From assembly GCF_036634195.1 (NCBI RefSeq), contig NZ_JAZIFY010000001.1, forward strand, positions 3,048,501 through 3,112,500: 64,000 nt of DNA. The letters are read 5' to 3'. Every line of letters starts with the position of its first letter. Positions within the stretch are counted from its first letter, which is position 1. Under the pieces are notes generated by a model. The model did not search any database. It was not told the DNA's origin and saw only the letters and a program-made list of their open reading frames with translations. The translations under genes and the position numbers were made by a program. The stretch comes from Streptomyces sp. P9-A4 (GTDB lineage Bacteria; Actinomycetota; Actinomycetes; Streptomycetales; Streptomycetaceae). Positions 1 to 64,000 of this stretch are shown piece after piece.

Positions 1-663
1 TCTCAGGTCCTCCAGGGTCGCGGCCTTCCCCGGCAGTGCGGAGCGGGCGGGCGCCTCGAGGCCGTCGAGGAACAGCTGCAGGTGACGGTGGACGAACTGG
101 TCGAAGTTGCCTCCGCAGGCCGTTCCCGGCAGCGGTCGGGTCAGCTGGGAGATCGCCACCGTCAGGTCGCCGACGCCGATGTCGGCGCGGAGCCGGCCGG
201 CCCGCTGCGCGTGGTCGACGAGGCGCTGGACGGCCTCCTCCAGGCGCCGGCGTTCGGCGATCAGGTCGGGGTGCTCCCTGTCGAAGGCGCCGTCGAGCAT
301 CGGGCACAGGGCCCCGATGCGCTCGTCCGCGGCGCCGTGGGTGAAGCGGCGGAGGGCGGCGAACGGGTCGGCCTCCTCCTCGGTGGACCGCTCGGCCAGC
401 TCGGTGAGGCGGGCCATGATCGAGAGGACGACCTCGTGGACGAGTTCGGCGCGCTCGGGGAAGTTCCGGTAGAGCGTGGCGTTCCCGACGCCGGCCCGGC
501 GCGCGACCTCGTCGTACGGCACCTGGTGGCCGAACTCGACGAACATCTCGCGGGCCGCCGTGACGATCCGCTCGCGGTTGCGCAGGGCGTCGGCCCGCGG
601 GCGGGGCACACGGCGGGCGGGCGCCGTCCCGGCGGTCTCGGCTGCGTCGGCACTGGTGGTCAC
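1..663 (-). CDS. TetR-family transcriptional regulator, C-terminus cut by window edge
   Basis: Reading the minus strand from a GTG at 663 gives 221 codons that stay open to base 1, so the C-terminus lies outside the window. An N-terminal helix-turn-helix of TetR type is clear: a NRERIVTAAREMF helix, then YDEVARRAGVGNATLYRNF, then a helical ligand-binding region. TetR proteins bind DNA as dimers and leave it when a small ligand binds. The gene is divergent from the secreted M6 protease, with a palindrome in the gap, so autoregulation or control of the neighbour is possible. The ligand cannot be predicted. The start was chosen as the first in-frame start upstream of the HTH. Confidence 0.88.
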   Translation of the reverse strand, partial: MTTSADAAETAGTAPARRVPRPRADALRNRERIVTAAREMFVEFGHQVPYDEVARRAGVGNATLYRNFPERAELVHEVVLSIMARLTELAERSTEEEADPFAALRRFTHGAADERIGALCPMLDGAFDREHPDLIAERRRLEEAVQRLVDHAQRAGRLRADIGVGDLTVAISQLTRPLPGTACGGNFDQFVHRHLQLFLDGLEAPARSALPGKAATLEDLR

Positions 664-775
664 GCCGCGGCCTCCTCACTTCACTACGTCACTCGGACAT
701 CCGGGGAAGGAATCCCCGCTTCGTTCAACACAGTGCCAAACGGGGATCCGGTCCCCGGTTATTTCCCGCAACCTG

Positions 776-791
776 TGTGACCTGGGTCACA
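776..791. promoter_or_regulatory. Crp-like palindromic operator (TGTGA-N6-TCACA)
   Basis: A perfect 16-bp palindrome, TGTGACCTGGGTCACA, lies in the divergent gap between the TetR gene and the M6 protease. It matches the classical CRP/FNR half-sites TGTGA-N6-TCACA and fits the GTG-N6-GNCAC pattern I recall for Streptomyces Crp. It sits 144 bp before the protease start and 112 bp before the TetR start. Alternatively it could be the operator of the adjacent TetR protein. Confidence 0.55.
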
Positions 792-935
792 TGACCCCTC
801 GGGCCGGAATACCCACGATCGGGCCACCCGGCGCGCGCGCCGGAACCTCTCGCCACAGGCTGATCGCACGGCGCGGCCTCGCGAGTACCGGAAGGGGCCG
901 TGCCGCCGACCTGCCCCCACCGGAGAGGCGTCCGT

Positions 936-2207
936 ATGCAGCACCCCCGCCGACGGATACGCAGACCCGTCGCACTGGCCGCGACCACGGCGCTCTCCCT
1001 GGCGCTGCTCGCCTCCGCGAGCAGCACCCTCCCCGGCCCCGCCCCGGCCTCGGCCGGCCCCGTGGCCGCCGCGCCGAACGGCGCCCAGCTGGGACCGTGC
1101 CGCATCGCCACCACGATGGGCGTGCAGATGTCGGAGGGGCTGCCCACCGCCCCCGGGTACGTGCGCTCCACCGGCCAGGTCAGGGCCCTCAACCTGATGG
1201 TCGACTTCCCCGACGCGCCCGGCGACGGGACCGCGATGGGCCGCTTCCGTGAGTTCTTCCCGCAGACCGCCGACTGGTTCCGCACCAGCTCGTACGGGCG
1301 GCTGCACTACCGCGCCGAGGCCCCGCTACCGGACTGGCTGCGCATGCCCAAGGCGTTCTCCGCGTACGGGATCGAGCGCGGCTCACCCTACGAACCGGGC
1401 TACCGCTCCCTCGTCGAGGACATCGTGAAGGCCGCCGACCCCAAGGTCGACTTCAGCGCGTACGACCTGGTCAACATCCTCGTCACGCCGAACGCCGGGC
1501 CCTCCGCCCTCGACACCGTCCTGTCCGTGACCTTCTCCGGCAACGACGACGCCCCCTACGCGGACGGCGTGCCGCTGGCCAACACGTCCTTCGTCTACAG
1601 CCGCCAGGACGACGGCTCCGGCAGCTTCGCGGAGACCGGCTACCGGGTCCTGCCGCACGAGAACGGCCACGTCTTCGGGCTGCCCGACCTCTACACCTCG
1701 GACGGCGGCGGCACCGTCGGGCACTGGGACATCATGTCCGAGGACTGGGGCGCCAACAACGACCTGCTCGGCTGGCACAAGTGGAAGCTGGGCTGGCTCG
1801 ACAACGACCAGGTCGGCTGCGCCTACGGCCCCGGCAGCGGCGACTACACGCTCACCCCGCTGGCCGTCCCCGGCGGCCCCAAGCTCGCGTTCGTCCCGCT
1901 CTCCGGCACCTCGGGGTACGCGGTCGAGGTCCGCGGCAAGGGCGGCAACGACGAGGCCGTCTGCGAGGACGGCGTCCTGGTCTACCGGGTCGAGTCCGAC
2001 GTGGACACCGGCCACGGTCCGGTGACCGTCGCCGACAGCGAGCGGGCGAGCGGCGGCTGCACCCGCAGGGCCAACGTCCAGGCGGAGCTGTCGGACGCCC
2101 CGTACCGCCCCGGCGAGACGTTCACCGACCGGGCGAACGGCATCCGGATCAGCGTCCTCGACGAGGACGAGGACGGCGCCTACCGGGTCCGGATCACCCG
2201 CGGCTGA
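936..2207 (+). CDS. secreted M6-family (immune inhibitor A-like) zinc metalloprotease
   Basis: The 423-residue protein starts with a basic stretch and a hydrophobic Ala/Leu-rich segment (about residues 8-30), a Sec-type signal peptide ending in an Ala-rich region. The catalytic zinc motif is HENGHVFGLPD (HExxHxxGxxD, about residues 244-254), diagnostic of M6 metalloproteases. An FxDxxN-type N-terminal region and a C-terminal beta-rich tail follow. The ATG at 936 was chosen because GGAG lies 10 bases upstream; a GTG at 900 would put a non-signal extension before the signal peptide. Role: probably extracellular protein degradation. A Crp-like palindrome lies upstream. The gene ends convergently with the ligase gene, with a hairpin between. 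Confidence 0.9.
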   Translation: MQHPRRRIRRPVALAATTALSLALLASASSTLPGPAPASAGPVAAAPNGAQLGPCRIATTMGVQMSEGLPTAPGYVRSTGQVRALNLMVDFPDAPGDGTAMGRFREFFPQTADWFRTSSYGRLHYRAEAPLPDWLRMPKAFSAYGIERGSPYEPGYRSLVEDIVKAADPKVDFSAYDLVNILVTPNAGPSALDTVLSVTFSGNDDAPYADGVPLANTSFVYSRQDDGSGSFAETGYRVLPHENGHVFGLPDLYTSDGGGTVGHWDIMSEDWGANNDLLGWHKWKLGWLDNDQVGCAYGPGSGDYTLTPLAVPGGPKLAFVPLSGTSGYAVEVRGKGGNDEAVCEDGVLVYRVESDVDTGHGPVTVADSERASGGCTRRANVQAELSDAPYRPGETFTDRANGIRISVLDEDEDGAYRVRITRG

Positions 2208-2212
2208 CCTGT

Positions 2213-2244
2213 CCGGGCGACCGGCCCGCGACCGGGTCACCCGG
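2213..2244. terminator. hairpin between convergent genes
   Basis: CCGGGCGACC (2213-2222) pairs with GGTCACCCGG (2235-2244) with one mismatch. It lies between the convergent protease and ligase genes and overlaps the ligase stop codon. There is no T-tract, which is usual in Streptomyces. Confidence 0.5.
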
Positions 2245-3892
2245 CTGCGAGGCCTCCCCGCAGTTCCCGCTTGAGGAGCTTCCCCGTCGGGTTCCGGGGC
2301 AACTCCTCCTCCCGTACGACGACCCGGGCGGGGACCTTGAAGGCGGCCAGGCGCCCGCCCACGTACGTACGGAGGTCCTCGGCGCCCGTCGTGGCGCCGG
2401 GCCGCAGCCGGACGACCGCCGCGACCTCCTCCCCGAGCAGCGGGTGAGGGACGCCGAGGACGGCGGCGTCGAGGACGTCCGGGTGGCCCTGGAGCACCCC
2501 CTCCACCTCCACGCAGTACACGTTCTCGCCGCCCCGGATCACCATGTCGGTGAGCCGGTCGACGACGGTGACACGGCCGTCCGCGTCCACGCGCGCGAGG
2601 TCCCCGGTACGGAACCAGCCGTCCTCGGAGAACGCCGCGCGGGTCGCCTCCTCGTTCCCCCAGTACCCCCGGACCAGCGCCTGACCGCGCAGCCACAGCT
2701 CGCCGACGCCCGCCGCGTCGGGGCCCTCGATCCGCACCTCGGTGGTGGGCGTGGGCCGGCCGACGCTGTCCGGGTGGGCGCGGTACTCGGCGCCGACGTT
2801 CGACAGGACGCCGCCGCTGGTCTCGGTGAGCCCGTAGCCGTTGCGGGGCTCGACGCGCTCCCCGTACCCCTCGGTGATCCCGGCGACGATGCCGGGCGGG
2901 GCGGCGGCGCCGCCGGTGCTGAGGAGGGTGAGCGTCGCCAGCTCGTCGCCGGCGGCGCGGGCCGCTTCGAGCAGCTGGAGCGCGGTCGTCGGCACACCCG
3001 CGTAGTGGGTGACGCCGTGCGTCCCGATCAGTTCGAGGGCGCGGTCCGCGTCCCACTTCCGCATCATGACGAGGGTCCCGCCGGCCGACATCACCGCGTA
3101 GAACGAGGTGAACGCGGCGACGTGGAAGAACGGGAAGGTGGTCAGCGACACGGGCGCCGGCCCGGTCCCCGGCACGTCCCCGCGCGCGAGGGCCGCGGCG
3201 GCGGCGAAGTAGCGGGGGTTCATGGCCGCCCCGGCCTGCGCGAGGTGGGTGGCGACGGCGCCCTTGGGGCGGCCGGTGGTCCCTGAGGTGTAGATGACGG
3301 TGGCGTCCTGCTCGGGCAGCACGTCGACATCGGGCGGCCCGAGGTGCGGATCGGTGTCGGGGACGTACGCCCGGAAGCCGTCCTCCGCCTCCCCGTGGAA
3401 GACGATCCCGGGCACCTTCCGCTCGCGGGCCCAGGCCCGCACCCGGGCGACCCGCTCCCCGTCGACGAGGAGCACGCCCGGCGCGCAGTCGTCGAGCGCG
3501 TAGGCGAACTCGTCCTCGGTCCACCAGGCGTTGAGGGGGACGGCGACGAGGCCGGCGAGCTGGGCGGCCCAGAACGCGATCTGCCACTCCGGGAGGTTCC
3601 GCATGGCGACCACGGCCCGGTCGCCCGGCCGCAGGCCGTACTCCCCGGTCAGCTGCCGGGCGAGCCCGCAGGCGGCGTCGAAGAACTCCCGGTAGGTGGT
3701 GGCGCCGTCCTCGGAGACCAGGAACACCCGGTCGCCGTAGGCCCAGGTCGTCTCCACGAACTCGCGGAGCGTGCGGGGCCCGGAGACGTACACCCCCTCG
3801 CTCACCGCGAAGGGGGCGCCGGGCGCGGTGAGCCTCGCCTCCGGGGTCTCCGGAAGCTCCCCGCCGGCTTCCGTCGGTCGTGCGTCCACCAC
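2237..3892 (-). CDS. acyl-CoA synthetase / AMP-dependent ligase
   Basis: A 551-residue ANL-superfamily adenylating enzyme. The P-loop motif YTSGTTGRPKG is near residue 200. A GYGLTET motif, YRTGD-equivalent WFRTGD, a DRLTDMVIRGGENVY hinge and the catalytic Lys in NPTGKLLKRELR near the C-terminus are all present, so the enzyme looks intact. Members activate fatty or aromatic acids as acyl-AMP and then acyl-CoA. The GTG at 3892 was chosen because AGGAGG lies 6 bases upstream; the longer ATG reading at 3958 would overlap the PPTase gene. It lies 40 bp behind the PPTase on the same strand, suggesting one transcript. It could feed a starter acid to the NRPS, whose first carrier domain lacks its own A domain, but substrate and cluster membership are uncertain. 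Confidence 0.85.
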   Translation of the reverse strand: MVDARPTEAGGELPETPEARLTAPGAPFAVSEGVYVSGPRTLREFVETTWAYGDRVFLVSEDGATTYREFFDAACGLARQLTGEYGLRPGDRAVVAMRNLPEWQIAFWAAQLAGLVAVPLNAWWTEDEFAYALDDCAPGVLLVDGERVARVRAWARERKVPGIVFHGEAEDGFRAYVPDTDPHLGPPDVDVLPEQDATVIYTSGTTGRPKGAVATHLAQAGAAMNPRYFAAAAALARGDVPGTGPAPVSLTTFPFFHVAAFTSFYAVMSAGGTLVMMRKWDADRALELIGTHGVTHYAGVPTTALQLLEAARAAGDELATLTLLSTGGAAAPPGIVAGITEGYGERVEPRNGYGLTETSGGVLSNVGAEYRAHPDSVGRPTPTTEVRIEGPDAAGVGELWLRGQALVRGYWGNEEATRAAFSEDGWFRTGDLARVDADGRVTVVDRLTDMVIRGGENVYCVEVEGVLQGHPDVLDAAVLGVPHPLLGEEVAAVVRLRPGATTGAEDLRTYVGGRLAAFKVPARVVVREEELPRNPTGKLLKRELRGGLAAG

Positions 3893-3932
3893 GGCAAACC
3901 TCCTGAGCGCCTGCTCACCTCGCGCGGCGACG

Positions 3933-4745
3933 CTATGCCCGCCCCCCGACCAGGTCAACCCCGGCCGGGCCGCCCCCGAGCAACGCCCCCGCGTCCGTGT
4001 GGACGTCGAGCGCCACGGACCGCGCTCCGGTCACCGCGAGGGCGCCGTGGCAGTCGCCGATCCTGGGCAGGTCCGCCAGGGCGATCCGGGCGCGGCCCGC
4101 GGCGTCGGGGCCGTGCCAGGCGACGAGTTCGGGCGGCGCGGACGCCGGGGACACCGTGAACGACTCCATCGAGGTGTTCAGGCCCTCGCCGGTCGCCTTC
4201 AGGACGGCCTCCTTCCGTGTCCAGAGCGTCAGGCAGGCAGCGGCCCGCCGCTCCACGGGCAGGGCGTCGACGACCGCGCGCTCGGCGGGGGTGAGCACCA
4301 GTTCGAACTCGACGGGGACGCCCGGCAGCGCGGGCGGTACGAAGTACTCGACGTCCACGCCCACCGGGTGCCCGTGGGCCACCGCGACCGCCACCATGTC
4401 CCGCGAGTGGGACAGCGACAGTTCCCAGCCCGCCGCCTCCCCCTCGACCCACGGCTTGCCGTGCGGGCCACCGCAGTCGGGGCACAGGGCCCGCAGGAAC
4501 ACGTCCTCCGGGGCGACGCCGGCGAGCTGCCCCACCGCCGTCTTGGCGAGGGCCCGGCCGGTGACGAACAGGGCGAGGTCCCGCCCGTTCAGGAACCGCG
4601 AGCAGCGGGCCCGTTCCGCCTCGTCGAGCAGCTCGAAACGGAGTGTCGGGTTCTCGGGTACGCGGGAGAGCCAGACGTGGCAGTCGACCGCCTGCGCCTC
4701 CCGCGCACCGGCGCGGCCGACGAGGGGCGGGTTCATGAGTTTCAT
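3933..4745 (-). CDS. Sfp-type 4'-phosphopantetheinyl transferase
   Basis: A 270-residue PPTase that would convert apo to holo carrier domains by moving phosphopantetheine from CoA to the conserved serine. The signature GVDVE (about residue 130, Mg2+/CoA binding) and WTRKEAVLKATGEGL (about residues 176-190, the W/FxxKEAxxK motif) are intact. The length fits the Sfp/EntD-like group. The ATG at 4745 is preceded by GAGG at 6 bases; ATG and TTG alternatives lie nearby. Most likely partners are the five carrier domains in NRPS 1 and NRPS 2 and the carrier of the A-T didomain. It is divergent from the small secreted peptide, and weak SARP-like repeats on its own strand lie upstream (4839-4856). Confidence 0.9.
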   Translation of the reverse strand: MKLMNPPLVGRAGAREAQAVDCHVWLSRVPENPTLRFELLDEAERARCSRFLNGRDLALFVTGRALAKTAVGQLAGVAPEDVFLRALCPDCGGPHGKPWVEGEAAGWELSLSHSRDMVAVAVAHGHPVGVDVEYFVPPALPGVPVEFELVLTPAERAVVDALPVERRAAACLTLWTRKEAVLKATGEGLNTSMESFTVSPASAPPELVAWHGPDAAGRARIALADLPRIGDCHGALAVTGARSVALDVHTDAGALLGGGPAGVDLVGGRA

Positions 4746-4838
4746 GGGGATCCTCAACTCCTCAATGGACGGAAAGCGAGCGCCCGCGGCGCTCTTCCAT
4801 AGCTGTCGATAGGACCGAAAGACCAGGTCAGAGGCGGT

Positions 4839-4856
4839 CCCATGGACCGTCTATCC
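4839..4856 (-). promoter_or_regulatory. possible SARP heptamer pair upstream of the PPTase
   Basis: On the minus strand, GGATAGA (4856-4850) and CCATGGG (4845-4839) are separated by four bases, giving the 11-bp period of SARP sites. They resemble the heptamers found upstream of NRPS 2. No third repeat and no good -10 element were found, so this is tentative. Confidence 0.3.
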
Positions 4857-4860
4857 GCCT

Positions 4861-4889
4861 CGGGAGTCCATCGATAGTGACCCGATGGC
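4861..4889 (+). promoter_or_regulatory. SARP-type heptamer repeats upstream of the small secreted peptide
   Basis: Three heptamers with 4-bp spacers are seen: CGGGAGT (4861-4867), CGATAGT (4872-4878) and CGATGGC (4883-4889). The last two and their spacer match the NRPS 2 upstream box at 15 of 17 positions (4872-4888 against 21275-21291). A weak -10 candidate, CAAGCT, lies at 4899-4904. SARPs bind direct heptamer repeats in phase with the helix, about 8 bp before the -10. The match between two separate promoters of the same locus is the main support. Confidence 0.6.
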
Positions 4890-4965
4890 CGCCGCTGCCA
4901 AGCTTCAGTCATTCCTCAAGGAGCAGCCGCTCGGGCCGCACTCACGGACTTGGAGTCAGTAGAAG

Positions 4966-5133
4966 ATGATCAAGAACATCGCGCTCCGCATCGCCGGTCT
5001 CGCCCTTCTCGTCGCCGCCGCCGCGTCCGTCACGACGACCGCCTACGCCGAGGACGTCACCACCCCGCAGGCCGAGCCCACCCCCGGCGTCGTCGTCACC
5101 GAGACCCCGGACCCGCACAACCCGTGGGGCTGA
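4966..5133 (+). CDS. small secreted peptide (55 aa), unknown function
   Basis: An ORF of 55 codons. The N-terminus MIKNIALRIAG followed by an LLVAAAASV core is a clear Sec signal peptide, with a probable signal peptidase I site after AYA (residue 28). The predicted exported part is about 27 residues, rich in Thr, Pro, Val and Glu, ending DPHNPWG, with no cysteine. AGAAG precedes the ATG. It lies between the PPTase and NRPS 1 and has a SARP-like box upstream matching that of NRPS 2, so it may be co-regulated with the cluster. No family is recognised. It could be an extracellular signal or a wall-associated peptide; either is a guess. Confidence 0.6.
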   Translation: MIKNIALRIAGLALLVAAAASVTTTAYAEDVTTPQAEPTPGVVVTETPDPHNPWG

Positions 5134-5234
5134 ACCGGCCCGGCACCCGCCGCGTCTCCCAGTGCCTGTCCCTCCGTCCGCGCCGGCGGCTCTCCCAGCG
5201 CCCGTTCCCGCGCCTGACGCCCAGCCCGTCCGAT

Positions 5235-5297
5235 CGGCCCTGGCCGTGTTCACCGCTCCCGGAATCCCGGGGCATCCGGTGAGCACGGCCAAGGCCG
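5235..5297. terminator. long inverted repeat, bidirectional terminator
   Basis: A 21-base arm (5235-5255) pairs with 5277-5297 with only two mismatches, both able to form G-U pairs on one strand. It lies between the convergent small-peptide gene and NRPS 1 and so probably ends both transcripts. Confidence 0.7.
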
Positions 5298-5325
5298 TTC
5301 GGCCGTACGAGCCTCCGGCCGGGTC

Positions 5326-10764
<5,439 letters not shown>

Positions 10765-10864
10765 TCACTCCTCAGTCGTCGATCGAAAGAAATTCCGTAG
10801 GGGACAAGCGGATTACTGCCGGACTGCTCCGCAGGAAAGGGCAGCCCTGGGCCGCCTGGGCCCT

Positions 10865-11611
10865 CTAGGCCATGAGCTTGCGGATCTCGGTGATGAGGCC
10901 GACGAGGGCCTCACGCTCCGGGACGGTCGTCTCCGGGTGCCACAGGTCCACGAGGAGGCAGGTGCGCGGCCGGACGCCGTCGTTCCACGCCTCGTGCTCG
11001 AAGGAGTAGTCGAAGAGCAGGCACTCGCCCTCCTTCCACTGCCGGGTCTCGCCGGCCACGGTGATCCCGCACCCCTCCGGGATGTCGACCGCGAGGTGCA
11101 GGTTGATGCTGAAGTTCCAGAGGTCGCAGTGCGGGGCGATCGAGGCGCCGGGCAGCAGGGTGGAGAAGTGGCTCTCCAGGAGGGTGCAGAGCTTGCCCTG
11201 CTCCAGGACCTCGCGGGTCAGGACGTCGTACGCGGTGGGCACGAGCGGGGCCGAGGACTCGACCGGCGCGCCGTCCCGGAACAGGTAGAGCGCCTGCCAG
11301 TTCTCCTGCCGGGTGAGGTAGTGCTCGTAGTCGGAGAAGGCGCTCTTCCGCTCGGCCCAGGCCTCGTCCAGCTCCCGTCTGATCGCGGCGTGGCCGGCCT
11401 CGAAGGCGCGGACGACCGGGGCGACCTCGGGGTGCCCGTAGGGGTCGTGCCAGGGGGTCTGGGAGATCCCCGGCATGATCCACTTGGCGTTCTTCTGGAG
11501 CGGGTGCCGCTCCTGCTGCTTGCGGTACAGCATGTCCTCGACACGGACGATCGAGTCGGCTCCGTGCCGGTCCTTCACGTCCTGGAAGATCGCGTCGATC
11601 TCGGGGGTCAT
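10865..11611 (-). CDS. aspartyl/asparaginyl beta-hydroxylase-like Fe(II)/2-oxoglutarate oxygenase
   Basis: A 248-residue protein with the Asp/Asn beta-hydroxylase fold signature: FSTLLPGASIAPHCD (first iron ligand His about 160), hydrophobic strands, W-x-x-GE, then FEHEAWND (second His about 204), followed by an R-x-x-L-x-V-DLWHPE strand where the Arg would bind 2-oxoglutarate. Such enzymes use Fe(II) and 2-oxoglutarate to hydroxylate Asp/Asn side chains; bacterial relatives in peptide clusters hydroxylate free or carrier-bound amino acids. It lies 18 bp behind the thioesterase and 100 bp before NRPS 1. Together with the TauD-like enzyme it implies at least one hydroxylated residue. The substrate is unknown. 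Confidence 0.88.
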   Translation of the reverse strand: MTPEIDAIFQDVKDRHGADSIVRVEDMLYRKQQERHPLQKNAKWIMPGISQTPWHDPYGHPEVAPVVRAFEAGHAAIRRELDEAWAERKSAFSDYEHYLTRQENWQALYLFRDGAPVESSAPLVPTAYDVLTREVLEQGKLCTLLESHFSTLLPGASIAPHCDLWNFSINLHLAVDIPEGCGITVAGETRQWKEGECLLFDYSFEHEAWNDGVRPRTCLLVDLWHPETTVPEREALVGLITEIRKLMA

Positions 11612-11629
11612 GGCTCGCTCTCTCTTCCG

Positions 11630-12424
11630 TCAGGCCGCGAGGGCCGGGGCGGCCGTCGCCGGGGCGGTGGCCGCGGGGGCGGTCTCGTACAGGGCGGGGA
11701 TACGGGTGGGCAGCGAGCCCCAGGTCTCGGGGGTGTAGAAGTGGCCGCCCGGCAGCACGTCGTGGCGGTACTCGCCGGCGGCGAGGTCGCGCCACTGCTC
11801 GGCGGCGCGCGGGTCGATGACCTCGTCGGCATCCCCGTTGATCACCTGGACCGGCACGGAGACCTGGGCGCCGTCGCGGTAGTAGAAGGTGTCGCGGATG
11901 CGCACGTCCGCGCGCATCAGGTCGAGCGCCATCTCGCGCAGGTCCGGGTCGTCCAGGACGTGCTGCGGCAGCAGCCCGAACGTCTCCATCCAATGCATGA
12001 TCTGCTCGTCGGTGTCCCGCTGCGCGGGGAACATGTCCTGGACGGTGAGACCCCGGCTCGGGGCGTTCGCGGAGGAGACGACCAGAGCCTTGGGGAGCGG
12101 GCCGCCACGCTCCTCGATGCGGGCGGCGACGTCGAAGGCCATCCAGCCGCCCATGCTGTGGCCGAAGAGGACGTAGTCCCGGTCGGCGGCGGAGAGCACG
12201 GCAGCCACGGCGTCCTCGGCCAGCTCGTCCCAGTTGTCGGGGCAGTCCTCGGCGAACCGGCCCTCACGGCCGGGGTAGCAGATCGCGGCCAGTTCGACGC
12301 CCTCGGGCAGCACGTCCGCCCAGGGCATGTACGAGCCGGCGCCGCCGCCGCAGAAGCCCAGGCAGATGAGCCTCAGGCGCGCGTCGGGGTCCTGCCGGGG
12401 GCGGACCACAATGGTGTCCTGCAC
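11630..12424 (-). CDS. type II (editing) thioesterase
   Basis: A 264-residue alpha/beta hydrolase of the NRPS/PKS type II thioesterase group. The nucleophile is in GHSMGG (about residues 89-94), the oxyanion region in GFCGGGAGSY, the Asp in NGDADEVIDP and the His in GGHFY (about 230). These free enzymes remove wrongly loaded or stalled acyl groups from carrier domains, which would matter here because two carriers are loaded in trans. The C-terminus ends in an Ala/Thr/Pro-rich tail. Start GTG at 12424 is preceded by AAGGA. It lies between the A-T didomain (34 bp) and the hydroxylase (18 bp) in the operon. Confidence 0.9.
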   Translation of the reverse strand: MQDTIVVRPRQDPDARLRLICLGFCGGGAGSYMPWADVLPEGVELAAICYPGREGRFAEDCPDNWDELAEDAVAAVLSAADRDYVLFGHSMGGWMAFDVAARIEERGGPLPKALVVSSANAPSRGLTVQDMFPAQRDTDEQIMHWMETFGLLPQHVLDDPDLREMALDLMRADVRIRDTFYYRDGAQVSVPVQVINGDADEVIDPRAAEQWRDLAAGEYRHDVLPGGHFYTPETWGSLPTRIPALYETAPAATAPATAAPALAA

Positions 12425-12458
12425 GGTCTGTCCTTACGTCGTCGAAGTGGGGGGGGTG

Positions 12459-14303
12459 TCAGGCCGCGGTCGTGGCGCGCAGGGCGTCGACGTGGTCGGC
12501 GAGGTCGCGCAGCCGGGGGTGCTTGTAGACGTCCTTGACGGGGACCGGCCGGCCGAGGCTCTTCTTCAGGCGTCCGACGACGCGGAGCGCCATCAGGGAG
12601 TGGCCGCCGAGGGCGAAGAAGTCGTCGTCGACACCGATCGAGGCCCGGCCGAGGACCTCGGACCAGACGCCCGCGATCAGCCGCTCGGTCTCGGTGGCCG
12701 GGGCGCCGCCCGCGGCCTGGGCCGGACCGCCGGCCGCCTCGGGGGCGGGCAGGGCGGCGGTGTCGAGCTTGCCGTTGGGGGTCAGCGGCAGCGCGTCGAG
12801 GAACACGTAGTCGGAGGGGAGCATGAACTCCGGGAGCGCCTGCGCCGCGTGCTTGCGCAGCAGCGCCGCGCCCGGCTCCGTACCGGTGCCGGTCTCCGTA
12901 CCGGCGGCGGTCTCCGTACCGGCGGCGGGGACGAGGTAGGCGACGAGACGGTCGCCGGAGGCCTCGGCGCCGTCCGTGGCGTCGGCCGCCGGGCGGATCT
13001 GGACCACGGCCGTGGCGACCTCCGGGTGGGAGGCGAGGACGTGCTCGATCTCCCCCAGCTCCATGCGGTAGCCCCGGAACTTGACCTGCCGGTCGGCGCG
13101 GCCGACGAACTCCAGGCCGTGCGCCGTGCGCCGGACCACGTCGCCGGTCCGGTACATCCGGCTGCCGGGCGTACCGAAGGGGTCGGCCGGGAAGCGCTCG
13201 GCGGTCAGCTCCGGCTGGTTCACATAGCCGAGGGCCAGTCGCGGTCCCGCGATGCAGAGTTCACCGGGCTCGCCGTCCGGGACCTGGCGTCCGGTCGCGT
13301 CCAGGACGTGGAGCCGGTTGCCGGGCAGGGCGTCGCCGATGTGCGGGCCCTCGCCGGTGATCCAGGCGGCGGTCGCGTCCACGGTGCACTCGGTCGGCCC
13401 GTACAGGTTGAGCGCGTCGAGGACGCCGTTCGCGGTGGCCTCGGACAGCTCGCGCCAGGTCCGCTCGGGGACCGGCTCGCCGCCCATGAAGAGGCGCGGG
13501 ACCCGGCCGTCGGCGCGGGGCCGCAGCAGGGTGGCGCGGAGCATCTCCCAGTGCGAGGGCGTGAGGTCGAGGTCGGTCACGGCGAGCCGGTCGAACAGCT
13601 CCTCCAGGCGCTCCGGGTCCTTGCGCACCTCGTCGTCCAGGACGACGACGCTGTCGCCCCGGCAGACCCGGACCCACTGCTGGACGGAGGCGTCGAAGGA
13701 GACGCCGGCGTTCCAGGCGACGGTACGCGGCTCGGGGGCGTACGCCCCGAACTCCTCAAGCGCCGCGACCAGCGAGGCCACACCGGCCCGGGTGGCCTCC
13801 ACGCCCTTGGGGCGGCCGGTGGAACCGGAGGTGAAGATGACGTACGCCGGAGCGTCGGCGGCCGGCAGGTCGTCGAACGGTACGGGGGCGGGCGAGCGCT
13901 CGGGCAGCGCCGCCGGGTCGACCAGCTCGACGCCCGCCGGGGCGAACCCGGTGTCGGCACCCGCGTCGGCGACGAGGACCCGGATGCCGGACTCCTCGGC
14001 CATGAAGGTGAGGCGGTCGTGCGGATAGGCCTGGTCGAGCGGGACGTACGCGGCTCCGGCGCGCCAGGTGGCGAGCAGGGCGACGACGAGTCCGGCGCCG
14101 CGCCGCAGGTGGATGCCGACGCGGTCGCCCGGGGCGACACCGCGGGCGATCAGCTCACCGGCGAGGAGGCGGGTGCGCTCCTCCAGCGCGGCGAAGGTCA
14201 GGGTGGCGTCGGAGCCGTGGACGGCGAGACGGTCGGGGTGGCTGCGCGCGACCCGCAGGAAACGGGCCGGCGCGTCGATGGGCTCCTCGTGGAGGACGGC
14301 CAT
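12459..14303 (-). CDS. stand-alone NRPS adenylation-thiolation (A-T) didomain
   Basis: A 614-residue protein holding one full A domain (FTSGSTGRPKG about 157, NLYGPTE, YRTGD, RADRQVKFRGYRMELGEIE, NGKLD) and one carrier domain (GGHSLMA, Ser about 568). Specificity residues aligned by eye to GrsA are D-A-Q-D-F-G-L-V-D, nearly the remembered Gln code (DAQDLGVVD). It has no C domain, so its aminoacyl group must be passed on or the A domain must charge another carrier. NRPS 1 has two carriers lacking A domains, so it is the natural supplier. A hydroxylase could also act on the residue while bound here. The linker around residues 475-500 holds a TETAAGTETGTGTE low-complexity stretch. AAGGAG precedes the ATG. 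Confidence 0.92.
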   Translation of the reverse strand: MAVLHEEPIDAPARFLRVARSHPDRLAVHGSDATLTFAALEERTRLLAGELIARGVAPGDRVGIHLRRGAGLVVALLATWRAGAAYVPLDQAYPHDRLTFMAEESGIRVLVADAGADTGFAPAGVELVDPAALPERSPAPVPFDDLPAADAPAYVIFTSGSTGRPKGVEATRAGVASLVAALEEFGAYAPEPRTVAWNAGVSFDASVQQWVRVCRGDSVVVLDDEVRKDPERLEELFDRLAVTDLDLTPSHWEMLRATLLRPRADGRVPRLFMGGEPVPERTWRELSEATANGVLDALNLYGPTECTVDATAAWITGEGPHIGDALPGNRLHVLDATGRQVPDGEPGELCIAGPRLALGYVNQPELTAERFPADPFGTPGSRMYRTGDVVRRTAHGLEFVGRADRQVKFRGYRMELGEIEHVLASHPEVATAVVQIRPAADATDGAEASGDRLVAYLVPAAGTETAAGTETGTGTEPGAALLRKHAAQALPEFMLPSDYVFLDALPLTPNGKLDTAALPAPEAAGGPAQAAGGAPATETERLIAGVWSEVLGRASIGVDDDFFALGGHSLMALRVVGRLKKSLGRPVPVKDVYKHPRLRDLADHVDALRATTAA

Positions 14304-14362
14304 GGAACACGCTCCTTGGTACGGGAGGGTCGGGTGGGGCGGGGATGGTGTGGTGGCGCGGC

Positions 14363-15445
14363 TCAGGCGAAGCGTGCCGCCGGGCGTACCGACGGGTGGC
14401 AGTCCTCGACGTCGGCCGGGTTGCCCATGGCGACGACGATCTTCCGGTCGCCGCGGAAGGGGTCGCGGCCGTGGGAGGTGAGGATGTTGTCGACGAGCAT
14501 CACGTCGCCGACCTGCCACCGCTCGCGGACGGTCGCCTTGTCGTACGCCTCCTGGAGCGCGTCCAGGTCCTCGCGGCTGAGCGGGGTGCCGTCGCCGAAG
14601 GCGGTGTTGAACGGCAGGCCCTCGCGGCCGAACTCGTCGACCAGGGTCTCGCGCAGCTCCTCGTCGAGCGCCCATTCGTTCCAGAAGACCAGGTGGTTGA
14701 ACCAGACCTCCTCGCCCGTGTCCGGGTGGCGGATGGTGCCGGGGCGGACCTGGCTGGTGCGCAGGTTGCCGTCCTCCTGCCAGTCGAGGGCGATGCGGTT
14801 CTCGGCGCAGTAGCGCTCGACGTCCGCCGGGTCCTCGGTGGCGAAGGCGGTCTTCCAGTCGGTGGAGATGTATTCCGAGTAGCTGCGCTGGAGCAGCCAG
14901 CCGTGCTCGCGCATCTTCTCGGCGAGCGCCGGCGGGACGTTCGCGAGCACCTTGCGGACGTCGGCGACCGGGGTCGCGCCCTGCTCGGCGGGGGCGGTCA
15001 GGCAGCCGAAGAGGAGGGCACGGGGGAAGGTCAGCGTGTAGCTGTTCTCGTTGTGCATGCGGATGGACTGCGACGGCGGCAGGTCCGTGGAGGAGAAGAC
15101 GTCGTCGCCGAAGCTGCTGCGCGGGGTGGCCTTCTCGCGGTACGGGGTGCGCTCGGGGACGAGCACGTCACGGACGCGGGCGAAGTCCTCGACCGTACGC
15201 ACCGGCAGGCCGCGCAGGTACAGGGCGCCGTGCACATGGAGGGCCCCGGTCAGCTCGGGCAGCCGCTCCTGGAGCCAGGCGCAGGCCTCGTCGATGCCGG
15301 CGAAGGCGGGGGCCTCGGCGGTGGCGGGCTTGCCGGGGGTGGTCCGCCAGTCGAGGACGGCGGTGGGCGCGGGCGCCGGGACGGTCGGGGCGGCGGCGCG
15401 AACGGCGTTGGCGCGTACGGCGGTTCGCACGGTCGTGGTGGTCAC
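14363..15445 (-). CDS. SyrP/TauD-like Fe(II)/2-oxoglutarate-dependent oxygenase
   Basis: A 360-residue TauD-superfamily enzyme. HNENSY (about residues 130-135) gives the HxE iron pair of the SyrP/AsnO/VioC-like branch rather than HxD; the distal His is in LTSHGRDPF (about 323) and the Arg for 2-oxoglutarate in GDRKIVVAM. Known relatives hydroxylate amino acids, free or bound to NRPS carriers, often at the beta carbon. It precedes the A-T didomain by 59 bp, so the A-T-bound residue is the favourite substrate by context. The first 30 residues are an Ala/Pro-rich extension. The GTG at 15445 has GGAAG upstream. It starts 87 bp after leuB. Confidence 0.9.
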   Translation of the reverse strand: MTTTTVRTAVRANAVRAAAPTVPAPAPTAVLDWRTTPGKPATAEAPAFAGIDEACAWLQERLPELTGALHVHGALYLRGLPVRTVEDFARVRDVLVPERTPYREKATPRSSFGDDVFSSTDLPPSQSIRMHNENSYTLTFPRALLFGCLTAPAEQGATPVADVRKVLANVPPALAEKMREHGWLLQRSYSEYISTDWKTAFATEDPADVERYCAENRIALDWQEDGNLRTSQVRPGTIRHPDTGEEVWFNHLVFWNEWALDEELRETLVDEFGREGLPFNTAFGDGTPLSREDLDALQEAYDKATVRERWQVGDVMLVDNILTSHGRDPFRGDRKIVVAMGNPADVEDCHPSVRPAARFA

Positions 15446-15532
15446 CGGGGCTTCCTTTCGTGGATGAGTGGATGAGCGGATGACGGGGGCGGGGGCAGGG
15501 GCAGGGACGCGCGGTGGGCCGGGGAGGCGCCG

Positions 15533-16570
15533 TCACGCGGCGGCGAGGGCGTTCCTGACGGCCTCGCCGGCCTCCTTGGTGCCGAGGACTCCGCCCAGGT
15601 CGGGGGTGCACTGCCCCTCGCTGATCGCCACGCCGACGGCCCGGCGCAGGGCGTCGGCCTCGGTGGCCCAGCCGAGGTGTTCGAGCATCAGGGCGGAGCT
15701 GAGGATGGCGCCGAAGGGGTTGCCGATGCCCTGGCCCGCGATGTCGGGGGCGCTGCCGTGCACGGGCTCGTAGAGGCCGAAGCCGGTGACCGGGTTGATG
15801 TTGGCGGAGGCCGCGTTGCCGAGGCCGCCGGCGAGCATCGCCGCGAGGTCGCTGAGGATGTCGCCGTACGAGTTGTTGGTGACGATGACGTCGAACTGGG
15901 AGGGGTCGGAGATGAACTTCATCGCCGCCGCGTCGACGTACAGGTGGGTGGACTTGATGTCGGGGCGCTTGGCTGCGGCCTCCTGGAAGGCCCGCTGCCA
16001 GACCTGCCCGCCGTGCCGGACGGCGTTCGACTTGTCGACCATGCAGACCCCGCGCTTGGCGATGGAGTACGCGTACTCCATGATCCGCGAGACGCCCATG
16101 TGGGTGCTGACGTCGGCGTCGACGGCCATCTCGTGCTCGGTGCCGGCCCGCAGGACGCCGCCGATGTCGGTGTAGAGGCCCTCGGTGTTCTCGCGGACGA
16201 TGACGCAGTCGAGCTTGCGGGTCCGCTCGTCGCGCAGCGGGCTGAGGCGCTCGTCGAGCAGGGCGGCCGGGCGGTGGTTGACGAAGAGGTCGAGGTCGAA
16301 GCGGAGGCGCAGGAGGACGCCGCGGCCGTAGTCGGAGGTCTTGACGCGGGGGTCGCCGATGGCGCCGAAGAGCACGGCGTCGCTGGCCTTGACGCGCTCG
16401 AAGTCCTCGTCGGAGAGGGAGACGCCGGTACGGAGGTAGGTGTCGGCGTTGACGTGGTCGAGGACGTCGAAGCGCAGGTCGAGGCCGAGGGCGTCGATGG
16501 TCTCCAGGGCCTCCCTGGTCACCTCGGGGCCGATGCCGTCGCCGGGTATGACGGTCACTGTCCTGGTCAT
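15533..16570 (-). CDS. leuB: 3-isopropylmalate dehydrogenase-like beta-decarboxylating dehydrogenase
   Basis: A 345-residue enzyme of the isocitrate/isopropylmalate dehydrogenase family. IPGDGIGPEV at the N-terminus, a substrate region with LRLRFDLDLFVNHRP, VDAAAMKFI and the GSAPDIAGQG cofactor loop are all present. In the leucine pathway it oxidises and decarboxylates 3-isopropylmalate to the 2-oxo acid with NAD+. The segment RENTEGLY differs from the REGTEGPY I recall for actinobacterial LeuB and from RELTGG of enteric LeuB; it resembles isocitrate/homoisocitrate enzymes, so the side chain accepted may differ. The ATG at 16570 follows GGTGAG. It lies 40 bp behind the aminotransferase in the cluster operon. 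Confidence 0.88.
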   Translation of the reverse strand: MTRTVTVIPGDGIGPEVTREALETIDALGLDLRFDVLDHVNADTYLRTGVSLSDEDFERVKASDAVLFGAIGDPRVKTSDYGRGVLLRLRFDLDLFVNHRPAALLDERLSPLRDERTRKLDCVIVRENTEGLYTDIGGVLRAGTEHEMAVDADVSTHMGVSRIMEYAYSIAKRGVCMVDKSNAVRHGGQVWQRAFQEAAAKRPDIKSTHLYVDAAAMKFISDPSQFDVIVTNNSYGDILSDLAAMLAGGLGNAASANINPVTGFGLYEPVHGSAPDIAGQGIGNPFGAILSSALMLEHLGWATEADALRRAVGVAISEGQCTPDLGGVLGTKEAGEAVRNALAAA

Positions 16571-16610
16571 GAGGGGTCTCACCGTTTCTTGGCTGATGGC
16601 GGGTGGTCGT

Positions 16611-17828
16611 TCAGGGGAGGAGGCGGGCGCGGGCCGCCGCGAGGATCTGCGGGGAGCGGTTGAAGGCCACGCGGACGTAGTTCCGGCCGCGCTCCTCGTC
16701 GGCGAAGAACGGCGTGCCGGGGGCGAGGAGGACGGAGGACTCCTCCAGGACGCGGCGGACGAAGGTCCGGCAGTCCTCGTCCGTGGCTCCGCGGATGTCG
16801 GCGAGGACGAAGCAGCCTCCCTCCGGCAGCCGGAAGGTGAGCCCCATCCGGGCGAGGATGTCCGCCGTCTCGTCGCGGGCCTGGGACAGCTCCTTCGCGG
16901 CCGTGAGGGAGGCCGCGTCGAAGAGGTCGGTGAGGCCCGCGGCCAGCTGGAGCGGGGCGCCGGCGCCGTTGGTGGTGATCTCGTGGACCCGCCGGAAGAC
17001 CCGGGTGAGTTCCGGCCGGGCCCGCAGGAACCCGAGCCGCCAGCCGCTGATGGCGTGGCTCTTGGAGAGCGAGCCGACGACCACGCTGCGGTCCCGCAGG
17101 GAGGGGACGTCGGCGACCGAGAGGTGCGGGCGGTCGTCGAAGACGAGGTTGGCGTACACCTCGTCGGAGATGACCGTCACGTCCCACCGCTCGCACAGTG
17201 CGGCGATCCGCTCCAGGTCCTCCGCCGACAGGGTCTGGCCCGTCGGGTTGGCCGGGGTGTTCAGGATGATCGCCCGGGTGGCGGGACCGAAGGCCGCGGC
17301 CAGCTCGTCCGGGTCGAGCCGCCAGTCGGGGCTCACCGGCCCCTCCGGCTCGTGGAGGCGGACGAACTTCGGCCGGGCGCCCGCCAGTTCGACGGCGCCG
17401 AGGAAGTTCTCGTAGTACGGGTCCAGGAGGACGACCTCGTCGCCCGGGTCGACCAGCGAGAACAGCGCCACGCACAGCGCCTCGGTGCCGCCGACCGTGA
17501 CGGTCAGCTCGGTGTCCGGGTCGGCGGGGGTCGTGAAGGACTCCGCGATCCGGCGGCGGATGTCCGCGCCGCCGTGGGGCAGTTCGTACTGGTTGACGCC
17601 GCCGCGCAGGGCCCGTACGGCCTCCTCGACGAGGGGCTTCGGGGTCTCCGGCGCGCCGGGCGTGCCCACGGCCAGGTCGATGGCGCCGCGCTCGCGGGCC
17701 AGCAGGAACAGCTCCGCGAGGTTGCCCTTGGGGATGCGCCCGGCCCGCTCGGAGACGGCCGCCCGGCCGCCCGTCGCGGTCGCGGACACCGCCGTGGCGG
17801 TCTCCGCCGTGGCGGTCTCCGCCGTCAC
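16611..17828 (-). CDS. PLP-dependent class I/II aminotransferase
   Basis: A 405-residue fold-type I aminotransferase. The PLP lysine is in SLSKSHAISGWRLG (about residue 255), the pyridine Asp region is ISDEVYANL and NTPANPTG binds the phosphate/substrate. The GTG at 17828 overlaps the leuD stop (GTGA), showing translational coupling. The first 20 residues repeat TAETATA and look like a loose tail. Placed between leuD and leuB, it probably aminates the 2-oxo acid made by the leu enzymes. It is unrelated to IlvE-type (fold IV) branched-chain aminotransferases, again suggesting a special product. Substrate is inferred only from context. Confidence 0.88.
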   Translation of the reverse strand: MTAETATAETATAVSATATGGRAAVSERAGRIPKGNLAELFLLARERGAIDLAVGTPGAPETPKPLVEEAVRALRGGVNQYELPHGGADIRRRIAESFTTPADPDTELTVTVGGTEALCVALFSLVDPGDEVVLLDPYYENFLGAVELAGARPKFVRLHEPEGPVSPDWRLDPDELAAAFGPATRAIILNTPANPTGQTLSAEDLERIAALCERWDVTVISDEVYANLVFDDRPHLSVADVPSLRDRSVVVGSLSKSHAISGWRLGFLRARPELTRVFRRVHEITTNGAGAPLQLAAGLTDLFDAASLTAAKELSQARDETADILARMGLTFRLPEGGCFVLADIRGATDEDCRTFVRRVLEESSVLLAPGTPFFADEERGRNYVRVAFNRSPQILAAARARLLP

Positions 17829-18463
17829 GAGGCCCGCCGGAGCTTCGCCGCGTCCGGGGAGGAGAAGGTGCCGCGGGTGATGCTGGTCATCCAGGCCGGC
17901 CGGCGCTCCTCGAAGGCGGCGATCACGTCGGCCTTGCGGAGGGTCACGTCGATGTCGTCGAGGCCGTTGAGGAGGAGCCAGCGCGCACGGTGGTCCGCCT
18001 CGAACTCCCAGCTCCGGCCGTCGGCGGTGACGGTCAGCTCCTGGAGGTCGACGGAGATCCGGAACTCCGGGTCGGCGAGGGACAGTTCGGCCAGCTCGGC
18101 GACGACGTCCACCGGCAGGGCCACCGCGAGGAGGCCGTTCTTCAGGGCGTTGCGCAGGAAGATGTCGCCGAAGCTGGTGGCGATGACCGCACGGAAGCCC
18201 CAGTCGCGCAGCGCCCACACGGCGTGCTCGCGCGAGCTGCCCGTACCGAAGTTGTGTCCCGCGACCAGGACGCTGGCGCCCTGGTGCTCCGGCCGGTTCA
18301 GGACGAAGTCGGGCTCCTTGCGCCAGTGGCCGAACAGGGTGTCGGCGTAACCGGACTTGGTGAGCCGCTTGCAGAACTCGGCGGGGATGATCTGGTCGGT
18401 GTCGACGTCGTCCCTGCTCAGCGCCACGGCCTGGCCGGTGTGCGCCTTCATCGGCTCTCTCAT
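17825..18463 (-). CDS. leuD: 3-isopropylmalate dehydratase small subunit
   Basis: A 212-residue swivelling-domain subunit of the aconitase family. [16 protein letters not shown] and [17 protein letters not shown] are the signature segments of LeuD; the second binds substrate. It partners with the LeuC-like protein encoded immediately upstream to isomerise 2- to 3-isopropylmalate or a homologue. The ATG at 18463 overlaps the leuC stop by four bases (ATGA); a second ATG at 18451 is possible. The separation into two subunits is typical of bacterial LeuCD. Confidence 0.92.
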
Positions 18464-19911
18464 GCCTGGTCCTCCTGCTCGTTCTTCGGGTCGGTCAGCT
18501 CGCTCGGGGTGGCCAGTCGCCCGACGACGGCGGTGGCGGCGGCCACCACGGGCGAGACCAGGTGGGTGCGGGCGTGGGTGCCCTGCCGGCCCTCGTAGTT
18601 GCGGTTCGAGGTGGAGGCGACGCGCTGGATGCCCTGGAGGCGGTCGGCGTTGATGCCCATGCACATCGAGCAGCCGGAGAGCCGCCACTGCGCACCCGCG
18701 TCCAGGAAGACCTGGTGCAGGCCCTCCTCCTCGGCCTGGGCGCGGACGGCCATCGAGCCGGGGACGACGAGCATCGTGATCGACGGGGCGACCTTGCGGC
18801 CGCGCAGCACGTCGGCCGCGGCCCGCAGGTCCTCGATGCGGCCGTTGGTGCAGGAGCCGAGGAAGACCGTGTTGATGTCGATGTCCCGCATCGGCACGTG
18901 CGCTTCGAGGCCCATGTACTCCAGGGCGCGGCGCGCCGCCGCCCGCTCGGCGTCGCTGCCGAAGGACTCGGGGGCGGGGACCTCGGCGTCCAGCGGTACG
19001 GCCTGGCCGGGGTTGGTGCCCCAGGTGACGAAGGGCTTCAGCCCGGTGACGTCGAGCTCCACGACCCGGTCGAAGGCGGCGCCCTCGTCGGTCCGCAGCG
19101 AATCCCAGTAGGCGCAGGCCTCCTCCCACTCGGCGTCCGCGGCCGGGTCCCAGCGCTCGCGCAGGTAGTCGACCGTCTTGTGGTCCGGGGCGATGAGACC
19201 GGCGCGGGCACCGGCCTCGATGCTCATGTTGCAGACCGTCATCCGCCCCTCCATGGAGAGGTTCTCGACGGCCTTGCCGCGGTACTCGATGGCGTAGCCG
19301 TTGGCCCCGTTGGCCCCGATGTGGGCGATCAGCGCGAGGATCAGGTCCTTGGGCGTCACGTCCGCCGGCGGCTCGCCGACGAACTCGACCGACATGGTCC
19401 TGGGCCGCTGGAGGGCCAGCGTCTGGGTGGCGAGGACGTGCTCGACGTCGCTGGTGCCGACGCCGAAGGCGAGGGCGCCGAAGGCGCCGTGCGTGGAGGT
19501 GTGGCTGTCGCCGCACACCACGGTCATGCCGGGGCGGACGAAGCCCAGCTCCGGTGCCACGACGTGCACGATGCCCTGCCGGTCGTCGCCCAGCGAGAAC
19601 AGCTCGATGCCCTGGTTCTCGCAGTTCTCGCGGAGCCGCTCCAGCTGTGCGCTGCCCATCGCGTCCTTCACGAACAGCGTGTTGGTGGGCACGTTGTGGT
19701 CTTCCAGGGCGAGCGCCAGGTCGGGTCTGCGGACCCGGCGTCCGGTGAGCTGGAGGCCGTCGAAGGCCTGCGGCGAGCTGGCCTCGTGGAGCAGGTGCAG
19801 GTCGATGTAGAGGAGGTCGGGTTCGCCCGGCGCCCGGTCGACGACGTGGTTCTCCCACACCTTCTCGATCAGGTTGCGCTCGGCGCGTTCCGGCTGCGTG
19901 ATGGTGCTCAT
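18460..19911 (-). CDS. leuC: 3-isopropylmalate dehydratase large subunit
   Basis: A 483-residue aconitase-family large subunit. The [4Fe-4S] ligands are visible: one Cys in GSCTNG (about 354) and the CxxC pair in SGCSMCMGI (about 417 and 420). [19 protein letters not shown] and [12 protein letters not shown] are family hallmarks. It works with LeuD to shift the hydroxyl group of an isopropylmalate-type substrate. It overlaps the leuA stop by four bases (ATGA), so leuA, leuC, leuD and the aminotransferase are all translationally coupled. It is slightly longer than usual, with an acidic KNEQEDQA tail. Confidence 0.92.
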
Positions 19912-21131
19912 CGGCCGGCCACCGCCATCTCGGTGGTCGTGGCGGCGGCAGCGGCGGTCGCCGAGGCGCGCAGCAGCCGGCCGGTGATGATCTCGCGCAG
20001 GTCGCCCAGCTCGATGCAGGTGCCGTCCGCGCGGTTGGCGATGTAGGTGTCGTAGATCTCGTCGAGCAGGTCGCGCTCGACGCCCAGACCCATCTGGTCG
20101 AAGAGGTTGCGGATGACGTTGCGTCCGGAGTGCCGGCCGATGAGAATTCCGCGGTCGCGGCCGAAGAGGTGCGGCTCGACGTATTCGTACGTCACCGGGT
20201 TGCGCAGCATTCCCGCCTGGTGGATTCCGGCCTGCGTGGCGAATGCGTTGTCACCGAATACGGCCTTGTTGCGCGGCGTCGACATTCCGATGATCCGGCT
20301 GAGGATCAGATAGGCGTCGTACAGCTTCTCGGTCTGGAGACGGCTGGTCACACCCAGCAGCTCGCCCTTGTAGAGAAGGACGGCGGCCAGTTCTTCGAGG
20401 GGGGTGTTTCCGGCACGCTCACCGATTCCGGCGAGCGTCGACTGCACCTCGTCCGCGCCCGCCTCGATACCGGCGAGGGCATTGGCGAGGGAAAGTCCGA
20501 GGTCCTGGTGGCAGTGCGTGGAAAGGATGACGTCGTCGGGGATCCAGGAGCGGACCCGGGCCACCTGGGCGCCGTATTCCGACGGGAGCATGCAGCCGGT
20601 GGTGTCGGCGAGCGCGACGGTCTTCGCGCCCTCCGCGACGCCCGCCTCGATCAGCGGGCGGAGCAGGTCGTCGGTGCCGCGGCTGGAGTCCTCGATGCCG
20701 AGCGTGATGTCGGTGAAGCCGAGCTCACGGGCGAAGCGGATGCTGTCGATGATCTCTTGCAGGCCTTCGGCCCTGGTCAGACCGCGCTTGTGCTCCAGGT
20801 GGACATCGCTGCCGGTGGCCATGATCTGGACCTGGTGGTCGATGCCGCCGGCCTCGGCCGCCAGCTCGATGTCCTCGCGGACCGCACGGTTGAGGGTGGC
20901 GACCTTGGCGGTGGTGAGCGCCTCGGCGATCAGCTTGGTGGCCAGGAAGTCGCTCGGGGAGGAGCTGGGGAAGCCGGCCTCGATGGTGTCGACGCCGGTG
21001 GCCTCGATGGCGAGGGCCAGTTCCAGCTTCTGCTCCGCGTTCATCGCGTTGCCGGGGGCCTGCTCTCCGTCGCGGAGAGTCGAGTCGAATACGCGAAGCC
21101 GACGTGCCGGGGAGTTGGGGCTCGAAGTCAT
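19908..21131 (-). CDS. leuA: 2-isopropylmalate synthase-like enzyme lacking the regulatory domain
   Basis: A 407-residue acetyl-CoA-dependent condensing enzyme (DRE-TIM barrel). [14 protein letters not shown] (about 14-27) and the metal-binding HCHQDLGLS (about 204) are intact; the tail includes GIHQAGML and GRHSGRN. Canonical LeuA is about 510-570 residues and ends in a leucine-binding allosteric domain; here the protein stops soon after the barrel and linker helices, so feedback inhibition by leucine is probably absent. That suits a dedicated precursor pathway. It is the first gene of the operon; GAGG lies 8 bases before the ATG. It could use 2-oxoisovalerate or a longer or different 2-oxo acid. 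Homocitrate synthase is a less likely alternative. Confidence 0.88.
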
Positions 21132-21263
21132 GATTCTGCCTCTTTCGGGAACGCCGCCATGAGACACAGGATCCGGAGATCTCACTGTGTGGTAGCGGGG
21201 GCTTGTGGCCGACGGCGGTGACTTTACGCGGCCGGGAACGCAGCCCGTCAAGCCTTTTCCGCA

Positions 21264-21307
21264 AAATAGAGCACCGATAGCGATCCGATGGAGGGACCCG
21301 GGAGAAT
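21264..21307 (+). promoter_or_regulatory. SARP operator and -10 element of the NRPS 2 promoter
   Basis: Three direct heptamers with 4-bp spacers: AAATAGA (21264-21270), CGATAGC (21275-21281) and CGATGGA (21286-21292). A -10-like GAGAAT lies at 21302-21307, 9 bp after the last heptamer. This is the known layout of SARP sites (heptamers every 11 bp, just upstream of the -10). The nearly identical box at 4872-4888 strengthens it. The probable activator is the SARP encoded at 29009-32140. Confidence 0.7.
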
Positions 21308-21363
21308 GAGCTACAAGCGCGCATTTCCCTATGCATCGAGTGGCGAATCAAGGAGTGATTTTA

Positions 21364-24300
21364 ATGGGCGAATTCTCTTCCGAGGCACGCCTTCTTTCTC
21401 GAATGCGGCGTGCGGGTGCTGCGGTTCGGATCGGCCGCCGCGCGGAGGGGGTGCGGGAGGTTCCGCTGTCCTTCGCGCAGCAGCGCCTGTGGTTCCTCGA
21501 CCAGCTGGATCCGGGGAGCGCGGAGTACGTGGTGCCGACGGCGTTCCGGGTGCGGGGTCCGCTGGACCCGGCGGCGCTGAGCACGGCGCTCGATGCCCTG
21601 GTCGTACGCCATGAGGTGCTGCGGACCCGGTTCGCGACCGGCCCCGAGGGCGACCCGGTGCAGATCGTGGAGGAGCCCTGGCATGTGGCCGTCGAGCAGC
21701 TGGACCTGGGCGGGGCCCCGGATCCGGAGGAGGCCGGCCGGGCGATCGTCGAGTCCTTCGGGCACCGTCCGTTCGACCTGGCCGACGGGCGGCTGCTGCG
21801 GGCGATGACCGTCCGCCTCGGCGAGGACGACCACCTCCTCGCCCTCGCCATGCACCACATCGTCGTCGACGGCTGGTCGATGGGCGTCCTGGTGGAGGAA
21901 CTACGACGCCTCTACACCGGGGACTCATCCCTCGAAGAACTCCCCATTCAGTACGCGGACTTCGCGCTCTGGCAGCAGAAGCAGCTGTCGGGCGACGCCC
22001 TCGGCAAGCACCTGGACTACTGGCGGACGCAGCTGGCCGGCCTGGAGACCCTGGAACTCCCCACGGACCGCCCCCGTCCCCGTATCCGCTCCGGCGCCGG
22101 AGACACCCACGCCTTCACCGTCCCCGCCGACACCACCACCGCCCTGCGCGAACTCGCCGCCAGGAACAACGCCTCCCTCTTCATGACCGGCCTCGCCGTC
22201 TTCCAGCTCGTCCTGGCCCGCTGGAGCGGACAGAACGACATCACCGTCGGCGTCCCCATCGCCGGCCGCAACCGCACCGAACTCGAAGACCTCGTCGGCT
22301 TCTTCGTCAACACCCTCGTCATGCGCACCGACATCACCGCCGAAGCCACCTTCACCACCATCCTCGACCAGGTCCGCCGAACCACCCTCGACGCCTACGC
22401 CCACCAGGACCTCCCCTTCGAACGCCTCGTCGAAGACCTCACCCCCGACCGCGACCTCAGCCGCAACCCGCTGGTGCAGGTGGGCTTCAGCGTGGAGGGC
22501 GCGTCCTCGGACCCGTGGGAGATCCCCGGTCTGACCATGCGGCCGGTCGCGGTGAGCTCGAAGGTGTCGAAGGTCGACGTGTCGGTGTTCCTGACGGAGG
22601 AGGCGGACGGCACCCTCTCGGGCGAGGCGACCTTCGCGACGGAGCTCTTCGACACGGAGACGATCGAGCGGCTGACCGGTCACTTCCTCACCGCCCTCGC
22701 CGACGTCTGCCACGACCCCGAGCGCCGCGTCGGTGACATCCAGCTGCTCACCCCGGCCGAACAGCACCAGATCCTGAGGGACTTCAACGACACCACCGTC
22801 GACTACGCCGACGACACCACCGTCCACCGCCTCTTCGAGCAGCAGGCCGCGCTCGCCCCCGAGGCGCTCGCCGTCGTCCACGGCGACAGCTCGTACACGT
22901 ACCGGCAGCTCAACGAGCGGGCCAACCGGCTCGCCCACCACCTCATCGACCGGGGCGTCACCACCGACACCCTCGTGGGAATCTCCCTCGGCCGCGGGAT
23001 CGACATGATCACCGCGCTGCTCGCGGTCCTCAAGGCCGGCGGCGCGTACGTCCCCCTCGACCCCGACAACCCGCCCAACCGCCTCGCCTTCATGCTGGAG
23101 GAGACCCGGGCGCCGCTCGTCCTCACCCACTCGGACCTCGCCCCGCGCCTGGAGCACACCCCGACGCCCCTCGTCCTCCTGGACCGGCTCGCCCTCGACG
23201 ACCGGCCCGCGGACAACCCCGTCACCCCCACCGGCGCCCGGGACCTCGCCTATCTGATCTACACGTCCGGCTCCACGGGCACCCCGAAGGGCGTGCAGAT
23301 CGAGCACCGCTCCCTGTGCCGGCTGATCTCCAACAACTGGTTCCACACGATCACCGCCGACGACGTCGTCTCCCAGATCCTGAACTTCGCCTGGGACTCC
23401 TTCGCGCTCGAATGCTGGCCGGTGCTCACCTCCGGCGCCACGATGGCGATCCTGGACCCGAAGGTCCTCGCGGGCAGCGAGCCCTTCGCGGAGGCGCTGG
23501 TGCGCCACTCCGTCACGACCGCGCTCATCCCGACACCACTGTTCAACCAGTACCTGGTGGAGCGCCCGGACCTGCTGAAGGACCTGAAGTCCGTCTTCTA
23601 CGGGGGTGAGGCCGGCGACCGTTCGATCGCGGACGCGCTGCTGTCGGGTCCGTACGCCCCGGGGCGCCTCGCGCACCTCTACGGGCCGACGGAGGCGGGC
23701 GTCGTCGCGACCGGTTTCGTGGTGGACGAGAACCGGCCGGGCACCACCTCCATGCCGATCGGCTCACCGGTGGCCAACACCCAGGTCCTGGTCATCGACC
23801 GGCACGGTGGTCTCGCTCCCGTCGGCGTCCCCGGTGAGCTGTGGATCACGGGTCCCGGTCTCGCCCGCGGCTATCTCGACCGTCCCGAACTCACCGCCGA
23901 CCGCTTCACCACCACTCACCACACGGCCGAGCCCACCCGTGCCTACCGCACCGGCGACCTCGTCCGCCGGCTCCCCGACGGCACCATCGAGTACCTCGGG
24001 CGGATCGACAACCAGGTCAAGATCCGGGGCCTCCGCATCGAACTCGGAGAGATCGAGGCCACCCTCACCACCCACCCCCACATCAACCTCACCACCGTCA
24101 TCGTCCGAGAGGACACCCCCGGCGACAAACGACTCACCGCCTACTACACGACCCCCACGAACACCCCCCACAGCTCGGGCGATCTCCGTGCGCACTGCCG
24201 CACCCACCTTCCCGACTACATGGTCCCCAACTACTTCGTCCACCTCGCCAAGCTCCCCACCACTCCCAACGGCAAGGTCGACCGCCGCGCTCTCCCCGCC

Positions 24301-27300
24301 CCGACCGTCACCGCCGACACCACCAGCCACACCCCGCCCCGCACCCCCACCGAGACCACCATCACCACCATCTGGGCCGAAACCCTCAACACCCCCCTCG
24401 GCATCCACGACAACTTCTTCGACCTCGGCGGCCACTCCCTCCTCGCCACCAAGGCCGCCAACCGGATCGGCCAGGCGCTCGGCGTCGAGGTCTCCGTCCG
24501 CCGGCTCTTCAGCAACCCGACGGTGGCCGAGCTGGCCGCGAGCCTCGCCGAGTGCGAGGAGCTGACCGTCGCCCCGATCACCCGCCGGGCGGAGGGGGTA
24601 CGGGAGGTCCCGCTGTCCTTCGCGCAGCAGCGCCTCTGGTTCCTGGACGAGCTGGATCCGGGGAGCGCGGAGTACGTGGTGCCGACGGCGTTCCGGGTGC
24701 GGGGTCCGCTGGACCCGGCGGCGCTGAACTCGGCGCTCGATGCCCTGGTCGTACGGCACGAGGTGCTGCGGACCCGGTTCACGACGGGCGCGGACGGCGA
24801 CCCGGTGCAGGTGATCGACGAGCCCTGGCACGTCGGGATCGAACACGTCGACCTCACCGGCACTCCGGAAACCGGCACTCCCGAAGGCGTCGCTCCGGAG
24901 GCCCTCGAAGCCGGTCGCGCCGCCGTCGAGTCCTTCGGCGAGCGTCCCTTCGACCTCTCCGCCGGCCGTCTGCTGCGGGCGATGACCGTCCGCCTCGGTG
25001 AGGACGACCACCTCCTCGCCCTCGCCATGCATCACATCGTCGTCGACGGCTGGTCGATGGGCGTCCTGGTGGAGGAACTACGACGGCTCTACGCCGGTAC
25101 GTCACTGACCGAACTGCCGCTCCAGTACGCGGACTTCGCGCTCTGGCAGCAGGACCAGCTGACCGGTGACGCGCTGGACGGGCACCTGGACTACTGGCGG
25201 ACGCAGCTGGCCGGCCTGGAGACCCTGGAGCTCCCCACGGACCGCCCCCGTCCCCGTATCCGCTCCGGCGCCGGAGACACCCACGCCTTCACCGTCCCCG
25301 CCGACACCACCACCGCCCTGCGCGAACTCGCCGCCAGGAACAACGCCTCCCTCTTCATGACCGGCCTCGCCGTCTTCCAGCTCGTCCTGGCCCGCTGGAG
25401 CGGACAGAACGACATCACCGTCGGCGTCCCCATCGCCGGCCGCAACCGCACCGAACTCGAAGACCTCGTCGGCTTCTTCGTCAACACCCTCGTCATGCGC
25501 ACCGACATCACCGCCGAAGCCACCTTCACCACCATCCTCGACCAGGTCCGCCGGACCACCCTCGACGCCTACGCCCACCAGGACCTCCCCTTCGAACGCC
25601 TCGTCGAAGACCTCACCCCCGACCGCGACCTCAGCCGCAACCCGCTGATCCAGTCGATGTTCGCCCTGCAGAACCTGCCGGTGCAGGACTGGAGCCTGCC
25701 GGGGACGACGGTCGAACTGCTCCAGACCTCGGGGCGGACCTCGAAGTTCGACGTCTCCGTCTTTCTGACGGAGGAGTCGGACGGGACCCTGTCCGGTGAG
25801 GCGACCTTCGCCACCGAACTGTTCGACGCGGCCACCGTCGAGCGGCTGACCGGTCACTTCCTCACCGCCCTCGCCGACGTCTGCCGCGACCCCGGGCGCC
25901 GCGTCGGTGACGTCCAGCTGCTCACCCCGGCCGAACAGCACCAGATCCTCGACGAGTTCAACGACACCACCGTCGACTACCTCGACGACACCACCGTCCA
26001 CCGCCTCTTCGAGCAGCAGGCCGCGCTCACCCCGGACGCCCTCGCCGTCGTCCACCACGACGCGACCCTCACCTACCGGCAGCTCAACGAGCGGGCCAAC
26101 CGGCTCGCCCACCACCTCATCGACCGGGGCGTCACCACCGACACCCTCGTCGCGCTCTGCCTGGACCGCGGGGTCGACATGATCACCGCGCTGCTCGCGG
26201 TGCTCAAGGCCGGCGGCGCGTACGTCCCGCTGGACCCCGACACCCCGGCCTCCCGGCTGGCCTTCATGCTGGAGGAGAGCGAGACCCCGCTCGTCCTCAC
26301 CCACTCGGGGCTCACCGGCCGTCTCGACCACACCCCCACCCCGCTGCTCGCCCTCGACCGGTTCGACTTCGACGCGTTCCCCGCGCACGACCCGGTCACC
26401 CCGACCGGGCCCCGGGACCTCGCGTACGTCATCTACACCTCCGGCTCCACGGGCACCCCGAAGGGCGTGCAGATCGAGCACCGCTCCGTCTGCCGGCTGC
26501 TGATCAACAACTGGTTCAACACGATCGGCGCCGAGGACGTCGTCTCGCAGACGTGCAACTACTGCTTCGACGTGTTCACGTACGAGTGCTGGGGCGCCCT
26601 CATCACGGGCGCGGCGCTCGCCGTCGTGGACAAGGAGGAGCTGTCCGACTCCGACGCGCTCGCCGCCGCGTTCCGCCGGGACCGGGTGACGGTCGCCTGG
26701 CTGACGGCCCCGCTGTTCAACCAGCATGTGTCCGAGCGGCCGGACCTGGTGGCCGGGATGAAGACGGTGATGTACGGCGGTGAGGCCGTGGACCGCGCGG
26801 TCGCCGACGCCCTGATGTCAGGGCCGTACGCCCCCGGCACCCTGATCAACGGATACGGGCCCACCGAGGCGACCGTCTTCGCGACCTGCTTCGTGGTGGA
26901 CGAGAACCGGCCGGACATGACGACGATGCCGATCGGCCGTCCGATCTCCAACACCGGCAACCTGGTCGTGGACCGGCACGGCGGCCTGGCGTCCATCGGC
27001 GTCCCCGGCGAGCTGTGGATCACCGGCCCCGGCCTCGCCCGCGGCTACCTCAACCGCCCCGAACTCACCACCGACCGCTTCACCACCACCCACCACACTT
27101 CCGAGCCCACCCGTGCCTACCGCACCGGCGACCTCGTCCGCTGGCTCCCCGACGGCACCATCGAGTACCTCGGGCGGATCGACAACCAGGTCAAGATCCG
27201 GGGCCTCCGCATCGAACTCGGAGAGATCGAGGCCACCCTCACCACCCACCCCCACATCAACCTCACCACCGTCATCGTCCGAGAGGACACCCCCGGCGAC

Positions 27301-28620
27301 AAACGACTCACCGCCTACTACACGACCCCCGCCAACACCCCCCACACCTCCAGCGACCTCCGCGCCCACTGCCGCACCCACCTCCCCGACTACATGGTCC
27401 CCAACCACTTCGTCCACCTCGCCAAGCTCCCCACCACTCCCAACGGCAAGGTCGACCGCCGTGCCCTCCCCGCGCCCACCCTCACCACCGGCGACACCAC
27501 CAGCCACACCCCGCCCCGCACCCCCACCGAGACCACCATCACCACCATCTGGGCCGAAACCCTCAACACCCCCCTCGGCATCCACGACAACTTCTTCGAC
27601 CTCGGCGGCCACTCCCTCCTCGCCACCAAGGCCGCGAAGCGCCTGCGGAACGCCGGGCTGGACGTGACGGTGCGGCAGATCATGCAGTGGCAGACCGCCG
27701 CCGAACTGGCCGCCGCCCTCGGGGCCGGGACCGACCTGACCGGACTCCACAGCGCCAGGCAGGACGGCTCCGACCCCCTCGTCTACAAGCTGTCGGCCGG
27801 CCCGGCCGACCCCGCGCTCCCGACCGTGTTCTGCGTCCACGCCAGCGGCGGCACCCCGAACGCCTACGGGCAGCTCGCCCGTCTGCTGCGCGCCGACTGC
27901 ACCACGTACGGCATCCAGGCCGTCGGCATGGACCGCTCCGAACTGCCGCTGCGGGACATCCGGGCCATCGCCGAGCGGTACTGGGAGGCCGTCAAGTCCG
28001 TGCAGCCCGAAGGGCCCTACTACATCCTCGGCTGGTCGCTCGGCGGTGTCGTCGCCCATGAGATCGCCCGCCAGGGAGCGGCCGAGACCGCCACGGTCTT
28101 CCTGGTGGAACCGCCCGTCCACGGCCCGCGCCTGGAGCAGCGGCTGCGGCCCGGCGTCGAGCTGTACGGCCGGGCGGCGGAGCTGTGGGCGCGCGGCCAG
28201 GACGCCGATCCGGAGACCAGAGCGGCCCTGGAGGCCGAACTCCGAGCGCTCACCGGCCCCTTGGAGGTGCCGGCCGACTCGGTCGGGCTCGACGAGTGGC
28301 TGCCGTACGAGACCCTCGGTCTGCTCCTCGACGCCCTGCTGGGGCACCGGCCCGAGGTGTCGGCCGCCCCGGCCGTGCTCTTCGTGAGCGACGAGGTCGC
28401 CTTCAGCCAGGAGGGTTCCGTCGCGAACGAGCGCGACCTCGCCGAGTACCTCGGCCACTGGCAGGCGCTCCACACCACCGCCCCGGCGGTGGAGCGGACG
28501 CCCGGCGACCACGGGGCGATGATGACGGAGCTGCCCGCCATCGAGAAGGTCGCGAAGGTGCTCCGTACCTTCCTCACCCCGTCCCCGACCCCTGAGAACG
28601 TGACCGAGCAGGTGGGCTGA
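21364..28620 (+). CDS. nonribosomal peptide synthetase 2: C-A-T-C-A-T-TE (terminal)
   Basis: A 2418-residue two-module NRPS. Order: C1 (HHIVVDG about 164), A1 (YTSGSTGTPKG about 632), T1 (GGHSLLA about 1022), C2 (about 1222), A2 (about 1690), T2 (about 2080), thioesterase (GWSLGG, Ser about 2225; His in GDHGAM near the end). Specificity residues by eye are D-S-L-L-F-G-L-V-V for A1 (no match recalled) and D-V-Y-W-M-G-G-V-F for A2 (Val/Ile-like). The TE would release or cyclise the chain, so this is the last synthetase. AAGGAG lies 8 bases before the ATG at 21364. The two modules share long stretches of almost identical DNA, a sign of recent duplication or gene conversion. It starts divergently from leuA, with a SARP box between. 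Confidence 0.93.
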   Translation: MGEFSSEARLLSRMRRAGAAVRIGRRAEGVREVPLSFAQQRLWFLDQLDPGSAEYVVPTAFRVRGPLDPAALSTALDALVVRHEVLRTRFATGPEGDPVQIVEEPWHVAVEQLDLGGAPDPEEAGRAIVESFGHRPFDLADGRLLRAMTVRLGEDDHLLALAMHHIVVDGWSMGVLVEELRRLYTGDSSLEELPIQYADFALWQQKQLSGDALGKHLDYWRTQLAGLETLELPTDRPRPRIRSGAGDTHAFTVPADTTTALRELAARNNASLFMTGLAVFQLVLARWSGQNDITVGVPIAGRNRTELEDLVGFFVNTLVMRTDITAEATFTTILDQVRRTTLDAYAHQDLPFERLVEDLTPDRDLSRNPLVQVGFSVEGASSDPWEIPGLTMRPVAVSSKVSKVDVSVFLTEEADGTLSGEATFATELFDTETIERLTGHFLTALADVCHDPERRVGDIQLLTPAEQHQILRDFNDTTVDYADDTTVHRLFEQQAALAPEALAVVHGDSSYTYRQLNERANRLAHHLIDRGVTTDTLVGISLGRGIDMITALLAVLKAGGAYVPLDPDNPPNRLAFMLEETRAPLVLTHSDLAPRLEHTPTPLVLLDRLALDDRPADNPVTPTGARDLAYLIYTSGSTGTPKGVQIEHRSLCRLISNNWFHTITADDVVSQILNFAWDSFALECWPVLTSGATMAILDPKVLAGSEPFAEALVRHSVTTALIPTPLFNQYLVERPDLLKDLKSVFYGGEAGDRSIADALLSGPYAPGRLAHLYGPTEAGVVATGFVVDENRPGTTSMPIGSPVANTQVLVIDRHGGLAPVGVPGELWITGPGLARGYLDRPELTADRFTTTHHTAEPTRAYRTGDLVRRLPDGTIEYLGRIDNQVKIRGLRIELGEIEATLTTHPHINLTTVIVREDTPGDKRLTAYYTTPTNTPHSSGDLRAHCRTHLPDYMVPNYFVHLAKLPTTPNGKVDRRALPAPTVTADTTSHTPPRTPTETTITTIWAETLNTPLGIHDNFFDLGGHSLLATKAANRIGQALGVEVSVRRLFSNPTVAELAASLAECEELTVAPITRRAEGVREVPLSFAQQRLWFLDELDPGSAEYVVPTAFRVRGPLDPAALNSALDALVVRHEVLRTRFTTGADGDPVQVIDEPWHVGIEHVDLTGTPETGTPEGVAPEALEAGRAAVESFGERPFDLSAGRLLRAMTVRLGEDDHLLALAMHHIVVDGWSMGVLVEELRRLYAGTSLTELPLQYADFALWQQDQLTGDALDGHLDYWRTQLAGLETLELPTDRPRPRIRSGAGDTHAFTVPADTTTALRELAARNNASLFMTGLAVFQLVLARWSGQNDITVGVPIAGRNRTELEDLVGFFVNTLVMRTDITAEATFTTILDQVRRTTLDAYAHQDLPFERLVEDLTPDRDLSRNPLIQSMFALQNLPVQDWSLPGTTVELLQTSGRTSKFDVSVFLTEESDGTLSGEATFATELFDAATVERLTGHFLTALADVCRDPGRRVGDVQLLTPAEQHQILDEFNDTTVDYLDDTTVHRLFEQQAALTPDALAVVHHDATLTYRQLNERANRLAHHLIDRGVTTDTLVALCLDRGVDMITALLAVLKAGGAYVPLDPDTPASRLAFMLEESETPLVLTHSGLTGRLDHTPTPLLALDRFDFDAFPAHDPVTPTGPRDLAYVIYTSGSTGTPKGVQIEHRSVCRLLINNWFNTIGAEDVVSQTCNYCFDVFTYECWGALITGAALAVVDKEELSDSDALAAAFRRDRVTVAWLTAPLFNQHVSERPDLVAGMKTVMYGGEAVDRAVADALMSGPYAPGTLINGYGPTEATVFATCFVVDENRPDMTTMPIGRPISNTGNLVVDRHGGLASIGVPGELWITGPGLARGYLNRPELTTDRFTTTHHTSEPTRAYRTGDLVRWLPDGTIEYLGRIDNQVKIRGLRIELGEIEATLTTHPHINLTTVIVREDTPGDKRLTAYYTTPANTPHTSSDLRAHCRTHLPDYMVPNHFVHLAKLPTTPNGKVDRRALPAPTLTTGDTTSHTPPRTPTETTITTIWAETLNTPLGIHDNFFDLGGHSLLATKAAKRLRNAGLDVTVRQIMQWQTAAELAAALGAGTDLTGLHSARQDGSDPLVYKLSAGPADPALPTVFCVHASGGTPNAYGQLARLLRADCTTYGIQAVGMDRSELPLRDIRAIAERYWEAVKSVQPEGPYYILGWSLGGVVAHEIARQGAAETATVFLVEPPVHGPRLEQRLRPGVELYGRAAELWARGQDADPETRAALEAELRALTGPLEVPADSVGLDEWLPYETLGLLLDALLGHRPEVSAAPAVLFVSDEVAFSQEGSVANERDLAEYLGHWQALHTTAPAVERTPGDHGAMMTELPAIEKVAKVLRTFLTPSPTPENVTEQVG
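22008..22473 (+). repeat. internal direct repeat A, copy 1 (C1 domain)
   Basis: This 466-bp stretch recurs 3174 bp downstream (25182-25647). Two substitutions were found by eye. It encodes the second half of the condensation domain. Much closer than protein conservation requires. Confidence 0.85.
23969..24160 (+). repeat. internal direct repeat B, copy 1 (A1 C-terminal subdomain)
   Basis: Nearly identical to 27143-27334, again at an offset of 3174 bp. After a short variable stretch the similarity resumes at 24316-24458 against 27493-27635 (offset 3177) through the carrier domain. Confidence 0.8.
25182..25647 (+). repeat. internal direct repeat A, copy 2 (C2 domain)
   Basis: Second copy of the repeat at 22008-22473. 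The sequence diverges sharply after the codons for SRNPL, where the C-domain end and A-domain core begin. Confidence 0.85.
27143..27334 (+). repeat. internal direct repeat B, copy 2 (A2 C-terminal subdomain)
   Basis: Second copy of 23969-24160. The A-domain cores between repeats A and B differ, so specificity pockets have been kept apart while flanks were homogenised. Confidence 0.8.
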
Positions 28621-28622
28621 GC

Positions 28623-28961
28623 ATGCTGAACGTCATCGCGGAAGCACTGGAGAGCGTCCACGGACGCAGCGCCGTCGGGCTGAACGCCCGCCTCGAATCG
28701 CTCCTCGACAACGAGTGGGTGCTGCTCGCCGAGCGCAGGACGGACGAGGAGGGCCGGATCGACGAGTGGGGTCACGCGGGCGGGCACCGGGGGGTCTACC
28801 GGATCGTCTTCGACGTCGACCGGTACTTCGCCGGCCTGGGGCTGACCCCGGGGTATCCCGAGGTGTCGGCCACGTTCCGCGCCTCGGAGGAGGGGGCGGG
28901 ACACCGGGTGACGCTCACCTTCTCGCCCCACCGGTACGCGGCGGTCCTGAGCTCGTCGTGA
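28623..28961 (+). CDS. transthyretin/5-hydroxyisourate hydrolase-like protein without catalytic residues
   Basis: A 112-residue protein starting two bases after the NRPS 2 stop, so co-translated with it. It aligns along its whole length with 5-hydroxyisourate hydrolase (HIUase): GRxAxGLxxRLE, WxLLAERRTDEEGRI, GVYRIVFDVDRYF, YPEVSATF and a final SPHRY strand. The HIUase His of the first strand is replaced (Glu by my alignment), the HYHVP strand reads HRVTL, and the C-terminal YRGS is replaced by VLSSS. The TTR fold is probably kept but urate-pathway hydrolase activity is not. No purine catabolism gene is nearby. Its place suggests a role in making or binding the peptide. It is not MbtH-like. 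Function unknown. Confidence 0.75.
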   Translation: MLNVIAEALESVHGRSAVGLNARLESLLDNEWVLLAERRTDEEGRIDEWGHAGGHRGVYRIVFDVDRYFAGLGLTPGYPEVSATFRASEEGAGHRVTLTFSPHRYAAVLSSS

Positions 28962-28978
28962 CCGCGACGACCGTCGTG

Positions 28979-28998
28979 CCGGCCCGCACGGGCCGGCC
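28979..28998. terminator. hairpin between convergent TTR-like and SARP genes
   Basis: GCCGGCCC (28979-28986) and GGGCCGGC (28991-28998) form a perfect 8-bp GC stem with a 4-base loop in the 47-bp convergent gap. Confidence 0.6.
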
Positions 28999-29008
28999 CG
29001 TCACCGGC

Positions 29009-32000
29009 TCAGCCCGCCGTGGCCACCGCGTCCTGGTCCGCCGTCTCCGTGAGGCGGGCGAGGACGCGGCCCGCCGCCTCGGGGGCCATCGTGGCCGTCA
29101 GCTCCCGTACGTCGGCCAGGGCCCGTCCCGCGGCCTCGGGGTCGCCGGCCGCCAGGTGGGCGGCATGCAGCAGGACCAGTGCGCCGGCCTCCTGGGCGGG
29201 GGTCTCCATCTGCCGGAACAGCGGCAGCACCCGGGTCAGATGGGCCACGGCCCGGCCCGGCTCCCCGATGGCGAGCGCCAGTTCGCCGAGGGTCACCAGG
29301 GTCCGGCCCATGACGAGGCGTTCGTCGGAGGACTCGGCGAGGACGAGGGCGCGGTGCAGCGCGTCGGCGGCCTCGGCGGTCTCGCCCCGGCGGAACCGGG
29401 CGGAGCCGATGCCGTGCAGGGCGTAGGCCTCGCCGGTGTGGTCACCGATGAGCCGGACCACCTTGTGGACCTCGGTGAAGGCCTCCAGGGCCTCGTCGTA
29501 CTCGCCGCGCTCCAGACGGGTCTGGCCCATCCGGTGCAGCACCTGCGCCTCGACGCGACGGCCGCGGCCCTCCCGGCTGAGCCGGAGGGCCTCGTCGAGG
29601 AGGGGCCCGGCGGCGTCCTCGTCGCCGCTGCCCAGCCTGAGCTGGGCGAGGTTGTGCAGGACGTAGGCGACGGCGACGGTGCCGTCACTCTCGCGGAAGA
29701 CCTTGAGTGCCGCCTCGTAGTGGGCGGTCGCCTCCTCGGCGCGGCCGTGCAGCCGGGCGAGGTAGCCCAGGCCGCGGGCGGCGAGGGCGGAGCCGAGCGC
29801 GTCACCGATGCCGTCGAAGATCTCGGCGGAGTGCCGGAAGTGGGTCTCGGCGGCGGCGAAGTTCTGCTTCGTCACGGCGAGCGAACCGAGGGACTGGAGC
29901 GTGGCGGCCTGGCCGAGCAGGTCACCGCCCTTGCGGGCGGCGGCGAGGGCGACCTCGTGGGTGTCGCGCCAGTCGTCGAGCCGTACATGGGTCTCCAGGA
30001 ACGTCACCGCGGTCACGGCGAGACCCCAGCAATGCGCGGTGAGCCCCATCATGGCGGCCTGCCGGACGCTCGGAAGCAGCATCTGGCGCTCCCGGGCGAA
30101 CCACTGGAGGGGCTCGGCCAGGATGCGGTCCACGGTCCTGTCGGGCAGCGGATGAAGGGGCACGTCATGGCTGCGGATCAGCACGTCCTGCCCGTACTCG
30201 CGGTGCCGCGCCTCGGTCATCAGGAAGAGGAAGCAGCCGAGCACCCGGGCCAGGGCGGCCTCGCGCGCCTCCACGGTCTCCTCGTCGGCGAGCCGTTCGC
30301 GGGCGAAGACCCGGATGAGGTTGTGCAGTTGGTACTGGGAGTGGCGGCCGGTCGCGGTTCCCGCGGTGTCCACGAGCTGCGCGTCGGAGAGTTCGTCGAT
30401 CAGGTCCCGTACCGGCGCTTCGGAAAGGTCGAGCAGCGCCATGCCGGTCCACGCGGAGAACGGGCCCTCCTCGACGACGGCCAGCCGGCGGAAGAGCCGC
30501 CGGGCGTCCTCGCTCACGCTGTCGTACGTGAGGGAGAGGCTGGCCCGGATGCCGACGTCCGCGTAGTTCAGCTCGTCGAGCCTGCGGGTCTCGTCCTCCA
30601 GGCGCTCGACCAGCTCCGCGACCTCCCAGTGGGGGCGGGCGGCGAGCCGGGCGCCCGCGATGCGCAGCGCGAGCGGGAGGTGGCCGCAGAGTTCGGCGAG
30701 GTCGGCGGTGGCCTCGGGTTCGGCCTCGACGCGTTCGGCGCCGGTGATGCGGCCGAGGAGTTCGGCGGACTGCGCGGGCCCGAAGGTGGTGACGTCGACG
30801 CGGACGGCTCCGGCGAGGCTCCCGATGTGTCGGCGGCTGGTGACGATGACCGCCGAGGTGGGCTTGCCCGGCAGGAGCGGTTTGATCTGGCTCTCGCCCG
30901 CGACGTTGTCGAGGACGATCAGCATGCGGCGCTCGGCGAGCAGCGCCCGGTACATCTCGGCCCGTTCCTCCAGGCCGTCGGGGATGGCGGTGCCGCTGAC
31001 GCCGAGGGCGCGGAGGAAGCGTTCGAGGATCTGGGCGGGGCCGACCATGTCGGGGGCGCCGCCGTGCAGGTCGGCGAAGAGCTGCCCGCCGGGGAACTCG
31101 GCGGCGACCTCGTGGGCCACGTGGACGGCCATCGCGGTCTTGCCGACGCCGGCCTTGCCGACGATGGAGACGATGGGCACCGCCAGCCGGGACTGGTCGT
31201 GGGAGCAGAGGAGCAGCCGTTCCCTGATGCCGGCGACCAGGTCGTCGCGGCCGGTGAAGTCGGCGATGTCGGCGGGGAGCATCTCCGGTACGGGCGCGGC
31301 GGGAGCGGCTGCCTCGGTGGCGGCTGCCGGGGCCTCGGGGGCGGCGGCCTTGCGGGTGCCGGGGAGGTCGAGCCGGGGGTCCGTGGCGAGGATGGAGTGT
31401 TCGAGGCGTTTGAGGCGGGGGTCGGGTTCCACGCCGAGTTCGTCGATCATCCACTGGCGGGTGTCCCGGTAGACCTGGAGGGCCTCGGTCTGCCGCCCGG
31501 AGCGGTAGAGCGCCAGCATGAGCTGTCCGCGCAGCCGCTCGCGGAGCGGGAACTCGTCGACGAGGCCGAGGAGTTCGCCGACGAGCGCGCTGTGTTTGCC
31601 GAGCGCCAGCTCCAGCTGGATGCACTCCTCGGCGGCGGCGGTCCGCTGCTCGGTGAGCTTGCCCGCGCCGGAGCGGACGACCTCGCTGTACATCCCTTCG
31701 AGGGCGACCCCGCGCCAGAGCCCGAGCGCCTGGCGGTACGTGGCGGCGGCCTCCCCCCGCTGCCCGGCGTCGCGGAGCTTGCGCGCCCTGCCGACGAGTC
31801 CGCGGAAGTGGAGGGCGTCGAGGTTCTCGTCGGCGGCGCGGACCATGTAGCCCTGCGGGTGGGTGGTGATGACGTCGGAGACCCCGTGGTTGCCGAAGAG
31901 GCGGCGGAGGGCGGAGACGCTGATCTGGAGCTGGGCGCGGGCGGTGGCCGGCGGGGCCTCCTCGTAGACGGCGCGGACGAGCCGGTCGACGCCGACGACG

Positions 32001-32140
32001 CGGTTGGCGTCGAGGAGGAGGGTGGCCAGCACGGTCTGCTGGCGGATGCCGCCGAGATTGAGCGGGGTGGAGTCGACGGTGGCTTCGAGTGGGCTGAGAA
32101 CGCGGTACTCGACTCTCGGTCCTGGTTCGGATTGCACCAC
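29009..32140 (-). CDS. SARP-family activator with NB-ARC ATPase and TPR domains (AfsR-like)
   Basis: A 1043-residue regulator. Residues about 10-95 form an OmpR-like winged helix, about 100-250 a bacterial transcriptional activator (BTAD) domain, about 290-560 an NB-ARC/STAND NTPase with P-loop GKAGVGKTAM (about 330), and about 700-1030 a run of TPR helices. Large SARPs activate antibiotic clusters by binding heptamer direct repeats and recruiting RNA polymerase. Such repeats occur upstream of NRPS 2 and of the small secreted peptide, so it is the likely cluster activator. GTG at 32140 or 32137 is the start, with GGGGGAG upstream. It is convergent with the NRPS 2 operon and divergent from the ArsR-like gene. 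Confidence 0.92.
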   Translation of the reverse strand: MVQSEPGPRVEYRVLSPLEATVDSTPLNLGGIRQQTVLATLLLDANRVVGVDRLVRAVYEEAPPATARAQLQISVSALRRLFGNHGVSDVITTHPQGYMVRAADENLDALHFRGLVGRARKLRDAGQRGEAAATYRQALGLWRGVALEGMYSEVVRSGAGKLTEQRTAAAEECIQLELALGKHSALVGELLGLVDEFPLRERLRGQLMLALYRSGRQTEALQVYRDTRQWMIDELGVEPDPRLKRLEHSILATDPRLDLPGTRKAAAPEAPAAATEAAAPAAPVPEMLPADIADFTGRDDLVAGIRERLLLCSHDQSRLAVPIVSIVGKAGVGKTAMAVHVAHEVAAEFPGGQLFADLHGGAPDMVGPAQILERFLRALGVSGTAIPDGLEERAEMYRALLAERRMLIVLDNVAGESQIKPLLPGKPTSAVIVTSRRHIGSLAGAVRVDVTTFGPAQSAELLGRITGAERVEAEPEATADLAELCGHLPLALRIAGARLAARPHWEVAELVERLEDETRRLDELNYADVGIRASLSLTYDSVSEDARRLFRRLAVVEEGPFSAWTGMALLDLSEAPVRDLIDELSDAQLVDTAGTATGRHSQYQLHNLIRVFARERLADEETVEAREAALARVLGCFLFLMTEARHREYGQDVLIRSHDVPLHPLPDRTVDRILAEPLQWFARERQMLLPSVRQAAMMGLTAHCWGLAVTAVTFLETHVRLDDWRDTHEVALAAARKGGDLLGQAATLQSLGSLAVTKQNFAAAETHFRHSAEIFDGIGDALGSALAARGLGYLARLHGRAEEATAHYEAALKVFRESDGTVAVAYVLHNLAQLRLGSGDEDAAGPLLDEALRLSREGRGRRVEAQVLHRMGQTRLERGEYDEALEAFTEVHKVVRLIGDHTGEAYALHGIGSARFRRGETAEAADALHRALVLAESSDERLVMGRTLVTLGELALAIGEPGRAVAHLTRVLPLFRQMETPAQEAGALVLLHAAHLAAGDPEAAGRALADVRELTATMAPEAAGRVLARLTETADQDAVATAG

Positions 32141-32294
32141 GGTTCTCGACTCCCCCCCAGGAATTCGCGCAGGCCAAGGGGAACTCTAGAGATGTTCACG
32201 TCAATGGGTCAACAGACATCGGCCGAGGTGAGCAGGTGTGGCCGGATACCGACGCACCCCCCTGCCCGGATGCCCCGAGAGCGGCCCCGTCCTA

Positions 32295-32324
32295 TTGACA
32301 GACTTCTATCGAGAGAACACTCTC
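32295..32324 (+). promoter_or_regulatory. leaderless promoter with overlapping inverted repeat
   Basis: A consensus -35 TTGACA (32295-32300) is followed after 17 bp by a -10-like CACTCT (32318-32323). The ATG of the ArsR-like gene is at 32330, where transcription should start, and no ribosome site precedes it, so the mRNA is probably leaderless. GAGAG-AACA-CTCTC (32311-32324) is an inverted repeat covering the -10, a good place for autorepression. Confidence 0.55.
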
Positions 32325-32329
32325 ATTAC

Positions 32330-32896
32330 ATGCAGCAGTCGAACGAAACCGCAGAGCGAGCACCTCGCCGCCTCACCGATCCGGCCTCCATGCGGGCGCT
32401 CTCCCACCCCGTACGGCTCGCCCTCATCGAGGTCCTCACGCTCCGGGGGGCACTGACGGCGACCCAGGCCGGCGAACTGATCGACGAGACCCCCACCACC
32501 TGCTCCTTCCACCTCCGCCAGCTCGCCAAGTACGGCTTCGTGGAGGAGGCGGGGCCCATGCCCGGCCGCTCGCGCCCCTGGCGCATCACCCGGCTCGGCT
32601 GGTCCCTGGAGAACGACGCGGCCGACGGCACCACCGAGGCCAGGGAGCACGCGGTAGCGGCCCGGCACCTCGGCGACATGACCCTGGAACGCCAGCTGGA
32701 CCGGCACCGCTCGCACGACCACGGCGCCGAGCGGGCCCACACGGTCTGGTGGGTCACCCCGGACGAGGCGGCCGAACTCCGCGCGGACATCGACGCGCTG
32801 GTGATGCGCTACCGCGACCGCCTGCGGGACCCGGCCACACGGCCGCCGGAGGCGGAGGCGGTCGAAGTGGTCGTCCTCACGCACCCGTTCGCCTGA
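32330..32896 (+). CDS. ArsR-like winged-helix transcriptional regulator
   Basis: A 188-residue protein with an N-terminal winged helix of ArsR/helix_turn_helix_20 type: ALSHPVRLALIEVL, TATQAGELIDETPTTCSFH and LRQLAKYGFVEEA. No metal-binding cysteine cluster is seen, so the signal is probably not a metal. The C-terminal half is helical and charged. It starts 113 bp upstream of the MFS exporter on the same strand, so it likely controls that pump. The ATG at 32330 is chosen because a strong promoter places the transcript start there; the much longer open frame upstream lies opposite the SARP gene and is a shadow. Confidence 0.85.
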   Translation: MQQSNETAERAPRRLTDPASMRALSHPVRLALIEVLTLRGALTATQAGELIDETPTTCSFHLRQLAKYGFVEEAGPMPGRSRPWRITRLGWSLENDAADGTTEAREHAVAARHLGDMTLERQLDRHRSHDHGAERAHTVWWVTPDEAAELRADIDALVMRYRDRLRDPATRPPEAEAVEVVVLTHPFA

Positions 32897-32898
32897 GC

Positions 32899-32991
32899 CG
32901 GACCGGACCGGACCGGACCGGCCGAACCACGACCACCGCACACGCCCGACACCACACACCACACACCACACACACAACACACAACACACCG
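32899..32991. repeat. simple-sequence repeats between regulator and exporter genes
   Basis: Four CCGGA units near 32899-32918 are followed by runs of ACACCAC and ACACA units up to about 32991. No coding or hairpin role is apparent. It may act only as an mRNA spacer. Confidence 0.6.
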
Positions 32992-33008
32992 ACGCACGAG
33001 GGGGACCC

Positions 33009-34310
33009 ATGACCGCGGAGGCGGCAACCGCAGCGGAGCCGACGGAGCTCGACGACACGAAGCCCCTGCGCAAGAACAGGGACTTCACGCTGCTCTGGGG
33101 AGGCCAGACCGTCTCCCAGCTCGGCACCGCCGTCTCCGTCCTCGCGTTCCCCCTGCTCGTCCTGGCCCTGAACGGCTCCGCCGTGCAGGCCGGCGCCCTC
33201 GGCACCCTCCAGGCGGTCATCCGGGTCACCTTCCAGCTCCCGGCCGGCGCGTTCGCCGACCGCTGGAACAGGAAGCGCGTCATGCAGGTCTGCGACGCGG
33301 GCCGGGCGGTCCTCTTCGCGGCCCTCGCCACGGCGATCCTGCTCGACAGCGCGCCCCTCGCGGTGATCTTCGCGGTCGCCGGGGCCGCCGCCGTCCTGGA
33401 CGTCCTCTTCGGCGCGGCCGAGACGTCGATCGTCAGCCAGCTCGTCCCCCGCTCGCAGCTCCCGGAGGCCTTCGCGAGCAACGAGGCCCGCTCGTACGGA
33501 GCCTCCCTGGCCGGCCCGCCGCTGGGCGGCTTCCTGTACGCGTTCGGCCGCTCGGTCCCGTTCCTCTTCGACGCCCTCAGCTACCTGCTGTCGTTCCTGG
33601 CGGTCTCCTTCATCCGCAGGCCCGCCGACCCCAAGGGGGAGCAGGAGAAGGGCGAGGGCGCCGCGAAGAAGGCCTCGCTGCGGCACGACATGCTGGAAGG
33701 ACTCCGGCACGTCGTCGCGAGCCCCTTCCTGCGCGCGGTGATCCTGATGGCCGCGCCGGTCAACTTCGCCCTCACGGGTGCCCAGTTCGCATCCGTGCTG
33801 ACCCTCACCGAGAGCGGCCACAGCCCCCGCGCCCTCGGCATCGCGCAGGGCTGCATCGCCATCGGCGGCCTTCTCGGTGCCCTCTTCGCGGCCCGCATCC
33901 AGCGGCTCCTGCCCTTCCACCGCCTGCTGCTCACGGCCCTGACGGCCCTGGTGGTCCTGCTGGCGGCGAGCACCGTCCTCAACGGCAGCCTGGCGATGGT
34001 GGCCCCGCTGGCCACGGGCCTGTTCCTGGCCCCCGCCGTCAACTCGATCCTCTTCGGCCGGATCGCCGCGACCACCCCGGCCCACATCCAGGGCCGGGTC
34101 ATCAGCGTCGTCGCCCTCTCGGCCACGGCGGCGGCCTCCCTCGCCCCGATCGTCGTCGGCGCGGTGGTCGAGCACCGGGGCGGCACGGCGGCCATGACGG
34201 CGGTGCTGGCCGCCGCGGTCCTCTCGCTCGTGGCAGCCACCCTGACCCGCAGGACCCTCCGGGAGTCCGCCCCCGCCCAGACGCCGCCCCCCATGTGCCA
34301 GTCGGTCTAA
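33009..34310 (+). CDS. MFS efflux transporter
   Basis: A 433-residue major facilitator with about 12 hydrophobic segments and the loop motif GAFADRWNRKRVM between helices 2 and 3. A charged stretch around residues 205-225 (PKGEQEKGEGAAKK) is the central cytoplasmic loop. It resembles the enterobactin-exporter/macrolide-efflux branch of MFS. GAGGGGG precedes the ATG. Following a probable local repressor at the edge of an NRPS cluster, it is a candidate exporter or self-resistance pump, though it could be independent. Its stop overlaps that of the convergent lipoprotein gene by a few bases. Confidence 0.88.
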   Translation: MTAEAATAAEPTELDDTKPLRKNRDFTLLWGGQTVSQLGTAVSVLAFPLLVLALNGSAVQAGALGTLQAVIRVTFQLPAGAFADRWNRKRVMQVCDAGRAVLFAALATAILLDSAPLAVIFAVAGAAAVLDVLFGAAETSIVSQLVPRSQLPEAFASNEARSYGASLAGPPLGGFLYAFGRSVPFLFDALSYLLSFLAVSFIRRPADPKGEQEKGEGAAKKASLRHDMLEGLRHVVASPFLRAVILMAAPVNFALTGAQFASVLTLTESGHSPRALGIAQGCIAIGGLLGALFAARIQRLLPFHRLLLTALTALVVLLAASTVLNGSLAMVAPLATGLFLAPAVNSILFGRIAATTPAHIQGRVISVVALSATAAASLAPIVVGAVVEHRGGTAAMTAVLAAAVLSLVAATLTRRTLRESAPAQTPPPMCQSV

Positions 34311-34999
34311 GGCAGTTGGGCGGCCAGGGCTCCGGCCAGGTCACCGGCCTGCTTCGTACGGTCCGGGGAGCCGGCCCCCGCCTCCCCGAGGCCGACCAGG
34401 AGGGAGGCGTCGCCGTCGCCGTCGAGCTTCAGCCGTACGGCGGCGACCTTGCCGCTGCCGGTGACGACCGCCTTCCCGGCCTCCGCCTCACCGGCCTCCT
34501 TCAGATAGGCGACCAGCTCGTCGACGGACGACCCGGACAGCCGCTGGATCACGGGGGCGAGCGGGGCCAGCGCCTGCGGCTTGCCGGTGGCGACGGTGTG
34601 CACCTCCACGTCGTCCTTCCCGATGTGGAAGGTGCAGCTGACCAGGACACCCGGGTTCTCGGCCAGCGGCTCCCCGGGCTTCGCCCGCTTGCCGCCCTCG
34701 GCCGTGGCGACGGGATCGCCGTCCGCCTTCACCGGCCCCGGGCCGACGGCCCCCTCCAGGCCCGCCGCCTTCGCCGCCGCGGCCATGTCGTACGGCAGCG
34801 GGCAGCTGCTCGCCCCGCCGTCGGGCATCTTGTCGGCGGTGCCGGTCAGCCCGCCGAGGCTCAGCGGCGCCGCCGCACCGCTGCCGGTGTCGGTGTCGCT
34901 CTGGCAGCCGGTCACCAGGGCCGCCGTGGTCAGGGCGGCGGCGATCAGCAGGCCCTGTCGAAGGTGGCGTCGGGGCCGGCCGGGTCGTACGTACGTCAC
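34307..34999 (-). CDS. putative lipoprotein
   Basis: A 230-residue protein with a basic twin-Arg-containing N-terminus, a hydrophobic core and a lipobox LVTGC (Cys about 32), so it should be lipid-anchored outside the membrane. The mature part has two further cysteines (SSCPLP and VSCTF) that could form a disulfide, and no recognised catalytic motif. It starts 11 bp after the stop of the membrane-anchored gene upstream and ends the WXG100-like operon. GAGGA precedes the GTG start. Function unknown. Confidence 0.8.
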   Translation of the reverse strand: MTYVRPGRPRRHLRQGLLIAAALTTAALVTGCQSDTDTGSGAAAPLSLGGLTGTADKMPDGGASSCPLPYDMAAAAKAAGLEGAVGPGPVKADGDPVATAEGGKRAKPGEPLAENPGVLVSCTFHIGKDDVEVHTVATGKPQALAPLAPVIQRLSGSSVDELVAYLKEAGEAEAGKAVVTGSGKVAAVRLKLDGDGDASLLVGLGEAGAGSPDRTKQAGDLAGALAAQLP

Positions 35000-35010
35000 G
35001 TGTCGTGTCC

Positions 35011-36078
35011 TCAGGAGGTCGGGGCGGAACAGCCGAGCCGCTTGCCTGCGGCTCGGACGAAGTCATCGAAGAGATCCCGCATACGGGGGGTGCCGGGCGA
35101 GCCGACGGCGTCCAGGTAGCTCCGGCCGAACCCCAGGGAGAAGTACGTCGGAACACCCGCGCAGTCGGCCACCACGTGCCGGGGGTCGAAGCCCGAGACC
35201 GGGCGCCCCGCCACCGGGGGCTGTTCCTCGAACCCGGTCGAGGCGCGGATGCCCTCGACGATCCGGGGCTCCCGGGTCACGGCGTAGGTGGCGTACCCCT
35301 CCACCGCACAGGCCCAGGTGGGACGACCGCTCTCCCCCGGGACGCCGGTCACGGTCTCCTCCACCGCGTCCTCCGCTGCCTCCGGGGTCCGGCCGCCCGG
35401 TCCGGGGAACCCGAGTCCCTCGATCCCGCACATTGCCCCGTCCTCGACCGGCCGGGGTTCCGGGGACGCCGTCAGGGCGGCGGGCGCCACCAGGGGCCCG
35501 CCGGTGAGGCACCCGGCCCGTTCGGCCGCCCTGGTGGCCACGTCGGTCAGGAGCCCGGCGAGCCGCACGGGGTCGGAGCCCTCGGGCGCGTACCCCTCGA
35601 CGACGGCCGGCCCGGCCTGCGTCGTACAGCCCGCGGGCAGCAGGACCCAGCCGTGGTCCGCGCCGACCCCGCCCACCGCGCCCGTGGCGCCGCCGGAGAA
35701 GAACGACACGGTGGCCGGATTCGGCCAGCGGCCGTCATCGGTGAAGGGGAAGTCGCCGCGCTCGCGGCCGGCCGAGACGCGGATGTGCGCGGTGTCCGTG
35801 CCCGGCAGGAACGACGAGCTCTCGACGGTGCAGCTGAACGCGAGCCGGTCGCCCGGCCGTTCGTCGAGGCCGTCGCGGTCGGAGACCCGGCCGGACGACG
35901 GGAGGACGGCGTCGGCCGCGTCGGTGGACACCAGGCCGCCGCACATCTCGTCGCCCGAGAGGAGGTCGGTGTTCAGCCAGAGGTGCGCGCCCACCGCGCC
36001 CACCGCCAGGACGCCGAGCGCCACGACGGGTGCGAGGACCTTCCGTCCGGGCGCCGCCCGGCCGCTTCCTTCCGCCAT
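35011..36078 (-). CDS. membrane-anchored extracellular protein, unknown function
   Basis: A 355-residue protein with a short cytoplasmic start (MAEGSGRAAPGRK), one transmembrane helix (VLAPVVALGVLAVGAVGA) and a long outside domain with about eight cysteines, several apparently paired (MCGG, FSCTV, AGCTT, MCGI, WACAV, ADCAG). The outside part looks internally duplicated: two halves each carry a Cys-rich strand and a PxTF/SF-type segment. The ATG at 36078 comes one base after the stop of the large WXG-like gene, so the two are coupled. No catalytic motif is recognised. Confidence 0.78.
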   Translation of the reverse strand: MAEGSGRAAPGRKVLAPVVALGVLAVGAVGAHLWLNTDLLSGDEMCGGLVSTDAADAVLPSSGRVSDRDGLDERPGDRLAFSCTVESSSFLPGTDTAHIRVSAGRERGDFPFTDDGRWPNPATVSFFSGGATGAVGGVGADHGWVLLPAGCTTQAGPAVVEGYAPEGSDPVRLAGLLTDVATRAAERAGCLTGGPLVAPAALTASPEPRPVEDGAMCGIEGLGFPGPGGRTPEAAEDAVEETVTGVPGESGRPTWACAVEGYATYAVTREPRIVEGIRASTGFEEQPPVAGRPVSGFDPRHVVADCAGVPTYFSLGFGRSYLDAVGSPGTPRMRDLFDDFVRAAGKRLGCSAPTS

Positions 36079-36079
36079 C

Positions 36080-38344
36080 TCACTTCCTCGTCCGCAGGGC
36101 CGAGTAGGCGTCCTCGCGGCCGGTGATGAAGCTCTGCTGCGCCTCGCCCTTGGCGTGCTCGTGCGCCTCGCTGCCCTGGACGCCGCGGGTGCCGCCCCAG
36201 GCGTCCATGAGCGCGTTCGTGCCGCCGACTCCGGCGGAGGTCGCGGTGCTGTCCTTGGACCTGGCCACGTCCTCCGCGGCGGACGCGACGTCCTTGGAGT
36301 ACTCGTAGGTGGCCGCGTCGACCATGCGCTGGATCGGATCGCCGACCACGGGGATCTGGGTGAAGAGGCCGCCGACACCGTGGTACGTGTAGCGCATGGC
36401 GTCGTTGAGCTTGCCGATCTTGGTGTCGCGGTCGTCGAGGATCATGTCGGATCCGATGGCGGTCATCGCCCCGTACACCTCGCCGACGTCACGGGCCTTG
36501 TTGTCCCAGTCGCCGACGACGTTGTTCTGCTGGCCGTCCACGGCGGGCCGCGCGGTGGCCAGGTACTCCGCCGAGTAGAGCTTCTCGTTCTCGTACAGCA
36601 TGTCGTAGACGAGGACGGGCTCGCCGCCGGGAGTCGTCCCGTACGCGGCGTCGGACACCCCGCGCATCACCCGGAGCAGGCTGTGCTTGCTGTTGGTGAT
36701 GCTGGAGTCCTCGCCGTTCGCGTTGATCCCGGAGCCGCCCTCGGGGCTGCTCTTCTCGGTGCCGCTGAGGATGGCGTGGGTGTCCATGGTGTAGTCGGCG
36801 AGGGCGCGGCCCAGCGGGACCTTGAGGTTCTGCTCGATCGCGTCGCCCTTGCCGCCCTTGTCGAGGACGGTGATGGTCTCCTGCATCACCCGGGCCTGGG
36901 ACTCCGAGTGCTGGTCGAAGGCGGCGCCGGGCGCGCCGGGCTCCCGGCCGGTGGTCGCCGCTTCGAGGGCCGCGCCGAGACCGATGCGGCTGGTGTAGTC
37001 GTCGTAGGTGGTGACGCCGTAGCCGGTGATGACGTTGTCGGGCCAGTCGCGGGAGCCGTCGCCGCTGCCGAGGAGGTACGTCAGGTGGTTGTTGCCGATG
37101 TGGTCGCCGGCCGGCCCGTTGCCCTGCGGGTCGAAGAACGCGGTCGCGGCGTCCGGGTTCTTGCTCATCACGCCGAGGAGGCCGTCGATCGGGTCGCTCT
37201 CGATGCCCCGCTTCTCCCAGCCGCCGCCCCACTTGGTGAAGATGCCCTCGTGCTCCTTCTCGGCGGCGATCAGGTCGTCGCCGAGCTGGTAGAGGAACTG
37301 GTCGTCGAAGTCGGTGTCGGCGTGCTGCATCATGCTGACGAACGACTGGTAGCCGTGCAGCGGCTGGGTGTTGGAGCCGTAGTTCTTGACGCCGGTCTTG
37401 TCGAGGCTCTCGGTCCAGTCCTTGTAGAACTTCCCGTCCGGGCTGTTCAGCCACTCGTTGAACTTCTTCGACCCCGGGGGCATGTCGGAGACCTTGCCCG
37501 GCACCTGGGTCGCGCCGGCCACCATGTTGGCCAGGCCCCGTTCCAGGTCCTGGTGGTCCTTGTTGTTCAGCTTGCCGGAGAGCTTGATGGTCCCGTCGGT
37601 GCCGAGCCCGGCCAGGAAGGTCTGGCTGAACTCCTTGTTGCCGGCGTTGTCGCGGAAGGAACGGTTCAGCTCGGCGTAGTCGGCGGCGGACACCTTCTCG
37701 CCGCTGTTGATGCGGGTGGCGATGTCCTGGGCCTTGCGCGCCTCGTACAGCTCGATGTCACCGACGGCGGTGGCGTTGAAGCCGTACTGCTGGTTGGCCA
37801 CGCCCGGGATGACACCCTTGTTCCCGCCGGCCGCCTGGACCAGGGCCGGCTTCGCGCCCTGGTCGGCGTCGTCGACGGCCTTCACGGCGGCGTCGATCCG
37901 TCGCGTCCAGTCCTCGGAGGCCTGGTTCCGCTTGCGCTGGAACTCGGGGTAGTCGGGATCGTTGCGGGAGGTCTTGTACTTGGAGGAGTCCCAGCTCGCC
38001 TTCCCCTGGCCGTCGACGATCATCTCGTCAGCCTGGGCCTGGACGACGACGTCCTTGACGGCCTTGACCAGCGTCACGAACTGGGTGTGCGCGTCCCGGA
38101 GCAGCGAGGCGATGGCCTTGGCCTCGACCTGCGCGGCGGCGTACTGCTGACGGGTCCCGGAGAACTGCCCGGAAGCGGAGTTCGCGCTGAACCCGAGCCA
38201 GACACCGTCCTCGGCGACGGACTGCACCGAATCCTTGTAGTCGGTCTCCAGCGTGTGGAAACTCGCCGCCATCTCGTCCCACTTGCCGGCGGCGGTGGTG
38301 AGCGGAGCGAGATCGATCGTGACGACGTCCTGGTAGGTCAGCAT
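36080..38344 (-). CDS. large WXG100-like helical protein (possible ESX/type VII-related)
   Basis: A 754-residue, mostly helical, Gly- and Asp-rich protein without a signal peptide. The first 110 residues resemble a WXG100/LXG hairpin with VWLGF near residue 50. The middle and C-terminal parts hold no motif I recognise, but the overall pattern matches large Streptomyces proteins placed beside small WXG proteins (possibly the DUF6571 group). Such proteins may be exported by a type VII-like route. GGGGGA precedes the ATG. It is the second gene of a four-gene minus-strand operon. Confidence 0.75.
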   Translation of the reverse strand: MLTYQDVVTIDLAPLTTAAGKWDEMAASFHTLETDYKDSVQSVAEDGVWLGFSANSASGQFSGTRQQYAAAQVEAKAIASLLRDAHTQFVTLVKAVKDVVVQAQADEMIVDGQGKASWDSSKYKTSRNDPDYPEFQRKRNQASEDWTRRIDAAVKAVDDADQGAKPALVQAAGGNKGVIPGVANQQYGFNATAVGDIELYEARKAQDIATRINSGEKVSAADYAELNRSFRDNAGNKEFSQTFLAGLGTDGTIKLSGKLNNKDHQDLERGLANMVAGATQVPGKVSDMPPGSKKFNEWLNSPDGKFYKDWTESLDKTGVKNYGSNTQPLHGYQSFVSMMQHADTDFDDQFLYQLGDDLIAAEKEHEGIFTKWGGGWEKRGIESDPIDGLLGVMSKNPDAATAFFDPQGNGPAGDHIGNNHLTYLLGSGDGSRDWPDNVITGYGVTTYDDYTSRIGLGAALEAATTGREPGAPGAAFDQHSESQARVMQETITVLDKGGKGDAIEQNLKVPLGRALADYTMDTHAILSGTEKSSPEGGSGINANGEDSSITNSKHSLLRVMRGVSDAAYGTTPGGEPVLVYDMLYENEKLYSAEYLATARPAVDGQQNNVVGDWDNKARDVGEVYGAMTAIGSDMILDDRDTKIGKLNDAMRYTYHGVGGLFTQIPVVGDPIQRMVDAATYEYSKDVASAAEDVARSKDSTATSAGVGGTNALMDAWGGTRGVQGSEAHEHAKGEAQQSFITGREDAYSALRTRK

Positions 38345-38539
38345 GGGGTCCCCCGGGGGTTACCTGTCTGTACGGGATCGGGCGTACGGGGCTGGTGGGT
38401 GCGGGGCTCGGCGGGTGCGGCCTTGGTGGGTGCGGGCCTCGGCGGGTACGGGGCCTCGGCGGGTACGGCCTTGGTGGGTGCGGGCCTCGGCTGGTACGGG
38501 GCTCGGGCTTCCGGGCCTCGGGCTTCCGGGCCGCGTGGG
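38345..38539. repeat. degenerate GGTGCGGGGCTCGGCGGGTAC-type tandem repeats
   Basis: The gap between the small WXG gene and the large one contains about eight imperfect repeats of roughly 17-21 bp built from GGTGCGGG, CCTCGGCGGGTACGG and CCTTGGTGGGTGC. The units are adjacent with no unique spacers, so this is not CRISPR. It may be a slippage-prone spacer that lowers expression of the downstream gene. Confidence 0.65.
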
Positions 38540-38989
38540 TTACGGGGCGAACGGGCCCTGTGGTCCGCCGGCGGCCGGTGGCTGGAGGAGCAGCCACTGC
38601 TGCTGCAGCCCGTTGTCGAACCCGGTGAATCCGCTGCGGGTGCCCTGCAGGGCGGACTTGTCGGCGTCCAGCCTGGCCTGGAGCGACTTGACCTGCATCG
38701 CCCACTGCTCGTGCGCGCTCTTGAGACCGGCGCTGGTCGCCCAGGAGGCGAAGGTGGTCCGGGCCGCACTGGTGGACTCGTCCGCCACGACGCCCGCCTT
38801 CTGGGTGTCGGGCTGGATGCGCGTCTCCAGGGCCTTCACGGCGGCGGCCTTGCCCGGATCGTTCGTCCGGAGATCCGGCTGTCCGGAACCGCCCCCGGGG
38901 GATGCCGCCGCGGAGTTCAGTCTCATCGCGGAGTCCTGATGTACGGCCGAGCCCTCCCGGACCTGGGCCCATTCCTCGTCGAACGACAT
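38540..38989 (-). CDS. small WXG100-like protein
   Basis: A 149-residue helical protein, first gene of the four-gene operon. It lacks a signal peptide and contains two long amphipathic helices separated by FASWATSAGL (a WxxxxG variant of the WXG turn), then a Gln/Trp-rich FDNGLQQQWLLLQPP tail. The length and helical pairing suggest an ESX-like partner of the larger protein downstream. GGGGGAAC lies just before the ATG at 38989; the open frame extends further but without a ribosome site. Confidence 0.75.
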   Translation of the reverse strand: MSFDEEWAQVREGSAVHQDSAMRLNSAAASPGGGSGQPDLRTNDPGKAAAVKALETRIQPDTQKAGVVADESTSAARTTFASWATSAGLKSAHEQWAMQVKSLQARLDADKSALQGTRSGFTGFDNGLQQQWLLLQPPAAGGPQGPFAP

Positions 38990-39161
38990 CAGTTCCCCCT
39001 TCGTCACTGTTGCCCCACCGGCCACCATACCCAAGCGGCTTCGAACACCAAGGCGAGCCCGCAAACACCTCGGCCGCAACAATCCTGACCACCCCGGACC
39101 CCACATCCCGGTATCGGACGCGACCTCCCCAACCCCGATCAGCTAGGCTGTCTGCGGTCAC

Positions 39162-39234
39162 GCCTTCGTAGCTCAGGGGATAGAGCACCGCTCTCCTAAA
39201 GCGGGTGTCGCAGGTTCGAATCCTGCCGGGGGCA
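39162..39234 (+). tRNA. tRNA-Arg (anticodon CCT)
   Basis: A 73-base cloverleaf. The acceptor arms GCCTTCG and CGGGGGC pair with two G-U pairs, the anticodon stem CCGCT/AGCGG holds the loop CTCCTAA, and the T arm is GCAGG-TTCGAAT-CCTGC. The anticodon CCT reads AGG. The 3' CCA is not encoded. Confidence 0.97.
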
Positions 39235-39242
39235 CGAGTGGG

Positions 39243-39280
39243 GCCGATGGGCATCTGGTGGTTACCAGGTGCCCATCGGC
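39243..39280 (+). terminator. tRNA terminator hairpin
   Basis: GCCGATGGGCA (39243-39253) pairs with TGCCCATCGGC (39270-39280), and an inner CTGGT/ACCAG stem continues it. It starts 8 bases after the tRNA. Confidence 0.7.
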
Positions 39281-39327
39281 GTACATGGGTGCGCGGCCGG
39301 TGGGCCGTCGTGGTGGGCAGGGGGCTC

Positions 39328-39765
39328 ATGAGTGATCTGCCGTTCGTCGACGAGCACTGCGTCGTCGTCGACCTCGCCGCCACCGAGCTGTGGGCGCGGC
39401 TTCTTCCCCGGGTCGAGCGGTCGCTCTCCCGGGGCGGTGGGGCGCGGTACGCGCGGGTCGTGCGGACCGTTCCCCGGGGGTTCGGTGGGGCCCGGCCGCT
39501 CGCCCTGGGGTCGGACTTTCCCGGGTTCCGGGTCGTCGGGGTCCTGCCGGGGCGGGAGCTGGCCCTTGAAGGGCGGCATCTGTTCTCCACGTACCGGCTG
39601 GTCTTCCGGATCCAGGAGCTGACGGACGGGCGGTCCCGGCTGCGTGCCGAGACCCGGGCCTCGTTTCCCGGTGCCGCCGGGTGGGTCTACCGGCTCCTCG
39701 TCATCCGCAGCGGCGGCCACGCCCTCGCCATGCGGCGGATGCTCGACGCGTACCGTCGGCCCTGA
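39328..39765 (+). CDS. conserved hypothetical protein, possible DUF2867/SRPBCC-like
   Basis: A 145-residue protein. A helix near the start (AATELWARLLPRVE), alternating strands (FRVVGVLPGRELALEG, HLFSTYRLVFRIQEL) and a long C-terminal helix (YRLLVIRSGGHALAMRRML) suggest a helix-grip (SRPBCC or DUF2867-like) ligand-binding fold. No catalytic residues can be assigned. The ATG at 39328 gives the compact fold; longer readings run into the tRNA. It stands alone between tRNA-Arg and the convergent membrane protein gene. Confidence 0.7.
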   Translation: MSDLPFVDEHCVVVDLAATELWARLLPRVERSLSRGGGARYARVVRTVPRGFGGARPLALGSDFPGFRVVGVLPGRELALEGRHLFSTYRLVFRIQELTDGRSRLRAETRASFPGAAGWVYRLLVIRSGGHALAMRRMLDAYRRP

Positions 39766-39803
39766 GCGCGGAGGGAATCGCCCGGCCGGCCCCGCCCCCG
39801 CCT

Positions 39804-39833
39804 GAGGCAGAGGCAGAGGCAGAGGCAGAGGCC
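39804..39833. repeat. GAGGCA hexamer tandem repeat
   Basis: Four exact GAGGCA units followed by one imperfect unit lie in the convergent gap before the membrane protein gene. Confidence 0.75.
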
Positions 39834-39903
39834 GAGAGGGGCCTGCCGAACCAGCCCCGCCGCAGGCCGCCGGGAAGTCGTCAGGCCGGCTCCCGTCCAC
39901 CCC

Positions 39904-42024
39904 TCACCGCAGTTCCTCCGGGCACGCCGTGCCCCTGGAGAGTTTGTACGGGGCCGCCAGGCGGTACACGCCCGCCTTCGGGGCGATCAGTTCCGTCCAT
40001 TCGTCGCCCTCCGCGTCCGCCTCCGTCTTGAACAGGCAGCCCTGTTCGTTCGCGAAGACCTTCGGGAGGTCCGTCTCCGACTCCTCGCGGGCCAGTTTCG
40101 AGGCCTCCGTCTCCTGCGGGGCCTCGATCTTGCCGCCGTTCTCGTCCACCAGGGCCAGCCACGGCGAGTACGGGACGCGGATGAGGACCCGGCCGGGCTT
40201 GTCGACCCGGATCACGACCTCGTTCTCCTCCGCGCTCTGCACCTCGGCCGGCGGGTCCGCGAGGGGCGTCGGGTTCTCGACCTCGTACAGCCGCCAGTTC
40301 GCGTCCGACCAGACCTGCTCCAGGTACGGCAGGCCCTCGTCGACCAGTTCCGCCTCCTGCTGGGCGCCCGAGTCCGGGGCCCCGGTCGGCAGGACCACGT
40401 AGTGGACGGCCCAGCGGTCGAGCCATTCCTCGTAGTTCACCGCGTTCAGGGTGTCGTCGTAGAAGAGCGGGTTCCGCTCCATGTCGGCCTGCCGGTTCCA
40501 GCCGCGCGCCAGGTTGATGTACGGGCTGAGCGCCGAGGACTCGCGGTGGCTGGAGGCCGGGACGACCTCGACCCTGGCCTTGCCCGCGCCCCGCACCTGG
40601 AGCTGGTTGATGAGCGGCGCGACCTCCCGCGCCCAGGAGGCGTCCGGGGCGGTGCGGATCACGTCGTCGACGCCCTTGAAGCCGATCCAGAAGTTCAGCC
40701 CCACGAAGGCCAGCAGCAGCGCGTACCAGCGGCGCGAGCGCGGCTTCGTGTACGGCAGCGCCGCGAGCAGCACGACGCCCGCGAAGAGCATCGGGAGCCG
40801 CGAGATGTTCGAGCCGATCTGCGAGTCGATCAGCCAGGTCAGCAGCGTGCCGACCGTGTACACCGCCGCGCCCGTGCGGACCGTCCGCCAGTCCCTCGGG
40901 ACCAGCAGGAACACCAGCACCCCGAACAGCAGCGGCAGCGCCGTCGACCCGAAGGACATCGGCTGCGTGCCCGAGAAGGGGAACAGCCAGGAGGAGAGCG
41001 CGACGACCGCCACCGGGGCCAGCCCGAGCGCGTACGCCCCCGGGCGCCGGCCGTTCAGGAACAGCGCCGCCGCCGCGATCCCCAGGAAGAGGCCCGCGAC
41101 CGGGCTGCACGCCGTCGCCAGTCCCGCCAGCGGCGCCGCGACCACCGCCTTCGCCCAGCGCTTGCGCCGCCAGCGGTGCGGCCAGCAGAAGACCGCCGCG
41201 ACCGCGCCCAGCGCGAACATCATGCCGAGGCCGAACGTCACCCGCCCCGACAGGGCGTTGCAGAGGAAGGCGAAGACCGCCGCGACCGAGCAGGCCAGCG
41301 GATTGCGGACGGCCCGTACCCGTACCAGGATCAGCGCGGTCAGCGCCGCCGACAGGGTCCCCGCGACCATCATCGTGCTGCGCACGCCGAGCACCGACAT
41401 CAGGTACGGCGACACGACGCTGTACGAGACCGGGTGCATCCCGCCGTACCAGGCCAGGTTGTACGCCGAGTCCGGGTGCCGGCCGACGAACTCGGCCCAC
41501 GCGTCCTGCGCCGCCAGATCCCCTCCGCTGTTCGCGAAGAAGAAGAACCACAGGATGTGGGTGACGGCGGCGAGGCCGGTGGCGGCCATGACCGTGTAGC
41601 GGCGCTTCCGGCGCGGAGCCGTCGGGGCCGCCGCAGGGGCCGTGACCGGGGTCGTGGTCGCCTGGGTTTCCGCCTCCGGGGCGGGCCGCTGTGCCGGGAG
41701 CACTATTCGCGGGAGCGAATCGGGAGACGCGTCGGGAGACGCGTCGGGAGACGCGTCGGGAGACGCGTCGGCGTCGGATACGGAGTCATCGGTGTCCGAG
41801 GTGGAGGCCGGGGCGGAGCCCGGGACGGAGGCCGGAGTGCCGGTCTGGGTGGGGTCCGGAGTACGGGCCTTTGTGGGGGCCGGAGAAGACGTCGGGGCGG
41901 AGCCCGAGGTGGACCCCGCGGCGGGGTCCGGAGCGAAGTCCGCGCGGTCGGCGCGTGTCGGCTCGGCGGTGGTCACTGCGGCCCTTTCCCGTGCTGCCCG
42001 TCTCGCTTCTCGCGCGTGTGTCAC
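39904..42024 (-). CDS. polytopic membrane protein with a long disordered N-terminus
   Basis: A 706-residue protein. Residues 1-135 are Ala/Pro/Thr/Asp-rich and include four DASP tetrapeptide repeats. About ten transmembrane helices follow (about 145-430), then a soluble C-terminal domain of about 250 residues with an ALSPYINLARGWNRQ segment. The first outside loop (GGDLAAQDAWAEF, WYGGMHPVSY) is reminiscent of GT-C glycosyltransferases, and the helix count does not fit an MFS carrier well. Substrate unknown. It is on the same strand as and 78 bp after the carboxypeptidase gene, but a strong hairpin separates them. A GTG start near residue 17 is an alternative. Confidence 0.78.
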   Translation of the reverse strand: MTHAREARRAARERAAVTTAEPTRADRADFAPDPAAGSTSGSAPTSSPAPTKARTPDPTQTGTPASVPGSAPASTSDTDDSVSDADASPDASPDASPDASPDSLPRIVLPAQRPAPEAETQATTTPVTAPAAAPTAPRRKRRYTVMAATGLAAVTHILWFFFFANSGGDLAAQDAWAEFVGRHPDSAYNLAWYGGMHPVSYSVVSPYLMSVLGVRSTMMVAGTLSAALTALILVRVRAVRNPLACSVAAVFAFLCNALSGRVTFGLGMMFALGAVAAVFCWPHRWRRKRWAKAVVAAPLAGLATACSPVAGLFLGIAAAALFLNGRRPGAYALGLAPVAVVALSSWLFPFSGTQPMSFGSTALPLLFGVLVFLLVPRDWRTVRTGAAVYTVGTLLTWLIDSQIGSNISRLPMLFAGVVLLAALPYTKPRSRRWYALLLAFVGLNFWIGFKGVDDVIRTAPDASWAREVAPLINQLQVRGAGKARVEVVPASSHRESSALSPYINLARGWNRQADMERNPLFYDDTLNAVNYEEWLDRWAVHYVVLPTGAPDSGAQQEAELVDEGLPYLEQVWSDANWRLYEVENPTPLADPPAEVQSAEENEVVIRVDKPGRVLIRVPYSPWLALVDENGGKIEAPQETEASKLAREESETDLPKVFANEQGCLFKTEADAEGDEWTELIAPKAGVYRLAAPYKLSRGTACPEELR
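41724..41771. repeat. four 12-bp tandem repeats inside the membrane protein gene
   Basis: The unit GGGAGACGCGTC is repeated four times and encodes DASP repeats on the minus strand. The 12-bp unit keeps the reading frame when copies are gained or lost. Confidence 0.8.
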
Positions 42025-42057
42025 GCGTCTCCCGTTCCCCTGGAGACGCTAACAGCT

Positions 42058-42084
42058 GGGCGCCCCGGACAACCCGGGGCGCCC
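42058..42084. terminator. terminator after the carboxypeptidase gene
   Basis: GGGCGCCCCGG (42058-42068) and CCGGGGCGCCC (42074-42084) form a perfect 11-bp stem with a 5-base loop, 18 bp after the carboxypeptidase stop codon. Confidence 0.75.
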
Positions 42085-42102
42085 GGCCGAGCGGGTGGTG
42101 CC

Positions 42103-44496
42103 TCAGCCCACGCGGGTCAGCTTCTTGTCGAAGCCGGGCTCCACCAGGTCCGCCTGGAGGGCGACCGGAGAGCTGACCTTGCCCGCGCCCGTGCCGATGG
42201 ACACCTGGCCGACGATGTCGCCCGCCTTGCCCGCGTGCGGGACGGCCTTGCCGCCGTCGGTGAGCTCCAGGTCCACCTTGAGGCCCGGCCAGCCGATCGC
42301 CTTGAGCTCCTTCGTCGCCACGACCGGGGTCCGGCCGCCGAGGCCGTCGTCGACGTAGCCGAGGACCTGGCCCTTGCGGACCACGGCCGCCGAGGTGACG
42401 TCCTTCTGGGCCTGCTGGATCAGCTTGAGGCTGTTGTCGATGGCGAGCTGCAGCTTGTCGTTCAGCAGCTTGGCGTCCTTCGCCCCCATCACGATGCCGA
42501 GGATCCGGCGGTTCTTGCCGTCGATGACCGTGTTCGCCGCCCACAGCAGGTTGCCGCCGGCCGGGGTGGACGAGCCGGTCTTGATGCCGTTGACCCCGGG
42601 CTCGAGCAGGATGTTGTTGTTGTTCTCGATGCGGCCGGGGATGCCGTCCACCGTCAGGTTCGGCATGTTCACGATCTCGCGGAACACGTCGTACTGCATG
42701 ACCGCCTTCGCCAGCTTCAGCTGGTCCTTCGGCGTCGACACCGTGCTGTCCAGCAGACCCGACGGGTCCGTGTACGTCGACCCGGTCATCCCCAGTTCCT
42801 TCGCGGCGGCGTTCATCTTCGCCACGAACGCGGCCTCCGAACCGGCGTCCCAGCGCGCGAGCAGCCGGGCCACGTTGTTCGCGGAGGGGATCATGAGGAG
42901 CTCCAGGAGCTCCTTCTGCGTGTACGTCTGGCCCTCCTGGACCGCCGCCGTCGACTCGTGCGACGCGTTCGCCTGGTCGGCGGCCTTCTTGTCGATCGTG
43001 ATCTCGGGGCCCTGCTGCTTCCCCTTGATCGGGTGGTCGCGCAGGATCACGTACGCCGTCATCGTCTTCGTGACGCTCGCGATCGGGGCGGGCTTCTGCG
43101 GCCCGTACGTACCCACCGAACCGACGCCCTCGACCTCGACGGCGCCCTGTCCCTCACCCGGCCACGGCATCTTCAGCTCGCCGCCCTCGAAGGTGAAGGT
43201 AGGCGCGGCGGTGAGCGTCAGCGCGGGCGCGGGCAGCGGGCGGACCATCTGCGCGATCGCAAAGGCGATCAGCAGGAGGATGACGAGCGGGGTCCAGATC
43301 CGCACCCGGCGCAGCGTCGTCCGCATCGGGGTCGGCGCGGGGGGCGGCGTGTTCGTCAGCTCGGCGAGCAGGTCGAGCGGGGGCAGCGGGGGCAGGGGCT
43401 GCTGCCGCGTCCGCTCCGCCTCCACGAACGCGGCCGGGGCGGGGGCCTGGGCCGGAGGGGGGGTGGGGGTCGTCTTCGGTACGGGGGTGGGGGCCGGGGC
43501 CTTCCCCGGCGCCTTCTCCGCCTCCTGGGCCGCCCGGGCCTTCTCGGCCTTCTCGGCCTTCCGCTCGGCCGGGATGTCCGCGCGCAGCGGCAGGAAGGTG
43601 CTGGTGCGCTCGCTGTCGGGGTTACCGGTCAGCGAGGGCGGGAGCTTCAACGCGGTCGTCGGCTGGTCCACGGGCAGCTTGACGGCCTTGAACATGGTCG
43701 TCGGCTGGTCGACCGGGCTCTCGTCGCCGTCATCGCCGTCATCGCCGTCGTCGCCGTTCGTGGCGCCGGAAGGGGCCGCGGGGGCGGTGGGGGCGGTGGG
43801 GGCCTTCGCCTCGGGGGCGGGCTTCGCGTCCGCCGCCGGCTTCCGCGCGGCGAACCAGGACTCCCCGGGCGCCTTCGCCTCGACGGGCTCCTCGTCGGAG
43901 TCGTCGTCGGAGTCGTCGTCGCCCTCGGCGTCCTCGTCGGGCTCCGGCTCGTCCTCGGACTCCGCCTCGGAGTCGTCGGACTCGGACTCGCCCTCCGGCT
44001 CCGGCTCTTCCCCGGGCTCCGGCTCGCCGTCCGCCGCGGTCTCGTCCTCCGGCTCGCCTTCGGGCTCGTCCTCGGCCCCGTCGTCCGGCTCCCCGGACTC
44101 CGCCTCGGTCTCCGGCTCGTCCGTCGCGACCCACGCCGCCACGGCCGCCTTCAGACGGTCGCCCTCCGGCTTGTCCCCCGTCTCCGGCTCGGACGAGGTC
44201 TCGGACGCGCTCTCAGGCTCCGTAACGCCCGGCTCCGCCGCCCCTGCCTCCGTCGCCCCCGGCGTCGTCGCCGGCGCGTCGTCCTCCGGGGTCCGCGGCG
44301 CGAGCGTCTTGAAGACGGCCGTCGGCTGGTCCACCTGAACCGTCGACGCCGTCGACGCCGCCGCAACCGGAGCCGACGACGAGGCGTCTGACTCACCGAG
44401 CACGGAAAGCCGCGGATCCCGGCCGCCGCCGCCCGAGGCCGTCGTCTCCTGAGACGACCCCTGCTGCTCCGCCTTGTCGGGGGACTCGCCCGCCAC
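42103..44496 (-). CDS. D-alanyl-D-alanine carboxypeptidase (S11) with long acidic cytoplasmic N-terminus
   Basis: A 797-residue penicillin-binding protein. About 400 N-terminal residues are acidic and Pro/Ala-rich and lie before a single transmembrane helix (WTPLVILLLIAFAIAQMV, about 405), so they should be cytoplasmic. The extracellular S11 domain has SVTK (about 473), SAN (about 535) and KTG (about 640), the active triad motifs, so it should trim stem-peptide D-Ala. Three VDQPT-type motifs (about 54, 261 and 275) repeat in the tail with an FK or LK soon after and could be Ser/Thr-kinase or FHA-linked sites. The GTG at 44496 is chosen because GGAGGAGG lies just upstream; an ATG at 44517 has none. 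Confidence 0.9.
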   Translation of the reverse strand: MAGESPDKAEQQGSSQETTASGGGGRDPRLSVLGESDASSSAPVAAASTASTVQVDQPTAVFKTLAPRTPEDDAPATTPGATEAGAAEPGVTEPESASETSSEPETGDKPEGDRLKAAVAAWVATDEPETEAESGEPDDGAEDEPEGEPEDETAADGEPEPGEEPEPEGESESDDSEAESEDEPEPDEDAEGDDDSDDDSDEEPVEAKAPGESWFAARKPAADAKPAPEAKAPTAPTAPAAPSGATNGDDGDDGDDGDESPVDQPTTMFKAVKLPVDQPTTALKLPPSLTGNPDSERTSTFLPLRADIPAERKAEKAEKARAAQEAEKAPGKAPAPTPVPKTTPTPPPAQAPAPAAFVEAERTRQQPLPPLPPLDLLAELTNTPPPAPTPMRTTLRRVRIWTPLVILLLIAFAIAQMVRPLPAPALTLTAAPTFTFEGGELKMPWPGEGQGAVEVEGVGSVGTYGPQKPAPIASVTKTMTAYVILRDHPIKGKQQGPEITIDKKAADQANASHESTAAVQEGQTYTQKELLELLMIPSANNVARLLARWDAGSEAAFVAKMNAAAKELGMTGSTYTDPSGLLDSTVSTPKDQLKLAKAVMQYDVFREIVNMPNLTVDGIPGRIENNNNILLEPGVNGIKTGSSTPAGGNLLWAANTVIDGKNRRILGIVMGAKDAKLLNDKLQLAIDNSLKLIQQAQKDVTSAAVVRKGQVLGYVDDGLGGRTPVVATKELKAIGWPGLKVDLELTDGGKAVPHAGKAGDIVGQVSIGTGAGKVSSPVALQADLVEPGFDKKLTRVG

Positions 44497-44691
44497 CGTG
44501 CCTCCTCCATGCGTCATGCGTACGTTCGAACCGTGTACCGGTCCGTGTACCAGTGTCCTGTGTGAACCCCTTGGCTCCCGTGCTAGACGAGAACGACATA
44601 CGTACTGGTTCCCGGATGAACCACCCAGGCACTCTCGACAGATGAATGTGAGAGGGGTCACCCTGTCATTCATCCACGCGGGGAGGCATGG

Positions 44692-45393
44692 ATGGGCAGG
44701 AGCCGCAGAACCATTCCGGAGGAGCTTCTGCTGCTCGCTCTGGACCCGACCACGGGTACCACAGCGCAGCCGCAGTCGCTCGACCTCGGCCTGGCCGGCG
44801 CACAGCTAGTGGAGCTGGCGTTGGCAGGCCGGATAGCCCCTGACGGGGATCGTATCGCCGTGGTGATGCCACGGCCGACCGGAGATCCGACCTTGGACTC
44901 CGCACTGGAGCTGCTGCGCAGGCGTGGCAGTCCGGTTCGGGCCGTCCATTGGATCGGCGGACCCCGACTGGGGCTCCGCCAGACGTATCTCTCGCATCTG
45001 GAGCGATGCGGCATGGTGCATGCCGTGGAGGGCCAGATGTGCGGGGTGTTGCCGACGACTCGCTACCAGGCGACGGACACGGCGATCAGTCGGGAGATCC
45101 GTTCCCGGCTGGACAGTGCGATCCGCACCGGCGTACCGCCGGACCCGCGGACCGCGGCGCTTGCCGCGCTGGCCCACGCGGTCGGACTCGGGAAGCACCT
45201 CTACCCCGGAAACGAAGGACGGTCGTCGCGGTCGAGGCTGCGCGATCTGATCCGGCACGACCCGATGGGCGGACTCGTGGCGCACGCCGTGATGGACGTC
45301 CAGAACGGCGCGGCGGCACAGCCGCGCCGGAGCGCCGCGGGTGTCCCGGCGCAGCCACACGGCAGCAACATGGCCCGCGTGGCGGCGCACTAG
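44692..45393 (+). CDS. GPP34 (GOLPH3-like) family protein
   Basis: A 233-residue protein starting with TIPEELLLLALDP, then LAGAQLVELALAGRI and DPRTAALAAL, the usual landmarks of the bacterial GPP34 family. Eukaryotic GOLPH3 binds PI4P and glycosyltransferases at the Golgi; Streptomyces has many paralogues whose role is not clear. It probably acts at the cytoplasmic membrane face. The C-terminal 30 residues are Ala/Pro/Gln-rich. GGAGG lies before the ATG. It is divergent from the carboxypeptidase gene and ends in a strong hairpin. Confidence 0.88.
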   Translation: MGRSRRTIPEELLLLALDPTTGTTAQPQSLDLGLAGAQLVELALAGRIAPDGDRIAVVMPRPTGDPTLDSALELLRRRGSPVRAVHWIGGPRLGLRQTYLSHLERCGMVHAVEGQMCGVLPTTRYQATDTAISREIRSRLDSAIRTGVPPDPRTAALAALAHAVGLGKHLYPGNEGRSSRSRLRDLIRHDPMGGLVAHAVMDVQNGAAAQPRRSAAGVPAQPHGSNMARVAAH

Positions 45394-45448
45394 GCACCGG
45401 CAGGCACTTCACGCTCCACCCCGAGGTACCCACCGGGAGCCGCACAGG

Positions 45449-45481
45449 TGTGCGGGGCGGTCAGGACGGCCGCCCCGCACA
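45449..45481 (+). terminator. terminator after the GPP34 gene
   Basis: TGTGCGGGGCGG (45449-45460) pairs perfectly with CCGCCCCGCACA (45470-45481) across a 9-base loop. Confidence 0.75.
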
Positions 45482-45534
45482 TGTGCGTTCCCGGACGCAT
45501 ATGTTGTGGTCGTTTTCCAGCGCACACCCGGCCA

Positions 45535-45562
45535 TTGGTGGCAGTCTGCCAAGCGGTAGACA
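45535..45562 (+). promoter_or_regulatory. promoter of the XRE regulator with palindrome in the spacer
   Basis: A -35-like TTGGTG (45535-45540) and -10-like TAGACA (45557-45562) are 16 bp apart. TGGCAGTCTGCCA (45539-45551) is a 13-bp palindrome inside the spacer, well placed for autorepression by the XRE protein. Confidence 0.4.
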
Positions 45563-45601
45563 CTCACAGCTACGCAGCAGACAGCCGGAGGTGCAGTTTC
45601 C

Positions 45602-46462
45602 GTGGCGTCCAACGTCAACCCCACAGTCAGGCGACGCCGATTGGGCCAGGAGCTGCGAAGGCTCCGGGAAGCGAAGAACATGACGGCCGAGCAGGTCGCC
45701 GAGCGTCTCCTCGTCTCCCAGTCCAAGATCAGCCGGCTGGAGAACGGCCGTCGCTCGATCAGCCAGCGCGATGTCCGCGACCTCTGCGGCGTGTACGAGG
45801 TCGAGGACGAGCGCATGGTCGACTCCCTCATGCAGATGGCCAAGGACTCCCGCCAGCAGGGCTGGTGGCACGCCTTCGGCGACATCCCGTACAGCGTCTA
45901 CATCGGCCTGGAGACCGACGCGGAGAGCCTGCGGATGTACGAGCCCCAGATCATCCCGGGACTGCTCCAGACGCGCGCGTACGCCGAGGCCGTGATCTCC
46001 GGTGCGCTGCCGGAGTCGACGCCCGCCGAGATCGAGAAGCGGGTCACGGTCCGCACCCGCCGCCAGGAGCGCATCCGGGACGAGGAACGGCCGCTGCGCC
46101 TCTGGGCGGTCATCGACGAGGGCGCGCTGCACCGGACCGTCGGCAACCGGCAGCTGATGGTGGAGCAGCTGGAGCACCTGATCGAGCAGTCGCAGCTGCC
46201 GCACGTGACCGTGCAGGTCCTGCCGTTCGACATGGGCGCGCATCCGGGGATCAGCGGGCAGTACTCGATCCTGGAGTTCCCGGACACATCGGATTCGAGC
46301 GTCGTCTACATCGAGGGCGTGACGAGCGACCTGTATCTGGAGAAGACGCAGGACGTCGGCAAGTACAGCGTCATGTACGAGCACCTCAGGGCGCAGGCGC
46401 TGAACGCCGAGCAGACCAGGGAGTTCATCGCGGAGATGGCCAAGAAGCACGCCAAGGGCTGA
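45602..46462 (+). CDS. XRE-family regulator with DUF5753 domain
   Basis: A 286-residue protein. The N-terminal Cro/C1 helix-turn-helix is LGQELRRLREAKNMTAEQVAERL followed by SQSKISRLENGRR (motif positions about 13-50). The remainder matches DUF5753 with EPQIIPGLLQTRAYAEAV and VQVLPFDMGAHPG. Streptomyces has many such regulators, each beside a DUF397 protein, several of which (WhiJ-like) influence development and antibiotic production. GGAGG precedes the GTG start. The DUF397 partner follows on the same strand. Confidence 0.92.
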   Translation: MASNVNPTVRRRRLGQELRRLREAKNMTAEQVAERLLVSQSKISRLENGRRSISQRDVRDLCGVYEVEDERMVDSLMQMAKDSRQQGWWHAFGDIPYSVYIGLETDAESLRMYEPQIIPGLLQTRAYAEAVISGALPESTPAEIEKRVTVRTRRQERIRDEERPLRLWAVIDEGALHRTVGNRQLMVEQLEHLIEQSQLPHVTVQVLPFDMGAHPGISGQYSILEFPDTSDSSVVYIEGVTSDLYLEKTQDVGKYSVMYEHLRAQALNAEQTREFIAEMAKKHAKG

Positions 46463-46625
46463 GCACCGTACACCCCGGACTCGCTCCCACGGAAGCTCAG
46501 TTGGTATATGCCACTCGGACGTGTGAACGCCGGTCCCGCAGGACCGGACCGGCGAGTAGCGTCGATCACGCCGGCAAGAACGTTGGCGCGACACCAATGG
46601 CAGAGCAGAACCGGAGCTGAGCAGC

Positions 46626-46826
46626 ATGGCGATTATTCAGGGCGGCACGGACACCTGGACGAAGTCCTCCTACTCCGGAGGGAACGGGGCCTGCGTCGAA
46701 GTGAAGTCCCCCCTCGTGGCCGCTGTCGCGGTGCGGGACTCGAAGGCCCCCGAGGGCCCGTCCCTCTCCTTCGGACCGGGATCGTGGAACGCGTTCGTCG
46801 GTGAGGTGAGCAACGGGGCCCTCTGA
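46626..46826 (+). CDS. DUF397 protein, partner of the XRE regulator
   Basis: A 66-residue protein with the DUF397 hallmarks WTKSSYSGGNGACVEV, VAVRDSK and a late WNAFV. In Streptomyces these small proteins pair with the neighbouring XRE/DUF5753 regulator and are thought to modulate it; related BldB is essential for development in some strains. It lies 163 bp after the regulator and ends in a classical terminator. Confidence 0.92.
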   Translation: MAIIQGGTDTWTKSSYSGGNGACVEVKSPLVAAVAVRDSKAPEGPSLSFGPGSWNAFVGEVSNGAL

Positions 46827-46922
46827 GCCCCGCCGCTCAAGCCGTCACAGCACCACCAGCACTCCCCGCACCACCAGCACCACCAGCAGTACGTAGAGCC
46901 CCTTCGACCGGTCCGCCGTCCT

Positions 46923-46945
46923 GGCCGAGGGGGCTCGGCCCTTTT
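46923..46945 (+). terminator. Rho-independent terminator
   Basis: GGCCGAG-GGGG-CTCGGCC (46923-46940) is followed by CTTTT. It ends the XRE/DUF397 transcript. Confidence 0.8.
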
Positions 46946-46977
46946 CCGGAACGGATCAGCGGGAACTCGTCCGAGCC

Positions 46978-47826
46978 TCAGCGCAGTTCGTCCACGTACC
47001 GGTCCGTCCCCGGGATCGTCGGGATGAACGGGGCCACCAGTTCCACCCGGCCGCCCGGGGCTTCGCCGTCCGGGGTGACCAGGGTCTCCAGGTCCGTGAA
47101 GTGGTCCGGCCAGCAGGCCCTGGGGTCGCGTTCCAGGAACCACAGCAGGGTCAGTCGGGTGTCGACGCCCTCGACCTGTTTCACGTACGTCATGCGGTCG
47201 CCGGGCAGCGGGGTCGGGCGGAAGACGGTGACCATCGCCGCCGGTGAGCCGGCCAGCCGGCGGGGCAGTTCGCGGTTCCGCAGCCGGTCGAGCAGTGCGT
47301 CCCGTTCCGCGGGGCCCTCGGCGTCGATCACCTGGAGGATCAGACCGGCGTAGGGGTGGTCGAGGGCGTGGAAGTCGCGCGGGCCCGCCGCCCCGTCCCG
47401 GTAGACGGTCGCCACGTGGTCCTGGAACGCGGTGAAGACATGGGTCCGTTCCTGGTGGACGCGGGCGTCGCGGTTGAGCCGCTTGTTGATGCCGACGGTC
47501 CACCTCATGTGGTCGTCGTAGCGGCCCTCGGTGATCCAGTACGTGGAGAGGTAGCAGCCCGCGGTGACCGGCCGGGCGACCGCCGACTTCTCGGGGCCGC
47601 GCAGTTCCTGGAGCTCCCGGGTGGCGACCCAGCGGCGGCCGGCGTACATCCAGGGCATGGCCATGGCGCCGGCGTAGTAGTGGTCGTCCTCGTACCAGCG
47701 GTTGTACGCGTACTCGTGGCCCGGGTGCGGCTCGACCATGGTGATCAGCGCGTGGCCGGGCCGGACGCCGTACGGGCCGACGGAGGCCAGTTCCGCGTAC
47801 GTCTCGCTGCGGGTCTCCTCGCTCAC
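46978..47826 (-). CDS. EthD-like dimeric alpha/beta-barrel protein
   Basis: A 282-residue protein. The N-terminal half carries a ferredoxin-like pattern with PGHEYAYNRWYEDDHYY, which fits EthD/ABM-type dimeric barrels; the C-terminal half repeats a similar strand-helix order. Such proteins often act as small cyclases, lyases or stress-linked monooxygenases. The GTG start at 47826 has GGGG upstream. It is divergent from an SDR gene with a near-perfect palindrome between, suggesting joint control of a small catabolic locus. Substrate unknown. Confidence 0.72.
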   Translation of the reverse strand: MSEETRSETYAELASVGPYGVRPGHALITMVEPHPGHEYAYNRWYEDDHYYAGAMAMPWMYAGRRWVATRELQELRGPEKSAVARPVTAGCYLSTYWITEGRYDDHMRWTVGINKRLNRDARVHQERTHVFTAFQDHVATVYRDGAAGPRDFHALDHPYAGLILQVIDAEGPAERDALLDRLRNRELPRRLAGSPAAMVTVFRPTPLPGDRMTYVKQVEGVDTRLTLLWFLERDPRACWPDHFTDLETLVTPDGEAPGGRVELVAPFIPTIPGTDRYVDELR

Positions 47827-47874
47827 TCTCGTACCCCTCTCCCAAGTCTTCCCATGTCGGTGACAGGGACCTAC

Positions 47875-47891
47875 TCTGACGGGCCGTCAGA
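47875..47891. promoter_or_regulatory. palindromic operator between EthD-like and SDR genes
   Basis: TCTGACGG-G-CCGTCAGA is a perfect 8+8 palindrome with a single central base, of the TetR-operator type (TGACGGnCCGTCA). No regulator gene is adjacent, so the repressor must be encoded elsewhere. Confidence 0.6.
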
Positions 47892-47919
47892 TGAATGACC
47901 AGGGTCCGGAAGGGGTCGG

Positions 47920-48705
47920 ATGATGCTGCTCCAGGGGAAGACGGTCGTCGTGTCGGGGGTCGGGGCCGGGCTCGGCCACCGCATCGCGGAGACGGTCGTA
48001 CGCGACGGGGGCAACGCCGTCCTCGGCGCGCGCACCGAGGCCAACCTCGCCAAGTCCGCGGCGGAGATCGACCCGGAGGGGCGCCGTACCGCGTACCGGG
48101 TCACCGACATCACCGACGAGGCGCAGTGCGAGGCCCTCGCCGGGCTCGCCGTCGAGCGTTTCGGCGGGATCGACGCGGTCGTCCACGTCGCCGCCTGGGA
48201 CTCCTACTTCGGGGGCCTGGAGGACGCCGACTTCGCGACCTGGCAGGGCGTGCTCGACGTCAATCTGCTCGGCACACTGCGGATGACCCGGGCCTGCCTT
48301 CCGGCACTGAAGGAGCGCGGCGGCTCGGTCGTCCTGATCGGCACGCAGTCGGCGGTGGCCGCGCCCACGCAGGTGCGGCAGGCGGCGTACGCGGCCTCGA
48401 AGGGGGCGCTGACCTCAGCGATGTACTCCCTGGCGCACGAGCTGGGGCCGCACCGCATCCGGGTCAACACCGTGCTGCCGGGCTGGATGTGGGGGCCGCC
48501 GGTGCAGGCCTTCGTCCAGTTCACCGCACACACCGAGCAGGTGCCGGAGGCCGAGGTGCTCGGACGGCTCACCGAGCGGATGGCGCTGCCGGAGCTCGCG
48601 ACGGACGGGGACGTGGCGGAGGCCGCGGTGTTCCTCGCCTCGGACCGGGCCCGGGCGATCACGGGGCAGTCGCTGCTGGTCAACGCCGGGGAGCTGATGC
48701 GCTGA
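47920..48705 (+). CDS. short-chain dehydrogenase/reductase (SDR)
   Basis: A 261-residue classical SDR. The NAD(P) motif is SGVGAGLG (near residues 12-19), the catalytic Ser is in IGTQSAV, and YAASK gives the Tyr and Lys (near 155-159). A late SDRARAITGQSLLVNAG closes the Rossmann fold. It reduces or oxidises an unknown alcohol or ketone. Two ATG codons lie in tandem at the start, after GGAAGG. It probably shares the palindromic operator with the divergent EthD-like gene. Confidence 0.9.
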   Translation: MMLLQGKTVVVSGVGAGLGHRIAETVVRDGGNAVLGARTEANLAKSAAEIDPEGRRTAYRVTDITDEAQCEALAGLAVERFGGIDAVVHVAAWDSYFGGLEDADFATWQGVLDVNLLGTLRMTRACLPALKERGGSVVLIGTQSAVAAPTQVRQAAYAASKGALTSAMYSLAHELGPHRIRVNTVLPGWMWGPPVQAFVQFTAHTEQVPEAEVLGRLTERMALPELATDGDVAEAAVFLASDRARAITGQSLLVNAGELMR

Positions 48706-48746
48706 GCCCTTCCCCGCCCCATCGGGACACGTTCATGGACGTGAAC

Positions 48747-48781
48747 AAGGGTCAGTAAGCCGAACGATTTTACTGCCCCTT
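48747..48781. promoter_or_regulatory. inverted repeat between SDR and symporter genes
   Basis: AAGGGTCAGTAA (48747-48758) and TTACTGCCCCTT (48770-48781) pair with one mismatch across an 11-base loop. AT content is higher than the surroundings. It could be the SDR terminator or an operator for the symporter gene. Confidence 0.45.
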
Positions 48782-48867
48782 GACCCTCCTCTGGATTGTC
48801 CGCGCCTCCCAACTCCCCACACCATGAACCGCGTTCACAAGGCGGACCGGACCTCATGGAGGGCGCA

Positions 48868-50403
48868 ATGAACAGTCTCGACTGGGCCGTACTCATCGGC
48901 TATTTCGGCGTCATGGTCGCGATCGGCGTCTGGTCCCACAAGCGCGTCGACACCGTCTCCGACTTCTTCACCGCGGGCGGCCGGATGCCCTGGTGGCTCT
49001 CCGGCATCTCCCACCACATGTCGGGCTACAGCGCCGTGATGTTCACCGGATACGCGGGCATCGCCTACACCTACGGCGTCACCTCCTACGTCACCTGGTC
49101 CTTCCCCATCGCCATCGGCATCGCGATCGGCGCCCACCTCTTCGCGCCCCGCCTCAACCGGCTGCGCTCCCGCCTCCGCGTCGCCTCCCCGCTGGAATAC
49201 CTCAAGGACCGCTACAACCTCCCCACACAGCAGGCCCTCGCCTGGTCCGGCGTCCTCCTGAAGATCGTCGACGTCGGCGCCAAGTGGGCTGCCATCGCGA
49301 CCCTGCTCTCCGTCTTCACCGGGATCTCCCTCGACCAGGGCATCCTCATCACCGGCGTCGTCACCGGGATCTACTGCACGGTCGGCGGCCTCTGGGCCGA
49401 CGCCCTCACCGAACTCGGCCAGTTCGTCATCCAGCTCCTCGCCGGCGTCGCGATGCTCGTCGCCGTCCTCGGCAGGCTCGGCGGTTTCAGCGCGCTGTGG
49501 ACCGTGTGGGACCGGCCCGAACTCCAGGGCCACACCGCGCCCACGGCCGGCCCGTACACGATGACGTTCCTCCTCGCGTACCTCTTCATCAAGACCTTCG
49601 AGTACAGCGGCGGCATGTGGAACCAGGCCCAGCGCTACATGGCCACCCCGTCCGCCCGCGAGGCCACCCGCTCCGGGCGGCTCTCCGCCGTCCTCTGGTT
49701 CGTCTGGCCGCTCGTCCTCTTCTTCCCCATGTGGGTCGCGCCGCTGCTCGTCGACCCGAAGAAGCCCGACGGCTCCGACGCGTACGCCCTCATGACCGAG
49801 CAGCTGCTGCCGCACGGCCTCCTCGGGCTCGTCGTCGTCGGCTTCTTCTCGCACACCATGGCCATGTGCTCCTCCGACGCCAACGCCATCGCGGCCGTCT
49901 TCACCCGGGACATCGCCCCCGTCCTCAGCCGGGCCGCCCGGAGCTGGACCCAGCGGGCCGGGCTCGTCGCCGCGCGCTGGTCGACGATCGCCTTCCTCGG
50001 GCTCTCGATGGCGGTCGCCACCCAGGTCGACTCCCCCGCCTTCAAGGACATCATCACCGTCGTCATCAAGTGGGTCGCCGGGCTCATGGGGCCGATCGCG
50101 ATCCCCTTCATGCTCGGACTGCTCCGCGCCTTCCGGAAGTCCGGCCCGACCGCGGCGCTCGTCTCCTGGGCCGCCGGACTCTTCGCCTTCTGGCTCACCA
50201 ACTACGGTCTCGACGGCGTCGAGCTCCAGATCCAGATCGTCTCGCCGCTCGCGACCTCGCTCGTCCTGTACGTCCTCATCGGGTACGTGAAGCCCGAGGA
50301 CACCCCGGAGCGGGACGCGCTCCTGGCCACGATCGCTTCGGACGGGGGCGGGGCGGGCGTACCCGCTCAGGCGGGGGCGCGCACCGACCAGCCCCTCGGC
50401 TGA
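48868..50403 (+). CDS. sodium:solute symporter (SSS family)
   Basis: A 511-residue membrane protein with about 13 hydrophobic helices typical of SSS/LeuT-fold transporters. DFFTAGGRMPWWLSGIS near residue 30 is a family hallmark, with ASPLEYLKDRY in the following loop. It should use the sodium gradient to import an organic solute; the substrate cannot be predicted. GGAGG precedes the ATG at 48868. The last 25 residues are polar. An inverted repeat precedes it. Confidence 0.88.
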   Translation: MNSLDWAVLIGYFGVMVAIGVWSHKRVDTVSDFFTAGGRMPWWLSGISHHMSGYSAVMFTGYAGIAYTYGVTSYVTWSFPIAIGIAIGAHLFAPRLNRLRSRLRVASPLEYLKDRYNLPTQQALAWSGVLLKIVDVGAKWAAIATLLSVFTGISLDQGILITGVVTGIYCTVGGLWADALTELGQFVIQLLAGVAMLVAVLGRLGGFSALWTVWDRPELQGHTAPTAGPYTMTFLLAYLFIKTFEYSGGMWNQAQRYMATPSAREATRSGRLSAVLWFVWPLVLFFPMWVAPLLVDPKKPDGSDAYALMTEQLLPHGLLGLVVVGFFSHTMAMCSSDANAIAAVFTRDIAPVLSRAARSWTQRAGLVAARWSTIAFLGLSMAVATQVDSPAFKDIITVVIKWVAGLMGPIAIPFMLGLLRAFRKSGPTAALVSWAAGLFAFWLTNYGLDGVELQIQIVSPLATSLVLYVLIGYVKPEDTPERDALLATIASDGGGAGVPAQAGARTDQPLG

Positions 50404-50494
50404 GCCGGGCGGGTCGCCGGACCTCGCCCGAGCCGGACCCCGAGCGGACCGGCCGGCTCTCCCCCGAGCCGCGCCCCGGCGCCCACCCGAACCG

Positions 50495-51613
50495 TCACCC
50501 CCTCGGATACCGCGCCAGCCACCCCGGTGACGACTCCGCCGGGCCGTGCAGCGCCGCTCCCTGGGTCATCTCCATCGAGAAGTCGTCCGCGAGCTCCAGG
50601 ACCGTCGCGCGGCCCTCCAGTTCGGCCAGCCAGGCCGGCGGGAGGGCCGTCTCGCCGTGCAGGGCGCCGAGCAGCGCGCCCGTGAGCGCCCCCGTGACGG
50701 ACGAGGGGCCGTCGTGGTTCACCGCGAGCCGCAGCCCGTGCCGTACGTCCTCGCCGACCAGCGCGCAGTAGACCGCCGCCGCCAACTGCCCCTCGGCCCG
50801 GTCCTCGTCCGCGCCGAGGGCGGCCACCCGCTCCGGGTCCGGCGCCCCTTCCCGTACGGCTCCGAGGGCCCGGCCGAGCGCCTCGGTGACCGCCTCGTGG
50901 CCGGGGCGCGCCGCCAGCTGCTCGCGGGCCCCGTCGACGGCCGTCCCGACGGAGGCGCCGCGCGCGAGGCCGTGGACGGTGACGGCGAAGGCGCCCGCCG
51001 CGAGGAGGGCGGCGGGGGCGCCGTGGGTCTGCGCCGCGCACTCCACGGCGAGCTGGCAGACGAGCTGCGGCTCCCAGCCGACGAGCAGCCCGAAGGGGGC
51101 CGAGCGGACGAGCGCGCCGGAGTCGGCGGCGGTGGGGTTCTTGGGCTTGTCGAGGGTGCCGAGGACGTCGTCGCCGAAGCCGGTGAGGCAGGCGCGCGGC
51201 GGGTTGCGGCGGGCGTAGAGCCACTCCTCGCCGGCCAGCCAGCCGTTGTCCTTGCGGCGCTCGTCGGGGCCCCAGTCGCGCTGGGTGGCCGCCCAGCGCA
51301 GATGGGCCCGGTGGACGTCGGTGGGCGGGTGCCAGGCGCCGGTGTCGCGGCGGACCTGGGCACGGATCAGGCCGTCGACGGTGAACAGCCCCATCTGGGT
51401 GGCGGCGGTGACGGCGCCGCGCCGGCCGAAGGCGGCGGCCGGCTCGGTGAGTCCGTCAGGTCCGTGGGCGTCGTGGATCCCGGCGAGGGTGAGTCCGTCG
51501 GCGGGCGCGCCCAGCGCGTCGCCGAGGGCGCCGCCGAGCAGACAGCCCCGTACGCGGGCGCGGAAGTCCTGCTGTTCGGCGCGGCCCCACACGGCCGCGG
51601 CTGTCGTGGCCAC
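50495..51613 (-). CDS. ADP-ribosylglycohydrolase-family protein lacking metal ligands
   Basis: A 372-residue all-helical protein. GCLLGGALGDALGAP at the start and ETALPPAWLAELEGRA near the end mark the DraG/ARH family. However, the expected (S/T)DDT reads TAAT (about residue 69) and the expected GDSDST reads DGPSSV (about residue 300). These are the two acidic clusters that hold the metal pair, so the hydrolase is probably inactive and may instead bind ADP-ribose-like ligands. The gene is intact with good codon use, so it is not a decaying pseudogene. GGGAGGG precedes the GTG. Confidence 0.85.
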   Translation of the reverse strand: MATTAAAVWGRAEQQDFRARVRGCLLGGALGDALGAPADGLTLAGIHDAHGPDGLTEPAAAFGRRGAVTAATQMGLFTVDGLIRAQVRRDTGAWHPPTDVHRAHLRWAATQRDWGPDERRKDNGWLAGEEWLYARRNPPRACLTGFGDDVLGTLDKPKNPTAADSGALVRSAPFGLLVGWEPQLVCQLAVECAAQTHGAPAALLAAGAFAVTVHGLARGASVGTAVDGAREQLAARPGHEAVTEALGRALGAVREGAPDPERVAALGADEDRAEGQLAAAVYCALVGEDVRHGLRLAVNHDGPSSVTGALTGALLGALHGETALPPAWLAELEGRATVLELADDFSMEMTQGAALHGPAESSPGWLARYPRG

Positions 51614-51767
51614 GACGTGCCCTCCCCCCGTAGACCGGTCTGCGCAGCACTGTAATGGACCGGGTACGTCGGTTCGGGGGCCGGAACGTTATGTGATCCG
51701 ACGCCCTTCAGGCCGCTTTTGACCGCAGTTCACCCGAGGTTTGATCGCGAATCGAACGATCCGCGTC

Positions 51768-51887
51768 ATGAACCCCGTGACACGAGTCAAGTCCCTCTCC
51801 GCCGCGGTCGTCGCCGCCGGCTCCGAGGGCCTCGGCATCGACAACCGGGAGCTGACGGAGCTGAGGAAGGAACTGCTGGTCGGCTGA
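51768..51887 (+). CDS. possible small protein (39 aa), unknown
   Basis: An ATG-started ORF of 39 codons. The product starts MNPVTRVKSLSAAVVAAG and ends in a charged helix (RELTELRKELLVG). No ribosome site is clear, but it is followed closely by a strong terminator, which would suit a short transcript. It could be a genuine small protein or chance. Confidence 0.35.
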   Translation: MNPVTRVKSLSAAVVAAGSEGLGIDNRELTELRKELLVG

Positions 51888-51926
51888 GACCGCCGCTCCC
51901 CCGGAAGCGCCCGGGAACGCGGAAAG

Positions 51927-51954
51927 CCGGGGCACCCGCACGCGGGTGCCCCGG
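51927..51954. terminator. bidirectional terminator
   Basis: CCGGGGCACCCG (51927-51938) and CGGGTGCCCCGG (51943-51954) form a perfect 12-bp stem with a 4-base loop. It lies after the subtilase gene (minus strand) and after the small ORF (plus strand). Confidence 0.85.
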
Positions 51955-51986
51955 CCGTTCGGCTGCGGACCGTCAGATCCGGTCCG

Positions 51987-54900
51987 TCACCGCCGGACCT
52001 GGTAGGCCCGCGTCACCGTCTGCTCGACGGAGTTGCCGTCGGCGTCGGTGGCGGTGACCTTCAGCGAGACGAAGCCCGCGGTCGCCGGGTTGTCGACGGT
52101 GCCGTTCAGACCGCCGTCCAGGCGGACCTGCCGCCAGGTGGCGCCGTCGTCGTACGAGGCCCACAGCTTCACCCCGGTGATCGCCGGGCCGGCCAGGCCC
52201 TTGGGGTGCCGCAGGCCGAGGCCGACGGTCGTCCGGGACGCGGTCCGGGCGCTGTTGGCCAGGTCGGTGCCGAGGCGGTAGTCGACCGACAGGACGGGCA
52301 GCAGCGTCCGGCCCTCGCCCTGCGCGGAGTGGAAGCGCCAGTCGGTGCGCACCTTGGTGGAGGTGTTCCAGCCGGGCTCGTCCCGCTGGACGTCGGTGAC
52401 CACGCGGTACTCGGCGCGCTCCGGGACGACCGGGAAGGCGACGCTGACGGAGGGCGCGGTGCCGAGCAGCACACCGTCCCGGTAGACCGTGGTCAGCTCC
52501 TTGTCGGTGCTGTTGCGCATGACGGCCCACTGCCCGGTGGCGCTGTCGAGCAGCCCCGCCGCGGCGATCCCGGCCACGCCGCCGTCACGGGCGGCGGCGT
52601 TGTCCAGGGCGCCCGGCAGCGCGGTGCGGACCACGGCCTTGTTCCAGTCGCGGCGCACCTGCTGGCCGGCGGTGAACGTGGTGGGGGCCGTCATCTGCCA
52701 GCTGCCGCCCGCCGACCACACGGGGCCGATCTTCATGGCCTCGAACGTCCGCACGCCCGCGGTGACGTACTCGGTCAGGGTGCGCGGGAGCGTGATCCGC
52801 CCGAAGGCGATGTTGGCCACCGGCTGCATCGGCGAGCTCGTCTGCCTGCTGTATCCGGCCTCGGTGCCGGCGGTCGCACTGTGGAACCGGGAGTCGACCG
52901 TGGCCAGTTCACCGCTGCGGACGCGGTAGCGCTGGTCGGCGGGGACGGAGCCGGCGCGGGACTTGAGCAGCTCGTAGGAGTACGGGCTGACGGCCGTGCC
53001 GGAGAAGGTGACGCGGGCGCCGGACAGGGCGAGGAGCCGTTCGCCCTCGGTGCCGGAGACCGTCATCGCGGGGATACGGGTCTCCTTGGAGCTCCAGTTG
53101 CCCGCCAGCCAGCCGCCGGGGGTGTCGTTGTAGACGAGCACGGCCAGCGCTCCGGCGTCGGCCGCCGCGTCGACCTGTGCGTACGTGGTGGTGTCGGGGT
53201 CCCGCTTCACCAGCGCCAGCTTGCCCCTGACGTCCTCACCGGGCCTGGCGACCCGGAGGGTCCGGCGGCCGTCGAAGCGCGCGGAGCCCGTCCAGCCCTG
53301 GAAGTAGGAGACGTCCAGGTCACGGCTGCCGTGTCCGGTGAGCCGGGCCGAGAGCGCGGGGGCGCCGAGCGACCAGGCGACGCGGGACTCGAAGAGCGCG
53401 GGGTCGGTGGTGGCCGACGGCACGGAGTAGACCGCGGTCTCGCCGCCCAGCCACATCTCGCGGTCGTGGATCAGGGCCTGCGAGGAGGGACGGGAGGCGA
53501 TGCCGACGCGGAGACGGTTCGTCTCCGACGGGCGGGGCGTGGTCATGGTGACCCGGCCGGCCTTGGAACCGTCGAAGGTGAAGGTCCGGTCGGAGTCGAT
53601 CAGCGCGCCCGGCTGCGCCGCGTACGTGTACTCGTGGAGCATGCTCCAGTCGGGGCTGTAGTGGAAGATCTCCGCGACGAAGGCGTGCTCACCGCGCGGC
53701 ACCCGCACCACGACCGTGCCGTCCTCGCCGACCGGGTACGTCTCCGGGACGACCGCCTTGTCCAGGTTGGTGTCGCTGATCGCGGCGATGCCGGTGGTCG
53801 GCTTGCCGTCGCGGTCGAGGACCTTCAGCGTGACGTCGAAGCGCTCCACGTCGCGGCCGAAGCCGATCGCGGTCACCGCCGTCGTCCCGTCGGTGGCCCG
53901 CGCGGTGACGTGCGCGCCGTGCGAGCCGGTGGTGACGCCGGCGCTGTCGAGGGTGACGGCGACCTCGGCGGTGCCGTGCGCGGGGACGGTCACCGAGTCG
54001 GCGCCCAGGGCGAGGGTGCCGGCCGGCAGGGTCTCGCCCGCTTCGTCCAGCGAGAGCGCCAGCGTGACCGGGGCGTCGCCGTCGTTGACGTACTGGACGC
54101 TCTTCTCGACGGTGGCCTTGTCGTCCCAGCCGCGCAGGCCGAAGTCGACGGTGCCGCTCGCGGTCACCGGCTGGCGGACCGCGCGGGCCACGTCGACCCG
54201 GCCGGCGCCCTGGGCGTACACGGAGGTGTCGGCGGTGGTCTTCGCGGTGCTGATGAGCCCGCTCTTCAGCCGGGCGGGCGACCAGTCGGGGTGGCGCTGG
54301 GCGAGGATCGCCGCCGCGCCCGCCACGTGCGGCGTCGCCATGGAGGTGCCGCTCGCGGTGGTGTAGAGGTCGCCGACCGGGGTGCCCATGGTCGTGCCCG
54401 CCGCGCGGGCCGCGACGATCCGGACGCCCGGCGCGGTGATCTCCGGCTTGAGGCCGCCGTCGCCGCGCGGGCCGCGACTGGAGAAGCTCGCGACGGCGTC
54501 GGCGGAGTCCACGGCGCCGACCGTCAGGGCCGCGGCGGCGGCGCCGGGCGTGCCGACGGTCCGTGCGCCGGGGCCGCTGTTGCCGGCCGCGATGGTGAAC
54601 AGGACGCCCGTCTTCGCGGTGAGTTCGTTGACCGCGAGCGCCATCGGGTCGGTGCCGTCGGCACCCTCCCCTCCGCCCAGGCTCATGGAGACGACCTTCG
54701 CGCCGGAGTGCGCGGCCCAGTCCATGCCCTCGATGATGCCGGACTCCGAGCCGGAACCGCCGTCGTCGAGCACCTTGCCCACGAGCAGCTTGGCGCCGGG
54801 GGCGACGCCCCGGTACTTGCCGCCGGAGCCCGCGCCGCTGCCGAGGATCGTGGAGGCGACGTGGGTGCCGTGGCCGTGGCCGTCGCGCGCGGTCTCGCCG

Positions 54901-55670
54901 GGGACGAAGCTGCGGCTCTCGACGATGCGGTCGGCGAGGTCGGGGTGGGTGGCGTCGACGCCGGTGTCGAGCACGGCGACCTTGACGCCGGTGCCGTCGT
55001 AGCCGGCGGCCCAGGCCTCCGGGGCGCCGATCTGCGGGACGCTCTTCTCCAGGAGCGCCTTCACCTTGCCGTCGAGCCAGAGGCGCTGGATGCCGCCCGA
55101 CAGACGGGCCCCGGGGGTTCCGGCGCGGGCGCTGTCGTCGTCGACGGCCTCCCAGAAGGTGTCGCCCTTGGACTTGTCGGCGGTGACGGCGGCGCCGCGC
55201 ACACCGGGGAGCTCGCGGGTGAGCCGGGCCCCGCCGGGAGTGGCGGCGGTGGCGGAGTCGTAGCGCACGATCAGCGGGGTCGACGCCCGGTGGGCGTCGT
55301 CGAAGCCCTGGGCGACGAGCTGGGTGACGTTGAACAGGCGCTTGTCGACCCGGCCGTTGCGGATCAGCGGCTCGGCCTCCCGGGGGATCACGTACACGTC
55401 GGTCCCGACGGTGTACGTGCGGAGTCCGGCGCCGCTGTCCCGGTACGGGGTGACGTCGACGGCGACGGTCTTGCCCGCCCGGGTGGCCACCGTCACCTTG
55501 TCGCCGGTCACCAGGGTGACCGTCGCGGTGCGGACGGCGTCGCGGGGCGCGGCGGTCACCGCGTCCTCCCCGGTCGCCGGGAGGGGGGCGGCGCCGTACG
55601 CGAGGCCGCCGGCGGTCATGGTGGCTGTCAGGGCGAAGCCGAGCAGTGCGGTTCTCCGTCTGCTGCGCAT
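51987..55670 (-). CDS. large secreted subtilisin-like serine protease (S8)
   Basis: A 1227-residue exported protease. A signal peptide (RRRTALLGFALTATMTAGG) is followed by a propeptide of about 190 residues. The catalytic triad is in VAVLDTGVD (Asp about 232), GHGHGTHVAS (His about 268) and GTSMATPHVAG (Ser about 442), with the oxyanion Asn in AAGNSGPG (about 362). A PA-like insert (VLVYNDTPGGW) and several beta-rich C-terminal domains follow. This layout matches large Streptomyces extracellular subtilases. GGAAGGAG lies about 10 bases before the ATG at 55670. It is divergent from a LuxR-type regulator that may control it. Confidence 0.92.
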   Translation of the reverse strand: MRSRRRTALLGFALTATMTAGGLAYGAAPLPATGEDAVTAAPRDAVRTATVTLVTGDKVTVATRAGKTVAVDVTPYRDSGAGLRTYTVGTDVYVIPREAEPLIRNGRVDKRLFNVTQLVAQGFDDAHRASTPLIVRYDSATAATPGGARLTRELPGVRGAAVTADKSKGDTFWEAVDDDSARAGTPGARLSGGIQRLWLDGKVKALLEKSVPQIGAPEAWAAGYDGTGVKVAVLDTGVDATHPDLADRIVESRSFVPGETARDGHGHGTHVASTILGSGAGSGGKYRGVAPGAKLLVGKVLDDGGSGSESGIIEGMDWAAHSGAKVVSMSLGGGEGADGTDPMALAVNELTAKTGVLFTIAAGNSGPGARTVGTPGAAAAALTVGAVDSADAVASFSSRGPRGDGGLKPEITAPGVRIVAARAAGTTMGTPVGDLYTTASGTSMATPHVAGAAAILAQRHPDWSPARLKSGLISTAKTTADTSVYAQGAGRVDVARAVRQPVTASGTVDFGLRGWDDKATVEKSVQYVNDGDAPVTLALSLDEAGETLPAGTLALGADSVTVPAHGTAEVAVTLDSAGVTTGSHGAHVTARATDGTTAVTAIGFGRDVERFDVTLKVLDRDGKPTTGIAAISDTNLDKAVVPETYPVGEDGTVVVRVPRGEHAFVAEIFHYSPDWSMLHEYTYAAQPGALIDSDRTFTFDGSKAGRVTMTTPRPSETNRLRVGIASRPSSQALIHDREMWLGGETAVYSVPSATTDPALFESRVAWSLGAPALSARLTGHGSRDLDVSYFQGWTGSARFDGRRTLRVARPGEDVRGKLALVKRDPDTTTYAQVDAAADAGALAVLVYNDTPGGWLAGNWSSKETRIPAMTVSGTEGERLLALSGARVTFSGTAVSPYSYELLKSRAGSVPADQRYRVRSGELATVDSRFHSATAGTEAGYSRQTSSPMQPVANIAFGRITLPRTLTEYVTAGVRTFEAMKIGPVWSAGGSWQMTAPTTFTAGQQVRRDWNKAVVRTALPGALDNAAARDGGVAGIAAAGLLDSATGQWAVMRNSTDKELTTVYRDGVLLGTAPSVSVAFPVVPERAEYRVVTDVQRDEPGWNTSTKVRTDWRFHSAQGEGRTLLPVLSVDYRLGTDLANSARTASRTTVGLGLRHPKGLAGPAITGVKLWASYDDGATWRQVRLDGGLNGTVDNPATAGFVSLKVTATDADGNSVEQTVTRAYQVRR

Positions 55671-55865
55671 GCTGAGGGCACTCCTTCCGCCGGCGGAGAG
55701 GGATCCGTGTCCGGCGGAAACAAGAGTCAACAGGAACGATCACCTTCGCTACGGGCTGCGGCTGACGAAGAAGCGACATGTCCACTCGCCGCCACATTGC
55801 GCCGCGCACCGCATGGAGTTGGGGCCCACGTGGTAATGGGGACCCTCGTTTCCGACGGTCCTGAT

Positions 55866-55878
55866 GTGATTTGATCAC
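55866..55878. promoter_or_regulatory. small inverted repeat between subtilase and regulator genes
   Basis: GTGAT-TTG-ATCAC lies in the 269-bp divergent gap, 62 bp before the regulator ATG. A possible operator for either gene. Confidence 0.35.
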
Positions 55879-55939
55879 GCCGGGTACGGGGGTGGTCACG
55901 GCAACCGGGGTGGGGGAAGGCGTCGTGGGAGAAGGCCAC

Positions 55940-56995
55940 ATGCTGGAGGCGGCGGGGGTCGGCGCCGTGGAGGAGCGGGTGTACCGCTTCCTCGTCGGGG
56001 TGCGGGAGGCCGACGCCGCCGCAATCGCCGCCCGGTTGGGGTTCGACGTGGCCCGGGTCCACTGGCTGCTGGCCTCGCTCCACGACAAGGGCCTGGTCGG
56101 ACGGGTCGCCGAACCACCGGACGGCGGGCCCGAACGGTATGTGCCGATGGCGCCCGACGCGGCACTGCGCCCGCTGCTGCTGCGCGGGCACGAGGCGCTC
56201 GAATCGGCCCGGCGGGGCGTGGAGCAGCTCGCCGAGGAGTACCGGGCGGGCGGGCGGCGGCACGACGCCGGGCAGCTGGTCGAGGTGATCACCGGGGCGA
56301 GCGTGATCCGGCAGCGGCTGCGGCAGATGGCGTACGGGGCGGCCGAGATGCGCTGGCTCTGCAAGGCCCGCCCGGTGGCCCTGGCGGCGGCGGAGAACGA
56401 CGAGGAGTGGGAGCTGCTCGCCCGGGGCGTGCGGTACAAGACGATCTACGAGCGCGAACTCCTCGAAGGCCCCGGGATGGTGGACAACGTCGCCCGGAGC
56501 ATCCGCGCGGGCGAGCAGGCGCGGGCCGTCGGAACGCTGCCGGTGCGGCTGGTGATCGCGGACAGCTCGATGGCGATCTGCCCTCTGGTGTACGAGAGCG
56601 GGGAGGGCGGCGCTCCCGTCAAGGGGGCGAGGGCGGGGGCGGCCGACCGGGTGGGCGAGCCGACGGCCGCCGTGGTCCACAGCAGCAGTCTGCTCGACGC
56701 GCTGATCGCCCTCTTCGAGAGCCAGTGGGCGGCGGCGACCCCGCTGCACGTGACCGACTCCGGCGAGCTGGCCGACGTCGACGGCGGCCCGCGCCCGGCG
56801 GTGCACCTGGCCGACGACGAGCGGTATCTGCTCTCCCTGATCGTCGCCGGGGTCGCCGACAAGGCCATCGCCTCCCAGCTGTGGGTCAGCCAGCGCACGG
56901 TGCAGCGCAGGATCCAGACCCTGATGCAGCGCGCGGGGGCACTGACCAGGACGCAGCTGGTGTGGCAGGCGGCGCAGCGGGGGTGGCTGGCGTAG
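55940..56995 (+). CDS. TrmB-like/LuxR-type transcriptional regulator
   Basis: A 351-residue regulator. The N-terminal 70 residues fold as a winged helix (ADAAAIAARLGFDVARVHWLLASLH is the helix pair), as in TrmB-like proteins. The C-terminal 60 residues are a LuxR-type HTH (VADKAIASQLWVSQRTVQRR). This two-HTH layout is common in Streptomyces, often next to a large subtilase. The ATG at 55940 has GGAG 8 bases upstream; a GTG at 55925 with GGGGGAAGG is equally possible. A low-complexity stretch (GARAGAADRVG) marks a loop. Probably controls the divergent protease. Confidence 0.8.
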   Translation: MLEAAGVGAVEERVYRFLVGVREADAAAIAARLGFDVARVHWLLASLHDKGLVGRVAEPPDGGPERYVPMAPDAALRPLLLRGHEALESARRGVEQLAEEYRAGGRRHDAGQLVEVITGASVIRQRLRQMAYGAAEMRWLCKARPVALAAAENDEEWELLARGVRYKTIYERELLEGPGMVDNVARSIRAGEQARAVGTLPVRLVIADSSMAICPLVYESGEGGAPVKGARAGAADRVGEPTAAVVHSSSLLDALIALFESQWAAATPLHVTDSGELADVDGGPRPAVHLADDERYLLSLIVAGVADKAIASQLWVSQRTVQRRIQTLMQRAGALTRTQLVWQAAQRGWLA

Positions 56996-57030
56996 GGGGG
57001 CGGCGCAGGGGTCTACGGCAGGCCGGCGCG

Positions 57031-57066
57031 GGGGCCCGACGGCCGGGTGTCCGGCCGGCGGGCCCC
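57031..57066. terminator. bidirectional terminator
   Basis: Two stacked stems, GGGGCCCG/CGGGCCCC and CGGCCGG/CCGGCCG, separated by one mismatch and closed by a GTGT loop. It lies in the convergent gap between the regulator and fbiC. Confidence 0.85.
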
Positions 57067-57071
57067 TGCTC

Positions 57072-59681
57072 TCAGGCCCCGCCCTCCTGGGGAAGGACCG
57101 GCAGCAGTTCCGGGAGGTGGCCGTCCGAGGCGCGTGCCGCGCGCTGCCGCTCCTCCGGCACCTCGCCGTACAGGGTCGTCCGGGGCTTCGCCGGGCGGCC
57201 CGCCGCCTCCGCGATGGCCTCCAGGTCACGGATCGAGCGGTACGAGCCGTAACTCGACCCCGCCATCCGGGAGATGGTCTCCTCCATCAGCGTGCCGCCG
57301 AGGTCGTTGGCGCCCGAGCGGAGCATCTCGGCGGCGCCCTCCGTACCCAGCTTCACCCAGCTGGTCTGGATGTTGGGGATGTACGGGTGGAGGAGCAGCC
57401 GGGCCATCGCGATGACCGCGCGGTTGTCGCGGGTCGTGGGGCCGGGGCGGGCGATGCCCGCGAGGTAGACCGGGGCGTTGGTGTGGATGAAGGGGAGCGT
57501 CACGAACTCGGTGAAGCCCTCCCGCCCTGCTTCCAGTGCCGACTGCTGGATGCGGGAGAGGGTGCGGAAGTGGCCGAGCCAGTGCCGGGGCTGGTCCACG
57601 TGCCCGTACATCATGGTGGAGCTCGACCGGATGCCGAGTTCGTGGGCGGTGGTGATGACCTCGATCCAGGTGGCCGTGGGCAGCTTGCCCTTGGTGAGGA
57701 CCCAGCGGACCTCGTCGTCGAGGATCTCGGCGGCGGTGCCGGGGATCGAGTCGAGTCCGGCCTCCTTCGCCGCCGTCAGCCACTCGCGGATCGAGAGCCC
57801 GGTGCGGGAGGCGCCGTTGACGACCTCCATCGGGGAGAAGGCGTGCACGTGCATGCCGGGGACGCGCTTCTTCACCGCGCGGGCGATGTCGAAGTAGGCG
57901 GTGCCGGGCAGGTCGGGGTGGATGCCGCCCTGCATGCAGACCTCGACGGCGCCGACCTCCCAGGCCTGTTCGGCGCGGTCCGCGACCTGGTCGAGGGAGA
58001 GGGTGTAGGCGTCGGCGTCGGTACGGCGCTGGGCGAAGGCGCAGAAGCGGCAGCCGGTGTAGCAGACGTTGGTGAAGTTGATGTTCCGCGTGACGATGTA
58101 GGTGACGTCCTCGCCGGACACCGACTTGCGGACGTCGTCCGCGATCCGGGTGAGCGCGTCGAGGGCGGGGCCGTCGGCGTGCAGCAGGGCGAGCGCCTGG
58201 GCGTCGGTGAGCTTCGTCGGGTCGTCGGCGGCCGTGCTCAGCGCCTCACGGACGTCGGTGTCGACCCGCTCGGGGACCATGCCGGGCGCGGCGGCCTCGC
58301 GCAGCGACTCCCAGTCGCCGTAGACCTCGTCGAAGTCGTCACGCCGGTCGTGGGTGCGGCCGGTGGTGTCGATGGTGCGGTGCAGATCGGTGCGGCCGGC
58401 GGCGGTGAACGCCTCGTCGGGCTCCTGCCAGGGCAGCCCGCGCACGGGCGCGTCGGGGTTCGCGAGGCCGGTCTCGGGGTCGGCGAGGGCGCGGACGTGC
58501 GGGAGGAGGCGGGGGTCGAGCCAGGGTTCGCCCCGGGTGACGAACTCGGGGTAGACGCAGAGCCGTTCGCGCAGCTCGAAGCCTGCGGCGCGGGACCGCT
58601 CGGCCAGCTCCTCGATCCGCGGCCAGGGCCGCTCGGGGTTGACGTGGTCGATGGTGAGCGGGGAGACGCCGCCCCAGTCGTCGATGCCGGCGGCGATCAG
58701 CCGCTCGTACTCGGCGTCGACGAGGTTCGGCGGGGCCTGGAGGCAGGCGGAGGGGCCCATGATGTGGCGGGCCACGGCGACGGTGGCGACGAGGTCGTCC
58801 AGTTCGGCGTCCGGCATCCCGCGCATGGCCGTGTCCGGCTTGGCGCGGAAGTTCTGGATGATCAGCTCCTGGACGGAGTGGTACGCCCTGGACACCCGCC
58901 GGAGCGCGAAGAGGGACTCGGCCCGCTCCTCCAGGGTCTCGCCGATGCCGAGCAGCAGCCCCGAGGTGAAGGGGACGGAGGACCGGCCGGCGTCCTCGAG
59001 GACCCTGAGGCGGACGGCCGGTTCCTTGTCGGGGGACCCGTAGTGGGGGCCGCCGGGCTCCGACCAGAGGCGGGTGGCGGTGGTCTCCAGCATCATGCCC
59101 ATGGAGGGCGCGACGGGCTTGAGGCGCTGGAAGTCGGTCCAGGACAGCACGCCGGGGTTGAGGTGGGGCAGGAGGCCGGTCTCCTCCAGAATGCGGATCG
59201 CCATGGCCCGTACGTACGCGAGGGTGTCGTCGTAGCCGTGCGCGTCGAGCCACTCGCGGGCCTCGGGCCAGCGGTCCTCGGGCTTGTCGCCGAGGGTGAT
59301 GAGCGCTTCCTTGCAGCCCAGCTCGGCGCCGCGCCGGGCGATGTCGAGCACCTCGTCGGGCGACATGAACATCCCGTGCCCGTCCCGGCGCAGCTTGCCG
59401 GGGACGGTCACGAAGGTGCAGTAGTGACACTTGTCGCGGCAGAGCCGGGTGAGGGGTATGAACACGCTCTTCGAGTACGTGATGACCCCGGGCCGCCCGG
59501 CCGCCGCGAGCCCTGCGTCGCGCACCCGCCCGGCGGACGCGACCAGATCGGCCAGGTCCTCCCCACGCGCCCGCAACAGCACGGCGGCCTCGCCGACGTC
59601 GAGCGCGACCCCGTCCCGGGCCCGCCTGAGGGCACGGCGCATGGCGTTCGCGGTGGGGCGGGCTTCCTGGTGATCCGTCAT
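57072..59681 (-). CDS. fbiC: FO synthase (fused CofG/CofH), coenzyme F420 biosynthesis
   Basis: An 869-residue bifunctional radical SAM enzyme that makes FO (7,8-didemethyl-8-hydroxy-5-deazariboflavin), the deazaflavin core of coenzyme F420, from tyrosine and a ribityl-aminouracil. The N-terminal CofG-like half has CRDKCHYC (Cys about 80-87) and the C-terminal CofH-like half has CYTGCRFC (about 543-550): two [4Fe-4S] CxxxCxxC sites, as expected. The length is normal for actinobacterial FbiC. The ATG at 59681 has no good ribosome site. The next gene upstream encodes a luciferase-like oxidoreductase that may use F420. Confidence 0.95.
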
Positions 59682-59755
59682 GAAACGAGCATACGAGCGG
59701 GTAACCCGAGGAGGGACAGGTGCCGTACCCACCGGAACGTACGGCGAGTCATCGC

Positions 59756-60586
59756 TCAGAGGTGGCGCGCGTACGCGTCCAGCACCCCCAGCACCTCCGT
59801 CTCGCCCCCCGGCGGCAGTTGGAGGACGATCTCCTCGCAGCCCAGTTCGGCGTAGTGCGCCAGCTTGCCGGGGGTCGGCAGGACCGCGTACGGGACCAGT
59901 TGGAGGGTCTTCGGGTCGCGGCCCGCCGCCTCCCAGGTGTCGCGCAGGACCGGGAGCGATTCCGTCAGGCCTCGGCCGCCGATCGGCATCCAGCCGTCCG
60001 TCTGCGCCGCGATCTGCGCGAAGAGCTTCGGGCCCGCCGCGCCGCCCAGGAGGATCCGGGGCGCGCCGCCGGTCGGCTTCGGCCAGGCCTCCGAGGCGCG
60101 TACGGAGTCGCCGTGCTCCCCCTCGTACGCCGTCGGCTCCGGCGCCCACAGGGCCTTCATCAGATCGAGCCGGTCGCGGCCGAGCTCCCGGCGGGCCGGC
60201 CAGTCGACGCCGTGGTCGGCGGCCTCCTCACGGTTCCAGCCGAAGCCGACGCCGAGGGTGAAGCGGCCCCCGGACAGGTGGTCGAGGGTGGCGATTCGCT
60301 TGGCGAGGGCGATCGGGTCGTGCTGGGCGAGCAGCGTGACGCCGGTGCCGAGCAGGAGGCGTTCGGTGACGGCGGCGGCCTGGCCGAGGGCCACGAAGGG
60401 GTCGAGGGTGCGGCCGTACTCCCGGGGCAGCTCACCGCCCGCCGGGTAGGTCGTCTCCCGGGAGACGGGGATGTGGGTGTGCTCGGGGAGGTAGAGCCCG
60501 CCGAATCCGCGCTGTTCCAGCTCGCGCGCGAGCCGCACGGGGGTGATGGTCTCGTCGGTCAGGAAGATCGTGGTCGAGATCCGCAT
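59756..60586 (-). CDS. luciferase-like (LLM) class oxidoreductase, probably F420-dependent
   Basis: A 276-residue TIM-barrel protein of the bacterial luciferase-like family. [35 protein letters not shown] and [10 protein letters not shown] are typical of the F420-using subgroup. It should move hydride between reduced F420 and an unknown substrate. It lies 74 bp upstream of fbiC on the same strand, a supportive context. The ATG at 60586 is chosen by homology to the family N-terminus; open frame extends upstream but opposite another gene. Confidence 0.87.
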
Positions 60587-60694
60587 GACGGCACGGTAGG
60601 GCGTACGGCCCGGATTTCCGAGGGGTGCGACACGAGAGGCCCCCCGCGAGCCGAGGGGCGCGCCCCGGCGCCCGCCGCCCCGCACACCGTGCTT

Positions 60695-60717
60695 GACCTT
60701 GACACGGTGACAAGGTC
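60695..60717. promoter_or_regulatory. MerR-type operator
   Basis: GACCTTG-acacggtga-CAAGGTC is a 7+7 inverted repeat with a 9-base centre, overlapping a -35-like TTGACA (60699-60704). MerR regulators bind such dyads between -35 and -10. It lies just before the HEAT/MerR-HEAT operon, suggesting autoregulation. Confidence 0.6.
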
Positions 60718-60745
60718 TTCGCTGGGGGCCGAGGAGGTGCTCCCG

Positions 60746-61417
60746 ATGAGCATGCGAGCAGAGGACACGACCGGGGCGCGGGCGCTCCGGGGCCTGGCGG
60801 ACGAGAGCGCGTCGGTGCGGCTGCGGGCCGCGCTGGCGGTCGGCACGAGCCCCGATCCGGCGTTCGTCGGCGGGCTCGTCGAGCGGTGCGCGGTCGAGCC
60901 CGACTTCTCCGTGCGGGAGATGCTGACCTGGGCGCTCACCCGTCACCCGGCGGCGGCGACGGTCCCCGTGCTCGTCGACGAGGTCCGCTCGGAGCGGGCG
61001 CAGGCACGCGGTCAGGCCCTGCACACCCTGTCCAAGATCGGGGACCGCAGCGCGTGGCCGGTGATCACGCCGGAGCTGCTGTCCGACGCCGACGACGAGG
61101 TGGCCCGGTGCGCCTGGCGGGCGGCGGTGGTCCTCGTACCCGAGGGTGAGGAGTACGCGCTGGCGCTGGTCCTGGCGTCCCAGCTCGGGCGCGGCCCCCG
61201 CGCCACCCGGCTGAGCCTCAGCCGGGCGCTGATCGCGCTCGGCGAGGCGATGTTGCCGGCGCTGGCCGCCGCGGCGGACGCCCCCGACCCCGGCGTGCGC
61301 GCGCACGCGCTCGCCACGGACCGGCTGTGGCACGATCCGGACGCCGGGTTCGAGAGCGCGGTCGAGGAGGCGAAGCGGATCGTGGCCCTCGGCGGGGGCG
61401 GCGGGGAAGGACGGTAG
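60746..61417 (+). CDS. HEAT-repeat protein
   Basis: A 223-residue protein made of HEAT-like helix pairs (ASVRLRAALAVG, FSVREMLTWALTRHP, ARGQALHTLSKIGD, DEVARCAWRAAVV). No catalytic residues are seen. HEAT stacks bind proteins or DNA. GAGGAGG precedes the ATG at 60746. The MerR-HEAT regulator starts three bases after its stop, so the two are co-translated and may interact. A MerR-type operator lies upstream. Confidence 0.82.
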   Translation: MSMRAEDTTGARALRGLADESASVRLRAALAVGTSPDPAFVGGLVERCAVEPDFSVREMLTWALTRHPAAATVPVLVDEVRSERAQARGQALHTLSKIGDRSAWPVITPELLSDADDEVARCAWRAAVVLVPEGEEYALALVLASQLGRGPRATRLSLSRALIALGEAMLPALAAAADAPDPGVRAHALATDRLWHDPDAGFESAVEEAKRIVALGGGGGEGR

Positions 61418-61420
61418 GCG

Positions 61421-62473
61421 GTGCTGATCGGTGAGGTCGCACGGCGGTCCGGGGTGAGCGCCCGCATGCTCCGGCACTACGAGCGGCTCGGCCTGGTGCG
61501 GCCGACGGGTCGTACGGGATCCGGCTACCGGGAGTACTCCGAGGAGAACATCCGGCGCGTCTTCCACATCGAGAGCCTGCGGTCGCTGGGGCTCTCCCTG
61601 CACGAGGTGGGGCGCGCGCTCGACGACCCCGGGTTCGCGCCGGCGCGGCTCGTCGACGGCCTCGTCCGCCGTACGCGGGAGCGCATCGCGGCGGAGACGG
61701 AGCTGCTGACCCGGCTGCGCCGGATCGACGCCTCGGAGCCCGCAGGCTGGGAGGACGTGCTCCGGACGGTCGCGCTCCTGCGGGGGCTGGGGTCGGCGAG
61801 CCCGGGGGCGCGGCAGCGGGCGGCCCTGTCCACGGCCGGGGACGTGCCCGTGCCCGTACCGGCGGAGGCGCTGGTCGAGGCGGTGCTCGCCGAGTCGGAC
61901 CCGATCGTCGCGGGGGCCCTGCGCTGGGCGCTGGCCCGGTCGGGCGGTGACGTGCCCGCGCTGCTCGCGGAGGGTCTCGGCTCGCCCGTGGCCGCGGTGC
62001 GCGAGCGTGCCGTGCTGTCCCTCGTCGAGATCCCCGGCGAGGGGGCGACCGCGCTGCTGAGGGAGGCCCTCGACCACCCCGACGCGGTGGTCCGGGGGCA
62101 CGCGGCCCCGGCGCTCGGGGCGCGGGGGGTGGCCGAGGCGGTCCCGGCGCTCCTCGACCTGGTCGTCGCGGAGCGGAACGACTCCGACGCGGCGGAGGCG
62201 CTGGGCACGCTGGCGGCCGATCCGGGGCTGGCGGAGGAGATCGCCGCCGGGCTGGCCGGCCGGCTCGCCCGCGCGGTCACGGAGCCGTCCGTACGCCGCC
62301 GGCTGGCCCAGGCGCTCGCGGAGATCCCTGGGCCGACGGCGTCCCGGGCCCTGGCGGAGCTGGCCGGGGACGAGGACCGCGCGGTCGCGCTGACCGCTGC
62401 GTACGTCCTCACCCTGCGACGCCCGCCGGCTGCCGGACCCGCCACCGAGGACGGCCCCGGTCCGGGCGTCTGA
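61421..62473 (+). CDS. MerR-family regulator fused to HEAT repeats
   Basis: A 350-residue regulator. Residues 1-70 are a MerR winged HTH (IGEVARRSGVSARMLRHYERLGL), then a dimerisation helix (about 75-110). The rest is a run of HEAT-like repeats (AALRWALARSG, AVRERAVLSLVEI, VVRGHAAPALGARG) in place of the usual short metal- or drug-binding tail. It is encoded three bases after a separate HEAT protein. Fusion to a protein-binding solenoid suggests the signal is a protein or large ligand. Confidence 0.85.
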   Translation: MLIGEVARRSGVSARMLRHYERLGLVRPTGRTGSGYREYSEENIRRVFHIESLRSLGLSLHEVGRALDDPGFAPARLVDGLVRRTRERIAAETELLTRLRRIDASEPAGWEDVLRTVALLRGLGSASPGARQRAALSTAGDVPVPVPAEALVEAVLAESDPIVAGALRWALARSGGDVPALLAEGLGSPVAAVRERAVLSLVEIPGEGATALLREALDHPDAVVRGHAAPALGARGVAEAVPALLDLVVAERNDSDAAEALGTLAADPGLAEEIAAGLAGRLARAVTEPSVRRRLAQALAEIPGPTASRALAELAGDEDRAVALTAAYVLTLRRPPAAGPATEDGPGPGV

Positions 62474-62572
62474 AAAAACTTCCCGGGACCTGTCACACCT
62501 TCCGCGCGCGCTCCGTCAGTGCAGTGAAAGCAACGCACGAACGACACCGAACGACACCGAGGAGCGATCACC

Positions 62573-63040
62573 ATGGCGCACGAGCCCAAGGCCCGGATGA
62601 CCAACCCCGCCTATGTCCTTCCCGAGGCCGGCCCCGCGATCCAGAGCCTGGTCAAGGCCACCCGCCAGGGCGGGGTGCCGGAATCGACCCTGGAGCTGGT
62701 GCACCTGCGGGCCAGCCAGATCAACAGCTGCGGCTTCTGCGTGGACTACGGCGCGAAGAGCGCCCGCAAGAGCGGTGTGAGCGACGAGAAGCTGTTCGCC
62801 GTCGCCGCCTGGCGCGAGGCCCCGTACTTCTCCGACGAGGAGCGCGCGGCCCTCGCGCTGGCCGAGGCGGCGACCCGGCTCGCCGACACCTCGGACGCGG
62901 TGCCGGACGACATCTGGGACGCGGCGGCCGACCACTACGACGAGAAGCAGCTCGCCGCGATCGTCCTGATGGTCGCCGTGACCAACCTGTTCAACCGGCT
63001 CAACGTCACCGTGCGCCAGCCGGCCGGCGTGGCCCTGTGA
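62573..63040 (+). CDS. AhpD-like carboxymuconolactone decarboxylase family protein
   Basis: A 155-residue helical protein with the redox CxxC motif in NSCGFCVDYGAKSARKSG (Cys about 53 and 56), as in AhpD-type peroxidase partners. It probably takes part in peroxide or alkyl-hydroperoxide reduction. GAGGAG precedes the ATG. Its last 35 bases overlap the end of the convergent acetyltransferase gene. Confidence 0.9.
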   Translation: MAHEPKARMTNPAYVLPEAGPAIQSLVKATRQGGVPESTLELVHLRASQINSCGFCVDYGAKSARKSGVSDEKLFAVAAWREAPYFSDEERAALALAEAATRLADTSDAVPDDIWDAAADHYDEKQLAAIVLMVAVTNLFNRLNVTVRQPAGVAL

Positions 63041-63512
63041 CCGCGGGGCCCGGGACCGTACGGGCCTCGCGCACCATCCGTACGTCCACCGGGTCCTCGG
63101 ACTCCGGGGTGAACCCCTCCCGCTCGTAGAGACGGCGGGCGGGGCTCCCCCGGAGCACGGTCAGCCGGACGGGGAGTCCCTCCTCGTCGGCCCGTGCCAG
63201 GAGTTCCCGCAGCACGGCCGTCCCGAGGCCCCGGCCCTGGGTCCCGGGGGCGAGGTAGAAGTGCTCCAGGCAGAGCCCTTCGCCGTTCTCGTACGGGCGG
63301 ACCGTGACGCAGCCCGCGAGAGCGCCGTCCTGTTCGATCACCGAGGTGTGCGCCGGTGAGAAGCCGTCCCGGAGCCTCTGGCGCACCCGGTGCTCGTCGT
63401 AGCGGCCGAGGCGCACCAGGTCCTCTCGCATGACCTCGGCCCGCAGCTCCGCCAGGGCGTCGAGGTCGGCGGCGCGGGCGGGGCGCAGCGCCCGGTTCGT
63501 TTCACCGTGCAT
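63006..63512 (-). CDS. GNAT-family N-acetyltransferase
   Basis: A 168-residue GNAT. The acetyl-CoA pyrophosphate loop is QGRGLG (in APGTQGRGLGTAVL), followed by LTVLRGSPARRLYEREGF, the usual last strand-helix. The acceptor amine is unknown. It starts at the ATG at 63512 and overlaps the convergent AhpD-like gene at its 3' end. Confidence 0.9.
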   Translation of the reverse strand: MHGETNRALRPARAADLDALAELRAEVMREDLVRLGRYDEHRVRQRLRDGFSPAHTSVIEQDGALAGCVTVRPYENGEGLCLEHFYLAPGTQGRGLGTAVLRELLARADEEGLPVRLTVLRGSPARRLYEREGFTPESEDPVDVRMVREARTVPGPAVTGPRRPAGAR

Positions 63513-63621
63513 GCGCGCATCCTAGGGAGACCCCCTCGGGCGGCTTCGCCCCGCCCGGACGAATGCGGGGGCGCGGTCCGCCGGTCGTAACCGGATCCGC
63601 TCCGTCCGCGTTGGTGCGGGC

Positions 63622-63837
63622 ATGAAGAAGATGCTCACCGCAGTCGCCCTGACCTGTTTCGCCGCTGCCGGCGGTCTCTCCGTCGCCGGTACGGCCGCCG
63701 CCGACACCGGGGGTGTGAACCTGCCCTCGGTGGTGCCGCTCAGCGGCGTCCTGACCCCCAAGGCCAAGCCCGCGGCCGGCACGCCCCAGCTGCCGCCCGC
63801 CAACGCGGCGGTGGAGCGCCTGCTTCCCGGGCGCTGA
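63622..63837 (+). CDS. small secreted protein (71 aa), unknown
   Basis: A 71-residue protein with a Sec signal peptide (MKKMLTAVALTCFAAAGGLS, cleavage probably after TAAA about 26). The mature part of about 45 residues is Pro/Leu/Val-rich without cysteines and has no known domain. Position and size recall the small secreted proteins common in Streptomyces, but it lacks chaplin motifs. It is followed by a strong terminator. Confidence 0.72.
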   Translation: MKKMLTAVALTCFAAAGGLSVAGTAAADTGGVNLPSVVPLSGVLTPKAKPAAGTPQLPPANAAVERLLPGR

Positions 63838-63855
63838 GCCGTACGCGGGGAATGA

Positions 63856-63891
63856 CGAAGGCGGCGGACCCCCCACGGGCCGCCGCCTTCG
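63856..63891. terminator. terminator after the small secreted protein gene
   Basis: CGAAGGCGGCGG (63856-63867) and CCGCCGCCTTCG (63880-63891) form a perfect 12-bp stem, followed by CGTTTCTGT. Confidence 0.85.
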
Positions 63892-63929
63892 CGTTTCTGT
63901 GACTCAGGAACTCACTCGTCCGGATCGCC

Positions 63930-64000
63930 TCAGTCGGCGACGACCAGCGACGGAGTCTCCTTCGTCAGGACCTCGCCGCGGAAGAACGCGGGGCTCCTGC
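63930..64000 (-). CDS. C-terminal end of an unidentified gene
   Basis: The last 22 codons of a minus-strand gene run in from the window edge, ending FFRGEVLTKETPSLVVAD and a TGA. Too short to assign. Confidence 0.5.
   Translation of the reverse strand, partial: RSPAFFRGEVLTKETPSLVVAD

Follow-up and report, generated by a model that had tools for sequence, protein, structure and literature searches.

The window analysed here, a stretch of 64,000 nucleotides from Streptomyces sp. P9-A4, contains a short gene for a transthyretin (TTR)-like protein that lies between the terminal NRPS of a biosynthetic cluster and a large SARP/AfsR-type STAND regulator (Table 1). The open reading frame encodes 112 amino acids and starts with an ATG two bases (GC) after the NRPS stop codon at 28618–28620, as the original prediction had described, and its codon composition is of the coding type (third-position GC 0.94). 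The SARP gene is convergent with it, with 47 bases between the two; a consensus scan found no terminator in this gap, and the GC hairpin present there is no better than those of shuffled sequences (z −0.54). The NRPS genes and a leu-type cassette at 15533–21251 (LeuA without the regulatory domain, LeuC, LeuD, LeuB and an aminotransferase) place the gene in a secondary-metabolite locus, as had also been proposed. Judging from its gene content, the cassette suggests that a chain-elongated amino acid may be a building block of the product. Two further open reading frames, at 36080–38344 (754 amino acids) and 39904–42024 (706 amino acids), have a coding-type composition and no Pfam match; the former is conserved in Root1304 (95%).

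Table 1. Features of the window, and PW-tailed open reading frames of related loci (numbered within the locus named)
Feature	Position	Strand	Remark
Phosphopantetheinyl transferase	3933..4757	-	
NRPS, two C, one A and three T domains	5326..10764	-	
Aspartyl/asparaginyl beta-hydroxylase family protein	10865..11611	-	
Stand-alone thioesterase	11630..12424	-	
Stand-alone A-T didomain	12459..14675	-	True start probably near 14278
TauD-family dioxygenase	14363..15445	-	
LeuB-like dehydrogenase	15533..16582	-	
PLP aminotransferase	16611..17840	-	Start uncertain
LeuD-like isomerase small subunit	17825..18463	-	
LeuC-like isomerase large subunit	18460..19911	-	
LeuA-type HMGL (isopropylmalate/homocitrate synthase-like)	19908..21251	-	No regulatory domain found; start uncertain
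Terminal NRPS, two C, two A and two T domains plus thioesterase	21331..28620	+	
Transthyretin-like protein	28623..28961	+	HIUase catalytic residues lost (E7, R45, R95, VLSS end)
Large SARP/AfsR-type STAND regulator	29009..32140	-	Trans_reg_C, BTAD, NB-ARC, TPR (Pfam); start uncertain
MFS transporter	33009..34310	+	Common to the Root1304 and NRRL S-87 loci
PW-tailed ORF	L060:19231-19437		
PW-tailed ORF	L081:10530-10745		
PW-tailed ORF	L082:9192-9374		
PW-tailed ORF	L084:9353-9541		
PW-tailed ORF	L085:10418-10549		
PW-tailed ORF	L086:8894-9073		
PW-tailed ORF	L009:14064-14249		
PW-tailed ORF	L008:14070-14282		
PW-tailed ORF	L100:9009-9242		
PW-tailed ORF	L101:9004-9309		

The only match of the TTR-like protein in a Pfam scan is PF00576, over residues 8–106 (1.7e-14; 54.8 bits against a gathering cut-off of 25.3), which makes it a full-length member of the HIUase/transthyretin family and bears out the end-to-end family assignment made from the sequence at the outset. 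A transthyretin fold is predicted, with strand A of the modelled monomer starting at residue 3. The PF00576 cut-off was also passed by all ten other SARP-linked proteins scanned. Against the HIUase equivalog TIGR02962, the window protein scores 54.1 bits, below the cut-off of 87.45. No UraD or uricase relatives were found in the window (blastp, 1e-15), consistent with the claim that it lacks a purine-degradation context. The same genome encodes a second, canonical HIUase with HYHVP and YRGS (contig 1, 6165175) that is flanked by UraD and uricase, as read from the sequence and from marker matches in L058. With this complete canonical locus present, urate chemistry is covered elsewhere in the genome. 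A role as an MbtH replacement was rejected: it has no sequence support, the protein has no MbtH domain match, and the single MbtH match of the genome is on contig 2.

A protein search with the window protein returned 11 close relatives, those with a name coming from Streptomyces or Kitasatospora, and the protein is kept across these two genera (17 aligned rows). A scan of genome contigs gave seven loci with six clear relatives; L010, a 36% partial match, yielded no TTR row. A second protein search, with a query from outside the Streptomycetaceae, returned 33 relatives, those assigned to a genus coming from Streptosporangium, Microbispora, Planomonospora, Sphaerisporangium, Sphaerimonospora, Herbidospora, Microtetraspora and Nonomuraea, the genera from which the label “Streptosporangiaceae-type” (family f17) is taken. 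With the TTR profile, matches came from 42 of the 394 family genomes (E 0.001) and from 59 of the 394 class genomes (E 1e-10), counts that do not represent the SARP-linked share among all HIUase-family genes, the profile having been built from SARP-linked proteins. The loci compared are the places from both profile searches plus added named records. They hold 113 TTR rows: 85 urate-linked, 25 intact SARP-linked, the broken SARP-linked copy of L002, which is kept outside the 25, and two canonical rows, L156 and L164, with neither a urate nor a SARP neighbour (L164 with only 1.1 kb on one side). Repeat loci (13 names, six of them too short to scan) and eight short second domains were left out. 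The 25 consist of eight rows of the window clade, nine Streptosporangiaceae-type rows, five of a PKS type (L053–L057), the two genes of L104, and L172; the rows are mutually related, and their counts are not independent events.

A large SARP with BTAD, NB-ARC and TPR domains lies within 1.4 kb of the TTR gene in 25 of the 27 intact rows that have no urate gene within 5 kb, and these SARPs are 42–97% identical to that of the window. (The pair of MJM8645 is split over L048 and L049, and the SARP end adjoins the TTR gene in L048.) Neither UraD nor uricase was found within the 5 kb flanks of the other 24 SARP-linked rows, and a SARP match was absent from the flanks, about 5 kb a side and some shorter, of 84 of the 85 urate-linked rows; the exception is L137, where a SARP fragment lies 4.1 kb away, at the limit of the sequence fetched, and this row was kept in the urate-linked group. 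Both kinds of TTR gene occur in six Streptosporangiaceae-type genomes. The split between SARP-linked and urate-linked genes is close to complete across three taxonomic families, and homologues are not confined to urate loci, since the nearest ones lie outside them. In a plasmid collection with 73 records matching the SARP, the three records at an identity of at least 50% all carry a TTR gene, one of them being the frameshifted copy of L002. Seven large SARPs were fetched at 38–43% identity; one has TTR genes (L104, with two copies), and the other six have no TTR match within 6 kb. The tblastn search of the plasmids missed the TTR genes of L104, so that absence by tblastn in other plasmids is weak evidence.

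The neighbour of the TTR gene that stays constant is the large SARP regulator and not the NRPS. Recruitment to peptide biosynthesis, the main idea of the original prediction, is not supported as the leading explanation, since the surroundings range from NRPS through PKS-NRPS and PKS to no megasynthase at all. Window-like loci on named plasmids share a common core of leu-type cassette, NRPS, TTR and convergent SARP. A megasynthase ends two bases before the TTR gene in five of the eight Streptomycetaceae loci of the window clade (the window, Root1304, NRRL S-87, NBC_00868 and NBRC 109706, where it is a different one, a PKS-NRPS); the gene is not immediately preceded by one in MJM8645, MAA19 or S. 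mesophilus. The TTR gene lies between leuA and the SARP gene in MJM8645 and MAA19, and adjoins the SARP without leuA or a megasynthase in S. mesophilus. A LeuA-type gene is found near TTR in five of the eight Streptomycetaceae loci (that of NRRL S-87 is cut by the contig end), in the pseudogene locus L002 and, as an IPMS-type gene, in eight of nine Streptosporangiaceae-type loci. No LeuA-type match was found in the fetched flanks of L008, L009, L053–L057, L086, L104 and L172. These loci rule out LeuA as the constant partner, and the L008 and L009 genomes have an ordinary leuC only. Cluster-type leuC is absent from the S. mesophilus and NBRC 109706 genomes, where the best matches (63–65%) are ordinary leuC genes on other contigs.

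The SARPs of the Streptosporangiaceae-type loci (L079–L086) and of Nonomuraea gerenzanensis (L060) are 48–55% identical to that of the window. An LAL regulator is found near TTR in nine of nine Streptosporangiaceae-type loci and in L104, and in most of the former, DUF1702 genes and an FG-GAP protein follow. The Nonomuraea locus, the one covered far enough, also has a KS-AT-KR-DH PKS, and we take this set of genes to be enediyne-like. In five other Streptomycetaceae genomes (L053–L057; SARP identity 44–47%), the pair adjoins modular-type PKS genes, with KS motifs in all five. L172, from another family, has a divergent TTR gene 303 bases from the SARP, with neighbours that read as the housekeeping genes etf, cysteine desulfurase and an mnmA-like gene, and no biosynthetic gene was recognised in 10 kb.

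Two plasmid loci differ from the rest. On the NBC_01237 plasmid (L104), a SARP at 42–43% identity is followed by two different TTR-like genes, at 9021–9350 and 10044–10406, of which one has Cys and Glu at the sites of the catalytic His pair, and the other Arg and His. On S. violaceusniger pSTRVI01 (L002:20001–20340), the TTR gene carries a frameshift and the annotation breaks both the SARP and the terminal NRPS into shorter pieces, a picture suggestive of a decaying cluster.

A biosynthetic role, in which the TTR-like protein would bind or convert a pathway intermediate, such as the product of the leu-type cassette or the peptide released by the NRPS, is unlikely but keeps a minor share of our belief on account of the two-base coupling to a megasynthase and the frequent LeuA-type neighbour, which makes a metabolic link possible. 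The arginine corresponding to Arg47 of the urate-linked relatives is also kept in 18 of the 25 SARP-linked rows, so an anionic ligand could still bind. However, the coupling is missing from three of the eight Streptomycetaceae loci, two of the genomes lack the cluster-type leuC, and the pair persists in the five PKS loci and in L172, outside any recognised cluster, with no LeuA match in their flanks.

The active site of the enzyme kpHIUH comprises His7, His92, Arg41 and the C-terminal Tyr-Arg-Gly-Ser, according to the available excerpt of PMC8272043, and the portion of PMC4324301 at hand states that rapid 5-HIU hydrolysis by Salmonella TLP is lost in the H6A, H95A and Y108F mutants. As the original prediction had noticed, these residues are altered in the window protein. 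Compared with the urate-linked relatives, His9 is replaced by Glu7, His98 of HYHVP by Arg95, and YRGS by VLSS; Arg47, retained as Arg45, is the only residue of the catalytic set that is kept. The full H/R/H/YRGS set is present in none of the 25 SARP-linked rows and in 77 of the 85 urate-linked ones (the other eight are seven split domains that were partly read and one YKGS). His9 and His98 are each kept in five of the 25. L053–L057 have His9 in all five and His98 in four, and so these proteins may still be catalytic. Arg86 of the window protein, by contrast, is present in 23 of 25 SARP-linked versus four of 85 urate-linked rows (seven of the 85 are gapped there), and Trp49 in 20 of 25 versus 15 of 85. 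Public records call the SARP-linked proteins hydroxyisourate hydrolase, a label that is probably wrong for this group. The window protein thus differs from HIUases (TIGR02962; kpHIUH, PucM and Salmonella TLP) in both catalytic His residues and the tetrapeptide Tyr, in its score below the equivalog cut-off, and in being SARP-linked instead of urate-linked. A still active HIUase that had simply moved into the cluster was set aside on the basis of the residues, the TIGR02962 score and the separate, complete urate locus.

A retained or changed hydrolase, whose rebuilt site (Glu7, Arg45 and Arg95) would open a cyclic imide or lactam ring, urate-like or otherwise, to supply a signal or precursor, is quite improbable. 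The pocket positions are conserved within clades, with Glu at the first His position and Arg95 in eight of eight rows of the window clade and Gln at the first position in eight of nine Streptosporangiaceae-type rows, but position 95 is Arg, Gln or Gly in a wider set of the window clade. In addition, all three positions that Salmonella TLP needs for rapid hydrolysis, by the same excerpt (PMC4324301), are changed in the alignment, and the genome already has its canonical HIUase locus.

The distances between SARPs and those between their TTR-like neighbours are correlated, with r 0.91 over 24 pairs, 0.81 within the eight Streptomycetaceae and 0.87 within the nine Streptosporangiaceae-type pairs, values reached by 0 of 2000 permutations in each case. 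The SARP and TTR trees, which are quick trees, have their main groups in common and largely agree. By SARP, L172 belongs with L053–L057 (support 98); by TTR, it joins the other set (83). The placements of L060 and L104 also differ. The SARP of L104 groups with two plasmid SARPs that have no TTR gene (support 92, long branches); the TTR-bearing SARPs are therefore not one clade, and gain or loss of TTR has happened. In the two closest TTR pairs, dN/dS is 0.14 (window versus Root1304) and 0.11 (MJM8645 versus MAA19), which suggests purifying selection; the values of 0.31–1.08 in the remaining 26 pairs are unreliable owing to GC bias and small numbers. That the gene is a passenger, a duplicated HIUase carried along next to the SARP without a related function, would fit the one broken copy, the frameshifted gene of pSTRVI01 beside a SARP annotated in pieces, but is very improbable in view of the 25 of 26 SARP-linked copies that are open over the whole domain, the low dN/dS of the two closest pairs, and the retention of the gene in three taxonomic families beside changing genes.

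The reading favoured here, to which we give about even odds (a probability of roughly 0.5), is that the window gene encodes a pseudo-HIUase that has kept the transthyretin fold, has lost the urate chemistry, and works as a partner dedicated to the large SARP activator encoded beside it. It draws directly on the family, the predicted fold, the residue loss, the separation from urate loci, the constant SARP adjacency and the largely matching trees. The original prediction was right in seeing an altered TTR-family protein outside purine degradation and overlooked the link to the SARP regulator. The constant adjacency suggests that an old enzyme may have become part of an antibiotic switch. The TTR-like protein would be made together with the biosynthetic genes, would assemble as the usual tetramer, and would bind the SARP at its NB-ARC or TPR region, thereby keeping it off or tuning it. 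The block would then be lifted by the SARP’s own inducer or by a ligand that occupies the former active-site channel. We infer the loss of activity, the tetramer, the physical contact, the ligand, and inhibition rather than activation. A gate, or feedback inhibitor, fits because a dead HIUase is encoded both with the structural genes and beside the regulator; the data would also suit a co-activator or a ligand-presenting subunit. Several points run counter to the partnership: neighbouring genes share their inheritance, which by itself accounts for part of the agreement between the trees, the window TTR gene is coupled to the NRPS and not to the SARP, and to these come the tree mismatches, the frequent LeuA-type and LAL neighbours, the His residues kept in L053–L057 and the six fetched large SARPs with no TTR match.

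Such a feedback gate would be analogous to that of MalY and Aes on MalT. The folds of MalY and Aes are presumably unrelated to the TTR fold, and the comparison is one of working principle only: an enzyme fold acts on a STAND activator, as is proposed for the TTR-like protein. Unlike MalY and Aes, the TTR gene sits beside the regulator gene, and its putative partnership shows in genomic linkage. In the accessible part of PMC10427625, MalT is described as a STAND activator inhibited by MalY, a PLP enzyme, and by Aes, an esterase. AfsR has the same domain order as the window SARP; its SARP domain is under restraint from NOD and TPR until ATP lifts it, and inducer binding by the sensor domain is described as an elusive point, as far as the available text of PMC10936776 goes. 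The vertebrate transthyretins offer another comparison, as one of the two changes thought to have made them from the enzyme is a Tyr to Thr substitution (PMC4324301, in the portion at hand). The window protein differs from them in being bacterial and in being linked to a transcription activator. The Tyr concerned is presumably that of the tetrapeptide. The SARPs described here belong to lineages with a TTR-like neighbour, unlike AfsR, for which we know of no such neighbour.

Short open reading frames whose products have an export-like start and a short tail that finishes with -PW- (NPWG, TPWG, NPWD, DSPWE repeats and DDPWV repeats) also adjoin large SARPs (Table 1). A motif rule that was chosen after examples had been seen finds 11 of them in the 62 kb that flank SARPs; the remaining 1502 kb of the 115 loci scanned contain 10. 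Nine of them were scanned and have no Pfam family above the cut-off; none was found beside the window SARP. Nothing on such genes beside SARPs appears among the literature matches listed. They may be exported peptides that signal to the TPR part.

Taken jointly, and more tentatively than the partnership itself, these observations would mean that Actinobacteria, independently of vertebrates, made the HIUase fold into a non-enzymatic regulator. A two-gene module of SARP and TTR would gate clusters of different chemistry and would also occur outside clusters, and the TTR channel or the TTR–SARP complex, perhaps with exported PW-tailed peptides, would be the sensor that large SARPs were missing. 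No report of a TTR–SARP pairing or of a non-urate role is found among the matches listed from the open-licence literature. What is new, as far as the literature was searched, is the pairing together with the non-urate role; the fold and both families, Pfam and regulator, had been described before.

A small conserved protein encoded beside the regulator offers a way to test what large AfsR-type regulators sense. If the reading is true, the TTR-like protein would be a further case, beside vertebrate transthyretin, of an HIUase turned non-enzyme, and it would provide a handle for waking silent clusters.
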